From Rhodanobacter sp. DHG33 (GTDB lineage Bacteria > Pseudomonadota > Gammaproteobacteria > Xanthomonadales > Rhodanobacteraceae): 64,000 nt of DNA. Positions 1 to 64,000 of the stretch are shown here, one piece after another; position 1 is the stretch's first letter, and each line of letters begins with the position of its first letter. The stretch covers positions 248,001-312,000 of the forward strand of contig NZ_JACYXM010000001.1 in assembly GCF_014843005.1 (NCBI RefSeq). Direction: 5' to 3'. The notes beneath the pieces are model-generated. The model saw only the letters and a list, made by a program, of their open reading frames with translations. It was not told the DNA's origin and did not search any database. Made by a program: the position numbers and the translations under genes.

Positions 1-632
1 CGCAGGTTTCCGACGGTGCCCTGCAGCCGGAGAAGACCACCAACTGGCAGATCGGCACCACCTGGAACAGCGACGACCTGACGTTGTCCGGCGACATCTA
101 CAAGATCAACTTCAACAACTTCATCCAGAGCCAGAAGGTCGGCGGCGTCACCTATTTCTACAACGGCGGCGGCGTGCACTACACCGGCCTCGAGCTGGAA
201 GGCACCTACATGGTCGGCGGCGGCTTCAGCATCTACGCCAACGGCTCGCTCAACCGCGCGATCCAGACCGAAAGCAACACCTGGAACCCGAATACGCCGC
301 ACAAGACCGCCGCGCTGGGCCTGATCTACCGCAACGGCCCGATGTACGCGTCGCTAATGGACAAGTTCGTCGGCAAGACCTTCTACACCGCCAACGCCAA
401 CGACGACACGCCGATCGGCGGCTACGCGGTCGCCAACTTCGCCGCCAGCTACCGCTTCGACCTGCACATGGCCGACGTGAAGGACTTCAAGATCGGCTTC
501 CAGATCAACAACCTGTTCAACAACACCCACATCAACGCGCTGGCCGGCACCACCGTGGCCGACAGCACGCCGCTGTACTTCACCATCCCGTCGCGCAACT
601 ACAACATCACCTTCTCGGCGGACCTGTTCTGA
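1..632 (+). CDS. TonB-dependent receptor, C-terminal part (5' end outside window)
   Basis: This is the last ~209 residues of an outer-membrane TonB-dependent receptor. The reading frame is open from base 3 (QVSDGALQPEKTTNWQIG) with no start in the window. It shows the alternating aromatic/glycine-rich beta-strands of a porin-like barrel: LTLSGDIYKINFNNFI, a GLELEGTY strand, FKIGFQINNLFNN, and a final strand ending FSADLF. The terminal Phe is the usual outer-membrane assembly signal. 'GLELEG' and 'NLFNN' are typical of receptors of this family. The stop overlaps the start of the PAP2 phosphatase (TGATGA at 630-635), so the two are probably co-translated, suggesting uptake of something the phosphatase releases. 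The ligand cannot be read from this fragment. Confidence 0.93.
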   Translation, partial: QVSDGALQPEKTTNWQIGTTWNSDDLTLSGDIYKINFNNFIQSQKVGGVTYFYNGGGVHYTGLELEGTYMVGGGFSIYANGSLNRAIQTESNTWNPNTPHKTAALGLIYRNGPMYASLMDKFVGKTFYTANANDDTPIGGYAVANFAASYRFDLHMADVKDFKIGFQINNLFNNTHINALAGTTVADSTPLYFTIPSRNYNITFSADLF

Positions 633-1333
633 TGAAGCGCACGCTGTTGCTGCTGTCGCTGCTGCTGGCCGGCCCGAACGCACTGGCGGCCGACGGCAAC
701 AAGGCGCCCCCGCCCGTCGAACTGTCGAACCTGCTGCCGCCGCCACCGGCAGCAGGTTCGGCCGAGGCGCGGCACGATTTGGACGCGGTGCTGGCCACGC
801 AGCACGCCCGCACCGCCGCCGATGCGGCGGCGGCCAAGGCGGATGCGGAACGGTCCGTGTTCCGCTTCGCCGACGCGCTGGGCCCGGACCTGCAAGCCGA
901 CCGCCTGCCCAGGACCGCCGCCTTCTTCAAGCGCGTGGCCTCGCTGGACAAGGCCGAAGTGAAGCAGGCCAAGAACTACTGGCAACGCCCGCGCCCGGCG
1001 GCGGTGTCCGCGCAGGTGCAGCCGCTGGCGGCGGAGAAGCCCAACGACTGGAGCTATCCGAGCGGGCACTCCACCTTCGGCTACACCGCGGCGGTGCTGC
1101 TGGCCAACATGCTGCCGGAGAAGCGGGCCGCGATCTTCGCCCGTGCGGATATCTACGCGCAGCACCGCATCGTGATGGGCGCACACTTCCCTAGCGACGT
1201 GGAAGCCGGCCGGCTGGCCGGCACCGTGCTCGGTGGCCATGTGCTGGACGATCCGTCGTGGCAGGCCGATTACGCGGCGGCTCGCGCGGAACTGCGCAAG
1301 GCACTGGCCTTGCCGGAGACGCCTGCCATGTGA
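632..1333 (+). CDS. Secreted PAP2-family (class A) acid phosphatase
   Basis: The 233-residue protein opens with a clear signal peptide (MKRTLLLLSLLLAGPNALAA) and carries the full three-part PAP2 signature. These are Lys114-x6-Arg121-Pro122, Pro143-Ser-Gly-His146, and Arg179-x5-His185-x3-Asp189. His185 would be the phospho-acceptor nucleophile and His146 the general acid. Length and layout match bacterial class A non-specific acid phosphatases (PhoN/PhoC type), which release phosphate from organic esters in the periplasm. The ATG lies inside the stop region of the upstream TonB-dependent receptor, pointing to coupled translation and a joint role in scavenging phosphorylated compounds (inference). 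A membrane-bound lipid phosphatase is less likely because I see no internal membrane segments. Confidence 0.92.
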   Translation: MKRTLLLLSLLLAGPNALAADGNKAPPPVELSNLLPPPPAAGSAEARHDLDAVLATQHARTAADAAAAKADAERSVFRFADALGPDLQADRLPRTAAFFKRVASLDKAEVKQAKNYWQRPRPAAVSAQVQPLAAEKPNDWSYPSGHSTFGYTAAVLLANMLPEKRAAIFARADIYAQHRIVMGAHFPSDVEAGRLAGTVLGGHVLDDPSWQADYAAARAELRKALALPETPAM

Positions 1334-1387
1334 ACAGGCTGCGCGGACCGGCTCGCCCCGATCCGCCGGCTCGGTGATAATCGGCCG

Positions 1388-2593
1388 ATGCCCAGCCTCG
1401 TCCGTTCTCCCGCCCTGTCCACGCTCGCGCTTGTCGCCGCGCTCGCGGCCGTCCCCGCCCATGCGCAGGACAAGAGCCGGACCGAACAGGCCGCGGCCAA
1501 GCAGAAACTGAGCGACGTGCACCAGGAAGTGCAGACGCTGGACAAGCAGCAGGCCGCCACCGCGGCGCGACGCGACCAGCTCACTGCGGAACTGGCGAAG
1601 CAGACCACAGCGCTGTCCGCCGCCGCGCGCGCCCTGCGCCAGACCGACGCCGACATCGCCGCCAAGCAGCAGCAGCTCGACCAGCTGCGGCAGCAGCGCG
1701 CCGACCTCCAGCAGAAACTGGCCGGCCAGCGGGCCGCCATCGCCGACCTGCTGCGCGCCAGCTATGCACTGGGCCACGGCTCGGACCTGCGCCTGCTGCT
1801 GGACAACGACGACATGGACCGCATCGCGCGTGCGCTGGTTTATTCGCAGTACTTCCAGCAGGACCGGCTGCAGAAGGTGCAGCAACTGACGGCCGATCTC
1901 GCCCAGCTACAGACGCTGGAAGAACAGATCACCACCGAACAACAGGCACTGCAGGCCCAGCGCGACCAGCGCGAAAAGCAGAGCAAACAGCTGGCCCAGC
2001 AGCGCACCGCACAGCAAAAGCTGGCCGCGGAGGCCGACGCCACCTACCAGGGCCAGGCGCAACGGCTGGCCGCGCTGAAGCAGGACGAGCAGTCGCTGAA
2101 CTCGCTGGTCTCGCGCCTGCAGAAGCAGATCGACGAGGCGATGCGCGAGGCCGCCGCCCGCGCCGCCGCGCAGCAAGCCGCCGCGCGCAAGCACGGCGGC
2201 AAGGCGCCGCCGCCGGTGGAAGTGGGCAATGCCGGCGCCAACATCCGCGGCAATCTGCCCTGGCCGGCCTCCGGCGAGGTGCACAGCTTCGGCAACGGCG
2301 TGCTGATCCGCGCGCCCGGCGGCAGCGAAGTGCGCGCCGTGGCGAATGGCCGCGTGGTCTACGCCGGCTTCCTGCGCGGCTACGGCATGCTGCTCATCCT
2401 CAACCACGGCAACGGCTGGATGAGCATGTACGGCAACAACGAGGCCTTGCTGCACAACGTGGGCGACGCGGTCGCCGCCGGCCAGACCGTGGGCACCGCC
2501 AGCGCGCCCACCGGCACCAATTCCGGCGTGTATTTCGAGCTGCGCCAGAACGGCCAGCCGGTCGATCCGCGCAGCTGGCTGAAATCCCACTAA
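1388..2593 (+). CDS. envC: Murein hydrolase activator EnvC
   Basis: 401 residues: signal peptide (about 1-26, ending AHAQ), a long coiled coil (about 30-260, rich in Gln/Ala/Arg), an Ala-rich linker, and a C-terminal LytM/M23 domain (about 285-401). The LytM domain resembles E. coli EnvC (GRVVYAGFLRGYGMLLIL, GWMSMYGNN, VYFELRQNGQPVDPRSWL). The zinc ligands expected of an active LytM endopeptidase (HxxxD and HxH) are absent, as in EnvC, which activates amidases AmiA/AmiB at the division site without cutting peptidoglycan. It sits 98 bp before a C-terminal processing protease, a pairing common in gammaproteobacteria. Start: the first in-frame ATG that gives a proper signal peptide. Confidence 0.92.
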   Translation: MPSLVRSPALSTLALVAALAAVPAHAQDKSRTEQAAAKQKLSDVHQEVQTLDKQQAATAARRDQLTAELAKQTTALSAAARALRQTDADIAAKQQQLDQLRQQRADLQQKLAGQRAAIADLLRASYALGHGSDLRLLLDNDDMDRIARALVYSQYFQQDRLQKVQQLTADLAQLQTLEEQITTEQQALQAQRDQREKQSKQLAQQRTAQQKLAAEADATYQGQAQRLAALKQDEQSLNSLVSRLQKQIDEAMREAAARAAAQQAAARKHGGKAPPPVEVGNAGANIRGNLPWPASGEVHSFGNGVLIRAPGGSEVRAVANGRVVYAGFLRGYGMLLILNHGNGWMSMYGNNEALLHNVGDAVAAGQTVGTASAPTGTNSGVYFELRQNGQPVDPRSWLKSH

Positions 2594-2691
2594 CTGGCAA
2601 CGTTGACGTCATCACGCCTTCGTCGCAGTCTGGCAGCGTAAAACCTCTCCGTTACCACGGCAGGTTCATCCCCATTCCCCGGAGTCGTTCC

Positions 2692-4065
2692 ATGCGGTTT
2701 CCCACCTACAGCCTGTGCGCCCTGCTGCTGGCGGCGCCGTTCGTGCATGCGCAGGACGCGGCCGCGCCCGCCGCCAGCGCGCCCGAACCGCCCATCGATC
2801 TCGCGCCCACCCATGTGCTCGCCGACGCCCCCCAGACCAACGACGGCCAGCCCAGCCTCGAGGACATCCGCCGTTTCAGCCGCGTCTACGACATCGTGCG
2901 CCAGGCCTACGTGGAGCCGGTGCGCAACAAAGACCTGATGGACGACGCGATCAACGGCATGCTCGCCAACCTCGATCCGCACAGCGAGTACCTCGACAAG
3001 GACGGCCTGGCCCAGCTCAACGAGGACACCACCGGCCAGTACAGCGGCCTCGGCATCCAGGTGGAGGAACAGGACGGCGGCCTGCTGATCGTCACCCCCA
3101 TCGACGACACGCCCGCTTCGCGCGCCGGCATCAAGCCCGGCGACATCATCGTGAAGATCGACGGCACCCTGGTCGACTCGCAGAACGTGGACGACATGTT
3201 CAACAAGCTGCGCGGCAAGCCCGGCAGCAAGATCACCCTCACCGTCCTGCACAAAGGCAGCAACGCGCCGGTGGACATGCCCATGGTGCGCGAGAACATC
3301 GACGTCACCAGCGTCAAGGTGCGCCAGCTCGAATCCGGCTACGACTACATCCGCATCACCCAGTTCCAGAGCGACACCGCGCCCGACCTCGAACACAAGC
3401 TCGGCGAGCTGATCGCCAAGGACGGCGCGCCCAAGGGCGCCGTGCTCGACCTGCGCAACAACCCCGGCGGACTGCTCACCGCCGCCGTGGGCGTCAGCGA
3501 CGACTTCCTCAACGGCGGCACCATCGTCACCACGCGCGGCCGCCTGCCCGACTCCAACATGAGCTTCAGCGCCCACCACGGCGACCTGCTCAACGGCGCG
3601 CCGATGGTGGTGCTGGTGAACCACGGCACCGCTTCCGCCGCGGAGATCGTCTCCGGCGCGCTGAAGGACAACCGCCGCGCCCTGCTGATGGGCCAGCGCA
3701 CCTTCGGCAAGGGCGTGGTGCAGACCGTGCTGCCGCTGGACGCCGACCATGCGGTGAAGATCACCACCGCGCGCTACTACACGCCCAACGGCACCTCGAT
3801 CCAGGCCGAAGGCATCAAGCCGGACATTCCGCTCGCCGACCTCAGCGTGCAGAAGGCCGACAGCGATGCGGAACTGATCAGCTCCGAGGCCGACCTGCCC
3901 AACCACCTCGCCAACGAGAACGGCAAGGCAGGCGGCAACATCGACAACGACGGCAGCGCCGCCGAAGCCAAACTCGCCACCAGCGACTACGCGCTGGCGC
4001 AGGCGCTGAATGTGCTCAAGGGCATGGCGCTGGGGCGCGGGGCGCCAGTACCAGCGGCGAAATAA
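2692..4065 (+). CDS. S41-family carboxy-terminal processing protease (CtpA-like)
   Basis: 457 residues. A signal peptide (1-20, AHAQ/VHAQ type) is followed by a CtpA N-terminal segment (about 55-110), a PDZ domain (about 115-190, GLGIQVEEQDGGLLIV; 'SRAGIKPGDIIVKIDG') and the S41 peptidase core. The catalytic pair is visible: Ser315 in HGTASAAEIV and Lys340 in TFGKGVVQT, 25 residues apart as expected. Such periplasmic proteases trim or degrade envelope proteins and, with NlpI-like adaptors, peptidoglycan endopeptidases. Its position directly after envC fits a cell-wall role. The last ~60 residues are an acidic, Ala-rich tail of low complexity. Confidence 0.93.
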   Translation: MRFPTYSLCALLLAAPFVHAQDAAAPAASAPEPPIDLAPTHVLADAPQTNDGQPSLEDIRRFSRVYDIVRQAYVEPVRNKDLMDDAINGMLANLDPHSEYLDKDGLAQLNEDTTGQYSGLGIQVEEQDGGLLIVTPIDDTPASRAGIKPGDIIVKIDGTLVDSQNVDDMFNKLRGKPGSKITLTVLHKGSNAPVDMPMVRENIDVTSVKVRQLESGYDYIRITQFQSDTAPDLEHKLGELIAKDGAPKGAVLDLRNNPGGLLTAAVGVSDDFLNGGTIVTTRGRLPDSNMSFSAHHGDLLNGAPMVVLVNHGTASAAEIVSGALKDNRRALLMGQRTFGKGVVQTVLPLDADHAVKITTARYYTPNGTSIQAEGIKPDIPLADLSVQKADSDAELISSEADLPNHLANENGKAGGNIDNDGSAAEAKLATSDYALAQALNVLKGMALGRGAPVPAAK

Positions 4066-4079
4066 ATATCGCTGCTGAA

Positions 4080-4409
4080 ATGGTCTCTATGACACCGGAA
4101 CAGGAAGCCGCCCGGAAAAAACAGCTCGTGTCTGCAGCCAAGGCTCTGTTGTCATTGCAGGTAGGCGTCAGTATCGGCAGCCAGCGCATAAGCAAGATTC
4201 TTCTTCGGCTGGACCTTCAGAACGACGAAACCTCGCAGGTTTTCCATCAGTTCAATCGAGCGATTCTCAGCTTTCCGGTCGGCAATGAGCGACTACTCTG
4301 GGCGTATCCAGCCCTCCTGGAGCGCGATGCCGAGCTCACAAGAATTGAAGCCGAGTTCAGGCCAAGACTTCTCAACGCCTGCATTGCGATCATCAGCCAG
4401 TACGGCTAA
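4080..4409 (+). CDS. Small hypothetical protein (109 aa)
   Basis: This ORF, starting MVSMTPEQEAARKK (alternative ATG at 4089), lies between the S41 protease and the convergent MidA gene. The predicted protein is helical and soluble with no signal peptide. It contains MTPEQEAARKKQLVSAAKAL near the start and a Leu/Ile-rich second half ending ACIAIISQYG. Base composition is visibly lower in G+C than its neighbours and codon use is mixed, which suggests either recent acquisition or weak selection. I see no good Shine-Dalgarno sequence before either ATG. I do not recognise the family, and the gene may follow from the ctp transcript (gap 14 bp). Confidence 0.5.
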   Translation: MVSMTPEQEAARKKQLVSAAKALLSLQVGVSIGSQRISKILLRLDLQNDETSQVFHQFNRAILSFPVGNERLLWAYPALLERDAELTRIEAEFRPRLLNACIAIISQYG

Positions 4410-4452
4410 CAACTCATCCTAGACGGCGGCTTTCGCCGAGCAAAAGTCACTC

Positions 4453-5646
4453 CTATAGCCGCTCGCCCTGGTCCGCCTCCAGCAATTCCGCCGGCAGCGG
4501 CAGCATGTCGATGCCGCGCGCGAACAACATCGCCTGGAAGCTCTCACCCATGCGGTCGGGCATGGTGAGCCGCTTCACTTCCTGCGCCAGACGGTAGCGC
4601 GCCGCCTCATCGGCGGCCTGCGTATGCGCGGTCTCGAAGACTTCCTGCAGACCGCTGGCAATGAGGAACTGCGCCTGCGGCAGGTAGGCGGCCACGCCGA
4701 AGCCGGCGCTGTTGCCGGCTTCGGCCAGCGCGGTGAAGTCCACCGAGGCGGTGAGGTCGTTGAGGCCGGGCAGCCACAGCGGGTCGCCGTGCGCGTGATG
4801 GCGGTAATGCGCCATCAGGGTGCCGTCGCGGCGGTCGGGCTGGTAGAACTCGCGGCGCACGTAGCCGTAGTCGACGAACAGCATCACGCCGGCTTCCAGC
4901 AAACCGGCCACGGCCTGCAGCCAGTACGGCAGCTGCGGCAGCAGCTCGGTACGGTAGCCGTCGGCGAATTCCTCGCCGATGTCGCGCTCGACGTGGCGCA
5001 GCGCGCCGGCCACCAGCGCGTCGGCAGGGCGATCCACGCGCATCAGGCGGCCTTCGCCATCCAGCGCCACGTATTCCTCGTAGACCTCGCCGCCCTTCAT
5101 CGCGATGCGCGTGGTGGGCAGCGCGTCGATCACCTCGTTGGCGAACAGCACGCCGCGCCAACCATGGTCGGGCGGCCCGTCCAGCCAGCGGACGCGTTCG
5201 TTGATCTCGGCGGGCAACGCAGCGGCCAGGCGTTCGCGCTGGCGTTCGCGCAGGTCGGCGCTGGGCTCGAGTATCAGGTAACGGTGCGGCAGGCTGCCCG
5301 CTTCGGCCAGGGCTTTCAGCATCGTCTCGGCGAATGCGCCGCTGCCGCCGCCGAGCTCGATGAAGCTCGCCCCCTCGCCCAGCATGTCCAGCACCGGCGC
5401 CACCAGGTTCGCCACGCAGCGCGCGAACAGTTCGCCCAACTCCGGCGCGGTGACGAAATCGCCCGCCTCGCCGAACTTGGTCTTGCCCGCGCTGTAGTAG
5501 CCCAGCCCCGGCATGTACAGGCAGCGCTCCATGAATTGCGAGAACGGCATCGGTCCATGCGCGGCGATGTGCTCGCGCAGCTGCTGCAGCAGGCGCTCGG
5601 AATGCGCGCGCTCGTCGGCGGTCGGTTCGGGAAGGCGGGAGGCCAT
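4453..5646 (-). CDS. SAM-dependent methyltransferase, MidA/NDUFAF7 (DUF185, COG1565) family
   Basis: 397 residues read from ATG 5646 (MASRLPEPTADERAHSERLL). The N-terminal family signature GPMPFSQFMERCLYMPGLGY is followed by KFGEAGDFVTAPELGELFAR, then the glycine-rich SAM-binding loop ELGGGSGAFAE, the FANEVIDALP motif and an FVDYGY motif. This is the bacterial counterpart of mitochondrial NDUFAF7/MidA, an arginine methyltransferase needed for complex I assembly in eukaryotes. The bacterial role is not settled. The frame stays open far upstream but that extension is antisense to the next gene, so I chose this ATG. It is divergent from the GlcD-like gene across an 87-bp gap. Confidence 0.92.
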   Translation of the reverse strand: MASRLPEPTADERAHSERLLQQLREHIAAHGPMPFSQFMERCLYMPGLGYYSAGKTKFGEAGDFVTAPELGELFARCVANLVAPVLDMLGEGASFIELGGGSGAFAETMLKALAEAGSLPHRYLILEPSADLRERQRERLAAALPAEINERVRWLDGPPDHGWRGVLFANEVIDALPTTRIAMKGGEVYEEYVALDGEGRLMRVDRPADALVAGALRHVERDIGEEFADGYRTELLPQLPYWLQAVAGLLEAGVMLFVDYGYVRREFYQPDRRDGTLMAHYRHHAHGDPLWLPGLNDLTASVDFTALAEAGNSAGFGVAAYLPQAQFLIASGLQEVFETAHTQAADEAARYRLAQEVKRLTMPDRMGESFQAMLFARGIDMLPLPAELLEADQGERL

Positions 5647-5733
5647 GCGGGCTGTCGTATCCGGTAAAGCGCCAAGGATAACGGATGCGCCGTCGCGGCC
5701 ATCCGTGAACGTGTGCGGCGTTAGACTGGCGCG

Positions 5734-7107
5734 ATGCCACTGACGCCCGCCCTGCTGGACTCCCTGCGCGCCATCTTCCCGCCTGCTGCGCTGTCCGTCG
5801 CCGAGGCCGAACGCCTCGCCTATGCCTACGACAATTCGCGGCTCAACGCCTTGCCGGATGCCGTGGCGTTTCCCACCGACCACGCGCAGGTCGAGGCGCT
5901 GGTGCGCGCCTGCCGCGAGCACCGCGTGCCGCTGGTGGCGCGCGGCCGCGGCAGCAACACCACGGGCGCCACGGTGCCGGTGGACGGCGGCGTGGTGGCG
6001 AGCTTCGAGCGGATGAACCGCATCCTGCGCATCGATCCGGACAACCGCCTCGCCGTGGTGGAACCCGGCGTGCTCAACGACGACCTGCAGCAGGCGCTCG
6101 CGCCGCACGGCTTCTTCTGGCCGCCCGACCCTTCCTCCGCGCCCTGGTGCAGCATCGGCGGCAACCTCGCCTGCAACTCGGCCGGACCCCGCACCGTGAA
6201 ATACGGCAGCCCGCGCGAGAACACGCTGGGGCTGCGCGCGGTGGCCGGCACGGGCGAGAGCTTCCGCTGCGGCACGTACACCAGCAAGGGCGCGACGGGC
6301 TACGACCTGACGCGCCTGCTGATCGGCTCGGAAGGCACGCTGGCCTTGATCACCGAAGCCACGCTCAAGCTCACGCCACGGCCCTCCGCCGTGCGCACGC
6401 TGCGCGCGACGTACCGCGACGTGGGTGCGGCGGCGCGCGCGGTGGCGCGGATCATGGCGCAGCCGGTCACGCCCTGCGCGCTGGAGTTCATCGACGACGT
6501 GGCACTGAAGCTCGCGCGCGACTACGCGCCCGATGCCGGCGTGCCGGAGGCCGGTGCGCTGCTGATGATCGAAGTGGACGGCGAACCGGACGCCCTGCCC
6601 GCCGCCGCGGAAGCCGTGGCGCACGCCGCGCGCGGCGAGGGGCTGGTCGAACTGCGCGTGGCCGAAACCGCCGCGGAAACCAGAGCGCTGTGGAGCGCGC
6701 GCAAGGCGCTGTCGCCCGCGCAACGCAAACTGTCGCCGCACAAGATCAACGAGGACGTGGTGGTGCCGGTGAGCCGCCTGCCCGAACTGGTGGATGGCGT
6801 GAAGCGGCTGGCGGCGAAGCACGACCTGCCCATCGTCAGCTTCGGCCACGCTGGCAACGGCAACCTGCACGTCAACTTGCTGCCGCGCGACGATACCGAA
6901 CGCGGACGCGCCCACGCCGCGCTGGCCGAACTGTTCGCACTGGTCATCGCGCTCGACGGCACGCTGTCGGGCGAACACGGCATCGGCATCGCCAAGCGCG
7001 ACTTCATGCCCCTGGCGCTGTCGGGCGAAACGCTGCAGCTGATGCGCGGCGTCAAGGCCGCGTTCGACCCCGACGGCATCCTCAACCCGGGCAAGCTGCT
7101 GCCTTGA
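5734..7107 (+). CDS. FAD-binding oxidase, GlcD / D-lactate dehydrogenase type
   Basis: 457 residues. The N-terminal FAD_binding_4 domain (about 35-215) has the PLVARGRGSNTTGATVPVDG pyrophosphate-binding loop and the GGNLACNSAGPRTVKYGSPR segment. The C-terminal FAD-oxidase domain ends with FGHAGNGNLHVN (substrate/metal-binding histidines) and EHGIGIAKRDFM. The family oxidises 2-hydroxy acids such as D-lactate or glycolate and passes electrons to quinone or cytochrome c. I see no GlcE/GlcF partners here, so a single-subunit D-lactate-type enzyme is more likely than glycolate oxidase. Its stop overlaps the start of the next gene by four bases. Confidence 0.9.
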   Translation: MPLTPALLDSLRAIFPPAALSVAEAERLAYAYDNSRLNALPDAVAFPTDHAQVEALVRACREHRVPLVARGRGSNTTGATVPVDGGVVASFERMNRILRIDPDNRLAVVEPGVLNDDLQQALAPHGFFWPPDPSSAPWCSIGGNLACNSAGPRTVKYGSPRENTLGLRAVAGTGESFRCGTYTSKGATGYDLTRLLIGSEGTLALITEATLKLTPRPSAVRTLRATYRDVGAAARAVARIMAQPVTPCALEFIDDVALKLARDYAPDAGVPEAGALLMIEVDGEPDALPAAAEAVAHAARGEGLVELRVAETAAETRALWSARKALSPAQRKLSPHKINEDVVVPVSRLPELVDGVKRLAAKHDLPIVSFGHAGNGNLHVNLLPRDDTERGRAHAALAELFALVIALDGTLSGEHGIGIAKRDFMPLALSGETLQLMRGVKAAFDPDGILNPGKLLP

Positions 7108-7697
7108 ATACTGCCGCTGCCTTCGACCGGCTGCTCGCCGAGATCCGCGCCTGCCGCCTGTGCGCTGCGCACCTGCCGCTAGGGCCACGGCCCGTGGTGC
7201 AGGCATCGCTGCAGTCGCGCCTGCTGATCGTGAGCCAGGCACCGGGGCGCAAGGTGCACGACACCGGCATACCCTTCAACGACGTCAGCGGCGACCGCCT
7301 GCGCGAATGGCTGGGCATCGACAAGGACGTGTTCTACGACGCCGCGAAGATCGCCATCGTGCCGATGGGCTTTTGCTTTCCCGGCACCGGCAAGGGCGGT
7401 GACCTGCCTCCGCGCCCCGAGTGCGCGCCCACCTGGCACCCGCGCCTGCTGCCGCGCCTGGAGCAGGTCCAGCTGACGCTGGCGATCGGCCAATACGCGC
7501 AAGCCGGCTTGCTGGCCGATCGACGCGGCCGCACGCTCACCGATACCGTACTGGCTTGGCGCGAACACCTCGCCCGCGGCGTGCTGCCGCTGCCCCATCC
7601 GAGCCCGCGCAACCAGCTCTGGCTGAAGCGCAATCCGTGGTTCGAAACGGAACTGCTTCCGGAGCTGCGCAGACAAGTGAAACGCGCATTGCACTAA
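7104..7697 (+). CDS. Uracil-DNA glycosylase superfamily protein
   Basis: 197 residues. The frame reads through the previous gene, but the sensible start is TTG at 7104, which forms a TTGA overlap with the GlcD-like stop and gives LNTAAAFDRLLAEIRACRLC. Family features are an N-terminal CRLC motif, SQAPGRKVHDTGIPFND (motif A region of UDG-like proteins), SGDRLREWLGI, PMGFCFPGTG, PPRPECAPTWH and PHPSPRN (motif B). It fits COG1573-type UDG-like proteins. Only three of the cysteines would be placed to bind an iron-sulphur cluster, so family 4/5 assignment is uncertain. Activity on uracil is inferred from family only. Confidence 0.82.
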   Translation: MNTAAAFDRLLAEIRACRLCAAHLPLGPRPVVQASLQSRLLIVSQAPGRKVHDTGIPFNDVSGDRLREWLGIDKDVFYDAAKIAIVPMGFCFPGTGKGGDLPPRPECAPTWHPRLLPRLEQVQLTLAIGQYAQAGLLADRRGRTLTDTVLAWREHLARGVLPLPHPSPRNQLWLKRNPWFETELLPELRRQVKRALH

Positions 7698-7852
7698 AGC
7701 CCGCCAAAGGCTCTCGCAGAACGCAAATACCCTCAGTTTCCAGATACGGCGCGGCGTGGCCGCTGTGCAGGACGTGTCGGCGGGAGTAGTTCCAACCCTC
7801 TCGACACAGCCTGCTCGTAGTTCCGGCGGATTGAATAAGGCCGTTTCTCTGG

Positions 7853-7955
7853 GTTACTTCTCTTGACTCCGGGCATCCTGCCCTCCGCCCTTCGGGCCAG
7901 CTTCGCTGTTCGCCACCGCTCCAAGCGGTGGCGTGGGCCAGCAAAGAGAAGTAAC
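7853..7955. repeat. Structured intergenic palindromic element
   Basis: A perfect 12-bp inverted repeat, GTTACTTCTCTT (7853-7864) and AAGAGAAGTAAC (7944-7955), encloses 79 bases. Inside it is a second perfect hairpin, CGCCACCGCT (7911-7920) with AGCGGTGGCG (7924-7933) and a 3-base loop. The rest of the 324-bp gap (7698-8021) between the UDG-like gene and the LysE gene shows no coding potential. Elements of the form '...GAGAAGTAACYC...' recur between genes in Xanthomonadales genomes as I recall them, so this is probably one copy of a dispersed repeat. It lies between convergent genes, where it could also act in termination. Confidence 0.6.
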
Positions 7956-8021
7956 TCGGGCGCCGGCAGGCGTCCGAAACCGCTCTGTAGCTCGCGATAG
8001 CCCAGACCCTGAAAGAGCAAA

Positions 8022-8651
8022 TCAAACCGCTCGCCGCGCAAAAACCAGGTGCAACCCGAACAGCACGAACACCGCCCCCGCGCAGCCGTCGATCCACCGT
8101 CCCAACCGCAGATATCCCCGCCGCATCGCCGGCAGCGCAAACACGCTCGCCACCAGCGCGAACCACAGCAGCGTCTCCGCCACCACCATCACCCACAGCC
8201 CCCAACGCGCGCTCGCGCCCACGCCATCGCCCACGAAGGCGGAGAAGATGCTGCCGAAATACACCACCGCCTTGGGATTGGCGAGGTTGGTGAACAGGCC
8301 GTTGCGCAGCGCGCGCCAGGAACCGTTCGCCAATCGCACCGCATGCGCGGCGGCATCGGGAGCCGGTGCGGTCAGCGCTCCGCGCAGCATCTTGAAACCC
8401 ATCCAGCACAGGTAGATGCCGCCGCAGATGGCGATCAGCCGCTCCAGCCACGCCAGGCGATGCAGCAGCAGCTGCAGGCCGAGCAGCGCCAGGGCCGCCC
8501 ACACGGCCACGCCCAGGGTGATGCCTACCACGCCGGCCAGCGCCTCGCGGCGCGAGTGGCTCACCGCGGTCTGCGAGACGTAGAAGAAGTCCGGCCCCGG
8601 GCTCATCAGGGCGATCAGCTGCACCACGGCGAGACTCAGGAAAAGGCTCAT
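8022..8651 (-). CDS. LysE/RhtB-family amino-acid exporter
   Basis: 209 residues from ATG 8651 (MSLFLSLAVVQLIALMSPGP). It has the hallmark SPGPDFFYV motif in the first membrane segment, GxxxG-type helices after it, a central ANGSWRALRNGLFTNLANPK segment and about six hydrophobic stretches, as expected for the LysE/RhtB superfamily. These inner-membrane proteins export amino acids or homoserine lactone-like metabolites. The substrate cannot be assigned. A longer upstream reading frame exists but lacks hydrophobicity and overlaps the divergent promoter region of the NupG-like gene, so the shorter start is preferred. Confidence 0.9.
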   Translation of the reverse strand: MSLFLSLAVVQLIALMSPGPDFFYVSQTAVSHSRREALAGVVGITLGVAVWAALALLGLQLLLHRLAWLERLIAICGGIYLCWMGFKMLRGALTAPAPDAAAHAVRLANGSWRALRNGLFTNLANPKAVVYFGSIFSAFVGDGVGASARWGLWVMVVAETLLWFALVASVFALPAMRRGYLRLGRWIDGCAGAVFVLFGLHLVFARRAV

Positions 8652-8784
8652 GCGCTGGCTCCATTCACGGTCCGCGCAGTGTAGCGGCGCGCCTTGCCGC
8701 ACGGCGGCGGCTTCCTCTAACCTGCCGCGATACAACACCTGACACATGGCCACGGGACCGTCCCGGCCAAGGGGAGCCCGATCC

Positions 8785-10065
8785 ATGAGCCTGAAGCAGC
8801 GCCTCGTCGCCCTGAATTTCCTCCAGTACTACATCTGGGGCGCGTGGTTGCTGACCATCGGCACGTGGTGGTTCCAGACCCTGCACTGGTCGGGCACCAG
8901 CTTCGGCGCGATCTTCTCGACGATGGGCATCGCCTCGCTGTTCATGCCTTCGCTGGCGGGCATCGTTGCCGACAAGTGGGTCAACGCCGAACGCCTGTAC
9001 GGGCTGTTCCACATCCTGGGCGCGGCAGTGCTGCTCGTAATTCCTCATGCCAACGATCCACAGCAGATGTTCTGGGTGGTGCTGCTGTACATGTGTTTCT
9101 ACATGCCCACCATCTCGCTTGCCATCGCTGTGGCGTACAACGCGCTGAAGCAGGAAGGCCTGGACGTGGTGAGCACCTATCCGCCGATCCGCGTGTGGGG
9201 CACTGTCGGTTTCATCGCCGCCACCTGGACGACCAGCCTGCTGGGCTTCAAGGCTTCCGCCGCGCAGTTCCATGTGGCGGCGGCGGCTTCGCTGCTGCTG
9301 GGCCTGTACGCCTTCACCCTGCCCAAGTGCCCGCCCAAGCTCGACGCTGCGCACAGCCGCAGCCTGATGGACCGCCTCGGGCTCACCTCGTTCGTGCTGT
9401 TCAAGAACCGCAACATGGCGGTGTTCTTCATCTTCGCCATGCTGCTGGGCGCGGCGCTGCAGCTCACCAACGCCTACGGCGACGCCTTCCTCAGCGACTT
9501 CGTGAAAGTGCCGGCGTACGCGAACCTGCTGACGGTGAAGTACTCCACCATCATCATCTCCATCTCGCAGTTCTCCGAAACCGCGTTCATCCTCACCATC
9601 CCGTTCTTCCTGAAGCGCTTCGGCATCAAGGCGGTGATGACGATGAGCATGCTGGCGTGGGTGCTACGCTTCGGCCTGTTCGGGCTGGGCAACCCGGCCG
9701 GCGGCCTGTGGATGATCGTGCTCTCCTGCATCATCTACGGCATGGCGTTCGACTTCTTCAACATCTCCGGTTCGCTGTTCGTCGAAGGCCAGGCCGACCC
9801 GAAGATCCGCGCCAGCGCGCAGGGTCTGTTCATGCTGATGACCAACGGCATCGGCGCGGTGCTGGGCAGCCTGATCGCGGGCTGGATGATCGACCGCTTC
9901 TTCACCGACCACGCCTGCAACGACGCGGTGCTGATCTGCAAGGACTGGCACGGCATCTGGCTGGCCTTCGCCGCCTATGCGCTGGTGATGGCGCTGCTGT
10001 TCGTGCCGCTGTTCAAGCACCGGCACGATGCGGGCGCCGCCGGGCACGGCGCGCCGGCGCACTGA
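8785..10065 (+). CDS. NupG-like nucleoside:H+ symporter (MFS)
   Basis: 426 residues with about 12 hydrophobic segments. Similarity to E. coli NupG/XapB is clear: LNFLQYYIWGAWLLTIGTWW at the N-terminus, MGIASLFMPSLAGIVADKW, TYPPIRVWGTVGFI, and a FDFFNISGSLFVE segment in the second half. These inner-membrane proteins import nucleosides with protons. The start at 8785 follows AAGGGGAG at 8769-8776; an upstream in-frame ATG at 8746 gives only a charged extension. It is divergent from the LysE-type exporter (133-bp gap) and convergent with the histidine phosphatase (6-bp gap). Confidence 0.92.
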   Translation: MSLKQRLVALNFLQYYIWGAWLLTIGTWWFQTLHWSGTSFGAIFSTMGIASLFMPSLAGIVADKWVNAERLYGLFHILGAAVLLVIPHANDPQQMFWVVLLYMCFYMPTISLAIAVAYNALKQEGLDVVSTYPPIRVWGTVGFIAATWTTSLLGFKASAAQFHVAAAASLLLGLYAFTLPKCPPKLDAAHSRSLMDRLGLTSFVLFKNRNMAVFFIFAMLLGAALQLTNAYGDAFLSDFVKVPAYANLLTVKYSTIIISISQFSETAFILTIPFFLKRFGIKAVMTMSMLAWVLRFGLFGLGNPAGGLWMIVLSCIIYGMAFDFFNISGSLFVEGQADPKIRASAQGLFMLMTNGIGAVLGSLIAGWMIDRFFTDHACNDAVLICKDWHGIWLAFAAYALVMALLFVPLFKHRHDAGAAGHGAPAH

Positions 10066-10071
10066 ACGGCG

Positions 10072-10692
10072 TCAGCTGCCGCCGTCGCCCGTCAGCAGGT
10101 GCTCCTGTACCAGCTGGCTGCGCGAGGCATCCAGGTGGCCGCTGGCGTCGAAGTGCAGCACCACCAGCCAGTCGTACACGTCGCCCGGCCATGTCTTGCG
10201 GCCGGTGATGGCCTTGGGGTCGCCGCCGAAGGCCTCGATCAGCTTGTCGATGTGGCCGTGGTGCCAGGCGATCAGCACGACTGGCGCCGAGTTGTCCTTG
10301 CCCAGCGACTTCACCAGCTTGTCCACGTCCGCGTCGGCGTACGGCTGCTCGATCGGCAGACCGAGACGCTGCGATAGCGGTGTCAGCGTAAGGCGCGGCC
10401 GCATGCTGTTCTTGCTGTCCCTGGTGGCGATCAAGCGCCCCGGCACCAAGCTCTGGCCATCGAGCTGCAGCGGGTCGAAATAGCTGGCGTAGGCCTGCGC
10501 GCGCTGCTCGCCCTGCGGGCTCAGTCCGCTGCCCGAGGCCGGTTTTTCGGCATGCCGCACGATCAGCACGGTGACGTCGCGCAGCCCGCGGCTGCCCTTG
10601 TCGCCATGGTCGTGGTGCGCCAGCGCCGCCGTCGGCAACAGCAGCAGCAACGACAAGAACATCCATGCGTGCCTGCGCCAGATCGTATCCAT
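10072..10692 (-). CDS. Secreted histidine phosphatase (phosphoglycerate-mutase-like)
   Basis: 206 residues from ATG 10692, preceded by a GGAGAC ribosome-binding site. A signal peptide (MDTIWRRHAWMFLSLLLLLP, cleaved near ALAHH) leads to a compact histidine-phosphatase domain with the catalytic LIVRHAEKP motif and a second-half HH pair in IAWHHGHID. Proteins of this sort hydrolyse small phosphate esters in the periplasm, and some of the family are phosphatases of unknown substrate. The distal GHI region is shorter than in classical mutases. It is divergent from dusB with a 55-bp shared promoter region. Confidence 0.85.
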   Translation of the reverse strand: MDTIWRRHAWMFLSLLLLLPTAALAHHDHGDKGSRGLRDVTVLIVRHAEKPASGSGLSPQGEQRAQAYASYFDPLQLDGQSLVPGRLIATRDSKNSMRPRLTLTPLSQRLGLPIEQPYADADVDKLVKSLGKDNSAPVVLIAWHHGHIDKLIEAFGGDPKAITGRKTWPGDVYDWLVVLHFDASGHLDASRSQLVQEHLLTGDGGS

Positions 10693-10747
10693 GCAGTGTC
10701 TCCGTCGGTTCATCGGGTTCAAGAGGTCGGCCGGGTACAATACCGGC

Positions 10748-11734
10748 ATGCAGATCGGCCCTTACCGCATCGACCCGCCGCTGGCGCTGGCCCCCATGGC
10801 CGGCGTCACCGACAAGCCGTTCCGCCTGCTGTGCAAGCGGCTGGGCGCGGGCCTGGCCGTATCCGAGATGACAACGGCCGACCCGCGTCTCTGGCATACA
10901 CGCAAGTCGCTGCGCCGCATGGACCACGAAGGCGAGCCCGAGCCGGTGAGCGTGCAGATCGCCGGCTACGACCCGGCGATGCTGGCTGAGGCCGCACGCT
11001 TCAACGTGGCCAACGGCGCGCAGATCGTCGACATCAACATGGGTTGCCCGGCGAAGAAGGTCTGCAATGTGTGGTCGGGCTCCGCCCTGCTGCAGGACGA
11101 GCCGCTGGTGGCGCGCATCTGCAAGGCGGTGGCCGACGCAGTGGACGTGCCGGTGACGCTGAAGATCCGCACCGGCTGGGACCGCCAGAACAAGAACGCG
11201 CTGGCCATCGCGCGCATCGCCGAGGACGCCGGCATCGCCGCGCTGGCCGTGCACGGCCGCACCCGCGCCGACAAGTACGAAGGCGAGGCCGAATACGAAA
11301 CCATTGCCGCGGTGAAGGCCAGCGTGCGCATCCCGGTGTTCGCCAACGGCGACGTGATCACGCCGCAGCAGGCCAGACACGTACTGGCCGCCACCGGCGC
11401 AGATGCGCTGATGATCGGCCGCGGCGCGCAGGGCCGGCCGTGGATCTTCCGCGAGATCGCCCACTACCTCGCCACCGGCGAGCTGCTGCCCGAACCCACG
11501 CCCGCCGAAGTGGCGACGATCCTGCTCGGCCATCTCGAACACCTCTACGCCTTCTACGGCGAACAGGCCGGCGTGCGCATCGCGCGCAAGCACCTTGGCT
11601 GGTACGCGAAGGACCGGCCCGAGAACGCCGCGTTCCGGCAGGTGGCGAACCGCGCCGAGAGCGCGCAGGAACAGTTGCGGCTGGTGCGCGATTATTTCGA
11701 TGCGCTGGCGACGGGCGAGCTGCTGGCGGCCTGA
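10748..11734 (+). CDS. dusB: tRNA-dihydrouridine synthase B
   Basis: 328 residues. DusB signatures are an N-terminal FMN-binding TIM barrel beginning MQIGPYRIDPPLALAPMAGV, SVQIAGYDP, INMGCPAKKVC (the catalytic Cys of the Dus family), LKIRTGW, HGRTR and ANGDV, ending in the helical tRNA-recruiting domain (RKHLGWYAKD). It reduces specific uridines in the D-loop of tRNA using NADPH and FMN. The start ATG at 10748 gives the canonical MQIGPY N-terminus; the frame is open upstream but antisense to the histidine phosphatase. Unlike E. coli, no fis gene follows; the next gene is convergent. Confidence 0.95.
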   Translation: MQIGPYRIDPPLALAPMAGVTDKPFRLLCKRLGAGLAVSEMTTADPRLWHTRKSLRRMDHEGEPEPVSVQIAGYDPAMLAEAARFNVANGAQIVDINMGCPAKKVCNVWSGSALLQDEPLVARICKAVADAVDVPVTLKIRTGWDRQNKNALAIARIAEDAGIAALAVHGRTRADKYEGEAEYETIAAVKASVRIPVFANGDVITPQQARHVLAATGADALMIGRGAQGRPWIFREIAHYLATGELLPEPTPAEVATILLGHLEHLYAFYGEQAGVRIARKHLGWYAKDRPENAAFRQVANRAESAQEQLRLVRDYFDALATGELLAA

Positions 11735-11764
11735 CGAAGAAGGGCCAGCCCGCCCGGCGGTCGA

Positions 11765-13114
11765 TCAATGCGACTGGAAAGGCTTGGCCGGCAACCGCGC
11801 CGCCAACAGGAATCCCTCGCGCCGCGTGGGCGCCACCATGCCGAACACCGGCACAAAGGCATGGCCGTCCCAGCGCCATAGGCCCAGCAGCCAGTCGTCG
11901 CTGCTACGCCAGCCCAGTGCGGCGTGGCCGATCCGGCCCAGCAGCCATTCGCCCTGCCAGCGAATGGGGAAGAACACGCTGCCGTCGTCGAATCCGCGGT
12001 AACCCGTGTAGCCATCGCCAGGATGGGTGTAGCTCTTTGGCGCGTCGGCCCACGGCAGCTCCTTCAGGCCATCCTCTTTCCCGGCGCGCTGCCGCAGCGT
12101 CTCGAACTGCGCCTGCGCATCGGCCGGAACGTGACCGGCCAAGGCATCGGCATCGCGGCTACGCACATAGCGATCCAGCACCTTGCCGGCCAGCGCGGAC
12201 AGTCCGGCGCAATCGGCCTGCGCGCATTGCACGTATTGCGGCGAAGTGCGGTAGTCGTAGCGCACCAGCGCGCGCGCCGGCGCACCCCAGCGGCTGCCGT
12301 CCCATTGCTGCGTCTCGATGTCGCTGGCCGCGATGCTGGAGTCGTCCGACTGCAAGGCATAGGCGCGGTTCTGGAACTCGACCAGCCAGCCCTGCGTCGT
12401 CCAGCAGTTCTGGGACAGCGTTTCCGGCACGGGCACGGGCTGCACGGCTCGTCCCTGCCAACTGAAAAGCGCCATGGTGACGCAATCCGCCGTACCTGCC
12501 ACCGAATAGAGCGCCCCCAGATGCAGTTCGTCGAGGCGCAGCAGCTTGGGCCCGACGGTCAGTGCGCTCGGCATCTCGATGCCTGCATCGTCGCCCAGCT
12601 TGGCCAGGGGTGCCGTATCGAACGGCAGCGGCTTCGATGGATCGTAAGGCTGTTCCTTCGCCAGCTTGAACACCGAACCATCGCCGCCCAGCGCTTCGGC
12701 CTGGGAAGGCGCCGACGGCTGGCCGGCGAGATGCTTCACGATGGCGGCAAGCAAGGGCGCATCCGTCGGCGGGGCATCGAAGACGTGTTCCAGGAACGCG
12801 ATGCGCTCCCGATAAAGGTCCGTCGCGTACCGCGTGGTCTTGAGTTGCGCAGCCTGCAGCACGGCATCGTTGCGTTCGCCCAGCCAGTTGCGCTGGTCGC
12901 GCAGCAGGGCATCCGCCTGCGTGCCGGCCTTGGTGCGCGCCTGCGCGAAGGCCTGCGTCATCTGGCCGTCGAGCCCGGACCATTCGGCATTGCCGCAGAT
13001 CTGGCGTTCGGCCGCGCTGCCGGCCTTCGCGCAATCGAATCCCGCCGCCCATGCCAGCGGCGCCGCGCCCAGCAGGGCCAGCGCCAACGACACCTTCATT
13101 CCGATCGAACGCAT
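11765..13114 (-). CDS. Secreted protein with N-terminal LprI-like (DUF1311) domain
   Basis: 449 residues from ATG 13114 (MRSIGMKVSLALALLGAAPL; alternative start 13099). A signal peptide ending about AWAA is followed by a short DUF1311/lysozyme-inhibitor-LprI-like module (residues ~25-85): FDCAKAGSAAERQICGN, LRDQRNWLGERND. The two Cys residues around AERQIC are typical of the module. The remaining ~360 residues have no family I recognise. They are Trp-rich near the end (WQGEWLLGRIGHAALGW, LLGLWRWDGHAF) and look like a folded periplasmic domain. The function of the LprI module here is unknown; lysozyme inhibition is known only for a few homologues. Confidence 0.75.
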   Translation of the reverse strand: MRSIGMKVSLALALLGAAPLAWAAGFDCAKAGSAAERQICGNAEWSGLDGQMTQAFAQARTKAGTQADALLRDQRNWLGERNDAVLQAAQLKTTRYATDLYRERIAFLEHVFDAPPTDAPLLAAIVKHLAGQPSAPSQAEALGGDGSVFKLAKEQPYDPSKPLPFDTAPLAKLGDDAGIEMPSALTVGPKLLRLDELHLGALYSVAGTADCVTMALFSWQGRAVQPVPVPETLSQNCWTTQGWLVEFQNRAYALQSDDSSIAASDIETQQWDGSRWGAPARALVRYDYRTSPQYVQCAQADCAGLSALAGKVLDRYVRSRDADALAGHVPADAQAQFETLRQRAGKEDGLKELPWADAPKSYTHPGDGYTGYRGFDDGSVFFPIRWQGEWLLGRIGHAALGWRSSDDWLLGLWRWDGHAFVPVFGMVAPTRREGFLLAARLPAKPFQSH

Positions 13115-13251
13115 GTCCGCCCCCTGCCTGTGCAGTGATGCGGAATTCTCCCACGCCTTCCGTCGCATCCTGCGGCCGCATGCAGGCGTAGCCATGGCAA
13201 GACGGAGGCAGATCGCGTCAGCCACCCTCGCCGCACCGGCGGGGCCGGGTT

Positions 13252-14079
13252 TCAGGCAGCCAGCTCGTGCGGCATCTCCACCATCGTCAGGCGCAACCGC
13301 GGCGGCAGCTCGGCCAGCACCTCGCCACGATGTCCGAGCAGGCGCAGCACGCCGTCCGCGTCCTCGGTCAGCGCGGTGAGGCTCTCCACCCAATCGCCGT
13401 CGTTCGCATAGATCAGGCCGTTCCGCTCGATCAGCCCGGCGCGGTGGATGTGGCCGCACACGATGCCGTCGAGCTGGCGCCGCGCGACGTCGTCCAGGCC
13501 CGCCTGCACGAAGCGCTCGATGTAGCGCTCCGCGGCATTGCTGCGCCGCTTCACGAACTCCGACAGCGACCAGTAGCGCAGGCCGGCGCGCCGGCGCGCG
13601 ATGTTGAGCCAGCGGTTGCAGGTGAGGATGCGGTAGTACAGCCAGTCGCCCAGGCGTTCCTGCAGGCCGCCGAACTGGGTGACGTTGTCGTAGTCGTCGC
13701 CGTGCGTGACCAGCAGGCGGCGGCCGTCGGCGGTGACGTGGACCGCGCGCCGGCGCACCCGCATGCCGGGCAGCATCAGGCCGCACACACGGCGCAGCGG
13801 ACGGTCATGGTTGCCTGGCACGTAGATGATTTCCGTACCGCGTGCGTGCAATCCGTGCAGCGCCTCGATCACACGGGTATGCGCGCTGCTCCACTGCGAG
13901 CGGCGCTGCGCCATCCACCACAGGTCGACGATGTCGCCCACCAGATACAGCTGCTTGCAGCGCAGGCCGTCGAGGAAGTCCGCCAGCTCGGCGGCATGGC
14001 AATGCCGCGTGCCGAGGTGCACGTCGGAAATGAACACCGCGTTCCATGGCCGCTGCGCCACCGCGACGAGCCGCCTCAT
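13252..14079 (-). CDS. LpxH-like UDP-2,3-diacylglucosamine diphosphatase-family phosphoesterase
   Basis: 275 residues from ATG 14079, which overlaps the upstream acyltransferase stop as ATGA. Metal-binding motifs of calcineurin-like phosphoesterases occur in order: FISDVHLGTRHCHAAEL, VGDIVDLWW, YVPGNHDRP, VTHGDDYD and CGHIHRAG. The layout is that of COG2908, which includes LpxH (lipid A pathway), but this sub-type (GDIVDLWWM plus a long insert) is a paralogue found beside glycolipid genes, so the exact substrate is open. Coupling to an OlsF-like acyltransferase suggests it handles a lipid phosphate or nucleotide-lipid intermediate (inference). A longer reading frame upstream lies entirely within the acyltransferase gene. 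Confidence 0.85.
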   Translation of the reverse strand: MRRLVAVAQRPWNAVFISDVHLGTRHCHAAELADFLDGLRCKQLYLVGDIVDLWWMAQRRSQWSSAHTRVIEALHGLHARGTEIIYVPGNHDRPLRRVCGLMLPGMRVRRRAVHVTADGRRLLVTHGDDYDNVTQFGGLQERLGDWLYYRILTCNRWLNIARRRAGLRYWSLSEFVKRRSNAAERYIERFVQAGLDDVARRQLDGIVCGHIHRAGLIERNGLIYANDGDWVESLTALTEDADGVLRLLGHRGEVLAELPPRLRLTMVEMPHELAA

Positions 14080-15800
14080 GCCGGCACGCTCCGCGCCTGC
14101 AGGTAGCGTTGTCGCTTGCGCGGCCGCACGCATTCGAGATCCACCTCGATGAGTCCGTCGATGGCGCCGCTGAAATCCGGGTCCACGCCGAAGGCGAGGA
14201 AACGCGCGCCACCGGGTTCGCACAGCTCGGTGTATTGCTTGTAGAGCATCGGCACCGACGCGCCCAGGCGGCCCAGTGCCGTTTTCAGTGCGTCGAACGC
14301 CGCGCCGCCATCCTCCTGCTCATTGGGCATGGGCGCCGCGCCGGCGGGAACGAACGGCCGCCGCGCGGTGGCCAGCAACTGCGCACTGCCGTGATAGCGC
14401 CGGTAGTAATCCACGATCTGCTCGCTGGCCGCGCTCGGCATGGCCGCGCTGATCGACACCGCGCCGTAGAGGTAGCGCACGCCCGGATAGCGCTGCAGAT
14501 ACGCACCGATGCCCTGCCACAGGTAGTCGAGGCTGCGGCTGCCCCAGTAGTCGGGCACCACGAAACTCCGCCCCAGCTCCAGCCCCGAGGCCAGCCGCGG
14601 CACCGCTTCGTCCTCGTAACGGAACAGCGATGCGGTGTACAGGCCGGCCAGTCCGCTGTGCGCCAGCGCCTCGGCGCCGCGCATCACCCGGTAGGCGCCG
14701 GCGATGCGCGACGCTTGCGCGTCCCACACCAGGATGTGGTCGTAATGCGCGTCGTAGGCATCGAGGTCGCGGCTGCGGCCGGTGCCTTCGCCGACCTCGC
14801 GGAAACTCAGTTCGCGCAGCCGCCCGATCTCCTGCAGCAGCGGCGAGCCGCCGGCATGGCGCGCAAGGCGGATCTGCTTGCCGTCGCCGGTGCAACCGAG
14901 CAGCTCGGTCGCCTCGACGGCACGCGCGAGCACATCGGCATCGATCGCTGGCGCCAGCGGTTGCCGGCCGATCGGAGCAACGGCGGCCACCGGCGCGCGG
15001 CCGCTCGCGTAGAGCGCACGGCGGATGCGCTTCAGCGCCATGCCTTCGTCCTCGTCCTCGTCCTGCGCCAGCGACAGCAGTTCGCCCACGTGCAGGCGCA
15101 TCGGGCGCTGACGACGGCCGAACATCTCGCGCGGCAGCAGCGCCGTGGAGGCCGGGCGCCACAGCGCGGAAATCCCGTAAAACAACGCCGAATTGCGCGC
15201 CTCGATGCGCACCGGCAACACCGGCGCCGCGGCACGCCGCGCAAAGCGCAGGAAGCCGGGACGCCAACGCGTGTCGCGCACGCCGCCCGGCCCCAGCCGC
15301 GAGACTTCGCCGGCGGGAAACACGATCACGCATTCGCCGTCGCGCAGCGCGCGTTCTACCCGGCGCAGACTGGCCGCGCCGGCGCCGCCGCCGAACACGC
15401 GCACCGGCAGCAGCAGTTCCGCCAGCGGCTCCACCAGCTCCAGCACTTCGTTGGCGACGATGCGCACGTCGCGGCGCACCCGCCCCACCATGTCCAGCAG
15501 CGCCAGCGCATCGAGGCCGCCGCAAGGATGGTTGGCGACGATCAGCAGCGGCCCCTGCGGCGGGATGCGCGCCAGCGTTTCCTCGTCCACGTCGTAGCGC
15601 AGTTGCACGAAGCGCAGCGCCGCCTCGACGAAGGCGAAGCCGTGCAACCCGGCATGTTCCGCCTCCGCGCAGAAGGCATCGATGCCATCCAAGCCCGACC
15701 AGCTTGCCCATCCGTGCAGCAGCGGAGTGGCGAGTCGCCCGCGGTGGCCGCGGAACAAGTGCGGATAGCGTTGCTGCAAACGCTGTTCGATGGCTTGCAT
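14076..15800 (-). CDS. Two-domain acyltransferase: PlsC-like plus OlsB-like N-acyltransferase (OlsF type)
   Basis: 574 residues. The N-terminal half (about 60-290) is a PlsC/LPLAT-type O-acyltransferase with LLIVANHPCGGLDALALLD (the NHxxGGxD block, residues 90-97), VIVFPAGEVSR (about 158-168) and PVLPVRIEARN. The C-terminal half (about 335-540) resembles OlsB/acyl-homoserine-lactone-type N-acyltransferases: LSFREVGEGTGRSRDLDAYD, ELGRSFVVPDYWGSRSLDYL and YLYGAVSIS. The same fusion occurs in OlsF, which makes ornithine lipid by carrying out both acylations. I infer an aminolipid synthase of that kind; glycine or other head groups are possible. It is transcribed with the phosphoesterase through an ATGA overlap. 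Confidence 0.85.
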   Translation of the reverse strand: MQAIEQRLQQRYPHLFRGHRGRLATPLLHGWASWSGLDGIDAFCAEAEHAGLHGFAFVEAALRFVQLRYDVDEETLARIPPQGPLLIVANHPCGGLDALALLDMVGRVRRDVRIVANEVLELVEPLAELLLPVRVFGGGAGAASLRRVERALRDGECVIVFPAGEVSRLGPGGVRDTRWRPGFLRFARRAAAPVLPVRIEARNSALFYGISALWRPASTALLPREMFGRRQRPMRLHVGELLSLAQDEDEDEGMALKRIRRALYASGRAPVAAVAPIGRQPLAPAIDADVLARAVEATELLGCTGDGKQIRLARHAGGSPLLQEIGRLRELSFREVGEGTGRSRDLDAYDAHYDHILVWDAQASRIAGAYRVMRGAEALAHSGLAGLYTASLFRYEDEAVPRLASGLELGRSFVVPDYWGSRSLDYLWQGIGAYLQRYPGVRYLYGAVSISAAMPSAASEQIVDYYRRYHGSAQLLATARRPFVPAGAAPMPNEQEDGGAAFDALKTALGRLGASVPMLYKQYTELCEPGGARFLAFGVDPDFSGAIDGLIEVDLECVRPRKRQRYLQARSVPA

Positions 15801-15931
15801 GGCGAGTCTCCCGGCTTGGCCTGCCGCAAGATTCCGCGGTTACCGGGACGGCTGCGTTGCGCTGCTGCGTCAGCAGCGTGACAGCCCCGGGCCGCCGGAT
15901 CGCCCATGGCGTTTGGACGGCCATCTGCCCA

Positions 15932-15960
15932 TTGACGGATGCCCCTGCGCGGCGTAACTT
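15932..15960 (+). promoter_or_regulatory. Predicted sigma-70 promoter of metE
   Basis: TTGACG (15932-15937) and TAACTT (15955-15960) are separated by 17 bp, a good -35/-10 pair. The start site would fall near 15967, exactly where the cobalamin riboswitch begins. The preceding stretch from the acyltransferase start (15800) holds nothing else I can identify. Confidence 0.65.
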
Positions 15961-15965
15961 GCGCA

Positions 15966-16165
15966 GCGCCGAGGTTTTCATCTCTTCATTCGAATGCGGA
16001 GATGAAATTAAAAGGGAAGCCGGTGCGAATCCGGCGCTGCCCCGCAGCGGTATGTGGAAACGACCTTCGCCACCAGCACTGGGCCCCTACGCCCGGGAAG
16101 CGGCGGACAGTAGGCGGTCGGCGTATTTGCCGGCCTCGTCCACGAGCCCGAAGACCTGCCCCGGC
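15966..16165 (+). promoter_or_regulatory. Cobalamin riboswitch upstream of metE
   Basis: The leader carries the conserved cobalamin-aptamer blocks in order. AAAAGGGAAGCCGGTGCGAA begins at 16010, followed by CCGGCGCTGCCCCGCAGCGG (16031-16050) and the distal AGCCCGAAGACCTGCC (16145-16160). An outer P1 helix can form between CGCCG near 15966 and CGGCG near 16162. A hairpin at 15976-16007 (TTTCATCTC / GAGATGAAA) occupies the P2 position. Binding of adenosyl- or another cobalamin should reduce expression of cobalamin-independent MetE, as in many proteobacteria. The remaining ~200 bases to the metE start are GC-rich, contain a CACGC-GAAA-GCGTG hairpin (16178-16191) and presumably the expression platform. 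I see no classical poly-U terminator. Confidence 0.95.
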
Positions 16166-16369
16166 GAAGCCTGCGCGTCACGCGAAAGCGTGCGTGCGGA
16201 CTTCCATCGGCCTGGCTCTCCGCGGGGAGCGCCGCGCCCGCCGCAGGCACTGCGGCGGCTGCGTCGCGCCCGCGTGAGCCGGTTCGCCCGCGGGGGCGAA
16301 GGTCAACGGTGCGGCAATCGCTGCGCCTCCTTCGTTCCTCTTTGCCCCTACCCGCAAGAGGAATCATCC

Positions 16370-18667
16370 ATGTCACTCGTTACCCACCCCGGCTTTCCGC
16401 GCATCGGTCTGAAGCGGGAACTGAAACGCGCGCTCGAAGCGCACTGGCGCGGCGAAACGCCCGCCGAGGCCCTGCTCGACACCGCCCGCGAACTGCGCGC
16501 GCGGCACTGGCGGCTGGCGCGCGACGCCGGCGCCGACGTCGTGCCCTGCAACGACTTCAGCCTGTACGACCACGTGCTCGACACCGCCGTGCTGTTCGAC
16601 GCCATCCCGGACCGCTACCGGCCGCTTTTCGCGGGTAGCCGTCTGGACGGCTATTTCGCGATGGCCCGCGGCCACCGCCGCGACGGCCACGACCTGCATG
16701 CGCTGGAAATGACCAAGTGGTTCGACACCAACTACCACTATCTCGTACCGGAGCTGCATGCCGGCCAGCGCTTCGCCCTGGTCGGCGACAAGCCGTTGGC
16801 GGAGTTCCGCGAGACGCAGGCGCTGGGCCACGCGGCGCGGCCGGTGCTGCTGGGTCCCGTGTCGTTCCTGCTGTTGTCCAAGACCGTGGACGGCAGCGAC
16901 CGGCTCGCCCTGCTCGATGCCCTGCTGCCCGCCTACGCCGAGCTGCTGCGCAGACTTGCCGAAGCCGGTGCGGAATGGGTGCAGCTCGACGAACCCTGCC
17001 TGGTGCTCGACCAGGACGCCGACGATCACGCCGCCTACCGCAAGGCCTACGCGGCGCTGGCCACGGCGAACGGACCCAGGATCCTGCTCGCCAGCTATTT
17101 CGGTGCGCTGGGCGACAACCTCGCGCTGGCCGCCGGCCTGCCGGTGGACGGCCTGCACATCGACCTGGTGCGCGCGCCGCAGCAGCTCGATGCCGTGCTC
17201 GATGCACTGCCCGAAGGACGCGTGCTCAGTGCAGGCGTGGTCGACGGCCGCAACGTGTGGCGCAGCCGCCCGGGGCAGGTGCTTCCGCTGCTGCGCAAGG
17301 CGCACGCGCGCCTTGGTGGCGAGCGGCTGTGGCTCGCGCCGTCCTGCTCGCTGCTGCACGTACCGATCGACCTGGATGCCGAAACGGCCTTGCCCGAGGC
17401 ACGCCGCATTTCGATGGCGTTCGCCAAGCAGAAACTGGAAGAGCTGCATGTCTATGCCGAAGCGCTGGCCGGCCACGCCGAAGCGGAAGCGGCGCTGCAT
17501 GCGCAACAGACCCTGCTCGACCGGCAGTCCCAGCAGGCCGGCGTGCTGAACCCGGCCGTGCGCAGCCGCCTGCACGCACTCAGCCCGCAGACGGCCTTGC
17601 GCCGATCGGCCCATGCCACGCGCCGCATCGCGCAGGACGAAGTGCTCGCGCTGCCGGCGCTGCCCACCACCACGATCGGCTCCTTCCCGCAGACCGACGA
17701 GCTGCGCCAGGCCCGCGCCGCGCATCGCGCCGGCAAGCTGGCCGACAAGGCCTACGAGGACCGGCTCGAGGCCGAGATCGAACGCGTGGTGCGCTTCCAG
17801 GAGGAGGTCGGCCTGGACGTGCTGGTGCACGGCGAGCCCGAGCGCAACGACATGGTGGAGTACTTCGGCGAGCAGCTCGACGGCTACCTGTTCACCAGGC
17901 TCGGCTGGGTGCAGAGCTACGGCTCCCGCTGCGTGAAGCCGCCGGTGATCTGGGGCGATGTCGCCAGACCCGCGCCGATGACGGTGTACTGGTCGGCGTT
18001 CGCGCAGTCGCTCACCGACAGGCCGATGAAGGGCATGCTCACCGGCCCCGTCACGATGCTGCAGTGGTCGTTCGTGCGCGACGACCTGCCGCGCGAGACG
18101 GTGTGCCGGCAGATCGCGCTGGCATTGCGCGACGAGGTGCACGACCTGGAAGCCGCCGGCATCCGCGCGATCCAGATCGACGAACCCGCGCTGCGCGAAG
18201 GCCTGCCGCTGCGCCGCGCCGACTGGCCGGCCTATCTCGCCTGGGCGGTGGAATGCTTCCGCATCACGGCCGGCGGCGTGCGCGACGCCACGCAGATCCA
18301 CACCCATATGTGCTACTCGGAGTTCAACGACATCATCGAGGCGGTGGCCGCGATGGACGCCGACGTGATCTCGATCGAGACCAGCCGCTCGCGGATGGAA
18401 CTGCTGGATGCCTTCGTGCGCTTCCGCTACCCCAACGGCATCGGCCCCGGCGTGTACGACATCCACTCGCCGCGCGTGCCGACGCAGGAGGAGATGCTGG
18501 CCCTGCTGCGCAAGGCGCTGGAGGTGCTGGACGCCGGCCAGCTGTGGGTGAATCCGGATTGCGGCCTGAAGACCCGCGGCTGGAAGGAAACCGAACCCGC
18601 GCTGCGCGGCATGGTGGCGTGCGCCCGGCAACTGCGCGCGGAACTGGCCGCCACGGCCGCCGCCTGA
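16370..18667 (+). CDS. metE: Cobalamin-independent methionine synthase MetE
   Basis: 765 residues (E. coli 753). It transfers the methyl group of 5-methyltetrahydropteroyl-tri-L-glutamate to homocysteine to make methionine in the cytosol. The N-terminal half begins [18 protein letters not shown], and the C-terminal catalytic barrel holds the zinc ligands His646 and Cys648 ([10 protein letters not shown]), Glu670 (SIETSRS) and Cys731 (NPDCGLKTR), each offset by +5 from E. coli. Start ATG 16370 follows AAGAGGA. Regulation: cobalamin riboswitch, plus a dyad shared with metK and metF. Downstream are two GC-rich hairpins before metK. Confidence 0.98.
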
Positions 18668-18673
18668 ACCGGC

Positions 18674-18716
18674 GCGGCCCCGGTCTCGTGCCGGGGCCGC
18701 AGCCGTCCAGACGGCT
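18674..18716 (+). terminator. Two hairpins after metE (possible terminator)
   Basis: GCGGCCCCGG (18674-18683) pairs perfectly with CCGGGGCCGC (18691-18700). A second hairpin, AGCCGTC / GACGGCT (18701-18716), abuts it. No U-tract follows, so intrinsic termination is uncertain; they may protect the 3' end or mark Rho-dependent termination. Confidence 0.4.
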
Positions 18717-18794
18717 GAACACCCGCCTAACCTCCGCCCCGCCAGAATCCTCCGGGCTGCAAAACAGGGGGTGGCGGTGTATCATGCCGCACCT

Positions 18795-18828
18795 TTTTAT
18801 CTCTTTATCCGTACACGAGGATATAAAC
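18795..18828 (+). promoter_or_regulatory. Putative methionine-cycle operator in the metK leader
   Basis: ATCTCTTTATCCG (18799-18811) is followed by an imperfect mirror, GAGGATATAAA (18817-18827). The same left half begins the dyads upstream of metE and metF. The element lies just downstream of a likely -10 (TATCAT, 18780-18785) and covers the metK ribosome-binding site GAGG, so a bound repressor could block both transcription and translation start. The regulator is unknown; an ArsR-family SahR-type repressor is one candidate. Confidence 0.5.
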
Positions 18829-18831
18829 CTG

Positions 18832-20031
18832 ATGTCCAGCCATCTGTTCACTTCCGAATCGGTCTCCGAGGGCCATCCGGACAAGGTCGCCGACCAGATC
18901 TCCGACGCCGTGCTCGACGCGATCCTCGCGCAGGATCCGCGCGCCCGCGTGGCCTGCGAAACCATGGTCAAGACGGGCGTGGCCATCGTCGCTGGCGAAA
19001 TCACCACCAGCGCCTGGATCGACCTCGAGGCGATCACCCGCAAGGTGATCCTGGACATCGGCTACGACTCCAGCGAAGTCGGCTTCGACGGCGCCACCTG
19101 CGGCGTGCTGAACCTGATCGGCAAGCAGTCGCCCGACATCAACCAGGGCGTGGACCGCAAGAAGCCCGAGGAACAGGGCGCCGGCGACCAGGGCCTGATG
19201 TTCGGCTACGCCACCAACGAAACCAAGGACTACATGCCGGCGGCGATCCACTACTCGCACCGCCTGGTCGAGCAGCAGGCCAAGGTCCGCAAGAAGAAGA
19301 ACTCGCCGCTGCCGTGGCTGCGCCCGGACGCCAAGAGCCAGGTCACCCTGCGCTACGAGAACGGCGTGGCCACCGCCATCGATGCCGTGGTGCTCAGCAC
19401 CCAGCACGATCCGGACGTGAAGCAGAAGCACCTGATCGAAGCCGTGCGCGAGGAGATCCTCAAGCCCGTGCTGCCGGCCAAGCTGCTGCACAAGGGCACC
19501 AAGTTCCACATCAACCCGACCGGCAAGTTCGTCATCGGCGGACCGGTGGGCGACTGCGGCCTCACCGGCCGCAAGATCATCGTCGACACCTACGGCGGCT
19601 GGGCCCGCCACGGCGGCGGTGCGTTCTCGGGCAAGGATCCGTCGAAGGTGGACCGTTCCGCCGCCTACGCCGCGCGCTACGTGGCCAAGAACATCGTGGC
19701 CGCCGGCATCGCCGACCGCTGCGAGGTGCAGGTGAGCTACGCCATCGGCGTGGCCGAGCCGACCTCGATCTCGGTGACCACCTTCGGTACCGGCAAGATC
19801 AGCGACGACAAGATCGAGAAGCTGATCCGCAAGCACTTCGACCTGCGCCCGTACGGCATCCTCAAGATGCTGGATCTGATCCACCCGATGTACCAGCAGA
19901 CCGCCAGCTACGGCCACTTCGGCCGCAGCCCCTACGAGGTGAAGGCCGCCGACGGCAGCAAGTTCACCGCGTTCTCGTGGGAAAAGACCGACAAGGCCGA
20001 CCTGCTGCGCGCGGACGCCAAGCTGAAGTAA
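18832..20031 (+). CDS. metK: S-adenosylmethionine synthetase
   Basis: 399 residues. It condenses methionine and ATP to S-adenosylmethionine. Canonical motifs: [20 protein letters not shown] at the N-terminus, the [16 protein letters not shown] loop (ATP/methionine binding), [20 protein letters not shown], and [20 protein letters not shown] (the P-loop-like conserved stretch). Start ATG 18832 gives the standard [14 protein letters not shown]. It follows metE by 164 bp on the same strand but has its own leader with the shared operator and ends in a strong terminator, so it is probably its own transcription unit. Confidence 0.98.
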
Positions 20032-20053
20032 CCGACGTCCGTCGGCACCAACA

Positions 20054-20086
20054 AAAACGGGCCGCTCGCGCGGCCCGTTTTTTTAT
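20054..20086 (+). terminator. Rho-independent terminator of metK
   Basis: A perfect GC-rich stem (ACGGGCCGC with GCGGCCCGT, loop TC/TCG) is flanked by A-runs on the left and a seven-T run on the right (20078-20084). This is a classic intrinsic terminator, also readable toward the convergent carboxypeptidase gene. Confidence 0.93.
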
Positions 20087-20138
20087 TTGATGGCACTGCC
20101 CGGATTGACGCGGGCAATCGCAATCGCGTCAGACCCGC

Positions 20139-21275
20139 TCAGTCGTCCGCATCGTTGCGCGAAGCGACCATCACGGCCGCCTTCTTCGCCGTCCGCGAAT
20201 GACGCGCCGCGAGGCGCGGCGCCGCGCGATGGCGCGCATGATGCGCGGTGACCCGGCGGCCGCCGCGCGCGGCCATCACGGTGGACTTCTTGGCGCCATG
20301 CGACGAGCGGACCGGCACGTGGCGCTGCGAAGCCGGCACGGTATCCGCGTCGGCGGTCTCGATCGGCGAGATCGCCTGGAGCAGGCGCGCGGCACGGCTG
20401 CCGGCGCGCACGCCGCCGGCCTGGGCAACCAGGAGCGCCGGGGTCTGGCGGCCGTCGAAACTGTCGTCCAGCAGGCGCGCCATCAGGGCGTCGCGGCCGC
20501 CGGCGGTGCGGCTGCCCAGCACCACGGCGAACAGACGATGGTCGTCGCGCGTGGCGGTGGAGGCGAGGTTGAAGCCGGAGGCATCGGTGAAGCCGGTCTT
20601 CAGCCCGTCCATGCCGGGATAGCGGTACATCAGGTTGTTGTGGCCGCGCACGATGTGACCGCGGAACACGAACTCCTGGGTGGCGAAGAAATGCGCGTAC
20701 TGCGGGAAGTCGCGGTACAGCGCCATCGCCAGCTTCACCAGGTCGTGCGCGGTGGAGGTGTTGTTCGGATCGGGCAGGCCGGAGGCGTTGGCGAAGTGCG
20801 TGTCGGTCATGCCGAGCAGCGCGGCCTGCGCATTCATCATGTCGGCGAAGTGGCCCTCGTTGCCGCCGATGCCTTCGGCCATCACGGTGGCGGCGTCGTT
20901 GGCCGACTTGGTGATCATGCCGAGGATGCAGTCCTGCACCGAGATGCTCTGTCCGGCGCGCAGGCCCAGCTTGGTGGGCGACTTGTTCGCCGCCCAGCTG
21001 GACACCGGCATGTTCTGGTCCAGGCCCAGCTTGCCGCTCTTCAACTCCTGGAAGGTGATGTAGAGCGTCATCATCTTGGTCAGCGAGGCGGGGTAGTCGC
21101 GCTGGTCGGCGTTGACCTGCTGCACGATCTGGCCGGTGCTGCCGTCGACGACGATGGCGGCATAGCCGGCATGCGCCGCGCACGCAAAGCTGCCGAGGCC
21201 GCAGAGCAGCACCAGCATCAGCATCGCGCGCAGATGCCCCAGCATCCGCCCCAGCCCCGTCGATTCGATGGCCAC
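20139..21275 (-). CDS. D-alanyl-D-alanine carboxypeptidase (peptidase S11, PBP5/6-like)
   Basis: 378 residues from GTG 21275, which has GAGGA 8-9 bases upstream; ATG 21245 and TTG 21296 are alternatives. A signal peptide (to about residue 36, CAAHA) precedes the penicillin-binding domain with Ser65-x-x-Lys68 (SLTKMM), Ser125-Ala-Asn127 (KSANDAA) and Lys227-Thr-Gly (LKTGFT). It removes the terminal D-Ala of pentapeptides in the periplasm. The PBP5 C-terminal beta domain and amphipathic anchor are missing. Instead, the last ~75 residues form an Arg/Lys/His/Ala-rich basic tail (GAKKSTVMAARGGRRVTAHH), which might bind anionic envelope polymers. Confidence 0.93.
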   Translation of the reverse strand: MAIESTGLGRMLGHLRAMLMLVLLCGLGSFACAAHAGYAAIVVDGSTGQIVQQVNADQRDYPASLTKMMTLYITFQELKSGKLGLDQNMPVSSWAANKSPTKLGLRAGQSISVQDCILGMITKSANDAATVMAEGIGGNEGHFADMMNAQAALLGMTDTHFANASGLPDPNNTSTAHDLVKLAMALYRDFPQYAHFFATQEFVFRGHIVRGHNNLMYRYPGMDGLKTGFTDASGFNLASTATRDDHRLFAVVLGSRTAGGRDALMARLLDDSFDGRQTPALLVAQAGGVRAGSRAARLLQAISPIETADADTVPASQRHVPVRSSHGAKKSTVMAARGGRRVTAHHARHRAAPRLAARHSRTAKKAAVMVASRNDADD

Positions 21276-21464
21276 CCGACTATTCCTCGCAAACAAACCG
21301 CAACATTACCGCGCGTGGTCGCGACCATAACGCAAGGAGTCGGTGAAATCCAGAGGCAAGACTTGAAATTAATTCGTTAAATCCATGTTCCACAAAGGAT
21401 TGTCCAGACCCATTCGCGACGGTACGCAGCGCGCCCGTCGGCCCGGGCCAGCTAGAATAGGTCT

Positions 21465-23327
21465 ATGTCCCTGATACAACTCCATCACGTCGATTTCAGC
21501 ATCGGCGGCCCCCTCCTGCTCGAACACGTCGATCTGTCCATCGACCGCAACGAGCGCGTGTGCATCGTCGGCCGCAACGGCGAAGGCAAATCCACCCTGA
21601 TGAAGCTGATCGCCGGCGAACTGAAGGCCGACGACGGCGAAGTGCGCGTGCAGAACGGCATCGTCATCGCGCGCATGGCGCAGGAGGTGCCGCAGGGCAC
21701 CGCCGGCAGCGTGTTCGACGTGGTGGCGCAAGGGCTGGGCGACCTCGGCCAGCTGCTGGCGCGGTATCACCATCTGCTGCACGAAGGCGACCTGGATGCG
21801 CTGGGCGAAGTGCAGGCGCAGATCGAGGCGCGCCACGGCTGGGACCTCGACCGTCGCGTCACCGAAGTGCTGACCCGGCTGGAACTGCCCGCCGACACCG
21901 ACTTCGCCGCGCTCTCCGGCGGCATGAAGCGCCGCGTGCTGCTGGCGCAGGCGCTGGTGCGCAAACCCGACGTGCTGCTGCTGGACGAGCCGACCAACCA
22001 TCTCGACATCGAAGCCATCGGCTGGCTGGAAGGTTTCCTGAAATCCTTCGAGGGCAGCCTGCTGTTCGTCACCCACGACCGCAGCTTTCTGCAGGCGCTG
22101 GCCACGCGCATCGTGGAGATCGACCGCGGCCAGCTCACCGACTGGCCCGGCGATTACGACAACTACCTGCGCCGCCGCGAAGAACGCCTGCACGCCGAGG
22201 CGCAGGCCAACGCGCTGTTCGACAAGAAGCTGGCGCAGGAAGAAGTGTGGATCCGCCAGGGTATCAAGGCCCGCCGCACGCGCAACGAAGGCCGCGTGCG
22301 CGCGCTGAAAGCCCTGCGCGTGGAACGCGCGGAGCGCCGCGAACTGTCCGGCAAGGTGAAGATGACCGCCGCCAGCGCGCAGGCTTCCGGCAAGAAGGTG
22401 ATCGATCTCGAGCACGTGCACCAGAGCTACGGCGGCCGTGTGTTGATCGACGACCTGAGCACCACCATCCTGCGCGGCGACCGCGTGGGCATCATCGGCC
22501 CCAACGGCGCGGGCAAGAGCACGCTGCTGAAAATCATGCTGGGCGAACTCAAGCCCCAGCGTGGCAGCGCCACGCTGGGCACCGGCATCCAGGTTGCCTA
22601 TTTCGACCAGCACCGCCTGCAGCTGGACGACACGCAGAACGCACTGGACAACGTGGCCGAGGGCCGCGAGTACATCGAACTCGACGGTCAGCGCAAACAC
22701 ATCATCGGCTACCTGCAGGACTTCCTGTTCTCGCCGGAACGCGCCCGCGCGCCGATCACCCGACTCTCCGGCGGCGAACGCAACCGCCTGCTGCTGGCCA
22801 AGCTGTTCGCGCAGCCGTCCAACCTGCTGGTGATGGACGAACCCACCAACGACCTCGACGTGGAAACGCTGGAACTGCTGGAGGAACTGCTCGCCGGCTA
22901 CCAGGGCACCCTGCTGCTGGTCTCGCACGACCGCGCCTTCCTCGACAATGTGGTGTCGAGCACGCTGGTGCTGGAGGGCGAAGGCGGGGTCGGCGAATAC
23001 GTGGGCGGGTACAGCGACTGGCTGCGGCAGCGGCCTGCGGCAAGCACACCTGTCCCCGCTCCGTCCGCGAAAAGCCAGGCAGCTGTATCCGCTCCCGCAG
23101 CGGAAGCCAAGCGCAAACTGAGCTACAAGGACCAGCGCGAACTGGAGCAGTTGCCCGCGCGCATCGAGCAGCTCGAAGCCGACATCGCCGCACGCGGCGA
23201 AGCGATGAACGATCCGTCGTTCTTCCAGCAGGACAGCGCCGCCATCGTCAAGGCGAACGAGGCGCTGGCGAAGCTGCAGCAGGAGCTGGAAAGCGCCTAC
23301 GCGCGCTGGACCGAACTGGACGGCTGA
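21465..23327 (+). CDS. uup: ABC-F family ATPase Uup
   Basis: 620 residues with two ATP-binding cassettes and no membrane segments. The first cassette has GRNGEGKST, SGGMKRRV and LLLDEPTNHLD; the second has GPNGAGKST, SGGERNRL and LVMDEPTNDLD. The charged linker between them (about 230-310) fits the P-site tRNA-interaction motif. A C-terminal coiled coil (KLSYKDQRELEQLPARIEQL onward) is diagnostic of Uup. Uup acts on ribosomes and affects precise transposon excision and ribosome assembly in E. coli. The 168-bp gap upstream contains an AT-rich stretch (21361-21385) that probably holds the promoter. It converges with the histidine kinase gene (9-bp gap). Confidence 0.94.
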   Translation: MSLIQLHHVDFSIGGPLLLEHVDLSIDRNERVCIVGRNGEGKSTLMKLIAGELKADDGEVRVQNGIVIARMAQEVPQGTAGSVFDVVAQGLGDLGQLLARYHHLLHEGDLDALGEVQAQIEARHGWDLDRRVTEVLTRLELPADTDFAALSGGMKRRVLLAQALVRKPDVLLLDEPTNHLDIEAIGWLEGFLKSFEGSLLFVTHDRSFLQALATRIVEIDRGQLTDWPGDYDNYLRRREERLHAEAQANALFDKKLAQEEVWIRQGIKARRTRNEGRVRALKALRVERAERRELSGKVKMTAASAQASGKKVIDLEHVHQSYGGRVLIDDLSTTILRGDRVGIIGPNGAGKSTLLKIMLGELKPQRGSATLGTGIQVAYFDQHRLQLDDTQNALDNVAEGREYIELDGQRKHIIGYLQDFLFSPERARAPITRLSGGERNRLLLAKLFAQPSNLLVMDEPTNDLDVETLELLEELLAGYQGTLLLVSHDRAFLDNVVSSTLVLEGEGGVGEYVGGYSDWLRQRPAASTPVPAPSAKSQAAVSAPAAEAKRKLSYKDQRELEQLPARIEQLEADIAARGEAMNDPSFFQQDSAAIVKANEALAKLQQELESAYARWTELDG

Positions 23328-23336
23328 GCGCGCAGC

Positions 23337-24689
23337 CTATCCCTTCTCCCCTGCCGCGGCGTGGCTCGGCAGCCACAGCCGCGCCAAAGCGCCGTGCGCA
23401 CCCTCGCGCGCCACCAGGGCCACGCCGCCCTCGTGCGCCTCGGCGATCTGCCGCGCCAGCGCTAGGCCGATGCCGGAGCCGCCGGGCTTGGTGGTGAAGA
23501 ACGGCACGAACAGGTTGTCGCTGGGCGGCGGCCCGGGGCCGTCGTCTTCCACTTCGATCACGGCGCGCTCCCCGTCGCGACGCCAGCGCAACCGCACGCC
23601 GCCATCCGGCAGCGAAGCCTCCACCGCATTGCGCACGAGATTGATCAGCGCCTGTTCGAGCTGGTCGGGATCGGCCGTTACCGTCAATGGCTCGCCAGCC
23701 TCCACGGCTACCGTCACGCGCTGTTCCAGCTTCGCCAGCTTGGCCAGCAATGCGGACAGCTCCACCGCGCGCGGCTGCGGCGGCGGCAGGCGCGCCAGCT
23801 TGCTGTAGCTGGAGAGGAAACGCCCCAGCGCCTCGGCGCGGTGGCCGATCAGCTCCAGGCCGCCGCGAAAATCCTCGCGCCAGTCCTCGGGCAAGGGATC
23901 GCGCGCGGCCAGCGTGGCCAGGGTACCGGCCATCGACTGGATCGGCGCCAGCGAGTTGTTGACCTCGTGGCCCAGCACGCGCAACAGGCGCTGCCACGCC
24001 ACGCGTTCTTCTTCGCGCAGCACGCGGCCCACGTCGTTGATCACCAGCAGCTGGCCGCCACGGCCGCCGCTGCGCAATGCCGCATGGCGGATCTCGAAGC
24101 GACCGCTGCGCCCGGGAAACACATGCCGGAGCAGGCGCGCCGATGGTCCTTCCAGCAACGAGGCCAGACCGAGTTCCGCCGCGCTGAGGCCGAACAGGCG
24201 ATGGCGCTCGGCATCCAGCAGGCGCTGCGCCGCCGGGTTGAGCAAACGCAGTCGTTGGCCTTCGTCGAACACGAACACCGCACTGTCCAGTGCCGCCAGT
24301 GTCTTGCCCAGCAGGTAGGAGGATTCCTCGAACTCCAGCCGTTCGCGCTGCAGCCGCTCGGCCAGCGCGTTGATGTCGTAGATCGCGTCGCCCAGCACGC
24401 CGCCCTGCACGCCGCGCAGGCTGTAATCGCCCTGGCGCAGGGCCTCCAGCAGTCCGGACAGCGTATACAGCGGGAACACCACGCGGCGGTACTGCCAGCG
24501 CGCGAGCAGCAACGTGGCGACAACCGCAATGGCCACGCACGCCCAGCGCAATGGCTCGTCCAGAGGCATCCAGGCGAGCGCCATCGAGGCGAGCAACGTG
24601 GGCGTCGCCACCAGCAGGCCGCCGAGCAGCACGCGCCGCTCGAAGCGAGGCATGCGGCCGGCGCGCTGCAGGGATGGCTCAGTCGGCAT
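23337..24689 (-). CDS. NtrY-like sensor histidine kinase
   Basis: 450 residues from ATG 24689, overlapping the response-regulator stop by 11 bases (alternative ATG 24653). There are two membrane helices (about 18-40 and 48-65) with almost no periplasmic loop between them, so the signal is probably sensed in the membrane or cytosol. A linker, a PAS-like domain (about 125-220: LDSAVFVFDEGQRLRLLNPA) and a HisKA/HATPase core follow. The H-box is VLGHEVNNSLAPIQ with phospho-acceptor His241, then NLVRNAVEAS (N-box), EVEDDGPGPP (G1) and GSGIGLALAR (G2). The pattern matches NtrY-type kinases. It is the last gene of the exporter operon and the cognate kinase of the NtrC-type regulator. Confidence 0.92.
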   Translation of the reverse strand: MPTEPSLQRAGRMPRFERRVLLGGLLVATPTLLASMALAWMPLDEPLRWACVAIAVVATLLLARWQYRRVVFPLYTLSGLLEALRQGDYSLRGVQGGVLGDAIYDINALAERLQRERLEFEESSYLLGKTLAALDSAVFVFDEGQRLRLLNPAAQRLLDAERHRLFGLSAAELGLASLLEGPSARLLRHVFPGRSGRFEIRHAALRSGGRGGQLLVINDVGRVLREEERVAWQRLLRVLGHEVNNSLAPIQSMAGTLATLAARDPLPEDWREDFRGGLELIGHRAEALGRFLSSYSKLARLPPPQPRAVELSALLAKLAKLEQRVTVAVEAGEPLTVTADPDQLEQALINLVRNAVEASLPDGGVRLRWRRDGERAVIEVEDDGPGPPPSDNLFVPFFTTKPGGSGIGLALARQIAEAHEGGVALVAREGAHGALARLWLPSHAAAGEKG

Positions 24690-26082
24690 CGACGGCGGCG
24701 TCGCGCAGGTCGTGCTTGTCCAGGCGCCGGTACAGCGACTGCCGCGTGATGCCCAGTGCGTCGGCGGCACGCTGCAGGTTGCCGTCGAAACGCTCCAGCG
24801 CACGCTGCACCAGATGCGCCTCGGCCTGCTCCAGCGTCATGCCGTCGAGATCCGTCGAGAGCGGTGCGGCGGCCTCGCCGAAAGCCAGCGCCGCCGCGCC
24901 CACCTCGGCATGCTCGGCGAGCAGCGCGGCGCGCTCCATCAAATGCTGCAGTTCGCGTACGTTGCCGGGCCAGCGCCATGCCGTCAGCGCGCGCTCGGCC
25001 GAGGGCGCCAGCCGCAGCCCGTCGCGTCCGTACCGCTGCGCGTTGCTGGCGAGAAAGGCGCGCGCTAGCGGCAGGATGTCCTCCACGCGATCGCGCAGCG
25101 GCGGCAAGCGCACTTCCAGCGTATTGAGGCGATAGAGCAGGTCCTTGCGGAAGCGGCCCGCGGCCACCTCGGCGACCAGGTCCGCATTGGTGGCCGAGAC
25201 CAGCCGCACGTCCGTCTTCTGCGTGCGCGATGAACCCAGGCGCTCGAATTCGCCGTCCTCCAGCACGCGCAGCAGCTTCGGCTGCTGCGAAGCCGGTACG
25301 TTGCCCACTTCGTCGAGGAACAGCGTGCCGCCGTCGGCCAGTTCGAAGCGGCCGATGCGCTCGCTCTTGGCGTCGGTGTAGGCGCCGCGCACATGGCCGA
25401 ACATTTCCGACTCGAACACGCTCTCCGCGATGCCGCCCATGTTCACCTTGACCAGCGAGCGCGCCGCACGCGGCGAGCGCTGGTGCAGCAGCTGCGCGAT
25501 CACGCCCTTGCCAGTGCCGTTCTCGCCCAGCACCAGCACGTTGGCGTCGCTGGATGCGACGCGCTCGACCAGCGCCACCACGCGGCGCATGGCCGGCGAC
25601 TCGGCGATGAAATCCTCGCCCGTCTCGCCACGCAGCAGCGCGTTCTCCGCCTCCAGCCGGCGCTGCCTGCGCGCGCCCTCGGCCAATGCGATCTGTGCGC
25701 GCAGCACGCTGACGAGGCGCGTGTTGTCCCACGGCTTCTCGATGAAATCGGCGGCGCCGCGGCGCATCGCCTCCACCGTGAGCGGCACGTTGCCCCATGC
25801 CGTCATCGTCACCACCGGCAATTCGGGCGAAAGCTGGCGCAGGTGTTCCAGCAGGTGCAAGCCTTCCTCGCCCGACGTGGTGTCGCGCGAGTAGTTGCAG
25901 TCGATCAGTGCGCAGGCGAACTCGCGCTTGCGCACCGCCTCCAGCGCCGCCGCCGGATCGGCCACGCCGACGCTGGCGATGCCCTCGGCCTTCAGCAGCA
26001 GGCGCAAGGCCTCGCGCACGTCAGCCTGGTCGTCGGCGATCAGGACGGTGGGATTCGATTCGCGCGCCATGCGTTCGTTCAT
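24679..26082 (-). CDS. NtrC-family sigma-54-dependent response regulator
   Basis: 467 residues. The receiver domain (about 12-130) has the acidic pair Asp17/Asp18, phospho-acceptor Asp61 ([10 protein letters not shown]), Thr92/Thr94 and Lys116. The AAA+ domain (about 155-390) carries Walker A GENGTGKG (186-193), Walker B LFLDEVGN (254-261) and the R-fingers in [10 protein letters not shown] Fis-type helix-turn-helix ends the protein ([12 protein letters not shown]). The sigma-54 contact loop reads GAYTDA (233-238) instead of GAFTGA, and the sensor region reads VNMGGI. This variant is known to me from a distinct clade of NtrC-type regulators. The gene lies 16 bp after the last permease and most likely controls this operon's own sigma-54 promoter. 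Confidence 0.93.
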
Positions 26083-26098
26083 CCGTGCAGTGTAAGGG

Positions 26099-28516
26099 TC
26101 ACTCGTAGCGCAGCGCGACCGCGGGATCGACGCGCAGCGCGCGCAGCAGCGGCACCAGTGCGGCGAATGCGGAGACGCCGATCACCAGCAGCAGCACCGG
26201 CACGAACACCGCCGGATCATGCGCGCGCGTGTGCAGGCCCGGGTCGGCCAGCACGCCCGACCACGGCACGGCCAGCAGCAGGCCGATGCCCAGCCCGAGA
26301 CCGAGCTGCCATGCCAGTTGCCGCGCCACCGTACGCACGATGGCGCCGTGCCCGGCGCCGATCGCGCGACGGATGCCGATCTCGCGCGTGCGCTGCGCCA
26401 CCGAGAACGCCAGCACGCCATACAGCCCTGCGCCGGCCAGCAGCAATGCCACCAGCCCCAGCGCCGCAAAGACTTCGGTCATCACCTGCAGCTTGACGCG
26501 CGTGATCGCCATCGCCTTCGCCTGGCTGTACATCGCATGCACGGCCGCCTGCGGATCCACCTCTCGCACCGCCGCGGTCAGTTGCCGCACATAGGTTTCC
26601 GCGTCGGCATGCGTGCGCACCGCCAGTCCCATGCGGCGACGCAGCGGCCCCTGGGTCGCCGCCTGCTCCAGCGGGAGCAGCAGTCCGGGCAGCGGCCTTT
26701 CCAGCGCACTGTCCAGCTGCAGCGGCTCGATCACGCCGACGACGGTCAGCGTGAGGGTCCGCGTGCGGCCCGGCCACAACACCAATTTGCGGCCCAGCGC
26801 ATCGCCGTGCGGCCACATCGCCTCGGCCAGCTTGGCATCGACCACGGCCACCGGTGCGTTGTCTGCACGGTCCCGCGCATCGAAGAAACGCCCCGCGCGC
26901 AGACGCACGCCGTAGGTGGCGAGAAAGTGCGGATCGACGATGCCCATCTGCACCCGCGGCCAGCCGTCCGATGGCTGCGGCTGGCCCGGCAGGGACACGT
27001 CCTCGTGGCTGCCGAGTTGGGCGCTTGGAATGGTGTCCGAGGCGGACGCGTCGATCACCGCAGGATCGCTGCGCAAACGCTCGACCACGGTATCCAGGAA
27101 ACGGATGCGCTGCGCATCGTCGGTGTATCGCGCCGGTGGCAACGCCACATCCGCGGTGAGCACCTGCGCGGCGTGCGTGGCGCCGATCGAGCGCTCCGCC
27201 ATCAGTCCGCCCAGCGCCCGCACGAACATGCCTGCGCCTACCAGCAGCACCACGGTGAGCACCACTTCCGCGACCACCAGCACCTTCGCCACCTGGGCGA
27301 AACCGCTGCCGGAACCCTTGCTGCCGTCGCGCAGCGCATCCTGCAGGTCGGCGCGCGCAGCGCGCCAAGCAGAAACCAGTCCGGCCAGGGCGGTGCAGAG
27401 TATGCCCACGCCGAAACCGAACAACAGCACCCGGCCATCGATGCCGAAGCGAAAAAACATGTTCGGCGGATCGTCGCTGGCGACGAACACGCCGATCAGC
27501 CAGCGATTGCCGAACTGCATGATCGGCACGGCCACCGCCAATGCCGCCACGCTGAGCAGCAGACTTTCCACCAGCACGCCGACCATCAGGCGCCAGCGGC
27601 CGCCGCCGAGCGCGCTGCGCAAGGCCAGTTCGCGACGCCGGTTCAGGGTCTGCACCAGTTGCAGGTTCGCCACATTGACGCAGGCCAGCAGCAATACCAG
27701 ACCGGTGGCGCCGAACATCAGCCAGACCCAGCCACGCATATCCTCAGGGACGAAACTTACCGACAACGGCCTGACCGTCAACGGCAGCCCGCGCTGATCC
27801 ATCGGCAACGCGAGCTGCATCGCGTCTCCGCGCGCGGCAAGTTCCGCACCTGCCTGCGACAACTCGAAGCCCGGCGCCAGCCTGGCGACACCGGAGATGT
27901 AAAGATGTTGGCCCTGCCTCAGCTGCAGCGGCATCCACAACTGGCTGGCCTGCGGGAAACCGAAATCCGCGGAAAGCACGCCGATCACCGTGGCCGGCTC
28001 GCCGTTCACCTGCACCACATGCCCCACGATATGCGGGTCGGCATGGAAGTCTTGCCGCCACAGCGTCTCGCCCAGCAGCACCACAGGAGCAGCGCCCGGC
28101 ACTTCGTCGGAAGCGATGAAACCGCGGCCGAGGATGGGCTCCACGCCAAGCAACTGCATCATCGAGGCGGTGAGTCGGGTGCCGCGCGCAAAGTTCGCGC
28201 CGTCGCCGCTATCCAGATTGAATCCGGTTTGGGCATACGCCCCGAGCATCTCCACGCTGCGCAGATGCCCCTGCAGCTGCAGGTACTGGTCGCTGTCGAT
28301 GGTGCCGATGCCGTAGCCGTTGGACGGTTGTTCGCCGACCGCAATCAATCGGTCCGCCTGCGGAAACGGCAGCGGCCGCAGGATCATCGTGTTGACCAGG
28401 CCGAACAGGAACAGCACCACGCCCAGTCCGACGCCCAGCATGGCCACCGACAGCAAGGCATAACCCGGCCGCCGCATCAGCCGGCGCCACGCTCCGCGGA
28501 ATTCGCGCACGATCAT
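26099..28516 (-). CDS. FtsX/MacB-type ABC permease, fifth and most divergent paralogue
   Basis: 805 residues. It has a duplicated layout: membrane helix 1 (LLSVAMLGVGLGVVLFLFGL), a MacB-like periplasmic domain, three helices, then a second helix-periplasmic-three-helix unit. Both halves keep the FtsX coupling-helix motif in its usual form (NRRRELALRSALGGG around residue 295 and RTREIGIRRAIGAG near 705). It differs from the four upstream permeases, which start M(N/T)I(W/F)L(A/V)EIW and end in ALRGE: this one starts MIVREFRGAW and ends VALRYE. Only one base separates it from the preceding gene, and the response regulator follows. It must use the shared ATPase encoded upstream, since it has no ATP-binding domain of its own. 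Confidence 0.9.
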   Translation of the reverse strand: MIVREFRGAWRRLMRRPGYALLSVAMLGVGLGVVLFLFGLVNTMILRPLPFPQADRLIAVGEQPSNGYGIGTIDSDQYLQLQGHLRSVEMLGAYAQTGFNLDSGDGANFARGTRLTASMMQLLGVEPILGRGFIASDEVPGAAPVVLLGETLWRQDFHADPHIVGHVVQVNGEPATVIGVLSADFGFPQASQLWMPLQLRQGQHLYISGVARLAPGFELSQAGAELAARGDAMQLALPMDQRGLPLTVRPLSVSFVPEDMRGWVWLMFGATGLVLLLACVNVANLQLVQTLNRRRELALRSALGGGRWRLMVGVLVESLLLSVAALAVAVPIMQFGNRWLIGVFVASDDPPNMFFRFGIDGRVLLFGFGVGILCTALAGLVSAWRAARADLQDALRDGSKGSGSGFAQVAKVLVVAEVVLTVVLLVGAGMFVRALGGLMAERSIGATHAAQVLTADVALPPARYTDDAQRIRFLDTVVERLRSDPAVIDASASDTIPSAQLGSHEDVSLPGQPQPSDGWPRVQMGIVDPHFLATYGVRLRAGRFFDARDRADNAPVAVVDAKLAEAMWPHGDALGRKLVLWPGRTRTLTLTVVGVIEPLQLDSALERPLPGLLLPLEQAATQGPLRRRMGLAVRTHADAETYVRQLTAAVREVDPQAAVHAMYSQAKAMAITRVKLQVMTEVFAALGLVALLLAGAGLYGVLAFSVAQRTREIGIRRAIGAGHGAIVRTVARQLAWQLGLGLGIGLLLAVPWSGVLADPGLHTRAHDPAVFVPVLLLVIGVSAFAALVPLLRALRVDPAVALRYE

Positions 28517-28517
28517 C

Positions 28518-30974
28518 TCACTCCCCCCTCAAGGCACACATCGGCGCCACGCGCGATGCGCGCAACGCCGGCCACAGGCAGGCCAGCAGGCCGACCGCCA
28601 CCAGCAGCACGCAGACCATCAGCAGGACCGCCGGATCGAACACGCTGCGCTGCATCTGCACCAGCACGGCACGCAGCACGCCCGCGAGAACGAAGGCGAT
28701 GCCCAGCCCCATGCCCAGGCCCACGACGATCTGCAGCAACGCGCCGCGCAAGACGCTGCGCACCAGCCGCGACGGCGATGCGCCCAGCGCCAGCCGTACG
28801 CCGAATTCGCGCTCGCGCAGCGTCACTGCCACCGATATCACCGCGTAGATGCCCGCAGCGGCCAGTGCCAGCGCGAGCGCCGCAAAGATTCCGATCAGCA
28901 ACAGATCCATGCGCGTGGCATCCGTGGTGCTGCTGACGATGCTCTGCATGCTGCGCATGCGGGCAATCGGCTGGTCGGGGGCCACTTCGGCGACAGCGGC
29001 AGCGACGGCTGCACGATAGCCGTCCGGATCGCCGTGCACGCGCAGCGCGAACCGCAATGGTAGGTAGCTGCGCATCAGACCGGCGAGATCGTCCGGCACC
29101 TGCTGCATCGACAGATACAGGATGCCGTCCCGGTCACCCAGAGGCCCGAACGGGCTGATGTCGTCGACGATGCCCACGATGCGCGCGGAGTACGGGCTCA
29201 CCCCGACGCTCTTCTCGGTGGTGCCGATATCGATGGTCTGGCCCAGCGCATGCCCTCCATACAGTCGCTGCGCCAGCGTGCGGTTGACGATGGCCACGGC
29301 CTCGCCACCTTTGACGTCCGTGTTCTGGAAGGCGCGCCCCTCGCGCGGAGTGATGCCGAAGGTCGCGAAATAGTCCGTGTCGACGCTGCGCAGCTGCGGG
29401 GAATTCGCGCGCAACGGCTCATTGCCGGGCGCATGGACGAAACCGAAGTAGAAATTCTGCGTCCTGTCGCCCATGGGCAGGCCCGTGCCGACCGCGACGC
29501 GCTCGACGCCGGACTGCGCACGCAGCCGGTCCTGCAGTTGCCGCGTGAGTCGCTGCAACGAAGCGGCATCGGGATAGTCGGCCCTGACCGGCGCCAGCTC
29601 GAAGGTGAGCACGCCTCTGCTGGAGAACCCCAGCGTAGCGTGCGCGGCGTCGTACAGCGCATGCAGGAACAGTCCCGCCGCACACAGCAGGGTCGCGGCC
29701 AGCGCCACCTGCGCCATCACCAGCACGCGCCCCAACGGACCGTCGCGGCGTCCCGCGCTACCACGTCCGCCTTCCCGAAGATCTTCCACCGACAGGGCCG
29801 ACAAGCCGCGCCAAAGCCCCAGCGCCACCGCCAGCAACGCACCCGCCATGCCCAGGCATAACGCCACCGCCGCGGTCGAGGCGGTGAAACGCAGCTGGCT
29901 GCCCGCCAGCCATTCCGGAGGTATCAATCCGCTCAGCAGATTCAGTCCCAGCCAGCCCAGGGCGATGCCCAGCAGCGTCCCGCCGAGACCGACCAATACG
30001 CCCTCCGACAGCATCGGCGATACCTGCCGCCCCCATGACGCGCCCAGTGCGCCGCGTACCGCCGCATCGTGGCTGTGCGACAAGGTGCGCAGCAGCATCA
30101 GGTTGGCGAGGTTCACCCACGCGATCAGCAGCACGAGTGACGCACTCGCCAGGAACATCATCAGCACTGGCCGCGCCCTGATCCGCATCGCGATCCTGAG
30201 ATCGTCGGCGCGGAACCGCAGGCCTTTCATGTATTCGCTGCCGGCATCGTGCTTCGCCGCGAACACCGCGTGCAGACGCGTGTCCGCCTCGGCGCCGACC
30301 GCTGCCGCCGTCGCCCCGGGCGCGAGCCGGGCGATCGCCCGGTAGTTGTTGCTGTCGTCATCCGTGCTGCCGACGGCAAAAGCGGTGGGCAATACGAGGT
30401 CGCCCTGCTTGAGGTCGATGCCCTCCGGCAGCACGCCGACGATGGCATGCGACACGCCCTCGATCGACAGGACACGGCCGATGACGCGGGCATCGCCGCC
30501 ATAGCGACGCAACCAGAAACCGTGACTCAGCATCACTGCCTTCGGGCCGTTCGGGCGATCCTCGTCCGCGGTGAAATTGCGGCCGAGGACCGGTTCGACT
30601 TCGAGCGTCGGCAGGTAGCCGCGATCGGCATGAATGGCCGGCACCAGCTCGGGCGTGCCATCACCGGCGATGTTGACGGACAGCGCATCCGCCTCGATCA
30701 GGCCCAGCGACCGCACACCCTGCAGCGGCAGCAGATGCTGGTATTCGCTGGGCGATATCCAATAGGCGACACCGTACTTTTCCTGTCCCACCTGCACCAG
30801 TTCGGACGCGCGCGGATACGCCAGCGGCTGCAGCAGCATCGCATTGACCAGGGCGAACACCGCCACGCTGGCGCCGATGCCCAGCGCCAGCACGCCGACG
30901 GCCAACGTCAGGTAGCCGGGGCGTCGGAGCATGGCGCGCCACGCGCGCCAGATCTCAACGAGCCAGATGTTCAT
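28518..30974 (-). CDS. FtsX/MacB-type ABC permease, fourth paralogue
   Basis: 818 residues from ATG 30974 after AAAAGGGA; an alternative ATG at 31001 overlaps the upstream stop as ATGA. The N-terminus MNIWLVEIWRAWRAMLRRPG is nearly identical to that of the third paralogue, at DNA level too, which argues for recent duplication. Features: membrane helix 1 (YLTLAVGVLALGIGASVAVF), a MacB_PCD domain with AVMLSHGFWLRRYGGDARVIG, an FtsX unit with the altered motif SHSHDAAVRGALGAS, and a second unit with REREFGVRLALGASP, ending CALRGE. Predicted inner-membrane permease of a tripartite exporter. Confidence 0.9.
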   Translation of the reverse strand: MNIWLVEIWRAWRAMLRRPGYLTLAVGVLALGIGASVAVFALVNAMLLQPLAYPRASELVQVGQEKYGVAYWISPSEYQHLLPLQGVRSLGLIEADALSVNIAGDGTPELVPAIHADRGYLPTLEVEPVLGRNFTADEDRPNGPKAVMLSHGFWLRRYGGDARVIGRVLSIEGVSHAIVGVLPEGIDLKQGDLVLPTAFAVGSTDDDSNNYRAIARLAPGATAAAVGAEADTRLHAVFAAKHDAGSEYMKGLRFRADDLRIAMRIRARPVLMMFLASASLVLLIAWVNLANLMLLRTLSHSHDAAVRGALGASWGRQVSPMLSEGVLVGLGGTLLGIALGWLGLNLLSGLIPPEWLAGSQLRFTASTAAVALCLGMAGALLAVALGLWRGLSALSVEDLREGGRGSAGRRDGPLGRVLVMAQVALAATLLCAAGLFLHALYDAAHATLGFSSRGVLTFELAPVRADYPDAASLQRLTRQLQDRLRAQSGVERVAVGTGLPMGDRTQNFYFGFVHAPGNEPLRANSPQLRSVDTDYFATFGITPREGRAFQNTDVKGGEAVAIVNRTLAQRLYGGHALGQTIDIGTTEKSVGVSPYSARIVGIVDDISPFGPLGDRDGILYLSMQQVPDDLAGLMRSYLPLRFALRVHGDPDGYRAAVAAAVAEVAPDQPIARMRSMQSIVSSTTDATRMDLLLIGIFAALALALAAAGIYAVISVAVTLREREFGVRLALGASPSRLVRSVLRGALLQIVVGLGMGLGIAFVLAGVLRAVLVQMQRSVFDPAVLLMVCVLLVAVGLLACLWPALRASRVAPMCALRGE

Positions 30975-30997
30975 GCACGAATCCCTTTTCCATCGTT

Positions 30998-33421
30998 TCA
31001 TTCCCCACGCAAGGCGCGCATCGGCGCCACGCGCGATGCGCGCAGGGCCGGCAGCAGGCAGGCGAACAGGCCCGCGATGGCGAGTACCGCGCAGGCGCCG
31101 CCCAACGCCACCGGATCGAAGGTATTGCCGCGTCCCGCCAGCGACAGCAGAAGCTGTCCCAGCAACCGCGAAATGCCGAGCACGATGGCGATACCGACCA
31201 TCAAGCCGACTGCGATCTGCGCCATCCCGTTGCGCAGCACTTGCCACATCAGGCGTGCCGGCACGGCACCCAAGGCCGTCCGCACGCCGAACTCGCGTTC
31301 GCGCGCCGCCACCGCCACGGCCATCACCGCGTACATGCCGGCCATCGCCAGCAGCAGCGCCAGCGTGGCGAACACGCCGACCAGCAATAGGGTCCGGTGC
31401 GTGTCCGCCGTGGTCGAGCGCACGATCTCATCCATGCTGCTGAAGCCGGAGACCGGCTGGCCGGGCGCAATCTGCGCCACCGCCGCGCGCGCCGCGGCGC
31501 CCCACTGGCCGGGGTCGCCATGACCGCGCAGGACGACGCGCATCGGCATGAAGTAGCGAATGAAGTCGAGGTCGCCATCCGGGATCTGCGCCAGCGGCAC
31601 GTAGACGATGCCAGGGGCCGGCTGCAGCGGACCGGACTGGCGCGTATCGGCGACGACCCCGACGATGCGCGCCGACCGTCCGTCGTCCTCCTGGATGCGC
31701 TCGCCCAGCGCATGGCCGCCGTACATCCGCAGGGCGAGGGCGCGATTGACGATCGCTACCTGCTCGCCGCCACGCACGTCGTCGCGCGTGAAGGCACGCC
31801 CGCGCAAGACGGCAATGTCGAACAGGCCGAAATACTCGGGGCCGACACCGAAGTAATCCATGTCCACACGCTCGCTGCCGTGGCTGCGCACGTTCGTGTT
31901 GAACGCATGCCCGGGACCCGTCGGCAGATTGGTGGTGACCGTGGCGGTGGTCACGCCGGGGATCGCTTCCAATCCACGAACCAGTCGCTCGGAGAGGGCA
32001 TTCACCGATTGCGCATCGGGGTAATCCGCCCGCACCGGCGCCAGATCGAAGGCAAGCATGTTCGCGCTCGAAAACCCGAGCGGCGTCTGCGACGCCTTGT
32101 ACAGGCCGTGCAGCAGCAGTCCGCTGCCGCACAACAGCACGGTGGCCAGGAACATCTGCGCCACGACCAGCGCGCGACCAAGCCGTCCGCTGCGCCGGTC
32201 GAGTCCGCTGCGCCCGCCTTCGCGCAGCGTTTCGCCCGCCACCGTCGCCTGGCTGCGCCAGACGCCGAATGCCGCGGCGGATACGGCAACGGCCGCCGCA
32301 GCAACGGTTGCCGCCAGCCCCATCCACACCGGCATGCGGATGCCGGCGCCGGGCAGCCAATCCGCCGATACTGCGCCTTGCAGCGCGTGAAGCCCGGTCC
32401 ACGCCAGCGTCGTACCGACCAGCGCGCCGACGATGCCGACGAGCAGGCCTTCCGCCAGCGCCGGCAGCACCAGCCGCGACCGCGATGCGCCCAAGGCGTC
32501 GCGCACCGCGCTGTCGTGGGCCTGCGACAGCGAGCGCAGCAGCATGAGGTTGACCAGGTTCACCAGGGCGGTCAGCAGCACGAACAATGCGCAGGCCATG
32601 AACAGCATCAAGGTGGCATGCGCATTCGCGTGCTGCCACGCCGCGATCGGCTGCGCGCCGAACCGCGCTTCTTTCCAGTTCTCCACATACTTGGAGCCCA
32701 GTGCGGCATACATGGCGTGCAGGTGCGCATCCATCTCCGCCGCCATGGCTTGCCGGTGCGCGCCCGAGTCGAGTCGCACCAGCGCGATATCGTTGAGACC
32801 GTCGACCGTGCTGTGCGGCGGAAGCGCCAGCGGCAGCGCCACGTCGCCACTGAAGGCGAGGCTGTCGAAAGACTTCGGCAAGATGCCGACGACGGTATAG
32901 CCGACGCCTTCGACATCCAGCGCCTGCCCCAGCACCTCGGGATTGCCGCCGTAACGGCGTTGCCAGAACCCGTAGCCGAGCATGACCGCATGCGGTCCGT
33001 TCGGCGCATCCTCCTGTGCCGTGAAATTGCGCCCGAGCAGCGGATGCAGGCCCAGAGTCGGCAACATGCCCCGGTCGATATAGGCGGCCGACACGACCGT
33101 GGGCCGGCTGCCGCCGGTGATGTTGACGTTGGGCTTGGAAAACAGCGTCGCACCGGTCGACTCGATGTGCTCGAGCGGCATCAGGTGCTGATACTGCAGC
33201 GGCGACACAACGCGCTGCCCGTCGAACACGGGGCCGACCACCATCACCCGCGATGCGTCGGGAAGCGGCAACGGCTGCATCAACACCTGATCGATCAACG
33301 TGGCCACCGCCACGCTGGCACCGATGCCCAGCGCCAGCACCCCGCTCGCCAGCAGGAGGAAGCCGGGGCGCCGCAGCATGGCCCGCCATGCATGCCAGAT
33401 CTCAACGAGCCAAATGTTCAT
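30998..33421 (-). CDS. FtsX/MacB-type ABC permease, third paralogue
   Basis: 807 residues. The start MNIWLVEIWHAWRAMLRRPG follows a GAAAGGGGC ribosome-binding site. Membrane helix 1 is FLLLASGVLALGIGASVAVA. The periplasmic MacB_PCD domain carries AVMLGYGFWQRRYGGNPEVLG; the first FtsX unit has SQAHDSAVRDALGAS; the second has REREFGVRTALGAVP; the end is RALRGE. Same order and spacing of modules as its neighbours. 24 bp separate it from the second paralogue, and its stop overlaps a possible start of the fourth. Confidence 0.9.
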   Translation of the reverse strand: MNIWLVEIWHAWRAMLRRPGFLLLASGVLALGIGASVAVATLIDQVLMQPLPLPDASRVMVVGPVFDGQRVVSPLQYQHLMPLEHIESTGATLFSKPNVNITGGSRPTVVSAAYIDRGMLPTLGLHPLLGRNFTAQEDAPNGPHAVMLGYGFWQRRYGGNPEVLGQALDVEGVGYTVVGILPKSFDSLAFSGDVALPLALPPHSTVDGLNDIALVRLDSGAHRQAMAAEMDAHLHAMYAALGSKYVENWKEARFGAQPIAAWQHANAHATLMLFMACALFVLLTALVNLVNLMLLRSLSQAHDSAVRDALGASRSRLVLPALAEGLLVGIVGALVGTTLAWTGLHALQGAVSADWLPGAGIRMPVWMGLAATVAAAAVAVSAAAFGVWRSQATVAGETLREGGRSGLDRRSGRLGRALVVAQMFLATVLLCGSGLLLHGLYKASQTPLGFSSANMLAFDLAPVRADYPDAQSVNALSERLVRGLEAIPGVTTATVTTNLPTGPGHAFNTNVRSHGSERVDMDYFGVGPEYFGLFDIAVLRGRAFTRDDVRGGEQVAIVNRALALRMYGGHALGERIQEDDGRSARIVGVVADTRQSGPLQPAPGIVYVPLAQIPDGDLDFIRYFMPMRVVLRGHGDPGQWGAAARAAVAQIAPGQPVSGFSSMDEIVRSTTADTHRTLLLVGVFATLALLLAMAGMYAVMAVAVAAREREFGVRTALGAVPARLMWQVLRNGMAQIAVGLMVGIAIVLGISRLLGQLLLSLAGRGNTFDPVALGGACAVLAIAGLFACLLPALRASRVAPMRALRGE

Positions 33422-33445
33422 GCCCGAACGCCCCTTTCCATCGCT

Positions 33446-35899
33446 TCATTCCCCGCGCAAGGCGTGCATCGGCGCCGTGCGTCCGGCCCGCATCGCCGGC
33501 ACCAGACAGGCCAGCACGCCGGCACATGCAAGCACTATGCAGGCGGCGAGTAAGGCCCAGGGATCGAACACGCTGCGCCCCAGCTGCACCACCACCGCAC
33601 GCAGCACGCCCGAGCCCGCCGCGCCCAGCACCACACCGGCGGCGAGACCCAGCACGATCTGCAGCAGACCTCCACGCAACACCAGCAGCAACAGGCGGCG
33701 CGGCGACGCGCCCAGCGCAGCGCGCACGCCGAACTCGCGCTCACGCGCGGCGACCGCCACTGCCATCACCGCATACATGCCCACACCGGCCAGCAGCAGG
33801 GCCAGCCCGCCCAGCAGGCCGACCAGCATGAGGTCGAATTCCGTGTCGGTGGTGATGTCGTGCACGATCCAGGCCATGCTGTACACGTGGTTGATCGGCT
33901 GGTCGGGCGCCACTTCGGCTACCGCCTTCTTCACCGCATCGCGGTAACCGTCGGGGTCGCCTTGCACCTTGATAGCGAAGCGCAAAGGCTCGTACGTGCG
34001 GAAGGCGCGCAATATGTCGTCCGGCATCTGTGCCAGCGGCAGATAGAGGATGGGCGTCGCCGCGTCCGGATCTTCCGGGCCGAACTGGTAGGTACTGGCC
34101 ACCACGCCCACGATGCGCGCTGAGAGCATGTCCGCACCCGAACCGCGTTGGATGATCTGGCCCAGCGCGCGGCCGTGGTAGTGCTGGTCGGCGAATTTCT
34201 GGTTGACGATGGCCACGGCTTCGCCGCCCCGCACATCGGTATCGGCGAACAGGCGGCCTTGCAGCAGGCGTATGCCGAACACCCCGAAGAAACCCGGATC
34301 GGCCGCATGGAGCTGGGCGTTGAAATCCTCGCCGCCCGGGGCGTGCATGTTCATGCGCCACTGACCGCTGAAATCGCCCGCCGGCAGATTGGTGCCCATC
34401 GCCGCCTGGCTCACGCCGGGAATCCGGCGCAGGCGTTCGACCAATCTCTGCGACAAGACCTGCACGGAAGCGGCATCGGGATAGGTCGCCTTGACCGGTG
34501 CGAGTTCGAAGGTGAGCACGCCGCGCGCATCGAAGCCCAGGTCGATCTTCGCGTTGTCGAGCAAGGTGCGCAGGAACACACCAGCCGCGCACAACAGCAA
34601 CGATGCCAGCGCCACCTGAGCGATCACCAGGAGGCGACCCAGCAGCCCGCTGCGCCGGCTGAATCCGCTGCGGCCGCCTTCGCGCAGGCTGTCTGCCGAC
34701 AGGGCGGCATGGCCGCGCCACAGGCCCAGAAAGGTGGCGACCAGCGCGCCGAATAGGCCGACCGCAATGGCCAGCGCCCACGCCGGCCAGCCGAGACTCA
34801 AGCCGCCGGGGCGCGTCCACTCCACCACCATCCAGTCGGCCGGCATCCATATGCGTATCGCCGCCAGGCCCATGGCTGCCAAAGCCTGCCCGAACAGCAC
34901 GCCGAGCAGGCCGACCAACACGCCCTCCGCCATCGAAGGCAGCGCCACGCGCCACGGCGAAGCGCCGAGCGCACCGCGCACGGAGGCATCATGGGTACGC
35001 CCAATCGCGCGCAGCATCATCAGGTTGGTGAGGTTGACCAGTGCGATCACCAGCAGCAGTGCTGCACTGGCCAGCCACATCAACGAGATTGCGCGCAACC
35101 CATGGTGTTCTTCCGCACCGAAATCCTGCGTACCGAAATGCGCGCGCAGCCAGTAATCACCGGCATATACGTGGCGACCTTGCGCGACATAAAAGGCATG
35201 CAGACGCGTCTGCACTTGTGCAGCCAACCCCTCGCGGGTAAAGCCAGGCTCCAGACGCGCCACCGCGGTGTAATCGTTGGAGTCCTCGGGCGTGCTTGCG
35301 CGAAATGCCGTGGGCAACGCGATGGATGCCTGACCGAGATCGAAACCCGCCGGCAACACGCCGACGATGGTGTGCGCGATGCCTTCCACCTGCATCGTCT
35401 TGCCGATCACGGCGGGATTGCCACCGAAGCGGCGCAGCCAGAAACCGTGATAGATCAGCACCACTGGCGGCCCGTTCGGCTGGTCTTCCTGCGCGCTGAA
35501 GTTGCGACCCAGCACGGGCTGCACGCGCAGCGTGGGGAGAAGGTTGTGGTCGATTGCCTGCGCCGGCACCTGCACCGGCTCGCCGTCGCCAGACACGTTC
35601 GTGGCGGTTGTTTCTCCCTTAAAGATGCCCAGCGAATTCACTCCCGGCAGATCGGCCAGTTGCTGGTATTGCTGCGGCGACACGCCCACCACATTGCCTT
35701 GCTCGACCTTGCCTAGCGCAACCAGTCGGTGCGGCTCGGGATAGGGCATGGGTCGCAGCAGCACGCCGTCGACCAGGGTGAACACGGCACTGGCCGAACC
35801 CACGCCCAGCGCCAGCACGGCCGCCGCCAACAGCAAAAAACCTGGCCGGCGCACGGTAGCCCGCCATGCCTGCCAGATCTCGGCAAGAAAAATCGTCAT
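33446..35899 (-). CDS. FtsX/MacB-type ABC permease, second paralogue
   Basis: 817 residues from ATG 35899 (MTIFLAEIWQAWRATVRRPG), four bases after the previous stop, with a G-rich ribosome-binding region inside that gene's end. Helix 1 is FLLLAAAVLALGVGSASAVF. The periplasmic part has VVLIYHGFWLRRFGGNPAVIG, and FtsX units are marked by GRTHDASVRGALGAS and REREFGVRAALGASP. It ends HALRGE. The reading frame extends upstream but only as antisense-like sequence within the first paralogue, so I placed the start at the position homologous to the other permeases. Confidence 0.9.
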   Translation of the reverse strand: MTIFLAEIWQAWRATVRRPGFLLLAAAVLALGVGSASAVFTLVDGVLLRPMPYPEPHRLVALGKVEQGNVVGVSPQQYQQLADLPGVNSLGIFKGETTATNVSGDGEPVQVPAQAIDHNLLPTLRVQPVLGRNFSAQEDQPNGPPVVLIYHGFWLRRFGGNPAVIGKTMQVEGIAHTIVGVLPAGFDLGQASIALPTAFRASTPEDSNDYTAVARLEPGFTREGLAAQVQTRLHAFYVAQGRHVYAGDYWLRAHFGTQDFGAEEHHGLRAISLMWLASAALLLVIALVNLTNLMMLRAIGRTHDASVRGALGASPWRVALPSMAEGVLVGLLGVLFGQALAAMGLAAIRIWMPADWMVVEWTRPGGLSLGWPAWALAIAVGLFGALVATFLGLWRGHAALSADSLREGGRSGFSRRSGLLGRLLVIAQVALASLLLCAAGVFLRTLLDNAKIDLGFDARGVLTFELAPVKATYPDAASVQVLSQRLVERLRRIPGVSQAAMGTNLPAGDFSGQWRMNMHAPGGEDFNAQLHAADPGFFGVFGIRLLQGRLFADTDVRGGEAVAIVNQKFADQHYHGRALGQIIQRGSGADMLSARIVGVVASTYQFGPEDPDAATPILYLPLAQMPDDILRAFRTYEPLRFAIKVQGDPDGYRDAVKKAVAEVAPDQPINHVYSMAWIVHDITTDTEFDLMLVGLLGGLALLLAGVGMYAVMAVAVAAREREFGVRAALGASPRRLLLLVLRGGLLQIVLGLAAGVVLGAAGSGVLRAVVVQLGRSVFDPWALLAACIVLACAGVLACLVPAMRAGRTAPMHALRGE

Positions 35900-35903
35900 G
35901 TCC

Positions 35904-38317
35904 CTACTCCCCCCGCAACGCTTGCATCGGTACCACGCGTGTCGCGCGCAATGCCGGCAGCAGGCAGGCAATGAGGCCCGCGGCGGCAAGCGTCACGCAC
36001 ACCCAGGCGACGATCAGCGGCTCGAAGCGAATCTCCGCCACCGATGCCACGACGCCTCGCAACCAGTCCGTCAGCAACCAGCCCACGCCCACGCCGAGGA
36101 GCAGGCCCATCGACACTTGCAACAACCCCGTGCGCATCACCAGGCGCCCCAGCTGCAACGGCGCCGCTCCCAGCGCCAGGCGCACGCCGAACTCGCGCCG
36201 TCGCGCGGCTACGGCCACCGCCATCACGGCGTACATGCCGGCCGCGGCCAGCAGCAGGGCCATGAGCGCGAACAGGCCGACCAGCAGCAGATCCAGGCGC
36301 ACGGGTTCGGTCGTTCCGCGGGCGATGTCCGCGAGGTTGCGCAAGTTGGCGATCGGCTGCTGGGGCGCGATCTCGGCCAGTATCGTGTGCACGGCGTTGC
36401 GGTAGTCACCGGGGTTGCCGTGCGTACGCAGCGCGAAGCGCAGCGGGATGAAATCGCGGATCAGGCCCATGACGGTGTCGGGCACCTGGGCCAGCGGCAC
36501 GTAGACGATCGCCGGAGCGGACTGCAGCGGACCGAACTGGCGCGTGTCGGCCACGACTCCGACGACGCGCACCGTGGGATTGCCGGTGGTGCCGAACACC
36601 ACTTCCAGCGTCTTGCCCAAGGCCTTGCCGCCGAGATAGGTGCGTGCATAGGCCTCGTTGACCACGGCCACCGCTTCGCTGCCCGCGCCGTCGGACCGCT
36701 CGAAGCCGCGCCCGCTGCGCAATGGAATGTCGAAAGCGGCAAAGTAGCCGGGACTCACGCCCCGGAACTGCACGGCATCGGCCTGGCCACCGGGCGCGCG
36801 CACCGGCATGTTGAGCTGGTCGCCGATCGGCAGATTGGTGGTGGCCGCGACATCCGCGACGCCCGGCTCCGCGCGCAGGCGATCCAGCACGCGCTGGGTC
36901 AGCTGCTGCACCGAGGGTACGTCCGGATAGGCCGTCTTGATCGGCGCAAGCTCGAAGGTCAGCACACCCTGCGTGGAAAAGCCCAGCGGTGTCCGCGCCG
37001 CATCGCGCAAGGCATGCAGAAACAGTCCCGCTCCGCACAACAGTGTCGTGGCCAGGGTCACCTGCGCCACCACCAGTGTCTTGCCCAGAAGGCCGCTGTG
37101 CTGGCCGATGCCGTTGCGTCCGCCCTCACGCAGTTCGTCGACGGTGGTGGCCGCACGGCCACGCCACAGGCCCAGCACTGCCGACAGCAATGCGCCGGTC
37201 AAACCGATCGCCAATGCCACGATCCACGGCAGCCAACCGGTCGCATGCACGGCATCCGCCTGCCACTCCGCCGGCATGAATCCGTGCAAGGCATGCAGCC
37301 CCAGGCCGGCTAGGCCCATGCCGGCCACGGCACCGACAAGCCCGACCAGCACACCCTCCGCCAGCGCCGGCCACGCAAGGCGCATGGTCGGCGCCCCCAG
37401 GGCCGCGCGCACGGCGGCATCATGGGCGCGCGCCAGCGCCCGCAAGACCATCAGATTGACGAGATTGACCAGGGCGATCAGCAGCACGAACAAGGCACTG
37501 ACCATAAACATGGACAGCACGCGGCCCGATTCGCCTCGCAGGCCCGAACGCAGTTCGACGGCGTTGTACTGCGTGTGCACGCCCGCCTCGCCCTGCTTGC
37601 CGCCGATGGCGGCGTACATCGCATGCACGCGCGTCGCGAACTCGGCACTCAGCATGCCGAGGCTGGTACCCGGTGACATCCGCACCACCGCGAGATAATT
37701 GGTGCCGTCATCACGCGACTGGGCGGGCAGTGCCGCCGGCAACAGCAAATCCGGGCCACCCAGCAAGTCGAAGCTGGCCGGCAGTACGCCGACGATGGTG
37801 TACGAGCTGCCTTCCAGCGGCAGGCTGCGGCCGACCACGTTGACGTCGCCGCCGTAGCGGTGCTGCCAGAAGCCGTACGAAAGAATCACCGCCTTCGATC
37901 CGTGCGGGCTGTCCTCGCCGGCATCGAAATTCCGTCCCAGCGCCAGGCGAACGCCCAGCGTCGGCAGTAAGCCCCGGTCCACATCCAGCGCCTCGACCTG
38001 TTCCGGCTGACCATCGCTGGTGACGTTGGCCGGCGTCAGACTGGCCTCGAGCAGGCCCACGGAAGCGATCCCGGGAAGCGTCGGAAGCTGCTGATACTGC
38101 AGCGGCGAAATCTGCCGGTCCGTGGTGTCGCGACCCACGTTCGCCAGTTGCGCGGGTTGCGGATACGGCAGCGGTTTCAGCAGCACCTGGTCGATCAGTG
38201 CGAACACCGCCACGCTGGCGCCGATGCCCAGCGCCAATACGCCGCTCGCCAGCAAGAGGAAGCCTGGCCGGCGCAGACTGGCCCGCCAGGCCTGCCAGAT
38301 CTCGGCGAGCCATATGT

Positions 38318-38321
<4 letters not shown>
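35904..38321 (-). CDS. FtsX/MacB-type ABC permease, first paralogue
   Basis: 805 residues. ATG 38321 overlaps the ATPase stop as ATGA, so translation is coupled to the ATPase. N-terminus MNIWLAEIWQAWRASLRRPG; helix 1 FLLLASGVLALGIGASVAVF; MacB_PCD with AVILSYGFWQHRYGGDVNVVG; first FtsX unit with ARAHDAAVRAALGAP; second with RRREFGVRLALGAAP; end QALRGE. Because each polypeptide holds two FtsX-type units (about eight membrane helices), one copy could form a complete transmembrane pore, as in YbbP-like permeases, rather than dimerising like MacB (inference). Confidence 0.9.
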
Positions 38322-39094
<773 letters not shown>

Positions 39095-39141
39095 CGGGTT
39101 GTGCGGGTCTCCCTGCGTGCAGGGAGGACGTCGTGTCGCGC

Positions 39142-40395
39142 TTACTTCAACTTGATGCGGTCGTATTTGTCCCACTGGCTGGCATCGGAAAGGATCACGC
39201 GATCGCCCGTCTTGAGGCCGCGCACTATCTGCACGCGATCCACCGAAGCCGCGCCGATGCGCACCGGCACGCGTGTCGCAGTGTCGCCATTGGGATCGAG
39301 GCGGAACAGGCTGAGGTCGGCATCGGCCTGGGCCAGCGCCGGGCGGCCTACCGAGAGCACGTCGTGCAGTTGCGCGATCAGGATGCGTCCGTCCACGGAG
39401 AGGTCGGGCCGCGCGCCGGGCGGCAGCTTGCCGGTGAGCACCACGTCCACCTGCACGCTGCCGTTGCGTACGGCCGGATCGATGCGCTCCACCTTGCCGT
39501 CGATCAGGCCGTTGTGCGTATCCACGCTCACCGGCATGCCTATCGCCACGTCCTTGGCCTGCACCTCGGGCACCTGCAGGCGCGCGATCAGCACGTCGGG
39601 CTTGGCCACGCGCGCGAGATTGGCACCGGCGGCCACCTGCGCGCCTTCCTGCACCGCCACTTCCTGCAGCACGCCGGCGATGCCGGCTTTCACCTGGAGG
39701 GCATCGGCTTGGCGCTGGCGCAGTTGCAGGTTGCTCTGCTGTTGCATCAGCGCAGCCTGCACCGCGTCGAGCTGCGCCTTCATGCTGGCGGCGAACGCGG
39801 CCACGCGCTGCTGCTCGATGTCCATGCGTTCGTGCAGCTGCTTCAGCGCGATCTGGCCCTGCGCGTACTCCACCTGGGGGATCAGGTGCTGCTGTATCGC
39901 GATGGTGTCGGTGTCCGCCTTGACCTTGGCAGAGGCGTAATCGGACTGCGCCTGCGCGTACGCGGAACGCTGGTCGAGCAACTGCGATTCGAGCTCGGCG
40001 CGCTTGGCCGCGACATCGGCCTGCGCCGCGGCCACTTGGGCCTGCGCGTTGCGCAGCGCGTCCTCGGTTTGCGGGTCGCTGAGCTGCATCAGCACGGTGT
40101 CCGGCTGCACCTGCGCACCCGGCCACACGAGGATCTTTTCCACCTGCGCCTGCGTGGACGCGGCCAGCCAGCGGATCTCGCGCGGCGCGAGCGTGCCGGT
40201 GGCGCGCACTTCGCGCAGCATGTCGCCCTGCTGTACGGCGTCGATCCACAGACTGCCGCGGTCCGCCACGGGGAGCGCCGGGCCCAGCCGCCAGACCAGC
40301 ACGGCCAGCACGGCCACGGCCAGGGCGCCGCCGCCCACCATGAGGCGCAGGCGGCGGCGCTTGCGGATGCCATACATCGGGTTTGCGATATCCAT
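39142..40395 (-). CDS. HlyD/MacA-type membrane fusion protein
   Basis: 417 residues from ATG 40395 (MDIANPMYGIRKRRRLRL). A basic N-terminus and one membrane helix (about 17-36) anchor it in the inner membrane. A lipoyl half-motif (VEKILVWPGAQVQPDTVLMQ), a long Gln/Ala-rich alpha-hairpin (about 115-245), the second lipoyl half (VKAGIAGVLQEVAVQEGAQV) and beta-barrel/membrane-proximal domains follow. It would bridge the permease to an outer-membrane channel; no TolC-like gene is present in the window. It is the first gene of the exporter operon. The predicted sigma-54 start site lies within one or two bases of this ATG. Confidence 0.93.
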   Translation of the reverse strand: MDIANPMYGIRKRRRLRLMVGGGALAVAVLAVLVWRLGPALPVADRGSLWIDAVQQGDMLREVRATGTLAPREIRWLAASTQAQVEKILVWPGAQVQPDTVLMQLSDPQTEDALRNAQAQVAAAQADVAAKRAELESQLLDQRSAYAQAQSDYASAKVKADTDTIAIQQHLIPQVEYAQGQIALKQLHERMDIEQQRVAAFAASMKAQLDAVQAALMQQQSNLQLRQRQADALQVKAGIAGVLQEVAVQEGAQVAAGANLARVAKPDVLIARLQVPEVQAKDVAIGMPVSVDTHNGLIDGKVERIDPAVRNGSVQVDVVLTGKLPPGARPDLSVDGRILIAQLHDVLSVGRPALAQADADLSLFRLDPNGDTATRVPVRIGAASVDRVQIVRGLKTGDRVILSDASQWDKYDRIKLK

Positions 40396-40405
40396 GCACG
40401 GTACA

Positions 40406-40423
40406 TGGCAAGCGGCGTGCCAA
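40406..40423 (-). promoter_or_regulatory. Predicted sigma-54 promoter of the exporter operon
   Basis: On the minus strand the sequence reads TTGGCACGCCGCTTGCCA, with GG (40421-40420) and GC (40409-40408) separated by exactly ten bases, matching TGGCACG-N4-TTGC. Possible upstream activator sites lie about 115-145 bp further upstream: GTCCG-CAAA-CGGAC (40517-40530) and the perfect palindrome GACCGCGGTC (40535-40544). This fits control by the NtrC-type regulator encoded in the same operon. Confidence 0.72.
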
Positions 40424-40547
40424 CCGGCGGCCACGCAAAAAAGCCTTGCAGATCAAGGCCGCAGTCCGTGTCGAAGGACGATCGCGGCGAGGCGCCGTCC
40501 GCATCCGGATCGGCACGTCCGCAAACGGACGCCCGACCGCGGTCAGA

Positions 40548-41171
40548 TCAGTGCGCGCCGCGTTGCCGCTGCAGGCCGACCTGCATGATGCGGTCGGTCC
40601 ACGCGATGCCGACGGCCGAGAGGATGAACACCGAGTGGATGATGGTCTGCCACATCACGCCCACCGGGGTGAGCGTGGCGCACTGCAGTCCGGTGGCGGC
40701 ATCGCTGCTCTCGGCGATGGCCGCCAGTTCCGCTGGCGAACAGAACGGCAAGCCCTGCAGCGCGCCGGCGGCAATGAAGGTCTTCAGCAGGTGGATCGAA
40801 GAAATGCCGATGATCGCCATGGCCAGCTTCACCTTCAGCACCGAGGCGTTGACGTGGCTCAGCCACTCCGGCTGGTCGGGATGGTCCTCCAGCCCGAGGC
40901 GGGCGATGAAGGTCTCGTAGCCGCCCACGATCACCATGATGAGCAGATTGGAGATCATCACCACGTCGATCAGGCCGAGCACGATCAGCATGATCTCCTG
41001 CTCGCCCATCTTCGACGCATGGTTGATGAGGTGCCAAAGTTCCTTGCCGAACAGGAACACGTAGACGCACTGCACCACGATCAGGCCGAGGTAGAGCGGC
41101 AACTGCAGCCAGCGCGCGTTGAAGATCAGCAGGGGCAGCGGGCCGAGCTTGGGTACGGGACGATCGGACAT
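40548..41171 (-). CDS. yqhA: YqhA/UPF0114 family inner-membrane protein (TIGR00645)
   Basis: 207 residues with four hydrophobic segments. It begins near [20 protein letters not shown], continues with a conserved [20 protein letters not shown] stretch and [10 protein letters not shown], and has [20 protein letters not shown] in the middle; these are characteristic of the YqhA family. The function is unknown in E. coli. Start ATG 41171 is the first in frame. It follows ppc by 60 bp on the same strand and precedes the exporter promoter. Confidence 0.9.
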
Positions 41172-41231
41172 GGGAGGCTCCCGGTTGATGCGCCAGCCTA
41201 GCGGGCGCGCCGAGGAGCTGCCAAGCCCTGC

Positions 41232-43985
41232 TCAACCGGTGTTCTGCAGCCCCTGCGCCACACCGTTGACGCAACTCACCAGCGCGCGCAGCAGGGCATC
41301 GTCCTGACGGTCGCCCGCGCGCCACCGGCCGAGCAGGTCGACCTGCAGCAGGCTCATCGGATCGATGTAGGGGTTGCGCAGGCGGATCGACGCGGCGAGG
41401 CGCGCATCGCCCTGCAGCAGTTCGCCCGCGCCCTTGAGCCTGAGCAGCCAGTGACGGCTGCGCTCGAATTCCGCGCGGATCAGCGCGAAGAACGGTTCGT
41501 GCAGGTCGCCCGCCAGCTGCGAGAACGCCTCGGCGATGTCGAGGTCGCACTTGGCGAGCAGCATCTCCATGTCGTCCAGTGCGTTGGCGAAGAACGGCCA
41601 GTCGCTCGCCATTTCGGCCAGCGCCTGCTCGCCGTATTCGGCCGCGCCCCATTCCAGCGCGCTGCCGAGGCCGTACCAGCCGGTGATGATGGAGCGGCAC
41701 TGCGTCCACGCGAACACCCACGGGATCGCGCGCAGATCCTCCACGCCGCGCATGCTGCGCCGACGCGAGGGGCGCGAACCCAGCGCCATGCGCTCGATCA
41801 CGTCGATGGGCGTGACCGTGCGGAAGTAGTCCACGAAGCCGTCGCGCTCGACCAGCGCCCGATAGGCCTGCCGGCTGCGCGCCGACAGCGCATGCATGCG
41901 TTCGCGCCATGGCGTCTCGCGCGGGTCTTCGTCGCGCGGACGCAGGCTGGCGCGCAGCACGGCACCCACGGTCTGTTCGAAGTTGCGCAGCGCCAGCGCG
42001 CGGATGCCGTACTTGCGATGGATCACCTCGCCCTGCTCGGTGACGCGCAGCCGGCCCGCCACCGAACCGCGCGGCGAAGACAGCAGCGCAGGCGTGATGC
42101 GCGCGCCGCCGCGGCTCGCCGAACCGCCGCGGCCGTGGAAGAACGCCAGCGTGATGGCGTACTCGCGCGCCACCTCGAGCAACTCCACCTGCGCCCGCTG
42201 CAGGCCCCAGCGCGAGGCCAGCGTGCCGCCGTCCTTGCCGCTGTCGGAGTAGCCCAACATCACCCACTGGCGATCGCCGCGCGCGGCAAGATGCGCGCGG
42301 TACAGCGGATCGGCCAGCAGGGCACGCAGCGTGGCCGGCGCGTTCTTGAGGTCGTCGATGGTCTCGAACAGCGGCGCGATGTCCAACGGGACGCGACTCT
42401 TTGCGTTCGCCTCCTCTCCTCGGAGGGGAGAGGGAGAAGTCTGCGCCGCCTCGATCAATCCGCCGTGCCTTGCAAGCGCCAGCACCGCCAGCACGTCGGC
42501 GGCCGAGCGCGCCATGCTGATGATGTAGAGGCCGGTGGCTTCCTTGCCGTAGCGGCGGCGCGCATCGCTCAGGGCGGCGAACACCGCGCGCAGCGAGGTC
42601 GCCACGCTGTCTTCGCTGGCGACGAAATCGCGCTCGCCCCGCAGGTGCTCGTGCAGGGCGGCCACGCGCTCGTCCACGCTGCGCTGCGGCCATTCGGCAT
42701 CGTTGAACAGCGCGCCCAGCGCGTCGTCGTGCACGCGCGAGTCCTGCCGCGCATCGAGCCGCGCGAGATGAAAGCCGAAGCTGCGCACGCGCCAGATCAG
42801 ACGCTGCACCGCGTAGGCGCCCGCATGCAGTCCACGATGGTCGACGAGGCTGGCGGCGATCAGCTCGAGGTCGCCGCGCAGTTCGTCGGCGCCGGCGTAG
42901 GCCTCGGGGTTCCCGTCCTCGTGCGTGGCTTCCAGCCGCGCGCCGATCACGGTGAGCAAGCTGCGGTAAGGCATGTCGGCATGGCGCGGCTTGATGTGCG
43001 ACGCCGCCTGCGGGTAGCGCTCGCGCATCTCGTCCAGGCGTCGGCGCAGGTGCGGGTCGACCTGCACGCGGCTGTCGGTCTGGCTGAGCAGGCGCGCCAG
43101 CGCGGCGACGTCGCCGATGTAGCGGTCCAGTATCTGTGTGCGCTGGCTGGCGAGGCTGGCGGCGATGGTGTCGGCGCCCACGTTGGGATTGCCGTCCATG
43201 TCGCCGCCCACCCAGGTGGCGAAAGAGAGCAGCCGCGGCAGCGGCACCGCCACGCCGTACACCGCCTGCAGCGCATCGGCCAGCGCCTCGTACAACGCGG
43301 GCACGATGCGGTAGATCGGATCGGCGATGTAGAAGCCAACGTGCTCGCGTTCGTCCTGCACGCTGGGCCGCAGCGGCGAAGCCTCGGCGGTCTGCCAGCC
43401 GGCGGTGAGCGCCATGTGGATGCGCTCCTCGTCCTCGCTGCGCTCCTGCGGCGTGCGGCCGGCGTCGAAGCCGTCCACCAGCGCGCGCACGATGGCCTGT
43501 TCCTTCTCCAGCAGCGAAGCGCGCACCGCCTCGGTGGGGTGCGCGGTGAACACCGGCTCCACTTCCAGCCTGAGCAGCCAGTCGAGCAGTTCCTGCGCCG
43601 TCACGCCCTGCGCCTTCAAGCGCTCCAGCACGTCGCGCAGCGATTCCGGCTGCGGCGCGCCGCCTTCGCGCTGATAGTCGCGGCGGCGGCGGATGCGATG
43701 CACGCGCTCGGCGATGTTCACCGCGTTGAAGTAGGTGGCGAAGGCGCGCGCCAGGGCTTCCGCGTGCGTCGCGTCGAGTCCGGCCAGCGGCGCGGTCAGC
43801 GTGGCCAGCGGCGCGCCTTCGTGCCGGCGCGCGATGGCGGCGATGCGTATGCGCTCCACTTCGTCGAGGAAGGCCTGGGTGCCCTGCTCGGCCAGCATGC
43901 GGCCAACCAGGGCGCCGAGCCGGCGCACGTCGTCGCGCAGCTGCGCATCGGGCAAGGCGGGCTCGGGACTGCGGGAAGCGTTCAT
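41232..43985 (-). CDS. ppc: Phosphoenolpyruvate carboxylase
   Basis: 917 residues. It adds bicarbonate to phosphoenolpyruvate to make oxaloacetate, an anaplerotic step. Conserved blocks: [10 protein letters not shown] (catalytic His), [38 protein letters not shown] (catalytic loop) and the C-terminal [12 protein letters not shown]. Start ATG 43985. Odd point: between the GLIEAA and [13 protein letters not shown] blocks there is an insertion reading [17 protein letters not shown], which coincides with a palindromic DNA repeat. It is in frame and far from the catalytic motifs. Divergent from ahcY across a 300-bp region that holds the ahcY promoter and SAH riboswitch. Confidence 0.97.
42411..42435. 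repeat. Palindromic repeat inside ppc
   Basis: CCTCTCC (42413-42419) and GGAGAGG (42427-42433) form the arms of a small inverted repeat with flanking pyrimidine/purine runs. It encodes the SPSPLRGEE part of an extra ~17-residue segment in PEP carboxylase. Sequences of this type are usually intergenic. Confidence 0.55.
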
Positions 43986-44132
43986 CGTGACGACATCGGC
44001 TCGCAGGGGATGGATTTCCGAGCCTAACGCATATTCGACCGGATTTGGTGCGGTGCCGCATATGACTTTCTTTCATCGCGCCCCGGTTTTGCGGGCACAC
44101 GGCCCGCGAAGGACGCGAGGAGAGCGCGAAGC

Positions 44133-44138
44133 TATACT
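44133..44138 (+). promoter_or_regulatory. Predicted -10 box of ahcY
   Basis: TATACT is one base off the consensus and places the start of transcription near 44146, directly at the 5' end of the SAH riboswitch. The -35 region is weak. About 60 bp upstream, CTTTCATCGCG (44070-44080) resembles one half of the dyad found at metF. Confidence 0.55.
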
Positions 44139-44146
44139 TGCGTTTC

Positions 44147-44269
44147 CCCGTCGAGGGGCGCTGCGACCATCGGTGAATGCGGACCCGTCCGCAACGGCCT
44201 GCACATCTCGTGCAGACGGCTCATTCCAATGGCCAGGCTCGACGGCATGACTTTGCAACGGCGCTCAAT
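44147..44269 (+). promoter_or_regulatory. SAH riboswitch upstream of ahcY
   Basis: The conserved blocks of the S-adenosylhomocysteine riboswitch are present in order: CGAGGGGCGCTGCGACC (44152-44168), GCCAGGCTCG (44232-44241) and CAACGGCGCTC (44256-44267). P1 forms between CCGTCGAG (44148-44155) and CTCGACGG (44238-44245). The 3' GGCGCTC can make the pseudoknot/P4 pairing with GCGCTGC. The insert region has two clean hairpins, TGCGGAC/GTCCGCA and CTGCAC/GTGCAG. SAH binding is expected to raise ahcY expression so that the inhibitor SAH is removed. The ATG follows 17 bases later. Confidence 0.95.
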
Positions 44270-44285
44270 CATCCGGAGATCCACG

Positions 44286-45725
44286 ATGAACGCCGCACTC
44301 AAAGAAAGCCAGCACGACTACAAGATCCGCGACATCGGCCTCGCCGATTTCGGCCGCAAGGAGCTCGACATCGCCGAGCACGAAATGCCCGGTCTGATGT
44401 CGATCCGCCGCAAGTACGCCGCCTCCACGCCGCTCAAGGGCGTGCGCGTCACCGGCTCGCTGCACATGACGATCCAGACCGCGGTGCTGATCGAGACGCT
44501 GAAGGACATCGGCGCCGACGTGCGCTGGGCCTCGTGCAACATCTTCAGCACGCAGGACCACGCCGCCGCCGCCATCGCCAAGACCGGCACGCCGGTGTTC
44601 GCGTGGAAGGGCGAGACGCTGGAGGAATACTGGGACTGCACGCTGGACGCGCTGTCCTTCCCCGACGGCAAGGGCGGCTTCCTCGGCCCGCAGCTGGTGG
44701 TGGACGACGGCGGCGACGTGACGCTGCTGATCCACAAGGGCTACGAGCTGGAAAAGGGCGACGAGAGCTGGGTCAACAGCGCCTCCGGCAGCCACGAGGA
44801 GCAGGTCATCAAGAACCTGCTGAAGCGCGTCGCCAAGGAGCGTCCCGGCTACTGGACCCGCGTGGTCGCCGACTGGAAGGGCGTGTCCGAGGAAACCACC
44901 ACCGGCGTGCACCGCCTGTACCAGCTGGCCGAGGCCGGCAAGCTGCTGGTGCCCGCGATCAACGTCAACGACTCGGTGACCAAGAGCAAGTTCGACAACC
45001 TGTACGGCTGCCGCGAATCGCTGGCCGACGGCCTGAAGCGCGCGATGGATGTGATGCTGGCCGGCAAGCTGGCCGTGGTCTGCGGCTACGGCGACGTGGG
45101 CAAGGGCTGCGCGCATTCGCTGCGTGCCTACGGCGCCCGCGTGGTGGTCACCGAGATCGATCCGATCAACGCGCTGCAGGCGGCGATGGAAGGCTTCGAG
45201 GTCAACACCGTCGAGAGCACGCTGGGCCGCGGCGACATCTACGTCACCACCACCGGCAACAAGGATGTGCTGACGCTCGCGCACATGCAGGGCATGAAGG
45301 ACCAGGCCATCGTCTGCAACATCGGCCACTTCGACAACGAGATCCAGGTCGATGCGCTGAACGCTTCCGGTGCCGAGCGCCTCAACATCAAGCCGCAGGT
45401 GGACAAGTACACCTTCAAGAACGGTAATGCGATCTTCCTGCTCGCCGAAGGCCGCCTGGTGAACCTGGGCTGCGCCACCGGCCACCCCAGCTTCGTGATG
45501 AGCAACAGCTTCTCCAACCAGACGCTGGCCCAGATCGACCTGTGGGCGAACAAGGACAAGTACGCCGCCAAGGTCTACATCCTGCCCAAGAAGCTGGACG
45601 AGGAAGTCGCGCGCCTGCACCTGGAGAAGATCGGCGTGAAGCTCACCACGCTCAGCGCCGAGCAGGCCGCCTACCTCGGCGTGCCGGTGGAAGGCCCGTA
45701 CAAGCCGGACCACTACCGCTACTGA
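44286..45725 (+). CDS. ahcY: Adenosylhomocysteinase
   Basis: 479 residues. It hydrolyses S-adenosylhomocysteine to homocysteine and adenosine with bound NAD+. Recognisable blocks: ITGSLHMT-type [35 protein letters not shown], the NAD-binding [27 protein letters not shown], and the C-terminal [10 protein letters not shown] needed for NAD binding across the tetramer. Start ATG 44286 follows GGAG; the frame is open upstream through the riboswitch but that part is untranslated. Ends in a strong terminator. Confidence 0.98.
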
Positions 45726-45751
45726 GCAATGGCCTTCGCTATGGCTGAAAC

Positions 45752-45779
45752 AAAACGGGCGCCGCGAGGCGCCCGTTTT
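45752..45779 (+). terminator. Rho-independent terminator of ahcY
   Basis: A perfect 12-bp stem, AAAACGGGCGCC (45752-45763) with GGCGCCCGTTTT (45768-45779), and a GCGA loop. The T-run is only four long, but the A-T ends make it usable in both directions, also for the convergent small ORF. Confidence 0.88.
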
Positions 45780-45797
45780 CGTTGTGTCCAACGTAGC

Positions 45798-45998
45798 TCA
45801 ACTTTCTATCGCATCGCGCAACTGTAGCGATACCGGCTTGCCCGCGGTCTTCGCATCGGTGGCCATCAGGAATACGCAACGCTTGTCGCTCGAAGCGGCC
45901 CAAACCTTTCCGATGGCATCCTTTTCACGCAAGCGGTACGGCACGTGGCGCGCGGTCAGCCGCGCCTTGCGGTCGCCGAGCCAGGTCAAATCTGACAT
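45798..45998 (-). CDS. Small hypothetical protein downstream of Fic (66 aa)
   Basis: MSDLTWLGDRKARLTARHVP... is a soluble 66-residue protein, basic in its first half and without membrane segments. GAGG lies about nine bases before the ATG, and the gene follows the Fic gene by 12 bp on the same strand, so it is probably co-transcribed and translated. No family recognised. It lacks the SxxxE(G/N) inhibitory motif of Fic antitoxins; the Fic protein carries that motif itself. It could be a substrate-linked or accessory protein, or simply a downstream gene. Confidence 0.55.
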   Translation of the reverse strand: MSDLTWLGDRKARLTARHVPYRLREKDAIGKVWAASSDKRCVFLMATDAKTAGKPVSLQLRDAIES

Positions 45999-46010
45999 GC
46001 GTTGCCCTCG

Positions 46011-47171
46011 TCAGTGTTCTTCATCATCGTCCTTCGGTTGCTCGATCGCCTTCAAGACTCCCTGCGCCAAGTACATCTTGCCCCAGGCGCGGCCGGTGGC
46101 TTCACGCACTATGCCTGCCTTTTCGAGCACCGCGATGGCGCTGCGCGCGGTCGGATCGGTGACGTTGAGGATGCCCTTGGCGCGGGCGGTATTGATGTAG
46201 GGGTTGACGAACAGTTCGTCGATCAGTGCCAGCGACTTCGGCGCCTCGGCGACCTTGCGCCGCAGCTGCTCGCGCAATGCCATGAGTTCGCGCGCCTGGC
46301 GCGCGGCGCGCGCGGCGCTCCAGCACACGCCTTCGAGGAAGTAGCGCAGCCATTCGCTCCATGCGCCGTGCGTACGCACGCGCTGCAGGGCGTCGTAATA
46401 GCCCTGCTTGTGGCGCTCGATGTATTCGGACAGGTACAGCAGCGGCTGCGAAAGGCGCCCGCGCTCGATCAGGAACAATGTAATCAGCAGGCGCCCGACG
46501 CGGCCGTTTCCGTCGAGGAACGGATGGATCGTCTCGAACTGCTCGTGCATCAGCGCGCATTGCACAAGTTCGGGCAGTGTGTCGCGCTGGTGCAGGAATT
46601 TCTCCCAGTCGGCCAATGCCTGCTTCATTTCCGGAACCGGCGGCGGCACATAAGTCGCCGTGGCCTCCGTGCTGCCGGGCGGTCCGATCCAGTTCTGCCG
46701 CGCGCGGAACTCGCCCGGAGTGGCCTGGTTGCCGCGCACACCCTGCAGCAGCGTTTCGTGCAGCTCGCGCACCAGCCGCAGCGACAGCGGCAAGGCGCCG
46801 AGACGCTGCACGCCATGTTCGAGCGCGGTCACGTAATTGCGCACCTCGCGCACGTCGTCCGGCGCAACGTGCGAGTCCTGGCCGGCCTCGTCGGCGAGCA
46901 GGTCGGCCAGGCTCGTCTGCGTTCCCTCGATGCGCGAGGACAACACCGCCTCGCGACGCAGATACGGCGCGATCAGCAGGTGCGGGTTGGGCAACAGCGC
47001 GCCGTGCCCGGACAGTTCGCTCAGGGCCGCATCAGCACGCGACAACACACGCACCAAGTCGAGATCGAATGCCAGTTCCGGCGGCAGCGGCGCCGGCACG
47101 AAGGCCGGGTGGCCCGCTGCCGTGCGCACGACCCGACCGGCTTGCGGCGCATGGAAGTCTGCAGCCTTCAT
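46011..47171 (-). CDS. Fic-domain protein (class II, AMPylase-type) with C-terminal winged helix
   Basis: 386 residues. The N-terminal region contains the inhibitory helix motif SSRIEG (78-83, [S/T]xxxE[G/N]), which in class II Fic proteins blocks ATP binding. The Fic core carries the complete active-site motif HPFLDGNGRVGR (216-227). The C-terminal ~80 residues (INTARAKGILNVTDPTARSA, VLEKAGIVREATG) form a winged-helix-like DNA-binding domain. The expected activity is transfer of AMP to a target hydroxyl, regulated by the inhibitory helix; the target is unknown. The winged helix and the repeat-rich region directly upstream suggest self-regulation. Confidence 0.92.
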   Translation of the reverse strand: MKAADFHAPQAGRVVRTAAGHPAFVPAPLPPELAFDLDLVRVLSRADAALSELSGHGALLPNPHLLIAPYLRREAVLSSRIEGTQTSLADLLADEAGQDSHVAPDDVREVRNYVTALEHGVQRLGALPLSLRLVRELHETLLQGVRGNQATPGEFRARQNWIGPPGSTEATATYVPPPVPEMKQALADWEKFLHQRDTLPELVQCALMHEQFETIHPFLDGNGRVGRLLITLFLIERGRLSQPLLYLSEYIERHKQGYYDALQRVRTHGAWSEWLRYFLEGVCWSAARAARQARELMALREQLRRKVAEAPKSLALIDELFVNPYINTARAKGILNVTDPTARSAIAVLEKAGIVREATGRAWGKMYLAQGVLKAIEQPKDDDEEH

Positions 47172-47180
47172 CTACTCCCC

Positions 47181-47276
47181 GCTTTGAAAGCATCTTTTTC
47201 AAAGTCTATCGAACATTGAAAGAAAATGCCCGAATACTTTCAAAGCATAACAAGGATCGAAAGCCCACTTTCGAAG
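47181..47276. repeat. Array of TTTGAAAG/CTTTCAAAG palindromes upstream of fic
   Basis: Within 96 AT-rich bases there are at least six related boxes: GCTTTGAAAG (47181-47190), CTTTTTCAAAG (47194-47204), CATTGAAAG (47214-47222), CTTTCAAAGC (47237-47246), GATCGAAAGC (47255-47264) and ACTTTCGAAG (47267-47276). The first and fourth are inverted copies of each other. The set lies immediately before the fic start (47171), so it probably contains the promoter and binding sites for the Fic winged-helix domain. This region contrasts sharply with the GC-rich surroundings. Confidence 0.6.
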
Positions 47277-47304
47277 CCGCCCGGCACCAGACGGCAAGAT
47301 GCAG

Positions 47305-47862
47305 TTACGGGCGCCAGTTCGCGTTGCTCTCCCAGAAGGCCACCGCGCGGCGGTAGGCCTCGCGGTCCAGCGGCACGCCGGAGCCGCCCTCTTCCACGCC
47401 CAGCGCGTTGCGCAGCATGGTGATCGGCGCCATCGGGATTTCTTCCGGCTCCAGGGTGTAGATGCAGCCGACGATGCCCCAGTCGGCCTCGATGGGCTCG
47501 CCCTCCTTCGCGAGCTGCTCGCGGCTGTAGAGGATGACCACCAGCCAGTTCGCGACCGGCGGCTGCACGCCTTCGAACCAGCGCACCAGCACCGGCAGTT
47601 CGGCCTTGGTGCGCGCCTCGTAGGCGGAGCGCAGCAGGTGGCGATTGGCGTCGGTGATCGGCGCGGTAAGGCAGCGCGTGGACGTCCAGTTGCGGTGCAC
47701 GTGCAGCTTGCAGAACGGCGCGTAGCCGTCGAGCAGCTTGAACGGCGCCTCGTCGTTGAGACGGCGCTCGAACTCCTCGGGTGTGCAGTCCTGGATGGTG
47801 TTCCCCCGCGGCTCGCGCGGGAACAGTCGGGCGCGCGCAAAGGGAGTGAGGACGATGGTCAT
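47305..47862 (-). CDS. DUF3228 family protein
   Basis: 185 residues from ATG 47862 (MTIVLTPFARARLFPREPRG). Conserved stretches FCKLHVHRNWTSTRCLTAPI, ADWGIVGCIYTLEPEEIPM and APITMLRNALGVEEGGSGVP mark the DUF3228 family, which is widespread in proteobacteria and some plants. No function is established. No signal peptide, so probably cytosolic. The frame extends to 47931, but the longer N-terminus is not family-like. Divergent from metF with a 134-bp shared upstream region. Confidence 0.88.
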   Translation of the reverse strand: MTIVLTPFARARLFPREPRGNTIQDCTPEEFERRLNDEAPFKLLDGYAPFCKLHVHRNWTSTRCLTAPITDANRHLLRSAYEARTKAELPVLVRWFEGVQPPVANWLVVILYSREQLAKEGEPIEADWGIVGCIYTLEPEEIPMAPITMLRNALGVEEGGSGVPLDREAYRRAVAFWESNANWRP

Positions 47863-47940
47863 GGCGTAGCCGATGGCAAAACGACAGCCTAACGCATGGC
47901 CTTGCGGGACCCGCTCGGCCGCCCGCGGCATTTAGACGTC

Positions 47941-47970
47941 TATCTTTTCATCGCGATGAACGTATAAAAT
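47941..47970 (+). promoter_or_regulatory. Putative methionine-cycle operator at metF
   Basis: ATCTTTTCATCGC (47942-47954) lies within a dyad whose core, TTCATCGCGATGAA (47947-47960), is a perfect 14-bp palindrome, followed by CGTATAAAA. The outer halves match the elements at metE and metK. TATAAA (47963-47968) is a plausible -10 box, so the element would overlap the metF promoter. Confidence 0.55.
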
Positions 47971-47996
47971 CACCGGAAACCTTCGCCGGTGACCCC

Positions 47997-48821
47997 ATGC
48001 CCGCCATCAGCTTCGAATTCTTCCCGCCCAAAACCGACGAGCAGCGCGCCCAGCTGGATCAGGCCGCGCAGGCGCTGCGGGCCTGGCAGCCCGAATACGC
48101 CTCGGTGACCTTCGGTGCCGGCGGCTCCACGCTGAGCTACACCGGCGACACCGTGGCGCACCTGCATGCGGCGCACGGCTACACGGTCGCGCCGCACCTG
48201 TCCTGCATGGGCGGTACGCGCGCGGAGATCCGCGCCCTGCTCGACGGCTACAAGGCCGCGGGTTATCGCCGCATCGTGGCGTTGCGCGGCGACCTGCCCT
48301 CCGGCATGGCCAGCGCAGGCGACTTCCGCTATGCCGCCGAACTGGTGCGCTTCATCCGCGAACACACCGGCGACCACTTCCACATCGAAGTGGCGGCCTA
48401 CCCGGAAACCCATCCGCAGGCCGACGACGCCCTGGCCGACCTGCGCCACTTCAAGGCCAAGGTGGACGCCGGCGCGAACGGCGCGATCACCCAGTATTTC
48501 TTCAACCCCGACGCCTATTTCCGCTTCGTGGAGGACGCGCACCGGCTTGGCGTGTGCGTACCGATCGTGCCGGGCGTCATGCCGATCGCGAACTTCACGC
48601 AGCTGAAGCGCTTCTCCGACGGCTGCGGCGCGGAGATCCCGCGCTGGATCGCCAAGCGCATGCAGGCGCACGGCGACGATGCCGCGTCGGTGCGTGCGCT
48701 GGGCGCGGAAGTGGTGGCGCAGCTGTGCCGCCGCCTGCTGGACGGCGGCGCGCCGGCGCTGCACTTCTACACGCTCAACCGCGCCCGCGCCACGCGCGCC
48801 GTGCTGGAACAACTGGGCTGA
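47997..48821 (+). CDS. metF: Methylenetetrahydrofolate reductase
   Basis: 274 residues. An FAD-dependent TIM barrel that makes 5-methyltetrahydrofolate, the methyl donor for MetE. Motifs: ISFEFFPPKTDEQR (catalytic Glu in the first strand), SVTFGAGGS, APHLSCMGGT, IVALRGDLP, VAAYPETHP, GAITQYFFNPDAY, PGVMPI and LHFYTLNRA. Slightly shorter than E. coli MetF (296). Start ATG 47997 is the first in frame after the promoter/operator region. The DUF4124 protein follows 29 bp later and may be co-transcribed. Confidence 0.97.
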   Translation: MPAISFEFFPPKTDEQRAQLDQAAQALRAWQPEYASVTFGAGGSTLSYTGDTVAHLHAAHGYTVAPHLSCMGGTRAEIRALLDGYKAAGYRRIVALRGDLPSGMASAGDFRYAAELVRFIREHTGDHFHIEVAAYPETHPQADDALADLRHFKAKVDAGANGAITQYFFNPDAYFRFVEDAHRLGVCVPIVPGVMPIANFTQLKRFSDGCGAEIPRWIAKRMQAHGDDAASVRALGAEVVAQLCRRLLDGGAPALHFYTLNRARATRAVLEQLG

Positions 48822-48850
48822 TCCGCGACCGGCGCCGCTATGCTGGCGCG

Positions 48851-49387
48851 ATGCGCACCCTCGCCCTGCTCCTGCTGCTGACGCTCTGCACCTTCGCCCT
48901 GACGGCGCGGGCGCAGGATGCCATCCACCGCTGCGTGGATGCGCACGGCAACCCCGTGTTCACCGACCAGCCCTGTACGTCGCAACAGGCCACGCCGGTA
49001 CAGGCACCGTCATCGACGCCGGGCACGGCCATGCCCGATGCACCCGTGCCACTGCAGCGCTGTGCCTCCACCGCGACCGAACTGCGGCAGCGCGTGATCG
49101 ACGCCTTCGCCGCGCGCGACCCCAACCAGCTCGCCGGACTGATGCTTTGGCACGGCTACGGCAGCCGGTCGGCAGTCGACGACCTGCGCGCGCTGGCGCA
49201 ACTGGTGCGGCAACCGCTGCTGGAAATCCACTTCGACAACGAACGGGACGACGACCCTGGCGACAACCCCTCGCCGGCACCGACGCCGCCCGCCAGCGAA
49301 CTCCAGCTGCGCACCGACGGCGGCAACCGCGCCAGCTTCGCCATCACCCGCCAGGCCGGCTGCCTCTGGCTGCGCTACGCCGACTGA
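48851..49387 (+). CDS. Secreted DUF4124-domain protein
   Basis: 178 residues: signal peptide (MRTLALLLLLTLCTFALTAR, cleaved after ARAQ) and a short N-terminal DUF4124 module (IHRCVDAHGNPVFTDQPC, with two Cys that probably pair). A Pro/Ser/Thr-rich linker follows, then a domain with two more Cys (LQRCASTATEL and RQAGCLWLRYAD). DUF4124 proteins are common in Xanthomonadales and have no assigned function. The start ATG 48851 lies in a longer open frame through metF; only this start yields a signal peptide. No obvious ribosome-binding site. Confidence 0.75.
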   Translation: MRTLALLLLLTLCTFALTARAQDAIHRCVDAHGNPVFTDQPCTSQQATPVQAPSSTPGTAMPDAPVPLQRCASTATELRQRVIDAFAARDPNQLAGLMLWHGYGSRSAVDDLRALAQLVRQPLLEIHFDNERDDDPGDNPSPAPTPPASELQLRTDGGNRASFAITRQAGCLWLRYAD

Positions 49388-49555
49388 CCGGCGCGCCACG
49401 GAAGCGAGAGCGGCTCCGCCCACGGCGGTCGCAAGGACTTGGGAAGCGCGGCCACGGCCGCTCCCCGCACGGATGAACGAGCCCGCATGCTGCGCCGCAA
49501 ATATCGGCAGGCAGGGGCGCGGTTTATCATGGGCAGTCCCCCACGGAGAGTTCCC

Positions 49556-50473
49556 ATGGCGCAGCAGTACCCCGAATGGATCTGGCAGAACGGCGCGATC
49601 AAGCCGTGGGCCGAGGCCACCACCCACGTGATGTCGCATGCGCTGCATTACGGCTCCTCGGTGTTCGAAGGCATCCGCAGCTACGTCACGCCGGACGGCG
49701 CGGCGATCTTCCGCCTCACCGACCACCTCACCCGCCTGTTCCACTCGGCCAAGATCTACGACATGGCGCTGCCGTACACGCGCGACCAGATCGCCGCCGC
49801 CTGCCGTGACGTGGTGAAGAAGAACGGCCTCTCCGCCGCCTACCTGCGCCCGGTGGCGTGGCGTGGCCTGGGCGGCTTCGGCCTCTCCGCGGAAACGCCG
49901 ATCGACGTGGCCGTGGCCGCATGGCCGATGGGCCCCTACCTCGGGCCGGAGGCGCTGGAGAAGGGCATCACCGCGTGCGTGTCGAGCTGGCAGCGTTTCG
50001 CACCCAACACCATTCCGGCCGGCGCCAAGGCCGGCGGCAACTACCTCTCCGGCCAGCTGATCGCGCGCGAAGCGCGCCGCATGGGCTTCGGCGAAGGCAT
50101 CGCGCTGGCTTCCACCGGCCTGCTCAGCGAAGGTGCGGGCGAGAACATCTTCCTGGTGTTCGACGGCGCGCTGCACACCACGCCGGCCAGCGCGTCCATC
50201 CTCACCGGCATCACCCGCCATTCGCTGATCACGCTGGCGCGCGAGGACGGCATCGAGGTGATCGAGCGCGATCTGCCGCGCGAATACCTCTACCTCGCCG
50301 ACGAAGTGTTCATGTGCGGCACCGCCGCCGAAGTCACCCCGATCCGCGAAGTCGACGGCAAACAGGTCGGTGCCGGCCACGCCGGCCCCGTCACCCGCCG
50401 CATCCAGGAACTGTACTTCGGCCTGTTCAACGGCAAGACCCACGACAAGTGGGGCTGGCTGGAACCGGTCTGA
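49556..50473 (+). CDS. ilvE: Branched-chain amino acid aminotransferase
   Basis: 305 residues. It transfers the amino group between glutamate and the 2-oxo acids of Ile, Leu and Val, with PLP. It matches E. coli IlvE along its length: WIWQNGAIKPWAEATTHVMS, HALHYGSSVFEGIRSY, FAPNTIPAGAKAGGNYL with the PLP-binding Lys in AGAKAGG, EGAGENIF and EVFMCGTAAEVTPI, ending DKWGWLEPV. The segment before SEGAGEN reads ALASTGLL where IlvE usually has DVNGY. Start ATG 49556 follows GGAGAG. The 168 bp upstream hold no recognisable feature beyond the promoter. Confidence 0.95.
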   Translation: MAQQYPEWIWQNGAIKPWAEATTHVMSHALHYGSSVFEGIRSYVTPDGAAIFRLTDHLTRLFHSAKIYDMALPYTRDQIAAACRDVVKKNGLSAAYLRPVAWRGLGGFGLSAETPIDVAVAAWPMGPYLGPEALEKGITACVSSWQRFAPNTIPAGAKAGGNYLSGQLIAREARRMGFGEGIALASTGLLSEGAGENIFLVFDGALHTTPASASILTGITRHSLITLAREDGIEVIERDLPREYLYLADEVFMCGTAAEVTPIREVDGKQVGAGHAGPVTRRIQELYFGLFNGKTHDKWGWLEPV

Positions 50474-50533
50474 TCCCTGGCCCTCCCCCGGTTTTCCGGG
50501 GGAGCGCGGGTTGCAAGCCGCTATCATGTGCGG

Positions 50534-51709
50534 ATGACCGACACCGCATCCGCCCTTCCCGTCATCCGCCTGAAGTCCGACCGCACGCCCGGCCACCCCT
50601 GGGTGTGGTCGGCGCAGGTGCACAAGCCCGAGGGGCGCATCCCGCCGGGCAGCGTGGTGGACGTGGTGGACGCGAAGGACCGCTTCGTCGGCCGCGGCTT
50701 CTGGAACGGCCATGCACGCATCGCATTGCGCCTGCTCACCGCCGATCCCGCCGAGATAGTCGACGCAAACTGGATCGCTGCGCGCATCGATCGCGCCGTG
50801 CGCTTGCGCCGCGAACTGCTGGAACTGGACAAGTCCACCGACGCCTGGCGCGTGATCCACAGCGAAGGCGACGGCCTCAGCGGCCTGATCGTGGACCGCT
50901 ACGCCGACATCCTGGTGGTCGAATACTTCGCCGCCGGCATGTGGAAATTCCGCGACGCGATCCGCGACGCGCTGCTTGCGCATTTCCCCGGCGCGCGCAT
51001 CTACGGCTTTGCCGAAACGCACGTGCAGAAGCAGGAATCCTTCGACTGCCGCGCCAGCGAGCCGCCTGCGCCCGTGGCGGTGCACGAGCACGGCCTCGCC
51101 TTTCATGCCGCACCCGGCGCAGGGCACAAGACCGGCTTCTTCGCCGACCAGCGCGACAACCGCCGGCGCTTCGCCGAACTGGCGCGCGGCCGCCGCGTGC
51201 TCGACCTGTGCTGCAACGCCGGCGGCTTCGCCGTGCACGCGATGGCCGCCGGCGCGCGCGAAGCGGTGGGCGTGGATATGGACGCGGGCATCCTCGACAT
51301 CGCCCGGGCCAATGCCTCGGCGAACCACACGGCGGTGGATTTCCAGCAGGCCGACATCTTCGACTGGCTGCGTGCGGCCGTGACGCGCGGCGAGAAATAC
51401 GACGCGGTGATCCTCGACCCCGCCAAGCTCACCCGCGACCGCAACAAGGTGTTCGATGCGCTGAAGAAATACTTCGCGATGAACCGCCTCGCGCTCGACG
51501 TGATCCCGCCCGGCGGTCTGCTGCTCACCTGTTCCTGCACCGGCCTGGTCAGCGAGGCGGATTTCCTCGAAATGCTGCGCCGCGTGGCGATCAACGCCGG
51601 CCGCGAGATCCAGATACTCGAAGTGCGCGGCGCCGGCGCCGACCACCCGGTGCGCACCGACGTGCCGGAGAGCCGCTACCTCAAGGCGGTGTTCTGCCGG
51701 GTGGAGTGA
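50534..51709 (+). CDS. Class I SAM-dependent rRNA methyltransferase, RlmI-like
   Basis: 391 residues from ATG 50534 (GTG 50528 is an alternative). It has an N-terminal PUA-type domain (PVIRLKSDRTPGHPWVWSAQ to about 75), a middle RlmI-like domain with WRVIHSEGDGLSGLIVDRY and a Rossmann methyltransferase domain. Motifs in the latter: GFFADQRDNRRRF, VLDLCCNAGGFAVHA (SAM-binding), VILDPAKLTRDRN and LLTCSCTGLV. RlmI methylates C5 of a cytosine in 23S rRNA (m5C1962). The catalytic Cys would be in TCSCTG. It converges on the FAD oxidoreductase gene (10-bp gap). Confidence 0.9.
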   Translation: MTDTASALPVIRLKSDRTPGHPWVWSAQVHKPEGRIPPGSVVDVVDAKDRFVGRGFWNGHARIALRLLTADPAEIVDANWIAARIDRAVRLRRELLELDKSTDAWRVIHSEGDGLSGLIVDRYADILVVEYFAAGMWKFRDAIRDALLAHFPGARIYGFAETHVQKQESFDCRASEPPAPVAVHEHGLAFHAAPGAGHKTGFFADQRDNRRRFAELARGRRVLDLCCNAGGFAVHAMAAGAREAVGVDMDAGILDIARANASANHTAVDFQQADIFDWLRAAVTRGEKYDAVILDPAKLTRDRNKVFDALKKYFAMNRLALDVIPPGGLLLTCSCTGLVSEADFLEMLRRVAINAGREIQILEVRGAGADHPVRTDVPESRYLKAVFCRVE

Positions 51710-51719
51710 GGGCGCCGGT

Positions 51720-52913
51720 TTACTTGCCCTTCGGCAGGCGCCCTTTCAGCGACGCGGCATCGAACGGGCCGGGATCGGCGATCAAGGCGCGCGCCGCATC
51801 CACCTGGTCCCAGGTGTTCCACAGCAGCACGCCGCGCACGCGGCCATGTTCCAGGTAATACACCACGCCTTCGCGGTGCGGCTCGCGCCAGTCCTCGACC
51901 ACCTGCAGCCGGGTGTCGAGCAGGCCGACGGCTTCGTAGCCCAGGTCGAACAGGTCGGAGTAGAAGAACGGCAGCGTGTCGTAGCTGCCGGCGATCCCGG
52001 CCATCGCGCGGCCGGCATGGCGCCCCATGCTGATGGCGGCGTCCTCGTGTTCCACGCGCAGGCGCCGGTCCAACGCGGGGTTGTAGAAATTGGCGACGTC
52101 GCCGGCGGCCCAGATGTCGGGACCGTCGCTGCGCAGTTGGGCGTCCACCACGATGCCGTTGTCCACCTTGAGGCCCGCCTGCTCGGCCAGGGCGGTGTTC
52201 GGCGTCACGCCGAGGCCGGCCACGGCGGCCTCCACCCGCAGCAGGCTGCCGTCGGACAGGCTCAGCTCCACGCCGCCGTCGATGGGCCTTCCGCCGCTCA
52301 CCCGCACGCCACTGCGCACGTCCACGCCGTGCCGGCGGTAGTAGTCGTCCAGATAATGCGAAAGGCCATCGGGGTAGCGGCCGGCGCCGATGTGCGAATC
52401 CGGAAACAGCATGCTCACCTTGCAGCCTGCCCCGCACAGCGACGCAGCCAGCTCGGCACCGATGAAGCCGCCGCCGATCACGGCGATCTCCGCACCGGGC
52501 CGGGCGAAATGCCGCAGATTTTCGTAATCGCGCAGCGTGCGGAAATGAATGACGCGGTCGCCACCCTCGAACGGCAGCCGCCGCGGCGTGGCACCGGTCG
52601 CAAGCAGCAGGCGGCGGTAGCGGTAGCTGTCGCCCTGCGCGTCGCGCACCACGTGCGCCGCGCAATCCAGCGCCACGATGCGCCGCTCCGGATACAGTTT
52701 CGCACCACTCACCGCAGTGCCCAGATCGATGTCGGCCACCTGCTTGTCGCCTTTCCACAGCGCCTTGGACAACGGCGGCCGCTGGTACGGCGGCACGGCT
52801 TCCTCGCCGACCATGCCGATGTCTGCCGCCGCATCGACATCGTGGATCGCCTTCGCCGCCGCATCGGCGGCCATGCCGGCGCCGACGATCAGGTAATCGT
52901 GCACGTGTTCCAT
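51720..52913 (-). CDS. FAD/NAD(P)-dependent oxidoreductase, ferredoxin-reductase/AIF type
   Basis: 397 residues. The FAD-binding Rossmann motif starts DYLIVGAGMAADAAAKAI. YQRPPLSK follows, as in ferredoxin/rubredoxin reductases of dioxygenase systems, then LLLATGATPRRLP, the NAD-binding EIAVIGGGFIGAELAASL, and GDVANFYNPAL near the FAD ribityl-binding site. The C-terminal domain is reductase-like (FFYSDLFDLGYEAVG). No ferredoxin or oxygenase gene is nearby, so the partner is unknown. It is divergent from rmuC across 122 bp. Confidence 0.88.
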   Translation of the reverse strand: MEHVHDYLIVGAGMAADAAAKAIHDVDAAADIGMVGEEAVPPYQRPPLSKALWKGDKQVADIDLGTAVSGAKLYPERRIVALDCAAHVVRDAQGDSYRYRRLLLATGATPRRLPFEGGDRVIHFRTLRDYENLRHFARPGAEIAVIGGGFIGAELAASLCGAGCKVSMLFPDSHIGAGRYPDGLSHYLDDYYRRHGVDVRSGVRVSGGRPIDGGVELSLSDGSLLRVEAAVAGLGVTPNTALAEQAGLKVDNGIVVDAQLRSDGPDIWAAGDVANFYNPALDRRLRVEHEDAAISMGRHAGRAMAGIAGSYDTLPFFYSDLFDLGYEAVGLLDTRLQVVEDWREPHREGVVYYLEHGRVRGVLLWNTWDQVDAARALIADPGPFDAASLKGRLPKGK

Positions 52914-53035
52914 GGCCGGCTCCCTCGCGAAACGACCCGCCCATCATCCGCACCCGCAGCGAATGCGATGTGAAGTCGCAAGGCCTGCGACCGCAGGACG
53001 TACACTGATGCAGACCGTTCCATGCGAAAGCCGCC

Positions 53036-54484
53036 ATGCCTGCCAGCGAAATCCTGCTCATCGTCCTCGTCGTGCTCGTGCTGTTGCTGCTGGCCCTGCA
53101 GCTGGCGCTGCTGCTGCGCGGCCGCGGCGATGCCGGCCTGCATGCGCGGCTGGACGCGCTGAAGGACGACAACGAGCGCCTGCAACGGACATTGCGCGAC
53201 GAACAGCGCGGCGGCCGCGAGGAGCTGCAGCAGGGCTTCGAACGTTTCCGCGGGCACGTCAACGAACAGCTCGATGGCATGTCGCGCCAGCAGGCCGAAC
53301 GCATCGGCGAATTCGGCCAGCGCCTCGGCACGCTCACCGACAGCACGCGCACCGGCCTGGAATCGCTGTCGCAGCGACTCAACGAAGACGCGCGCAAGAG
53401 CCGCGAGGAACTGGTGCAGGCCTTGACCCGCTTCGGCGAGCAGCAGCAGCAGCGCCTCACCGCGCTCGGCGCACAGCACGAGCAGCGCATGAACGATGTG
53501 CGCGGCTCGCTGGAAAGCCAGCTCAAGACCCTGCGCGAAGACAACGCAGCGCAACTGGAAAAGATGCGCGCCACCGTCGACGAGAAGCTGCAGTCCACGC
53601 TGGAAACACGGCTGGGCCAGTCGTTCAAGCTGGTCTCCGAGCGGCTGGAGGCCGTGCAGCGCGGCCTCGGCGAGATGCAGACGCTGGCCACCGGGGTGGG
53701 CGACCTGAAGCGCGTGCTGGGCAATGTGAAGACGCGCGGTATCCTCGGCGAGGTGCAGCTCGGCGCGCTGCTTGAGCAGTTGCTGATCACCGACCAGTAC
53801 GAGGCCAACGTGGCCACCGTGCCCGGCTCGGCCGACCGCGTGGAGTACGCCATCCGCCTACCTGGCGCCGATCGCGAGCACCCGGTATGGCTGCCGGTGG
53901 ACGCCAAGTTCCCGCGCGAGGACTACGAGCGCCTGCTGGACGCACAGGAGCGTGCCGACGCCGATGCCGCCAACCTCGCCGCGCTCGCGCTGGAACGCCG
54001 CGTGCGCGAGGAGGCCAAGACCATCCGCGCCAAATACGTGGCGCCACCGCACACCACCGACTTCGCGATCCTGTTCCTGCCTACCGAAGGCCTGTACGCC
54101 GAAGTGCTGCGGCGACCCGGCCTGTTCGAGACGCTGCAGCACGAGCATCGCGTCACCGTGGCTGGTCCCACCACGCTGAGCGCGCTGCTCAACAGCCTGC
54201 AGATGGGTTTCCGCACCCTGGCGATCCAGCAGCGATCCAGCGAGGTATGGCAGCTGCTCGGCGCGGTGAAGAGCGAGTTCGGCAAATTCGCCAACATCCT
54301 GGAGAAGGCCGAACGCCAGCTCAATACGGTGAGCAAGAGCATCGGCGACGCAGGCAAGAAGACGCGCACGATCGAGCGGCGGCTGCGCGGCGTCGAATCG
54401 CTGTCCGGCGAGGACGCGACCCGCCTGCTCGGCGACGCCACGGTCGATGTCGAGGGCGACAACGAGACGGAAGACGACGCATGA
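53036..54484 (+). CDS. rmuC: DNA recombination protein RmuC
   Basis: 482 residues. One N-terminal membrane helix (ILLIVLVVLVLLLLALQLAL) and a long coiled coil (about 35-200) precede the RmuC domain (about 215-400). Its typical blocks are LKRVLGNVKTRGILGEVQLG, LLEQLLITDQYEANV, PVDAKFPREDYERLL and FAILFLPTEGLYAEVLRRPG. In E. coli RmuC limits DNA inversions at short repeats; the domain is nuclease-like. The last bases overlap the next gene as ATGA, suggesting coupled expression. Confidence 0.93.
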   Translation: MPASEILLIVLVVLVLLLLALQLALLLRGRGDAGLHARLDALKDDNERLQRTLRDEQRGGREELQQGFERFRGHVNEQLDGMSRQQAERIGEFGQRLGTLTDSTRTGLESLSQRLNEDARKSREELVQALTRFGEQQQQRLTALGAQHEQRMNDVRGSLESQLKTLREDNAAQLEKMRATVDEKLQSTLETRLGQSFKLVSERLEAVQRGLGEMQTLATGVGDLKRVLGNVKTRGILGEVQLGALLEQLLITDQYEANVATVPGSADRVEYAIRLPGADREHPVWLPVDAKFPREDYERLLDAQERADADAANLAALALERRVREEAKTIRAKYVAPPHTTDFAILFLPTEGLYAEVLRRPGLFETLQHEHRVTVAGPTTLSALLNSLQMGFRTLAIQQRSSEVWQLLGAVKSEFGKFANILEKAERQLNTVSKSIGDAGKKTRTIERRLRGVESLSGEDATRLLGDATVDVEGDNETEDDA

Positions 54485-55059
54485 GCGAACCGCAGCGCCC
54501 GCTCGCCGAACACCACCGCCAGCTCGGCGCGCTGACCGACCAGGTGCAGTGGTTGTGGAAGGCGCTGCCGCCGCGCGACCGCCTGCTGATCGGCCTGACG
54601 CATGCGCTGCGTGCGGTGCTGGCCGCCAGCCTGGGCTATTTCGGCGCGCTTGCGCTGGGCCTGGAGCAGGGCTACTGGGCCGCGATCACCGCCATCTCGG
54701 TGAGCCAGAGCAGCTATACCGACGTGCGCAATTCCTCGCGCGACCAGTTCCTCGGCGCCATGGTCGGCGGTTTGATCGGCATGGCCGTCGCCACGCTGGG
54801 GCACGACCACTACCTGGCCTACGTACTGGCGGTGATGATCGGCATGGTGCTGTGCTCGGCCTTCAACCTGGGCGCGGCCGGCCGCATCAGCGGCACCACC
54901 ACCACGATCATCATGCTGGTGCCGCACCAGGGCGCGTTCTGGCAATTCGCGCTGTTCCGGCTGGGCGAGGTCACGCTGGGCGCCATCGCCGCGCTGCTGG
55001 TGAGCGCGGTGTTCAACGCGCTGGACCGTCGCCTGTTTGGCACATCACCGACGACCTGA
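54481..55059 (+). CDS. FUSC-family (aromatic acid exporter-like) small membrane protein
   Basis: 192 residues with about five or six hydrophobic segments. The segment LTHALRAVLAASLGYFGALA, then GYWAAITAISVSQSSYTDVR with a conserved YWA motif and FLGAMVGGLIGMAV, is typical of the FUSC/YccS-type membrane half (PF13515). The long cytosolic half of full-length exporters is absent, so it is a stand-alone module. ATG 54481 overlaps the rmuC stop by four bases; folE follows 48 bp later. Confidence 0.8.
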   Translation: MSEPQRPLAEHHRQLGALTDQVQWLWKALPPRDRLLIGLTHALRAVLAASLGYFGALALGLEQGYWAAITAISVSQSSYTDVRNSSRDQFLGAMVGGLIGMAVATLGHDHYLAYVLAVMIGMVLCSAFNLGAAGRISGTTTTIIMLVPHQGAFWQFALFRLGEVTLGAIAALLVSAVFNALDRRLFGTSPTT

Positions 55060-55107
55060 CCCGCGAAACCGCTAAAATGCGGCTTCGTCTCATCCCCGGA
55101 ATTCCCC

Positions 55108-55710
55108 ATGAGCAAGCATCCAGCCGATGACGGCGTCACCCAGCAACAGGCCGAGGAGGCCGTGCGCACCCTGCTGCGTTGGGCCGGCGAGGACCCCGCG
55201 CGCGAAGGGTTGCTGGACACGCCCAAGCGCGTGGTGAAGGCCTACCGCGACTGGTTCTCCGGCTACGACGAAGACCCGGGCGACTACCTGCGCCGCACCT
55301 TCAAGGAAGTGGAGGGCTACGACGAGATGGTCGTGCTGCGCGACATCGAATTCGAGAGCCATTGCGAGCATCACATGGCTCCCATCATCGGCCGTGCCCA
55401 CGTCGGCTACCTGCCCACCTGTCGCGTGGTCGGCATCAGCAAGCTGGCCCGCGTGGTGGAAGGCTATGCGCGCCGCTTCCAGGTGCAAGAGAAACTTACC
55501 GCGCAGATCGCCAACTGCATCCAGGAAAACCTGCAGCCGGCCGGCGTGGCGGTGGTGGTCGACGCCAGCCACGAATGCATGACCACGCGTGGCGTGCACA
55601 AGCGCGGCGTGTCGATGGTCACCAGCCAGATGCTGGGCGCGTTCCGCGACGACGCGCGCACGCGCGCCGAGTTCCTGCAATTCATCGGCATCCACGGCGG
55701 CGTGCGCTGA
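55108..55710 (+). CDS. folE: GTP cyclohydrolase I
   Basis: 200 residues. It converts GTP to 7,8-dihydroneopterin triphosphate, the first step of folate synthesis, so it feeds the cofactor used by MetF and MetE. Zinc ligands are visible: Cys86 and His89 ([10 protein letters not shown]) and Cys157 (HECMTTRG). Also [28 protein letters not shown] and the C-terminal TRAEFLQFI. Size matches the E. coli enzyme (222) apart from a shorter N-terminus. It is downstream of rmuC and the FUSC gene on one strand. Confidence 0.97.
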
Positions 55711-55805
55711 GAGCCTGCCGGCCTGCTCCGGGCGCCGCGTGCCGGAAGATGTCTGCGGCATCTGCTCGCGGGCCAAGGTAGAGCGAAAACACTCGGGGAA
55801 GGCCC

Positions 55806-55833
55806 ATGGACGCGCGTGATGATGCGCGTCCAT
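55806..55833 (+). terminator. Hairpin downstream of folE
   Basis: ATGGACGCGC (55806-55815) pairs perfectly with GCGCGTCCAT (55824-55833), loop GTGATGAT, with no U-tract. A third copy of the arm (CGCGTCCATGG) occurs at 55869-55879. The rest of the 278-bp gap to the next gene holds nothing else I recognise. Confidence 0.4.
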
Positions 55834-55988
55834 AAGGCTCTGCTCGCTGTTGCATGGCGGCCACGGCAACGCGTCCATGGCCATGCGGAGACCGCAAGCC
55901 GGCTCCTAGGCATTCCTGACCACGGACGATAACCGCGGCGCGCCGGGGTACCATCGCCGTTCCGGCCTCGCCTTCCTCACCGGATACC

Positions 55989-57227
55989 GTGCTGCATATT
56001 GATCTGGCCACCATCGCCTTGTTCGGCGCCCTGCAGGCGCTGTTGCTGGCGCCCCTGCTGCTCGCCGCCACGCGGGCCTTCTCCGGTATCGCGCGCACCA
56101 GCCTGCGCATCTGGGGCACGGTGCTGCTGCTGCAGGCATCGGGCTGGGTACTGATGGGATTGCGTGGGCACGCCAGCGACTGGCTGTCGATCGTGCTCGC
56201 CAACGGCCTGCTGATGGTCTCCTATGCCGAGACCACGCGCGCGCTGCGTCTGCTGCTGGACGTGCCGCAGCACCGTGCCCTGCTGCTGGTCATCGGTGCA
56301 GCCGGCTGGCTTGGCATCATCTGGTTCGGCATGGTCATGCCCGACTACCGCATGCGCGTGTACATCGCGACACTTGCGCTTGGCATCTACCTGCTGTTGC
56401 TGGTGTGGCCACTGCGCCACGCACTGCGCCGCGGCGGCTCGACCGCGCAGCGGGTGATGCTGCTGGTGTTGCTGGGCGCATTGGCAGCGTGGGGCGCACG
56501 GCTGAGCGAAATGGCATTCCGCCCCGATGCCGCCACAGGGCTGCTGGCACGCTCGCCAGCTAACACGCTGGAGATGATTTATAGCGCGGTGGAACCGGTG
56601 CTGGCCAGCATCGGCTTCCTGCTGATGTATAACGAGACAGTGCAGGCCGAGCTGCATCGGCTGGCGCGCATCGACCCGCTAACCGGCACGTTGAACCGCC
56701 TCGCGCTGGATGAGGAGTCCCAGCGGCTGTTCCGTGAAACGGATCGCCCCAACACGCTGGCCGCGCTGGTTATCGACGTCGACCACTTCAAGCGCATCAA
56801 CGACAATTTCGGCCATGTCACCGGCGATAGCGTGCTGGCGGCACTGGCCGTCGGCATCCGCTGGCGGCTGCAGCCACCGGCCGTGCTGGGCCGCATGGGT
56901 GGCGAGGAATTCCTTGCCCTGCTGCCCGGCACGGGCGTGGCCGAGGCCATGGCATTGGCCGAGCAGCTGCGCATGGCCGTCGCCGCCATGCAGCTCGTGC
57001 CCGACGCTGCGGTTTCAGGCGTCACCATTTCCGTCGGCATCGCCGCGTACCGGCCCGAGGACGCCAGCGTGGACGACCTGATCCAACGCGCGGATAGGGC
57101 GCTCTACGATGCTAAACGCACCGGGCGCAACCGTGTCGTCGCCGCCATAGACGACGCCTCGCCGGTCCTGCCCGGTTCGGCCAGCGATTCGCCGCAGACG
57201 GCATCGAACTCGCCTACGGAAAGCTAG
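55989..57227 (+). CDS. Membrane-bound diguanylate cyclase (GGDEF)
   Basis: 412 residues starting at GTG 55989. The N-terminal half (1-215) has about six or seven membrane helices with no recognised sensor family. A GGDEF domain follows: RIDPLTGTLNRLALDEE, VIDVDHFKRINDNFGH, GRMGGEEFLALLP (active site GGEEF) and ISVGIAAYRP. It should make cyclic di-GMP from two GTP. The inhibitory I-site (RxxD five residues before GGEEF) is absent, since the segment reads RLQPPAVLGR, so product inhibition of the usual kind is unlikely. Confidence 0.92.
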   Translation: MLHIDLATIALFGALQALLLAPLLLAATRAFSGIARTSLRIWGTVLLLQASGWVLMGLRGHASDWLSIVLANGLLMVSYAETTRALRLLLDVPQHRALLLVIGAAGWLGIIWFGMVMPDYRMRVYIATLALGIYLLLLVWPLRHALRRGGSTAQRVMLLVLLGALAAWGARLSEMAFRPDAATGLLARSPANTLEMIYSAVEPVLASIGFLLMYNETVQAELHRLARIDPLTGTLNRLALDEESQRLFRETDRPNTLAALVIDVDHFKRINDNFGHVTGDSVLAALAVGIRWRLQPPAVLGRMGGEEFLALLPGTGVAEAMALAEQLRMAVAAMQLVPDAAVSGVTISVGIAAYRPEDASVDDLIQRADRALYDAKRTGRNRVVAAIDDASPVLPGSASDSPQTASNSPTES

Positions 57228-57307
57228 CGGCCACCGCGCGCACGTCGCCGGCAAGCGAGTTGCATCGCCCTCGACGTGACCGTGCGACATGCCGCACACT
57301 GCCGCGC

Positions 57308-57655
57308 ATGCCGCCTGCCCCTCGCCACCTTCGCCACTGCCTCGCTGCACTGTGCCTGCTGCTGCCGCTCGCGTCGGCGGCGCAGGATTCGCGCAACGCC
57401 TACCTGCGGCAATTCGACACGGACGGCAACGGCTGTGTGAGCGAGGCCGAATACGTGGCCTACATGAGCCGTGGCTTCGAGCAGATGGACCGCAACCACG
57501 ACGGCGTACTGGAACCGGACGAGCTCCCCGGCGGCCACGGCAAGCCGGTAACGCTGAAGGAATGGCAGGACAACCTGCGGCGCCAGTTCCGCAGACTGGA
57601 CCGCCATCGCAACGGCTGCCTCGACGCGCAGGAGCTCACGGCACCGCCAGGCTGA
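57308..57655 (+). CDS. Secreted EF-hand calcium-binding protein
   Basis: 115 residues from ATG 57308 with a signal peptide (HLRHCLAALCLLLPLASAAQ). Three EF-hand-like loops follow: DTDGNGCVSEAE, DRNHDGVLEPDE and DRHRNGCLDAQE. The first two keep all calcium-coordinating positions; the third has Arg-Asn in place of an acidic pair. A conserved Cys is found in loops one and three and might form a disulphide. Small periplasmic EF-hand proteins of this sort are of unknown role. An upstream TTG (57260) gives an Arg-rich extension and is not favoured. Confidence 0.82.
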   Translation: MPPAPRHLRHCLAALCLLLPLASAAQDSRNAYLRQFDTDGNGCVSEAEYVAYMSRGFEQMDRNHDGVLEPDELPGGHGKPVTLKEWQDNLRRQFRRLDRHRNGCLDAQELTAPPG

Positions 57656-57733
57656 AGGCCACCCCGCGTTGCCCCTGGCACGCGCCGCACGGCGATGCGC
57701 TATCGTTCCGCGTCCGCCGTCGCATCCCACGCC

Positions 57734-59077
57734 ATGAACACGCCCGCAGAACACACGCCGCAACGCCGCGCCGCCCTGACCTTCATCTTCGTCACCGTGA
57801 TGCTGGACATGCTGGCGTTCGGCATCATCATCCCGGTGCTGCCGCATCTGATCGAAGGCCTGATCGGCGGCGACATCGCCAAGGCGGCCTCGTGGGTGGG
57901 CTGGTTTGCCGCCTTCTTCATGACCATGCAGTTCGTGTTTTCGCCGGTGCAAGGTGCGCTGTCGGACCGCTTTGGCCGCCGCACGGTGATCCTGATTTCC
58001 AGCTTCGGCCTCGGCGTGGATTTCATCGTGATGGCGCTGGCGCCGACGCTGTGGCTGCTGTTCGTGGGACGCCTGTTCTCGGGCGCCTGCGCCGCGAGCT
58101 TTTCTACCGCGAACGCCTATATCGCCGATGTCGTGCCGAAGAAGAAACGTGCCGCGGCGTTCGGTATGCTTGGCGCGGCGTTCGGCATCGGTTTCATCAT
58201 CGGGCCCGCGCTGGGCGGTTTCCTTGGCCATTGGCACCTGCGCCTGCCCTTCTGGACGGCGGCGTGCCTGTCGCTGCTCAACTTCTGCTACGGCTGGTTC
58301 GTGCTGCCCGAGTCGCTGCCCAAGGAACGCCGCTCGCCGCGCTTCGACTGGCGCCACGCCAACCCGTTCGGCGCGGTGGTGCTGCTGCGCCGCTATCCGC
58401 AGGTGTTCGCGCTGGCCGCGGTGTTCTTCCTGCTCAACCTTGCGCAGTTTTCGCTCAACTCCACCTATGTGCTGTTCACCGACTACCGCTTCGGCTGGGG
58501 GCCACAGGCCGTGGGCTACACGCTGAGCCTGGTGGGCTTGTGCAGCGGACTGGTGCAGGCGGTGCTGGTGCGCCGGCTGATGCCGAAGCTGGGCGAGCGG
58601 CGGATGATCCTGGTCGGCCTGGCGCTGTGCGTCGTGGGCTATCTTGCGTTCGGCTTGGCGCCTACTCCCTTGCTGTTCCTGCTGGCGATTCCGGTGTTCT
58701 GTCTTGGCGGCCTCGCCGGGCCGCCGGCGCAATCGATCATGACCCACCAGGTCGATCCGCACGAACAGGGCCGCCTGCAGGGCGCACTCACCAGCCTGGC
58801 CAGCCTCGCCGGCATCTTCGGCCCTGCGATGTTCGCCAACCTGTTCGCACTGTTCATCAGCGACCATGCGCCGGTACGTCACCTGCCGGGTGCGGCCTTC
58901 GTGCTGGCCGCCATGCTGCTGGTGGTGGCGACGCTGGTGGCGATCCGCGCCACCCGCCATGCCGTCACGACTCCCGCTTCCGCCGGCGAGGCCACGGCTC
59001 CCGCTGCACACTCGGCCCTTGGTGATGTGCTGGCACCCGAAATCGCTTCCTCCCACCCCCCGGAGCAAATCCCATGA
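57734..59077 (+). CDS. MFS drug/proton antiporter, TetA-like
   Basis: 447 residues with 12 predicted membrane helices. It has the TCR/Tet family features: FVTVMLDMLAFGIIIPVLPH in helix 1, the motif-A loop SDRFGRRTVILIS between helices 2 and 3, an antiporter-type stretch FGMLGAAFGIGFIIGPALGG (motif C) in helix 5, and an extended C-terminal tail of about 35 polar residues. Substrate unknown; tetracycline resistance should not be assumed from similarity. Start ATG 57734. The gene overlaps DUF1993 by ATGA. Confidence 0.88.
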   Translation: MNTPAEHTPQRRAALTFIFVTVMLDMLAFGIIIPVLPHLIEGLIGGDIAKAASWVGWFAAFFMTMQFVFSPVQGALSDRFGRRTVILISSFGLGVDFIVMALAPTLWLLFVGRLFSGACAASFSTANAYIADVVPKKKRAAAFGMLGAAFGIGFIIGPALGGFLGHWHLRLPFWTAACLSLLNFCYGWFVLPESLPKERRSPRFDWRHANPFGAVVLLRRYPQVFALAAVFFLLNLAQFSLNSTYVLFTDYRFGWGPQAVGYTLSLVGLCSGLVQAVLVRRLMPKLGERRMILVGLALCVVGYLAFGLAPTPLLFLLAIPVFCLGGLAGPPAQSIMTHQVDPHEQGRLQGALTSLASLAGIFGPAMFANLFALFISDHAPVRHLPGAAFVLAAMLLVVATLVAIRATRHAVTTPASAGEATAPAAHSALGDVLAPEIASSHPPEQIP

Positions 59078-59580
59078 GTCTCTCCATGTACCAGGCCAGC
59101 GTCCCCGTCTTCGTCCGTGCACTCACCAATCTGCGTCACGTTCTGCAGAAAGGCGAAGCGCACGCCAAGGCCAAGAACGTCGCCGATGCCGTGCTGCTGC
59201 AGACGCGCCTGATCCCCGACATGCTGCCGCTGGTGAAGCAGGTGCAGATCGCCTGCGACATGGCCTGCCGCGGCAGCGCCCGCCTTGCCGGCGAGGAGCC
59301 GAAGAGCTTCGAGGACAACGAGGCGACGATGGCCGAGGTGTACAGCCGCGTCGACCGCGCCATCGCCTATGCGCAGTCGTTCAAGGCCGAACAGATCGAC
59401 GGCAGCGAAAGCCGCACGATTCGCCTCAAGATGCGCAGCGGCGAGCAGGAGATGCCCGGCCAGTCCTACCTGCTGCAGTTCATCCTGCCCAACCTGTATT
59501 TCCACTGCGCCACTACCTACAACCTGTTCCGCAGCATGGGCGTGGAGATCGGCAAGAGCGACTTCATCGGCGACATCTGA
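59074..59580 (+). CDS. DUF1993 family protein
   Basis: 168 residues. MSLSMYQASVPVFVRALTNL, LIPDMLPLVKQVQIACDMAC and YLLQFILPNLYFHCATTYNL are the family's conserved stretches. The helical fold is related to DinB-type four-helix bundles, but the metal-binding histidines are not obvious. Cytosolic, function unknown. ATG 59074 overlaps the MFS stop (ATGA), so it is co-translated with that exporter. Confidence 0.9.
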   Translation: MSLSMYQASVPVFVRALTNLRHVLQKGEAHAKAKNVADAVLLQTRLIPDMLPLVKQVQIACDMACRGSARLAGEEPKSFEDNEATMAEVYSRVDRAIAYAQSFKAEQIDGSESRTIRLKMRSGEQEMPGQSYLLQFILPNLYFHCATTYNLFRSMGVEIGKSDFIGDI

Positions 59581-59619
59581 CGACGCCGAAAGCGCGGCGG
59601 CGGCACCCTGTCGCCGCCG

Positions 59620-60483
59620 CTAGGGTGCGCTCCCCTGGGCGCCATGCGATAGCCATGCACGGCCCGAGGCGAGATCCACGGTCAGTACCCACTGCTTGAA
59701 GAACGGCGCCCCGAGGTTGCCGTCCTTGATCAGGTCGAGCGCCAGCGCCTTTCCTTCGACCGGAATACCGCCAGCCACCTCGAACCGCACCGGCTGCGGG
59801 CTGCTCTTGCCGGGATCGAGCCGGAACATCGGAGCCAGGTATTTCGCAACGATGTAAGCCCCGCCCGCATTTCCCGAATCCAGCTCCATCCACGCCATGC
59901 CCTTCGGCGTCGGCACGCCGACGTCGACGGTCAGCGCCACGCCCTCGGCATCCCGCACCAGACGGATCGGGACTTCTCGGGCATGGCGCATGCGCGCCTT
60001 CAGGCTTTCGGCGCTTTCGATCGTGAGCGTGCGTCCGGACGCATCGAAGGTGATCGCACGGCCGGCGAACAGATCAAGCCCGAGCGAACCGTCCAGACGC
60101 GGCGCATCCTTGGGAACCAGGTTCATGATGTCGAACACGCCGGCTTCCGGGGCTTTCATGGATACGCCCGCGACGTCGAATGTCAGGTTATCGCAACGCT
60201 GGAAGTCCAGGCGCTCCCCGGTCATCCGGAATCCCGAGATCCTGCCCCATGGCGTGCAGCCGACAGCCTTGGCGAAATCCGGGCTGATGATCGTGACTCC
60301 GCCACCCGTATCGAACAGGAACAGTCCCTGATGACCGTGCACTTCGGCCCGCAACGCCAGTGCCGAACCCAGATAGGGCTCCAGCTTTATCGTCACCGGC
60401 GTTGAAGTCGAAGCCTGCGCGGCACCCCAAGCCGCCATGAGACCGAACGAAGCGAGTGCATGAGCCAGAAGCTTCTTCCGCAC
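59620..60483 (-). CDS. Secreted retropepsin-like aspartyl protease-family protein
   Basis: 287 residues from GTG 60483, with AGGAG seven bases upstream, which decides the start. The signal peptide ends near AQAS. The first retropepsin motif is FLFDTGGGVTII (Asp in DTG), and a second half contains MELDSGNAGGAYI (DSG). The two-motif layout on one chain is like that of pepsin-type or PDZ-less bacterial aspartyl protease-like proteins. Cleavage activity is unproven. A 20-bp perfect palindrome lies 21 bases upstream. Confidence 0.8.
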   Translation of the reverse strand: MRKKLLAHALASFGLMAAWGAAQASTSTPVTIKLEPYLGSALALRAEVHGHQGLFLFDTGGGVTIISPDFAKAVGCTPWGRISGFRMTGERLDFQRCDNLTFDVAGVSMKAPEAGVFDIMNLVPKDAPRLDGSLGLDLFAGRAITFDASGRTLTIESAESLKARMRHAREVPIRLVRDAEGVALTVDVGVPTPKGMAWMELDSGNAGGAYIVAKYLAPMFRLDPGKSSPQPVRFEVAGGIPVEGKALALDLIKDGNLGAPFFKQWVLTVDLASGRAWLSHGAQGSAP

Positions 60484-60503
60484 GATGACTCTCCTGCGTC
60501 TTT

Positions 60504-60523
60504 TCGTGCCGTCGACGGCACGA
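60504..60523. promoter_or_regulatory. Perfect 20-bp palindrome upstream of the aspartyl protease gene
   Basis: TCGTGCCGTCGACGGCACGA reads the same on both strands. It lies 21 bases before the GTG start of the minus-strand protease gene. It could be an operator or a hairpin in the mRNA leader. A second large inverted repeat (60615-60629 with 60637-60651, one mismatch in 15) lies in the same 241-bp divergent region. Confidence 0.5.
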
Positions 60524-60724
60524 CGCCCGCATACTGCGCTGGCCGTCCGGCCCGTGCCATGTGCTCGAAGTCAGGGGCCGTTGCGCCCGTATCCCGGCGA
60601 CCAGCCGCATTTGCGCGCCCGGGCATGCGATCCGAGCGCATGCCGGGGCGCCCTCGCCGCATGATCCGCCACGCATTGCGTAGCGACATGCGAAAATCGC
60701 AGCCTGCCCCTGCCGGCCTACCGC

Positions 60725-62362
60725 ATGCTGCGCCTCACTGACATCAAGCTCCCGCTGGACCACCCGGCGGAAGCCCTTCCTGCCGCGATCCACGCGAAGC
60801 TCGGCATCGCGCCCGAAGCGCTACGCGGGTTCGCCGTGTTCCGCCGCGGCTACGACGCGCGCAAGCGCGGCGCGATCGCGCTGATCTACACGCTGGATGT
60901 GGAAGTGACCGACGAAGCCGCCCTGCTGGCGCGCCACGCCGATGATCGCCACGTGCAGCCCACGCCTGACACCAGCTACCACTTCGTAGCACAGGCGCCG
61001 GCGAAGCTGGAGCATCGTCCCATCGTGATCGGCTTCGGCCCCTGTGGCATCTTCGCGGCGCTGATCCTGGCGCAGTCGGGCTTCCGCCCCATCGTGCTGG
61101 AGCGCGGCAAGGCCGTGCGCGAGCGCACCCAGGACACCTGGGACCTGTGGCGCAAGCGCAACCTGCACCCCGATTCCAACGTGCAGTTCGGCGAGGGCGG
61201 CGCGGGCACGTTCTCCGACGGCAAGCTGCACAGCCAGATCCGCGACACGCAGCACCACGGCCGCAAGGTGCTGACCGAATTCGTGAAGGCCGGCGCGCCG
61301 GAAGAGATCCTCTATGTCAGCAAGCCACACATCGGCACGTTCCGGCTGGTGACGATGGTGGAGAACCTGCGCGAAAGCATCGAGGCACTGGGCGGCGAGA
61401 TCCGCTTCGGGCAGCGCGTGGATGATCTACTGGTCGAAACCGATGCGCACGGCGCACGCCGCGTGCGCGGCGTGCGGCTCGCCGACGGCGGCGAGCTGCG
61501 CGGCGACCATGTCGTCCTGGCGCTGGGCCACAGCGCGCGCGATACCTTCGAGATGCTGCACGCGCGCGGCGTCTACGTGGAAGCCAAGCCGTTCTCGATC
61601 GGTTTCCGCGTCGAGCACCCGCAGTCGCTGATCGACCAGGCGCGCTTCGGCCCGCAGGCCGGCCATCCCATCCTCGGCGCAGCGGACTACAAGCTGGTGC
61701 ACCACGGCAAGGACGGCCGCTCGGTGTACAGCTTCTGCATGTGCCCCGGCGGCACCGTGGTAGCAGCCACCAGCGAACCCGGCCGCGTGGTCACCAACGG
61801 CATGAGCCAGTATTCGCGCAACGAGCGCAACGCCAACGCGGCGCTGGTCTGCGACATCCGCCCCGCCGACTACGCAGCCTACGGCGAAGGGCCGCTGGCC
61901 GGCATCGCATTGCAGCGGCACTGGGAAACTCACGCCTTCGAGATGGGTGGTGGCGACTACAGCGCACCGGGCCAGCGCGTGGGCGACTTCCTGGCCGGCA
62001 AGGCGTCGCGCGCCATCGGCGAAGTGCAGCCCTCGTACAAGCCGGGCGTGCGGCTCACCGATCTTTCTACCGCACTGCCCGATTACGCGGTGGCGTCGAT
62101 ACGCGCCGCGATCCCCGCCTTCGACCGCCAGATCCGCGGCTACGCGCTGCCCGACGCCATGCTCACCGGCGTGGAAACACGCACCTCCTCGCCCGTGCGC
62201 ATCCGCCGCAACGACGACAACCTGCAGAGCCTCAACACCCACGGCCTGTACCCGGCCGGCGAAGGTGCGGGCTACGCGGGAGGCATCCTTTCCGCGGCCG
62301 TGGATGGGATACGCGTGGCGGAGGCGGTGGCGCTTGCGATCACCACGCCTCGTTCATCCTGA
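60725..62362 (+). CDS. FAD-dependent oxidoreductase (COG2509 family)
   Basis: 545 residues. An N-terminal ~95-residue domain (MLRLTDIKLPLDHPAEALPA, FAVFRRGYDARKRGAI) precedes the FAD-binding core with IVIGFGPCGIFAALILAQSG. QFGEGGAGTFSDGKLHSQIR, VLALGHSARDTFEML, SFCMCPGGTVVAATSEPGRV and LYPAGEGAGYAGGILSAAVD follow. This is the conserved COG2509 family of uncharacterised dehydrogenases found across bacteria and plants. No substrate known. The stop codon (62360-62362) falls within the left arm of a repeat, so the last few residues are repeat-encoded. Confidence 0.9.
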   Translation: MLRLTDIKLPLDHPAEALPAAIHAKLGIAPEALRGFAVFRRGYDARKRGAIALIYTLDVEVTDEAALLARHADDRHVQPTPDTSYHFVAQAPAKLEHRPIVIGFGPCGIFAALILAQSGFRPIVLERGKAVRERTQDTWDLWRKRNLHPDSNVQFGEGGAGTFSDGKLHSQIRDTQHHGRKVLTEFVKAGAPEEILYVSKPHIGTFRLVTMVENLRESIEALGGEIRFGQRVDDLLVETDAHGARRVRGVRLADGGELRGDHVVLALGHSARDTFEMLHARGVYVEAKPFSIGFRVEHPQSLIDQARFGPQAGHPILGAADYKLVHHGKDGRSVYSFCMCPGGTVVAATSEPGRVVTNGMSQYSRNERNANAALVCDIRPADYAAYGEGPLAGIALQRHWETHAFEMGGGDYSAPGQRVGDFLAGKASRAIGEVQPSYKPGVRLTDLSTALPDYAVASIRAAIPAFDRQIRGYALPDAMLTGVETRTSSPVRIRRNDDNLQSLNTHGLYPAGEGAGYAGGILSAAVDGIRVAEAVALAITTPRSS

Positions 62363-62481
62363 GCGTAGCGCCGAAGCTGCGACGCGTGGAGCGGATATGG
62401 ATACTCGCGCTTTGAGTAGCGAGGCAGTCGGCGCAACGCTTCGACTTCGCCCGCTGCGCGGGTCACGCTCAGCGCGAACGG
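62352..62481. repeat. Inverted intergenic repeat with TTCrtCCTGAGCGT ends
   Basis: The left end TTCATCCTGAGCGTAGC (62354-62370) and the right end, read on the minus strand as CCGTTCGCGCTGAGCGTGAC (62481-62462), are inverted copies of a common bacterial intergenic repeat. The right copy continues with a GCGCAGCGGGCGAAGTCGAA hairpin. The element fills the gap between the convergent FAD oxidoreductase and HAD genes. Confidence 0.6.
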
Positions 62482-62493
62482 TTTACGGGCGCT

Positions 62494-63192
62494 TCACTGC
62501 CACTCTACGCGGCCAACCACACGCCCCAGTGCGGCATCCATCTTCTTGCACAACTTGGGCGTGCCGTTGACCAGCACCGGCTCGGCGGCAGGCTTGAGCA
62601 TGGGCACGTCCATCAGCGAATCGGTGTAGGCGACCTGCCATGCACGCACGCCGTGCGCGGACAACGCCTTGAGCTTGTTCGCGCCGATGTTGTGGAAGCC
62701 GGTGCGCATGCCCGACCAGCCGGGGCGCAGCCGCGAGGCCAGCAGTTCGACATCGCCGAGCCCGAGCTGCCCAAGGATGCTGCCGACCAGCGCCTGCTCG
62801 CAGCCGGTAACCACGATCACGCGATCGCCGGCCTGCTGGTGGCGGCGCAACTGGCGCAGTGCGTCGCGATTGCAGCGGCGCGAGTTCTGCACCAGCCCGG
62901 AAGCGAAGGCTTGGGCCTTTGCCTGGTAACGCTTTTCCCCCGTGGCGAACAACGCGACATGCACCAGGGTGCGCGCCGCCAGACGCCGCGAGAACGGCAG
63001 CATCAGCAGCAGCCACGGCAGGCAGGGCAGCACCATCAGCTTGCGCAGCAACGATCGCTGGTAGCGGTCGCGGATGAACAGCTCGAACGCGTCGCCGTGC
63101 AGCAGCACGCCGTCGAAATCGAACAGCACCACGCGCTGCGCAACCGCCTCTTCGCCCGCCGTCGCGGGCTGCTCGATGCCTTCGACCTGCAT
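62494..63192 (-). CDS. HAD-superfamily hydrolase, subfamily IB (PSPase-like)
   Basis: 232 residues from ATG 63192, five bases after the trpC stop. Motif I VLFDFDGVLLHGDAF holds the nucleophile Asp and general-acid Asp. A cap region follows, with a hydrophobic stretch (LPCLPWLLLMLPF). Motif II is VIVVTGCEQALV, then a Lys (GANKLKAL) and motif III AYTDSLMDVPML. It fits HAD-IB phosphatases (phosphoserine phosphatase-like or phosphatidylglycerophosphatase-like). Substrate uncertain. The gene is probably co-transcribed with trpC. Confidence 0.88.
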   Translation of the reverse strand: MQVEGIEQPATAGEEAVAQRVVLFDFDGVLLHGDAFELFIRDRYQRSLLRKLMVLPCLPWLLLMLPFSRRLAARTLVHVALFATGEKRYQAKAQAFASGLVQNSRRCNRDALRQLRRHQQAGDRVIVVTGCEQALVGSILGQLGLGDVELLASRLRPGWSGMRTGFHNIGANKLKALSAHGVRAWQVAYTDSLMDVPMLKPAAEPVLVNGTPKLCKKMDAALGRVVGRVEWQ

Positions 63193-63197
63193 GGGCT

Positions 63198-63992
63198 TCA
63201 CTTCGTGCCGAACAGCCGCTTCAGTTCCGCGCCGGGGTCCTCGGCGCGCATGAAGGCTTCGCCGACCAGGAAGGCATTGATGCCGCCTTCGCGCAGTCGC
63301 GCCACGTCTTCCGGCGTGCGGATGCCGGACTCGGCGACCAGGATGCGGTCGTATTCCATCCGCTCCTGCAGCGCCAGCGAGGTTTCCAGCGAGGTCTCGA
63401 AATTGCGCAGGTTGCGGTTGTTCACGCCGATCAGCGGCACCGGCAGCGCCAACGCGCGTTCCAGTTCGTCTTCGTCGTGCACTTCGCACAACACGTCGAG
63501 GTCGAGCTCGGCGGCCTGCAGGGAGAGCTGCAGCAGCACGTCGTCATCCAGCGCGGCGACGATCAGCAGCACGCAGTCGGCACCGATCGCGCGCGCTTCG
63601 TGCACCTGGTAGGGATCGATGATGAAGTCCTTGCGCAGCACCGGCAGCGAGCACGCCGCACGCGCCTGCTGCAGGAAGGCTTCGCTACCCTGGAAGAAAT
63701 CGCTGTCGGTGAGCACGGAAAGACAGGCTGCGCCGCCCTTCTCGTAGCTCTTGGCGATCGCCGCCGGGTCGAAGTCGGGGCGGATCACGCCCTTGCTGGG
63801 GCTGGCCTTCTTCACCTCGGCGATCACCGCCGGTTTGCCGGCGTTGATCTTCGCCTCCATCGCAGCGGCGAAGCCGCGCGTGTCGGGTAGATCGGGGATG
63901 CGTGCGGCCAGCTCGGCGAGCGGCAGGCGGGCCTGGCGTTCAGCGACTTCTTCGGCCTTGCGGGCGAGGATTCGATTGAGGATGTCGGTCAT
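63198..63992 (-). CDS. trpC: Indole-3-glycerol-phosphate synthase
   Basis: 264 residues, complete. It closes the indole ring of CdRP in tryptophan synthesis. TrpC signatures: [20 protein letters not shown] at the N-terminus, [20 protein letters not shown] (catalytic Lys and substrate binding), [56 protein letters not shown] and [13 protein letters not shown] monofunctional TrpC (no TrpF fusion), as in most Xanthomonadales. The rest of a trp operon (trpGD) would lie beyond the right edge. Confidence 0.97.
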
Positions 63993-64000
63993 GGCGCTAG

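Follow-up and report, generated by a model that had tools for sequence, protein, structure and literature searches.

The question raised by this locus of Rhodanobacter sp. DHG33 is whether five full-length permeases are served by the one ATPase and the one adaptor encoded beside them. Within the window, that is, the whole stretch of 64,000 nucleotides that was analysed, nine genes form a single minus-strand series consisting of an adaptor, an ATPase, five permeases (P5 to P1), an NtrC-type regulator and a kinase. The genes, order, strand and sizes given in an earlier, sequence-only reading are borne out by the coordinates and Pfam domains, and the N-terminal motif M-x-I-W/F-L-A/V-E-I-W was found in four permeases, as it had claimed. 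The small gaps that it described are present at seven of the eight junctions (47, 4, 24, 23, 1, 16 and 25 bp), but its several overlaps come down to a single one, of 4 bp, between the ATPase stop and the P5 start. The features are as follows:

40517..40530, minus strand: predicted upstream activator palindrome 1, GTCCG-N4-CGGAC, conserved in relatives
40497..40510, minus strand: predicted upstream activator palindrome 2, ATCCG-N4-CGGAC, 20 bp from palindrome 1
40408..40422, minus strand: putative sigma-54 -24/-12 element, TGGCAC-N5-TTGC; TGGCAY-N5-TTGC matches the window here only
39142..40395, minus strand: periplasmic adaptor (membrane fusion protein) with a predicted leaderless start; Pfam HlyD_3, NCBIfam TIGR01730 above cut-off
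38318..39094, minus strand: LolD/MacB-type ABC ATPase, 258 aa, the sole ATPase in the operon; Pfam ABC_tran (search begun at 39049, covering 243 of 258 residues)
35904..38321, minus strand: permease P5, ADOP-type, 805 aa; TIGR03434 at 622.3 bits, equal to the cut-off
33446..35899, minus strand: permease P4, 817 aa; TIGR03434 at 613.7 bits; 90% relative in L013
30998..33421, minus strand: permease P3, 807 aa; TIGR03434 at 604.7 bits; 87% relative in L014
28518..30974, minus strand: permease P2, 818 aa; TIGR03434 at 619.3 bits; 90% relative in L013
26099..28516, minus strand: permease P1, of the terminal-slot clade, 805 aa; TIGR03434 at 659.8 bits
24679..26082, minus strand: NtrC-family sigma-54 response regulator, 467 aa; Pfam REC, sigma-54 AAA and Fis HTH
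23337..24653, minus strand: histidine kinase, 438 aa; HATPase domain and a weak, sub-cut-off match to PAS; its two hydrophobic helices are joined by a very short loop

The operon contains no gene for an outer-membrane factor or a substrate, no envelope enzyme gene, and no RiPP genes were seen in it. An anti-phage system was discarded, the PADLOC matches for six of the proteins (adaptor, ATPase, P5, P1, regulator and kinase) being generic ATPase and AAA/regulator ones only.

With regard to the permeases, judged by five matches over about the full 803 positions of the TIGR03434 model, they appear to be of the ADOP type (acidobacterial duplicated orphan permease), with P1 and P5 reaching the cut-off of 622.3 bits, and P2, P4 and P3 falling 3 to 18 bits short of it. 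Pfam finds two MacB_PCD and two FtsX domains in each chain, which also harbours two coupling helices, so that each permease probably forms a complete transporter core. Among P2–P5, the coupling-helix regions are conserved at 71% and 82% and the periplasmic domains at 45% and 49%; two transmembrane helices, with 39% and 42%, are no less divergent than these domains (82-row alignment, with L023_p1 and all rows of L030, L031, L033, L034 and L038 left out). Since any transporter of this kind should have conserved coupling helices, the conservation seen here is no proof of ATPase sharing. The structure model of P5 (pLDDT 92.2, pTM 0.88), built from 56 sequences and used instead of a poor earlier one from five sequences (pLDDT 69.4), has eight long helices, judged by eye to be of the membrane type, and none extra between the modules. 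Its best fold match is YbbP.

ADOP proteins have, like the permeases here, the double MacB_PCD/FtsX architecture of about 800 residues. The family name implies orphans with no neighbouring ATPase, whereas in this operon they are accompanied by an adaptor, a two-component system and an ATPase, the gene of the latter overlapping the P5 gene. MacAB-TolC resembles the operon in its adaptor and in its MacB-type ATPase and permease fold; however, MacB fuses the ATPase and a single permease module in one chain, while the ATPase gene is separate here and the permeases are double-module and five in number. The MacB model NF007826 scores far under its 966 bits, and the adaptor reaches 106 bits with TIGR01730 (cut-off 94.9) but 22.8 with the MacA model NF008606 (cut-off 342). 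As for the ATPase, it obtains 206.7 bits with the LolD model of LolCDE against a cut-off of 307.75, and its top-scoring NCBIfam model is DarD of the darobactin exporter DarBCDE; still, the DarB, DarC and DarD cut-offs (700, 450 and 375 bits) are missed by far, with at most 38, 52 and 246 bits. Bce modules (BceAB-BceRS) likewise possess a kinase whose two transmembrane helices are separated by a very short extracellular stretch, but these Gram-positive systems use an OmpR-type regulator, in contrast to the NtrC-type regulator, sigma-54 element and many permeases found here. The closest solved fold, YbbAP(-TesA), likewise has both permease modules in one chain and the ATPase in another, but YbbP has 10 transmembrane helices including two linkers, TM5/6, whereas the P5 model suggests eight without linkers; no adaptor of the HlyD type was seen in the accessible part of its description (PMC12646458).

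One ATPase for several permeases is an arrangement familiar from group II ECF importers. It is also described, in the parts of the reports available, for importers relying on MsmK and MceG (PMC4519317, PMC9947336). All of these are importers, whereas an exporter is proposed here. We know of no tripartite-type exporter with a shared ATPase, and none was found among the matches listed from the open PMC literature, where the titles and abstract openings did not describe the operon layout either.

Conserved synteny, which the sequence-only reading had suggested checking, was found: of 36 stretches taken around permease matches, 28 show the same gene order, carrying one to five permeases, and the layout, as far as these stretches tell, is common in the family and not peculiar to this genome. 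Some relatives (L063, L111 and L112, for example) have a single permease between ATPase and regulator, L036 and L037 have solo permeases of the P4 type, and Dokdonella-type arrays comprise about 8–10 permeases and an additional, second ATPase. The source genome itself possesses a second operon built on this plan, whose 18 permeases are half-size; their N-half and C-half chains presumably must pair.

P4, P3 and P2 share 50–52% identity with P5, and P1 30%. In a permease tree of 83 of the 108 rows (all rows of the five loci omitted from the alignment were left out here too), P2, P3 and P4 are each 87–90% identical to genes of other species, far above their identity to one another; for P5 nothing exceeds 56%, and P1 falls in a different clade, whose 20 rows all occupy the last slot. 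The tree rules out a recent in-place duplication, and the duplication in place suggested earlier would at best be ancient; the paralogs are instead old lineages that have been sorted, lost and exchanged. Compared with orthologs, P1–P4 display dN/dS values of 0.15–0.19 and the adaptor 0.10–0.19, indicative of purifying selection; this holds for those operon genes that have close orthologs, which leaves out P5 alone. Permeases are shortened, split or absent in the relatives L009, L017, L022, L040, L041 and L058.

The family loci compared have one conserved regulatory region, located upstream of the adaptor, and a consensus scan of 23200–40700 found no sigma-70-like promoter. Of 95 loci, 76 have the sigma-54 element beginning 26–28 bases 5' of the ATG of the adaptor, a spacing that predicts a leaderless mRNA. 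In 77 of them, TGGCAY-N6-TGC begins between -30 and -24, counted from the aligned start of the adaptor; L080 is scored as a miss in the 95-locus count though its element is visible (87 bases upstream versus the 150 needed). Upstream of this element, a paired activator site is present in 66 of 93 loci versus 137 of 4650 shuffles. In the whole genome, the exact pair pattern is found just once, at this operon, which dismisses a genome-wide regulon; a reversed control pattern also matched once, and the specificity of the pair thus rests on position and conservation. The kinase, previously called NtrY-like, scores best with AtoS/ZraS models, though far under their cut-offs. According to hydropathy, about 6 residues separate its two hydrophobic helices, and 24 of 27 kinases have two transmembrane helices with 2–10 residues between them (in the other three, one helix passed the threshold). 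A sensorless kinase is nevertheless not a rule of the operon plan, since the loop of the second-operon kinase has about 27 residues. The idea of P1 as an obligatory sensor permease beside the kinase was weakened: among the 28 last-slot permeases whose rows have at least 700 aa, 8 lie outside the P1 clade with the regulator retained, and a split or remnant P1 occupies the last slot in L040 and L022.

We propose, at a probability of about 0.58, that the operon encodes an ABC system of type VII (MacB/LolCDE/YbbAP-like), controlled by sigma-54 and a two-component pair, whose single ATPase and adaptor are shared by five alternative permeases; perhaps the same engine also serves scattered 'orphan' permeases. 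Directly visible in the sequences are the operon order, the intact genes, the conserved promoter and activator sites, and a chassis kept while permeases are exchanged in relatives. A single permease chain would form a pseudo-dimeric core on which the shared ATPase docks as two copies, and the periplasmic domains of the permease would select the cargo or partner. The adaptor would connect to a TolC-like duct in the outer membrane, with its gene elsewhere in the genome, and ATP hydrolysis would power periplasmic mechanotransmission and export. The kinase, without a periplasmic sensor domain, may sense either the membrane or the transporter as it cycles, in line with what has been proposed for Bce modules, and the regulator would bind the paired palindromes and fire one sigma-54 promoter, the transcript starting at the adaptor ATG. 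The interchangeable permeases of the sequence-only reading are retained, in view of the array under one ATPase and adaptor, conserved coupling helices, divergent periplasmic domains, synteny and the one regulatory region.

Its other suggestion, that differing permease chains pair around one ATPase dimer to give mixed pores, would suit related, tightly spaced genes on the same strand and the presumed pairing of half-size chains in the second operon, but we consider it improbable: both halves and both coupling helices are already within each permease (Pfam, P5 model), which makes a hetero-oligomeric pore unnecessary, and some relatives have just one permease. Separate LolD-type ATPases, encoded elsewhere, for the individual permeases are just as doubtful, although further such ATPases exist in the genome, because the operon ATPase accompanies the permeases in 52 of 52 permease-bearing family genomes and the genus member G004 lacks both; in one family genome, G125, the permeases are present with an ATPase at 56% only.

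A mostly redundant birth-and-death array, where one or two permeases matter and extra copies reflect dosage or drift, would explain the damaged or absent permeases of the relatives listed above, yet it seems unlikely given the adaptor-like dN/dS of P1–P4; the divergence of about 50% and the different lineages kept also speak against dosage. Slightly less unlikely is a non-exporter role comparable to that of FtsEX or YbbAP-TesA, in which the permeases, as mechanotransmitters or lipid extractors, act on lipids or on enzymes of the envelope: the best fold match, YbbP, partners a periplasmic hydrolase, as stated in the part of the report available (PMC12646458), but the operon has an RND/HlyD-type adaptor, typical of tripartite pumps, and no envelope enzyme.

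Returning to the shared engine, an ATPase of at least 60% identity was found in 20 of 20 ADOP-bearing and 0 of 40 ADOP-less genomes of the Acidobacteriota phylum (60 genomes, with a capped number of candidates scored in each), counts that ignore kinship and a line at 60% set after the data were seen; four ADOP-less genomes of the phylum have matches at 54–58%. Going by these identities, close kin of the engine occur in distant bacteria with many such permeases and no obvious engine. As a tentative extension, a single conserved ATPase-adaptor chassis, usually one copy per genome, might power, in cis as well as in trans, all the 'orphan' ADOP permeases that Acidobacteriota and Lysobacterales carry, an ECF-like plug-in for MacB-type exporters, in Lysobacterales switched on by a sigma-54 leaderless operon with a transporter-reading kinase.

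Large groups of permeases of this kind have been described as orphans. According to the accessible parts of the reports, one acidobacterial genome has 102, 80 of them transcriptionally active (PMC10564751), and two Dyadobacter genomes carry 28 and 33, which are annotated there without a known function (PMC11573002). The operon offers a natural experiment in exporter modularity, with a constant chassis and permeases swapped between species. Furthermore, it supplies, in a Rhodanobacter-type organism, a concrete candidate engine, adaptor and switch for orphan permeases, so that the question of what powers them becomes testable.

The operon in the window (C11:248001-312000 of a 3.76-Mb assembly in 43 contigs) was delineated by gene calls and domain searches:

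40395 to 23337, minus strand: adaptor, ABC ATPase, five permeases of 805-818 aa (P5, P4, P3, P2 and P1 in transcription order), NtrC-family regulator and kinase

The genes, order and strand announced by the sequence-only reading were borne out, as were its short gaps, but of its "several" stop/start overlaps a single one was found among the eight junctions (47, -4, 4, 24, 23, 1, 16 and 25 bp from adaptor to kinase, the largest gap being 47 bp). The neighbouring genes, UPF0114 and PEP carboxylase upstream and an ABC-F-type gene downstream, look like housekeeping genes.

This layout, not found described in the open-access papers searched, is a conserved plan and not unique to this genome. Permeases were matched in 11 of 15 genomes of the genus at E≤1e-100 (two to five matches each, the second of G002 being partial), and in 52 of 147 genomes of the family, representing 16 of 26 genera, at E≤1e-150, with family counts per genome, made among the best six candidates, being "at least" values. 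Conserved synteny, the check proposed beforehand, was examined in 35 stretches round permease hits plus the window, picked by these hits and not at random, and 28 of the 36 keep the complete order adaptor, ATPase, permeases, NtrC-type regulator, kinase. As for the remainder, L014 runs into the edge of its contig, the stretches of L030 and L034 stop short of the kinase or regulator, L031, L033 and L038 carry several permeases with no adaptor within the stretch, and L036 and L037 each hold one solo permease with no chassis (the constant parts round the permeases) in the stretch. These solo permeases (5345-7798, plus strand, and 5229-7682, minus strand, respectively) are P4-type, 77-79% identical to P4, and the operon of their genomes, G122 and G090, lies elsewhere. 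Longer stretches harbour about ten permeases in G056 and about eight each in G106 and G030, as counted from uncurated six-frame blast matches, with a second ATPase near the array end in each. Near the end of arrays L123, L125, L127 and L128, which are Dokdonella-type and related, an additional LolD-type ATPase was noticed that shares 46-50% identity with that of the window. The best 80 of 421 adaptor relatives in named genomes (alignment scan) include Rhodanobacter, Dyella, Frateuria, Fulvimonas, Oleiagrimonas, Dokdonella, Chiayiivirga, Lysobacter, Stenotrophomonas and Acidobacteria.

With regard to the origin of the array, the initially proposed duplication in place would be ancient at best, a recent one being contradicted by a permease tree built on 83 of the 108 gathered rows (five distant loci excluded). 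P1, in the last slot before the regulator, falls in a clade of 20 rows, every one in the last slot, and P2, P3, P4 and P5 fall in separate lineages. Close relatives of P4 and P2 (90% identity, both in L013) and of P3 (87%, L014) belong to other loci, and the paralogs therefore split before the species compared; P5 has no relative above 56% identity among the compared permeases. Evolutionary rates are unremarkable, with dN/dS of 0.15-0.19 in P1-P4 and 0.04-0.19 across the remaining operon genes (P5, which has no close ortholog, stands outside this comparison). Histories differ inside one operon: in L016, the adaptor, ATPase, regulator and kinase show dS of 0.25-0.43 versus 0.66 for P1 (64% identical), and in L014 the adaptor (0.31) and ATPase (0.25) compare with 0.86 for P1 (65% identical). 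We read this inequality as a constant chassis whose permeases were lost, kept and exchanged.

Neither a sigma-70-like promoter (consensus scan, 23200-40700) nor an excess of terminator-like sites in the operon region (8 versus 8.5 in shuffles) was found. Upstream of the adaptor lie:

40517-40530, minus strand: palindrome 1, GTCCG-N4-CGGAC, upstream of the sigma-54 element
40497-40510, minus strand: palindrome 2, ATCCG-N4-CGGAC, 20 bp from palindrome 1
40408-40422, minus strand: sigma-54 element TGGCAC-N5-TTGC, the single match of TGGCAY-N5-TTGC in the window

TGGCAY-N6-TGC, beginning between -30 and -24 relative to the aligned start of the adaptor, is present in 77 of 95 distinct adaptor loci, window included (at -26 to -28 in 76 of them), versus 1 of 18,600 dinucleotide shuffles. 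The 18 others are 13 acidobacterial-type records and L069, L080, L095, L105 and L106, L080 being counted as a miss though its sequence carries the element, its upstream segment being too short for the scan. Sigma-54 promoters usually have their GC at -13/-12; this spacing would place the transcript start at the ATG or one base before, and the adaptor mRNA of window-type operons should thus be leaderless. The ATG assignment is supported by the M-D start, invariant in 10 of 10 aligned adaptors. The palindrome pair (at most 5/20 mismatches) occurs in 66 of 93 loci versus 137 of 4650 shuffles, and in 37 of the 39 loci whose adaptor is at least 62% identical to that of the window; the exact pair has one place in the genome, as has a reversed control pattern. 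We infer that the neighbouring NtrC-type regulator may bind this pair. A terminator-like hairpin (40442-40460, minus strand) sits between the pair and the promoter, and perhaps belongs to the upstream gene.

Two hydrophobic helices lie 2-10 residues apart in 24 of 27 kinases, and 9-12 apart in the acidobacterial-type L108, L109 and L116; in L111-L113 the first helix falls outside the segment examined. Such a very short loop implies a kinase without periplasmic sensor domain, as is BceS. Bce kinases are proposed to sense transporter cycling (PMC10314905), and by analogy the window-type kinase might do so.

The same genome carries a second operon that follows this plan (C38:502547-534342; L001, L002, L007), all on one strand, whose 18 half-size permeases form nine N-half/C-half pairs:

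C38:533032-534342, same strand as the rest: adaptor, 28% identical to that of the window
C38:532151-532876, same strand: ATPase, 59% identical
C38:504401-505801, same strand: NtrC-type regulator, 44% identical
C38:502547-503935, same strand: kinase, 36% identical

The coupling motif is present in all nine N-halves (in eight under a strict pattern and in the ninth under a relaxed one) and absent by both patterns from all nine C-halves. A sigma-54 element also precedes this adaptor, here at a distance of about 45 bases from its likely ATG, and a leaderless start is therefore predicted for the window type only. Split permease pairs were also observed at C33:85903-88407 (L003) and C38:110847-113346 (L005); with no LolD-type ATPase near either in the list for this genome, they are candidates for being served by an ATPase in trans.

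The occurrence of the ATPase was further compared with that of acidobacterial duplicated orphan permeases (ADOPs, TIGR03434). Seven acidobacterial genomes, selected for holding the adaptor, gave 14, 42, 7, 43, 15, 8 and 4 ADOP matches (E≤1e-120, among the best 48 per genome), and each possesses exactly one ATPase 70-74% identical to that of the window, the next reaching at most 55%. Among 60 Acidobacteriota genomes drawn round G152, itself one of these seven, 20 hold ADOPs (E≤1e-180, among the best 13 per genome); an ATPase of at least 60% identity is present in the same 20 (19 of 19 without G152) and in none of the 40 others (among the best 44 per genome), these being raw counts that ignore kinship, with a threshold drawn after seeing the data. 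Four of the 40 gave weaker hits (54-58%). One such ATPase was found in 19 of the 20 and three in G165. Ten of the 20 genomes hold at least 13 ADOPs, and five hold a single ADOP. Seven listed ADOPs of G175 follow its ATPase downstream inside 21 kb, with a distance of 58 bases between the ATPase and the first of them. In the family, the ATPase (E≤1e-85, among the best 18 per genome) accompanies the permeases in 52 of 52 genomes, at 72% identity or more in 49, 64% in G119 and G147 and 56% in G125, and is found in 13 of the 95 others. Ten of these 13 carry, at lower score, a stop-free fused ADOP (two MacB/FtsX modules in one chain) no more than 2 kb away from the ATPase, that of G121 being cut by the contig end and that of G089 on the other strand; none was found within this distance in G046, G086 and G138. 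Five ATPase-negative family genomes examined held no unbroken fused ADOP at E≤1e-100. The family counts likewise ignore kinship, but it is notable that permease-bearing genomes, as judged from these matches, offer no exception, all having the ATPase. A candidate reading is that one engine, an ATPase with its adaptor, would drive many permeases. The most useful idea, we propose, is that this conserved plan offers, in the operon ATPase, a candidate for the engine that ADOP permeases have been missing.
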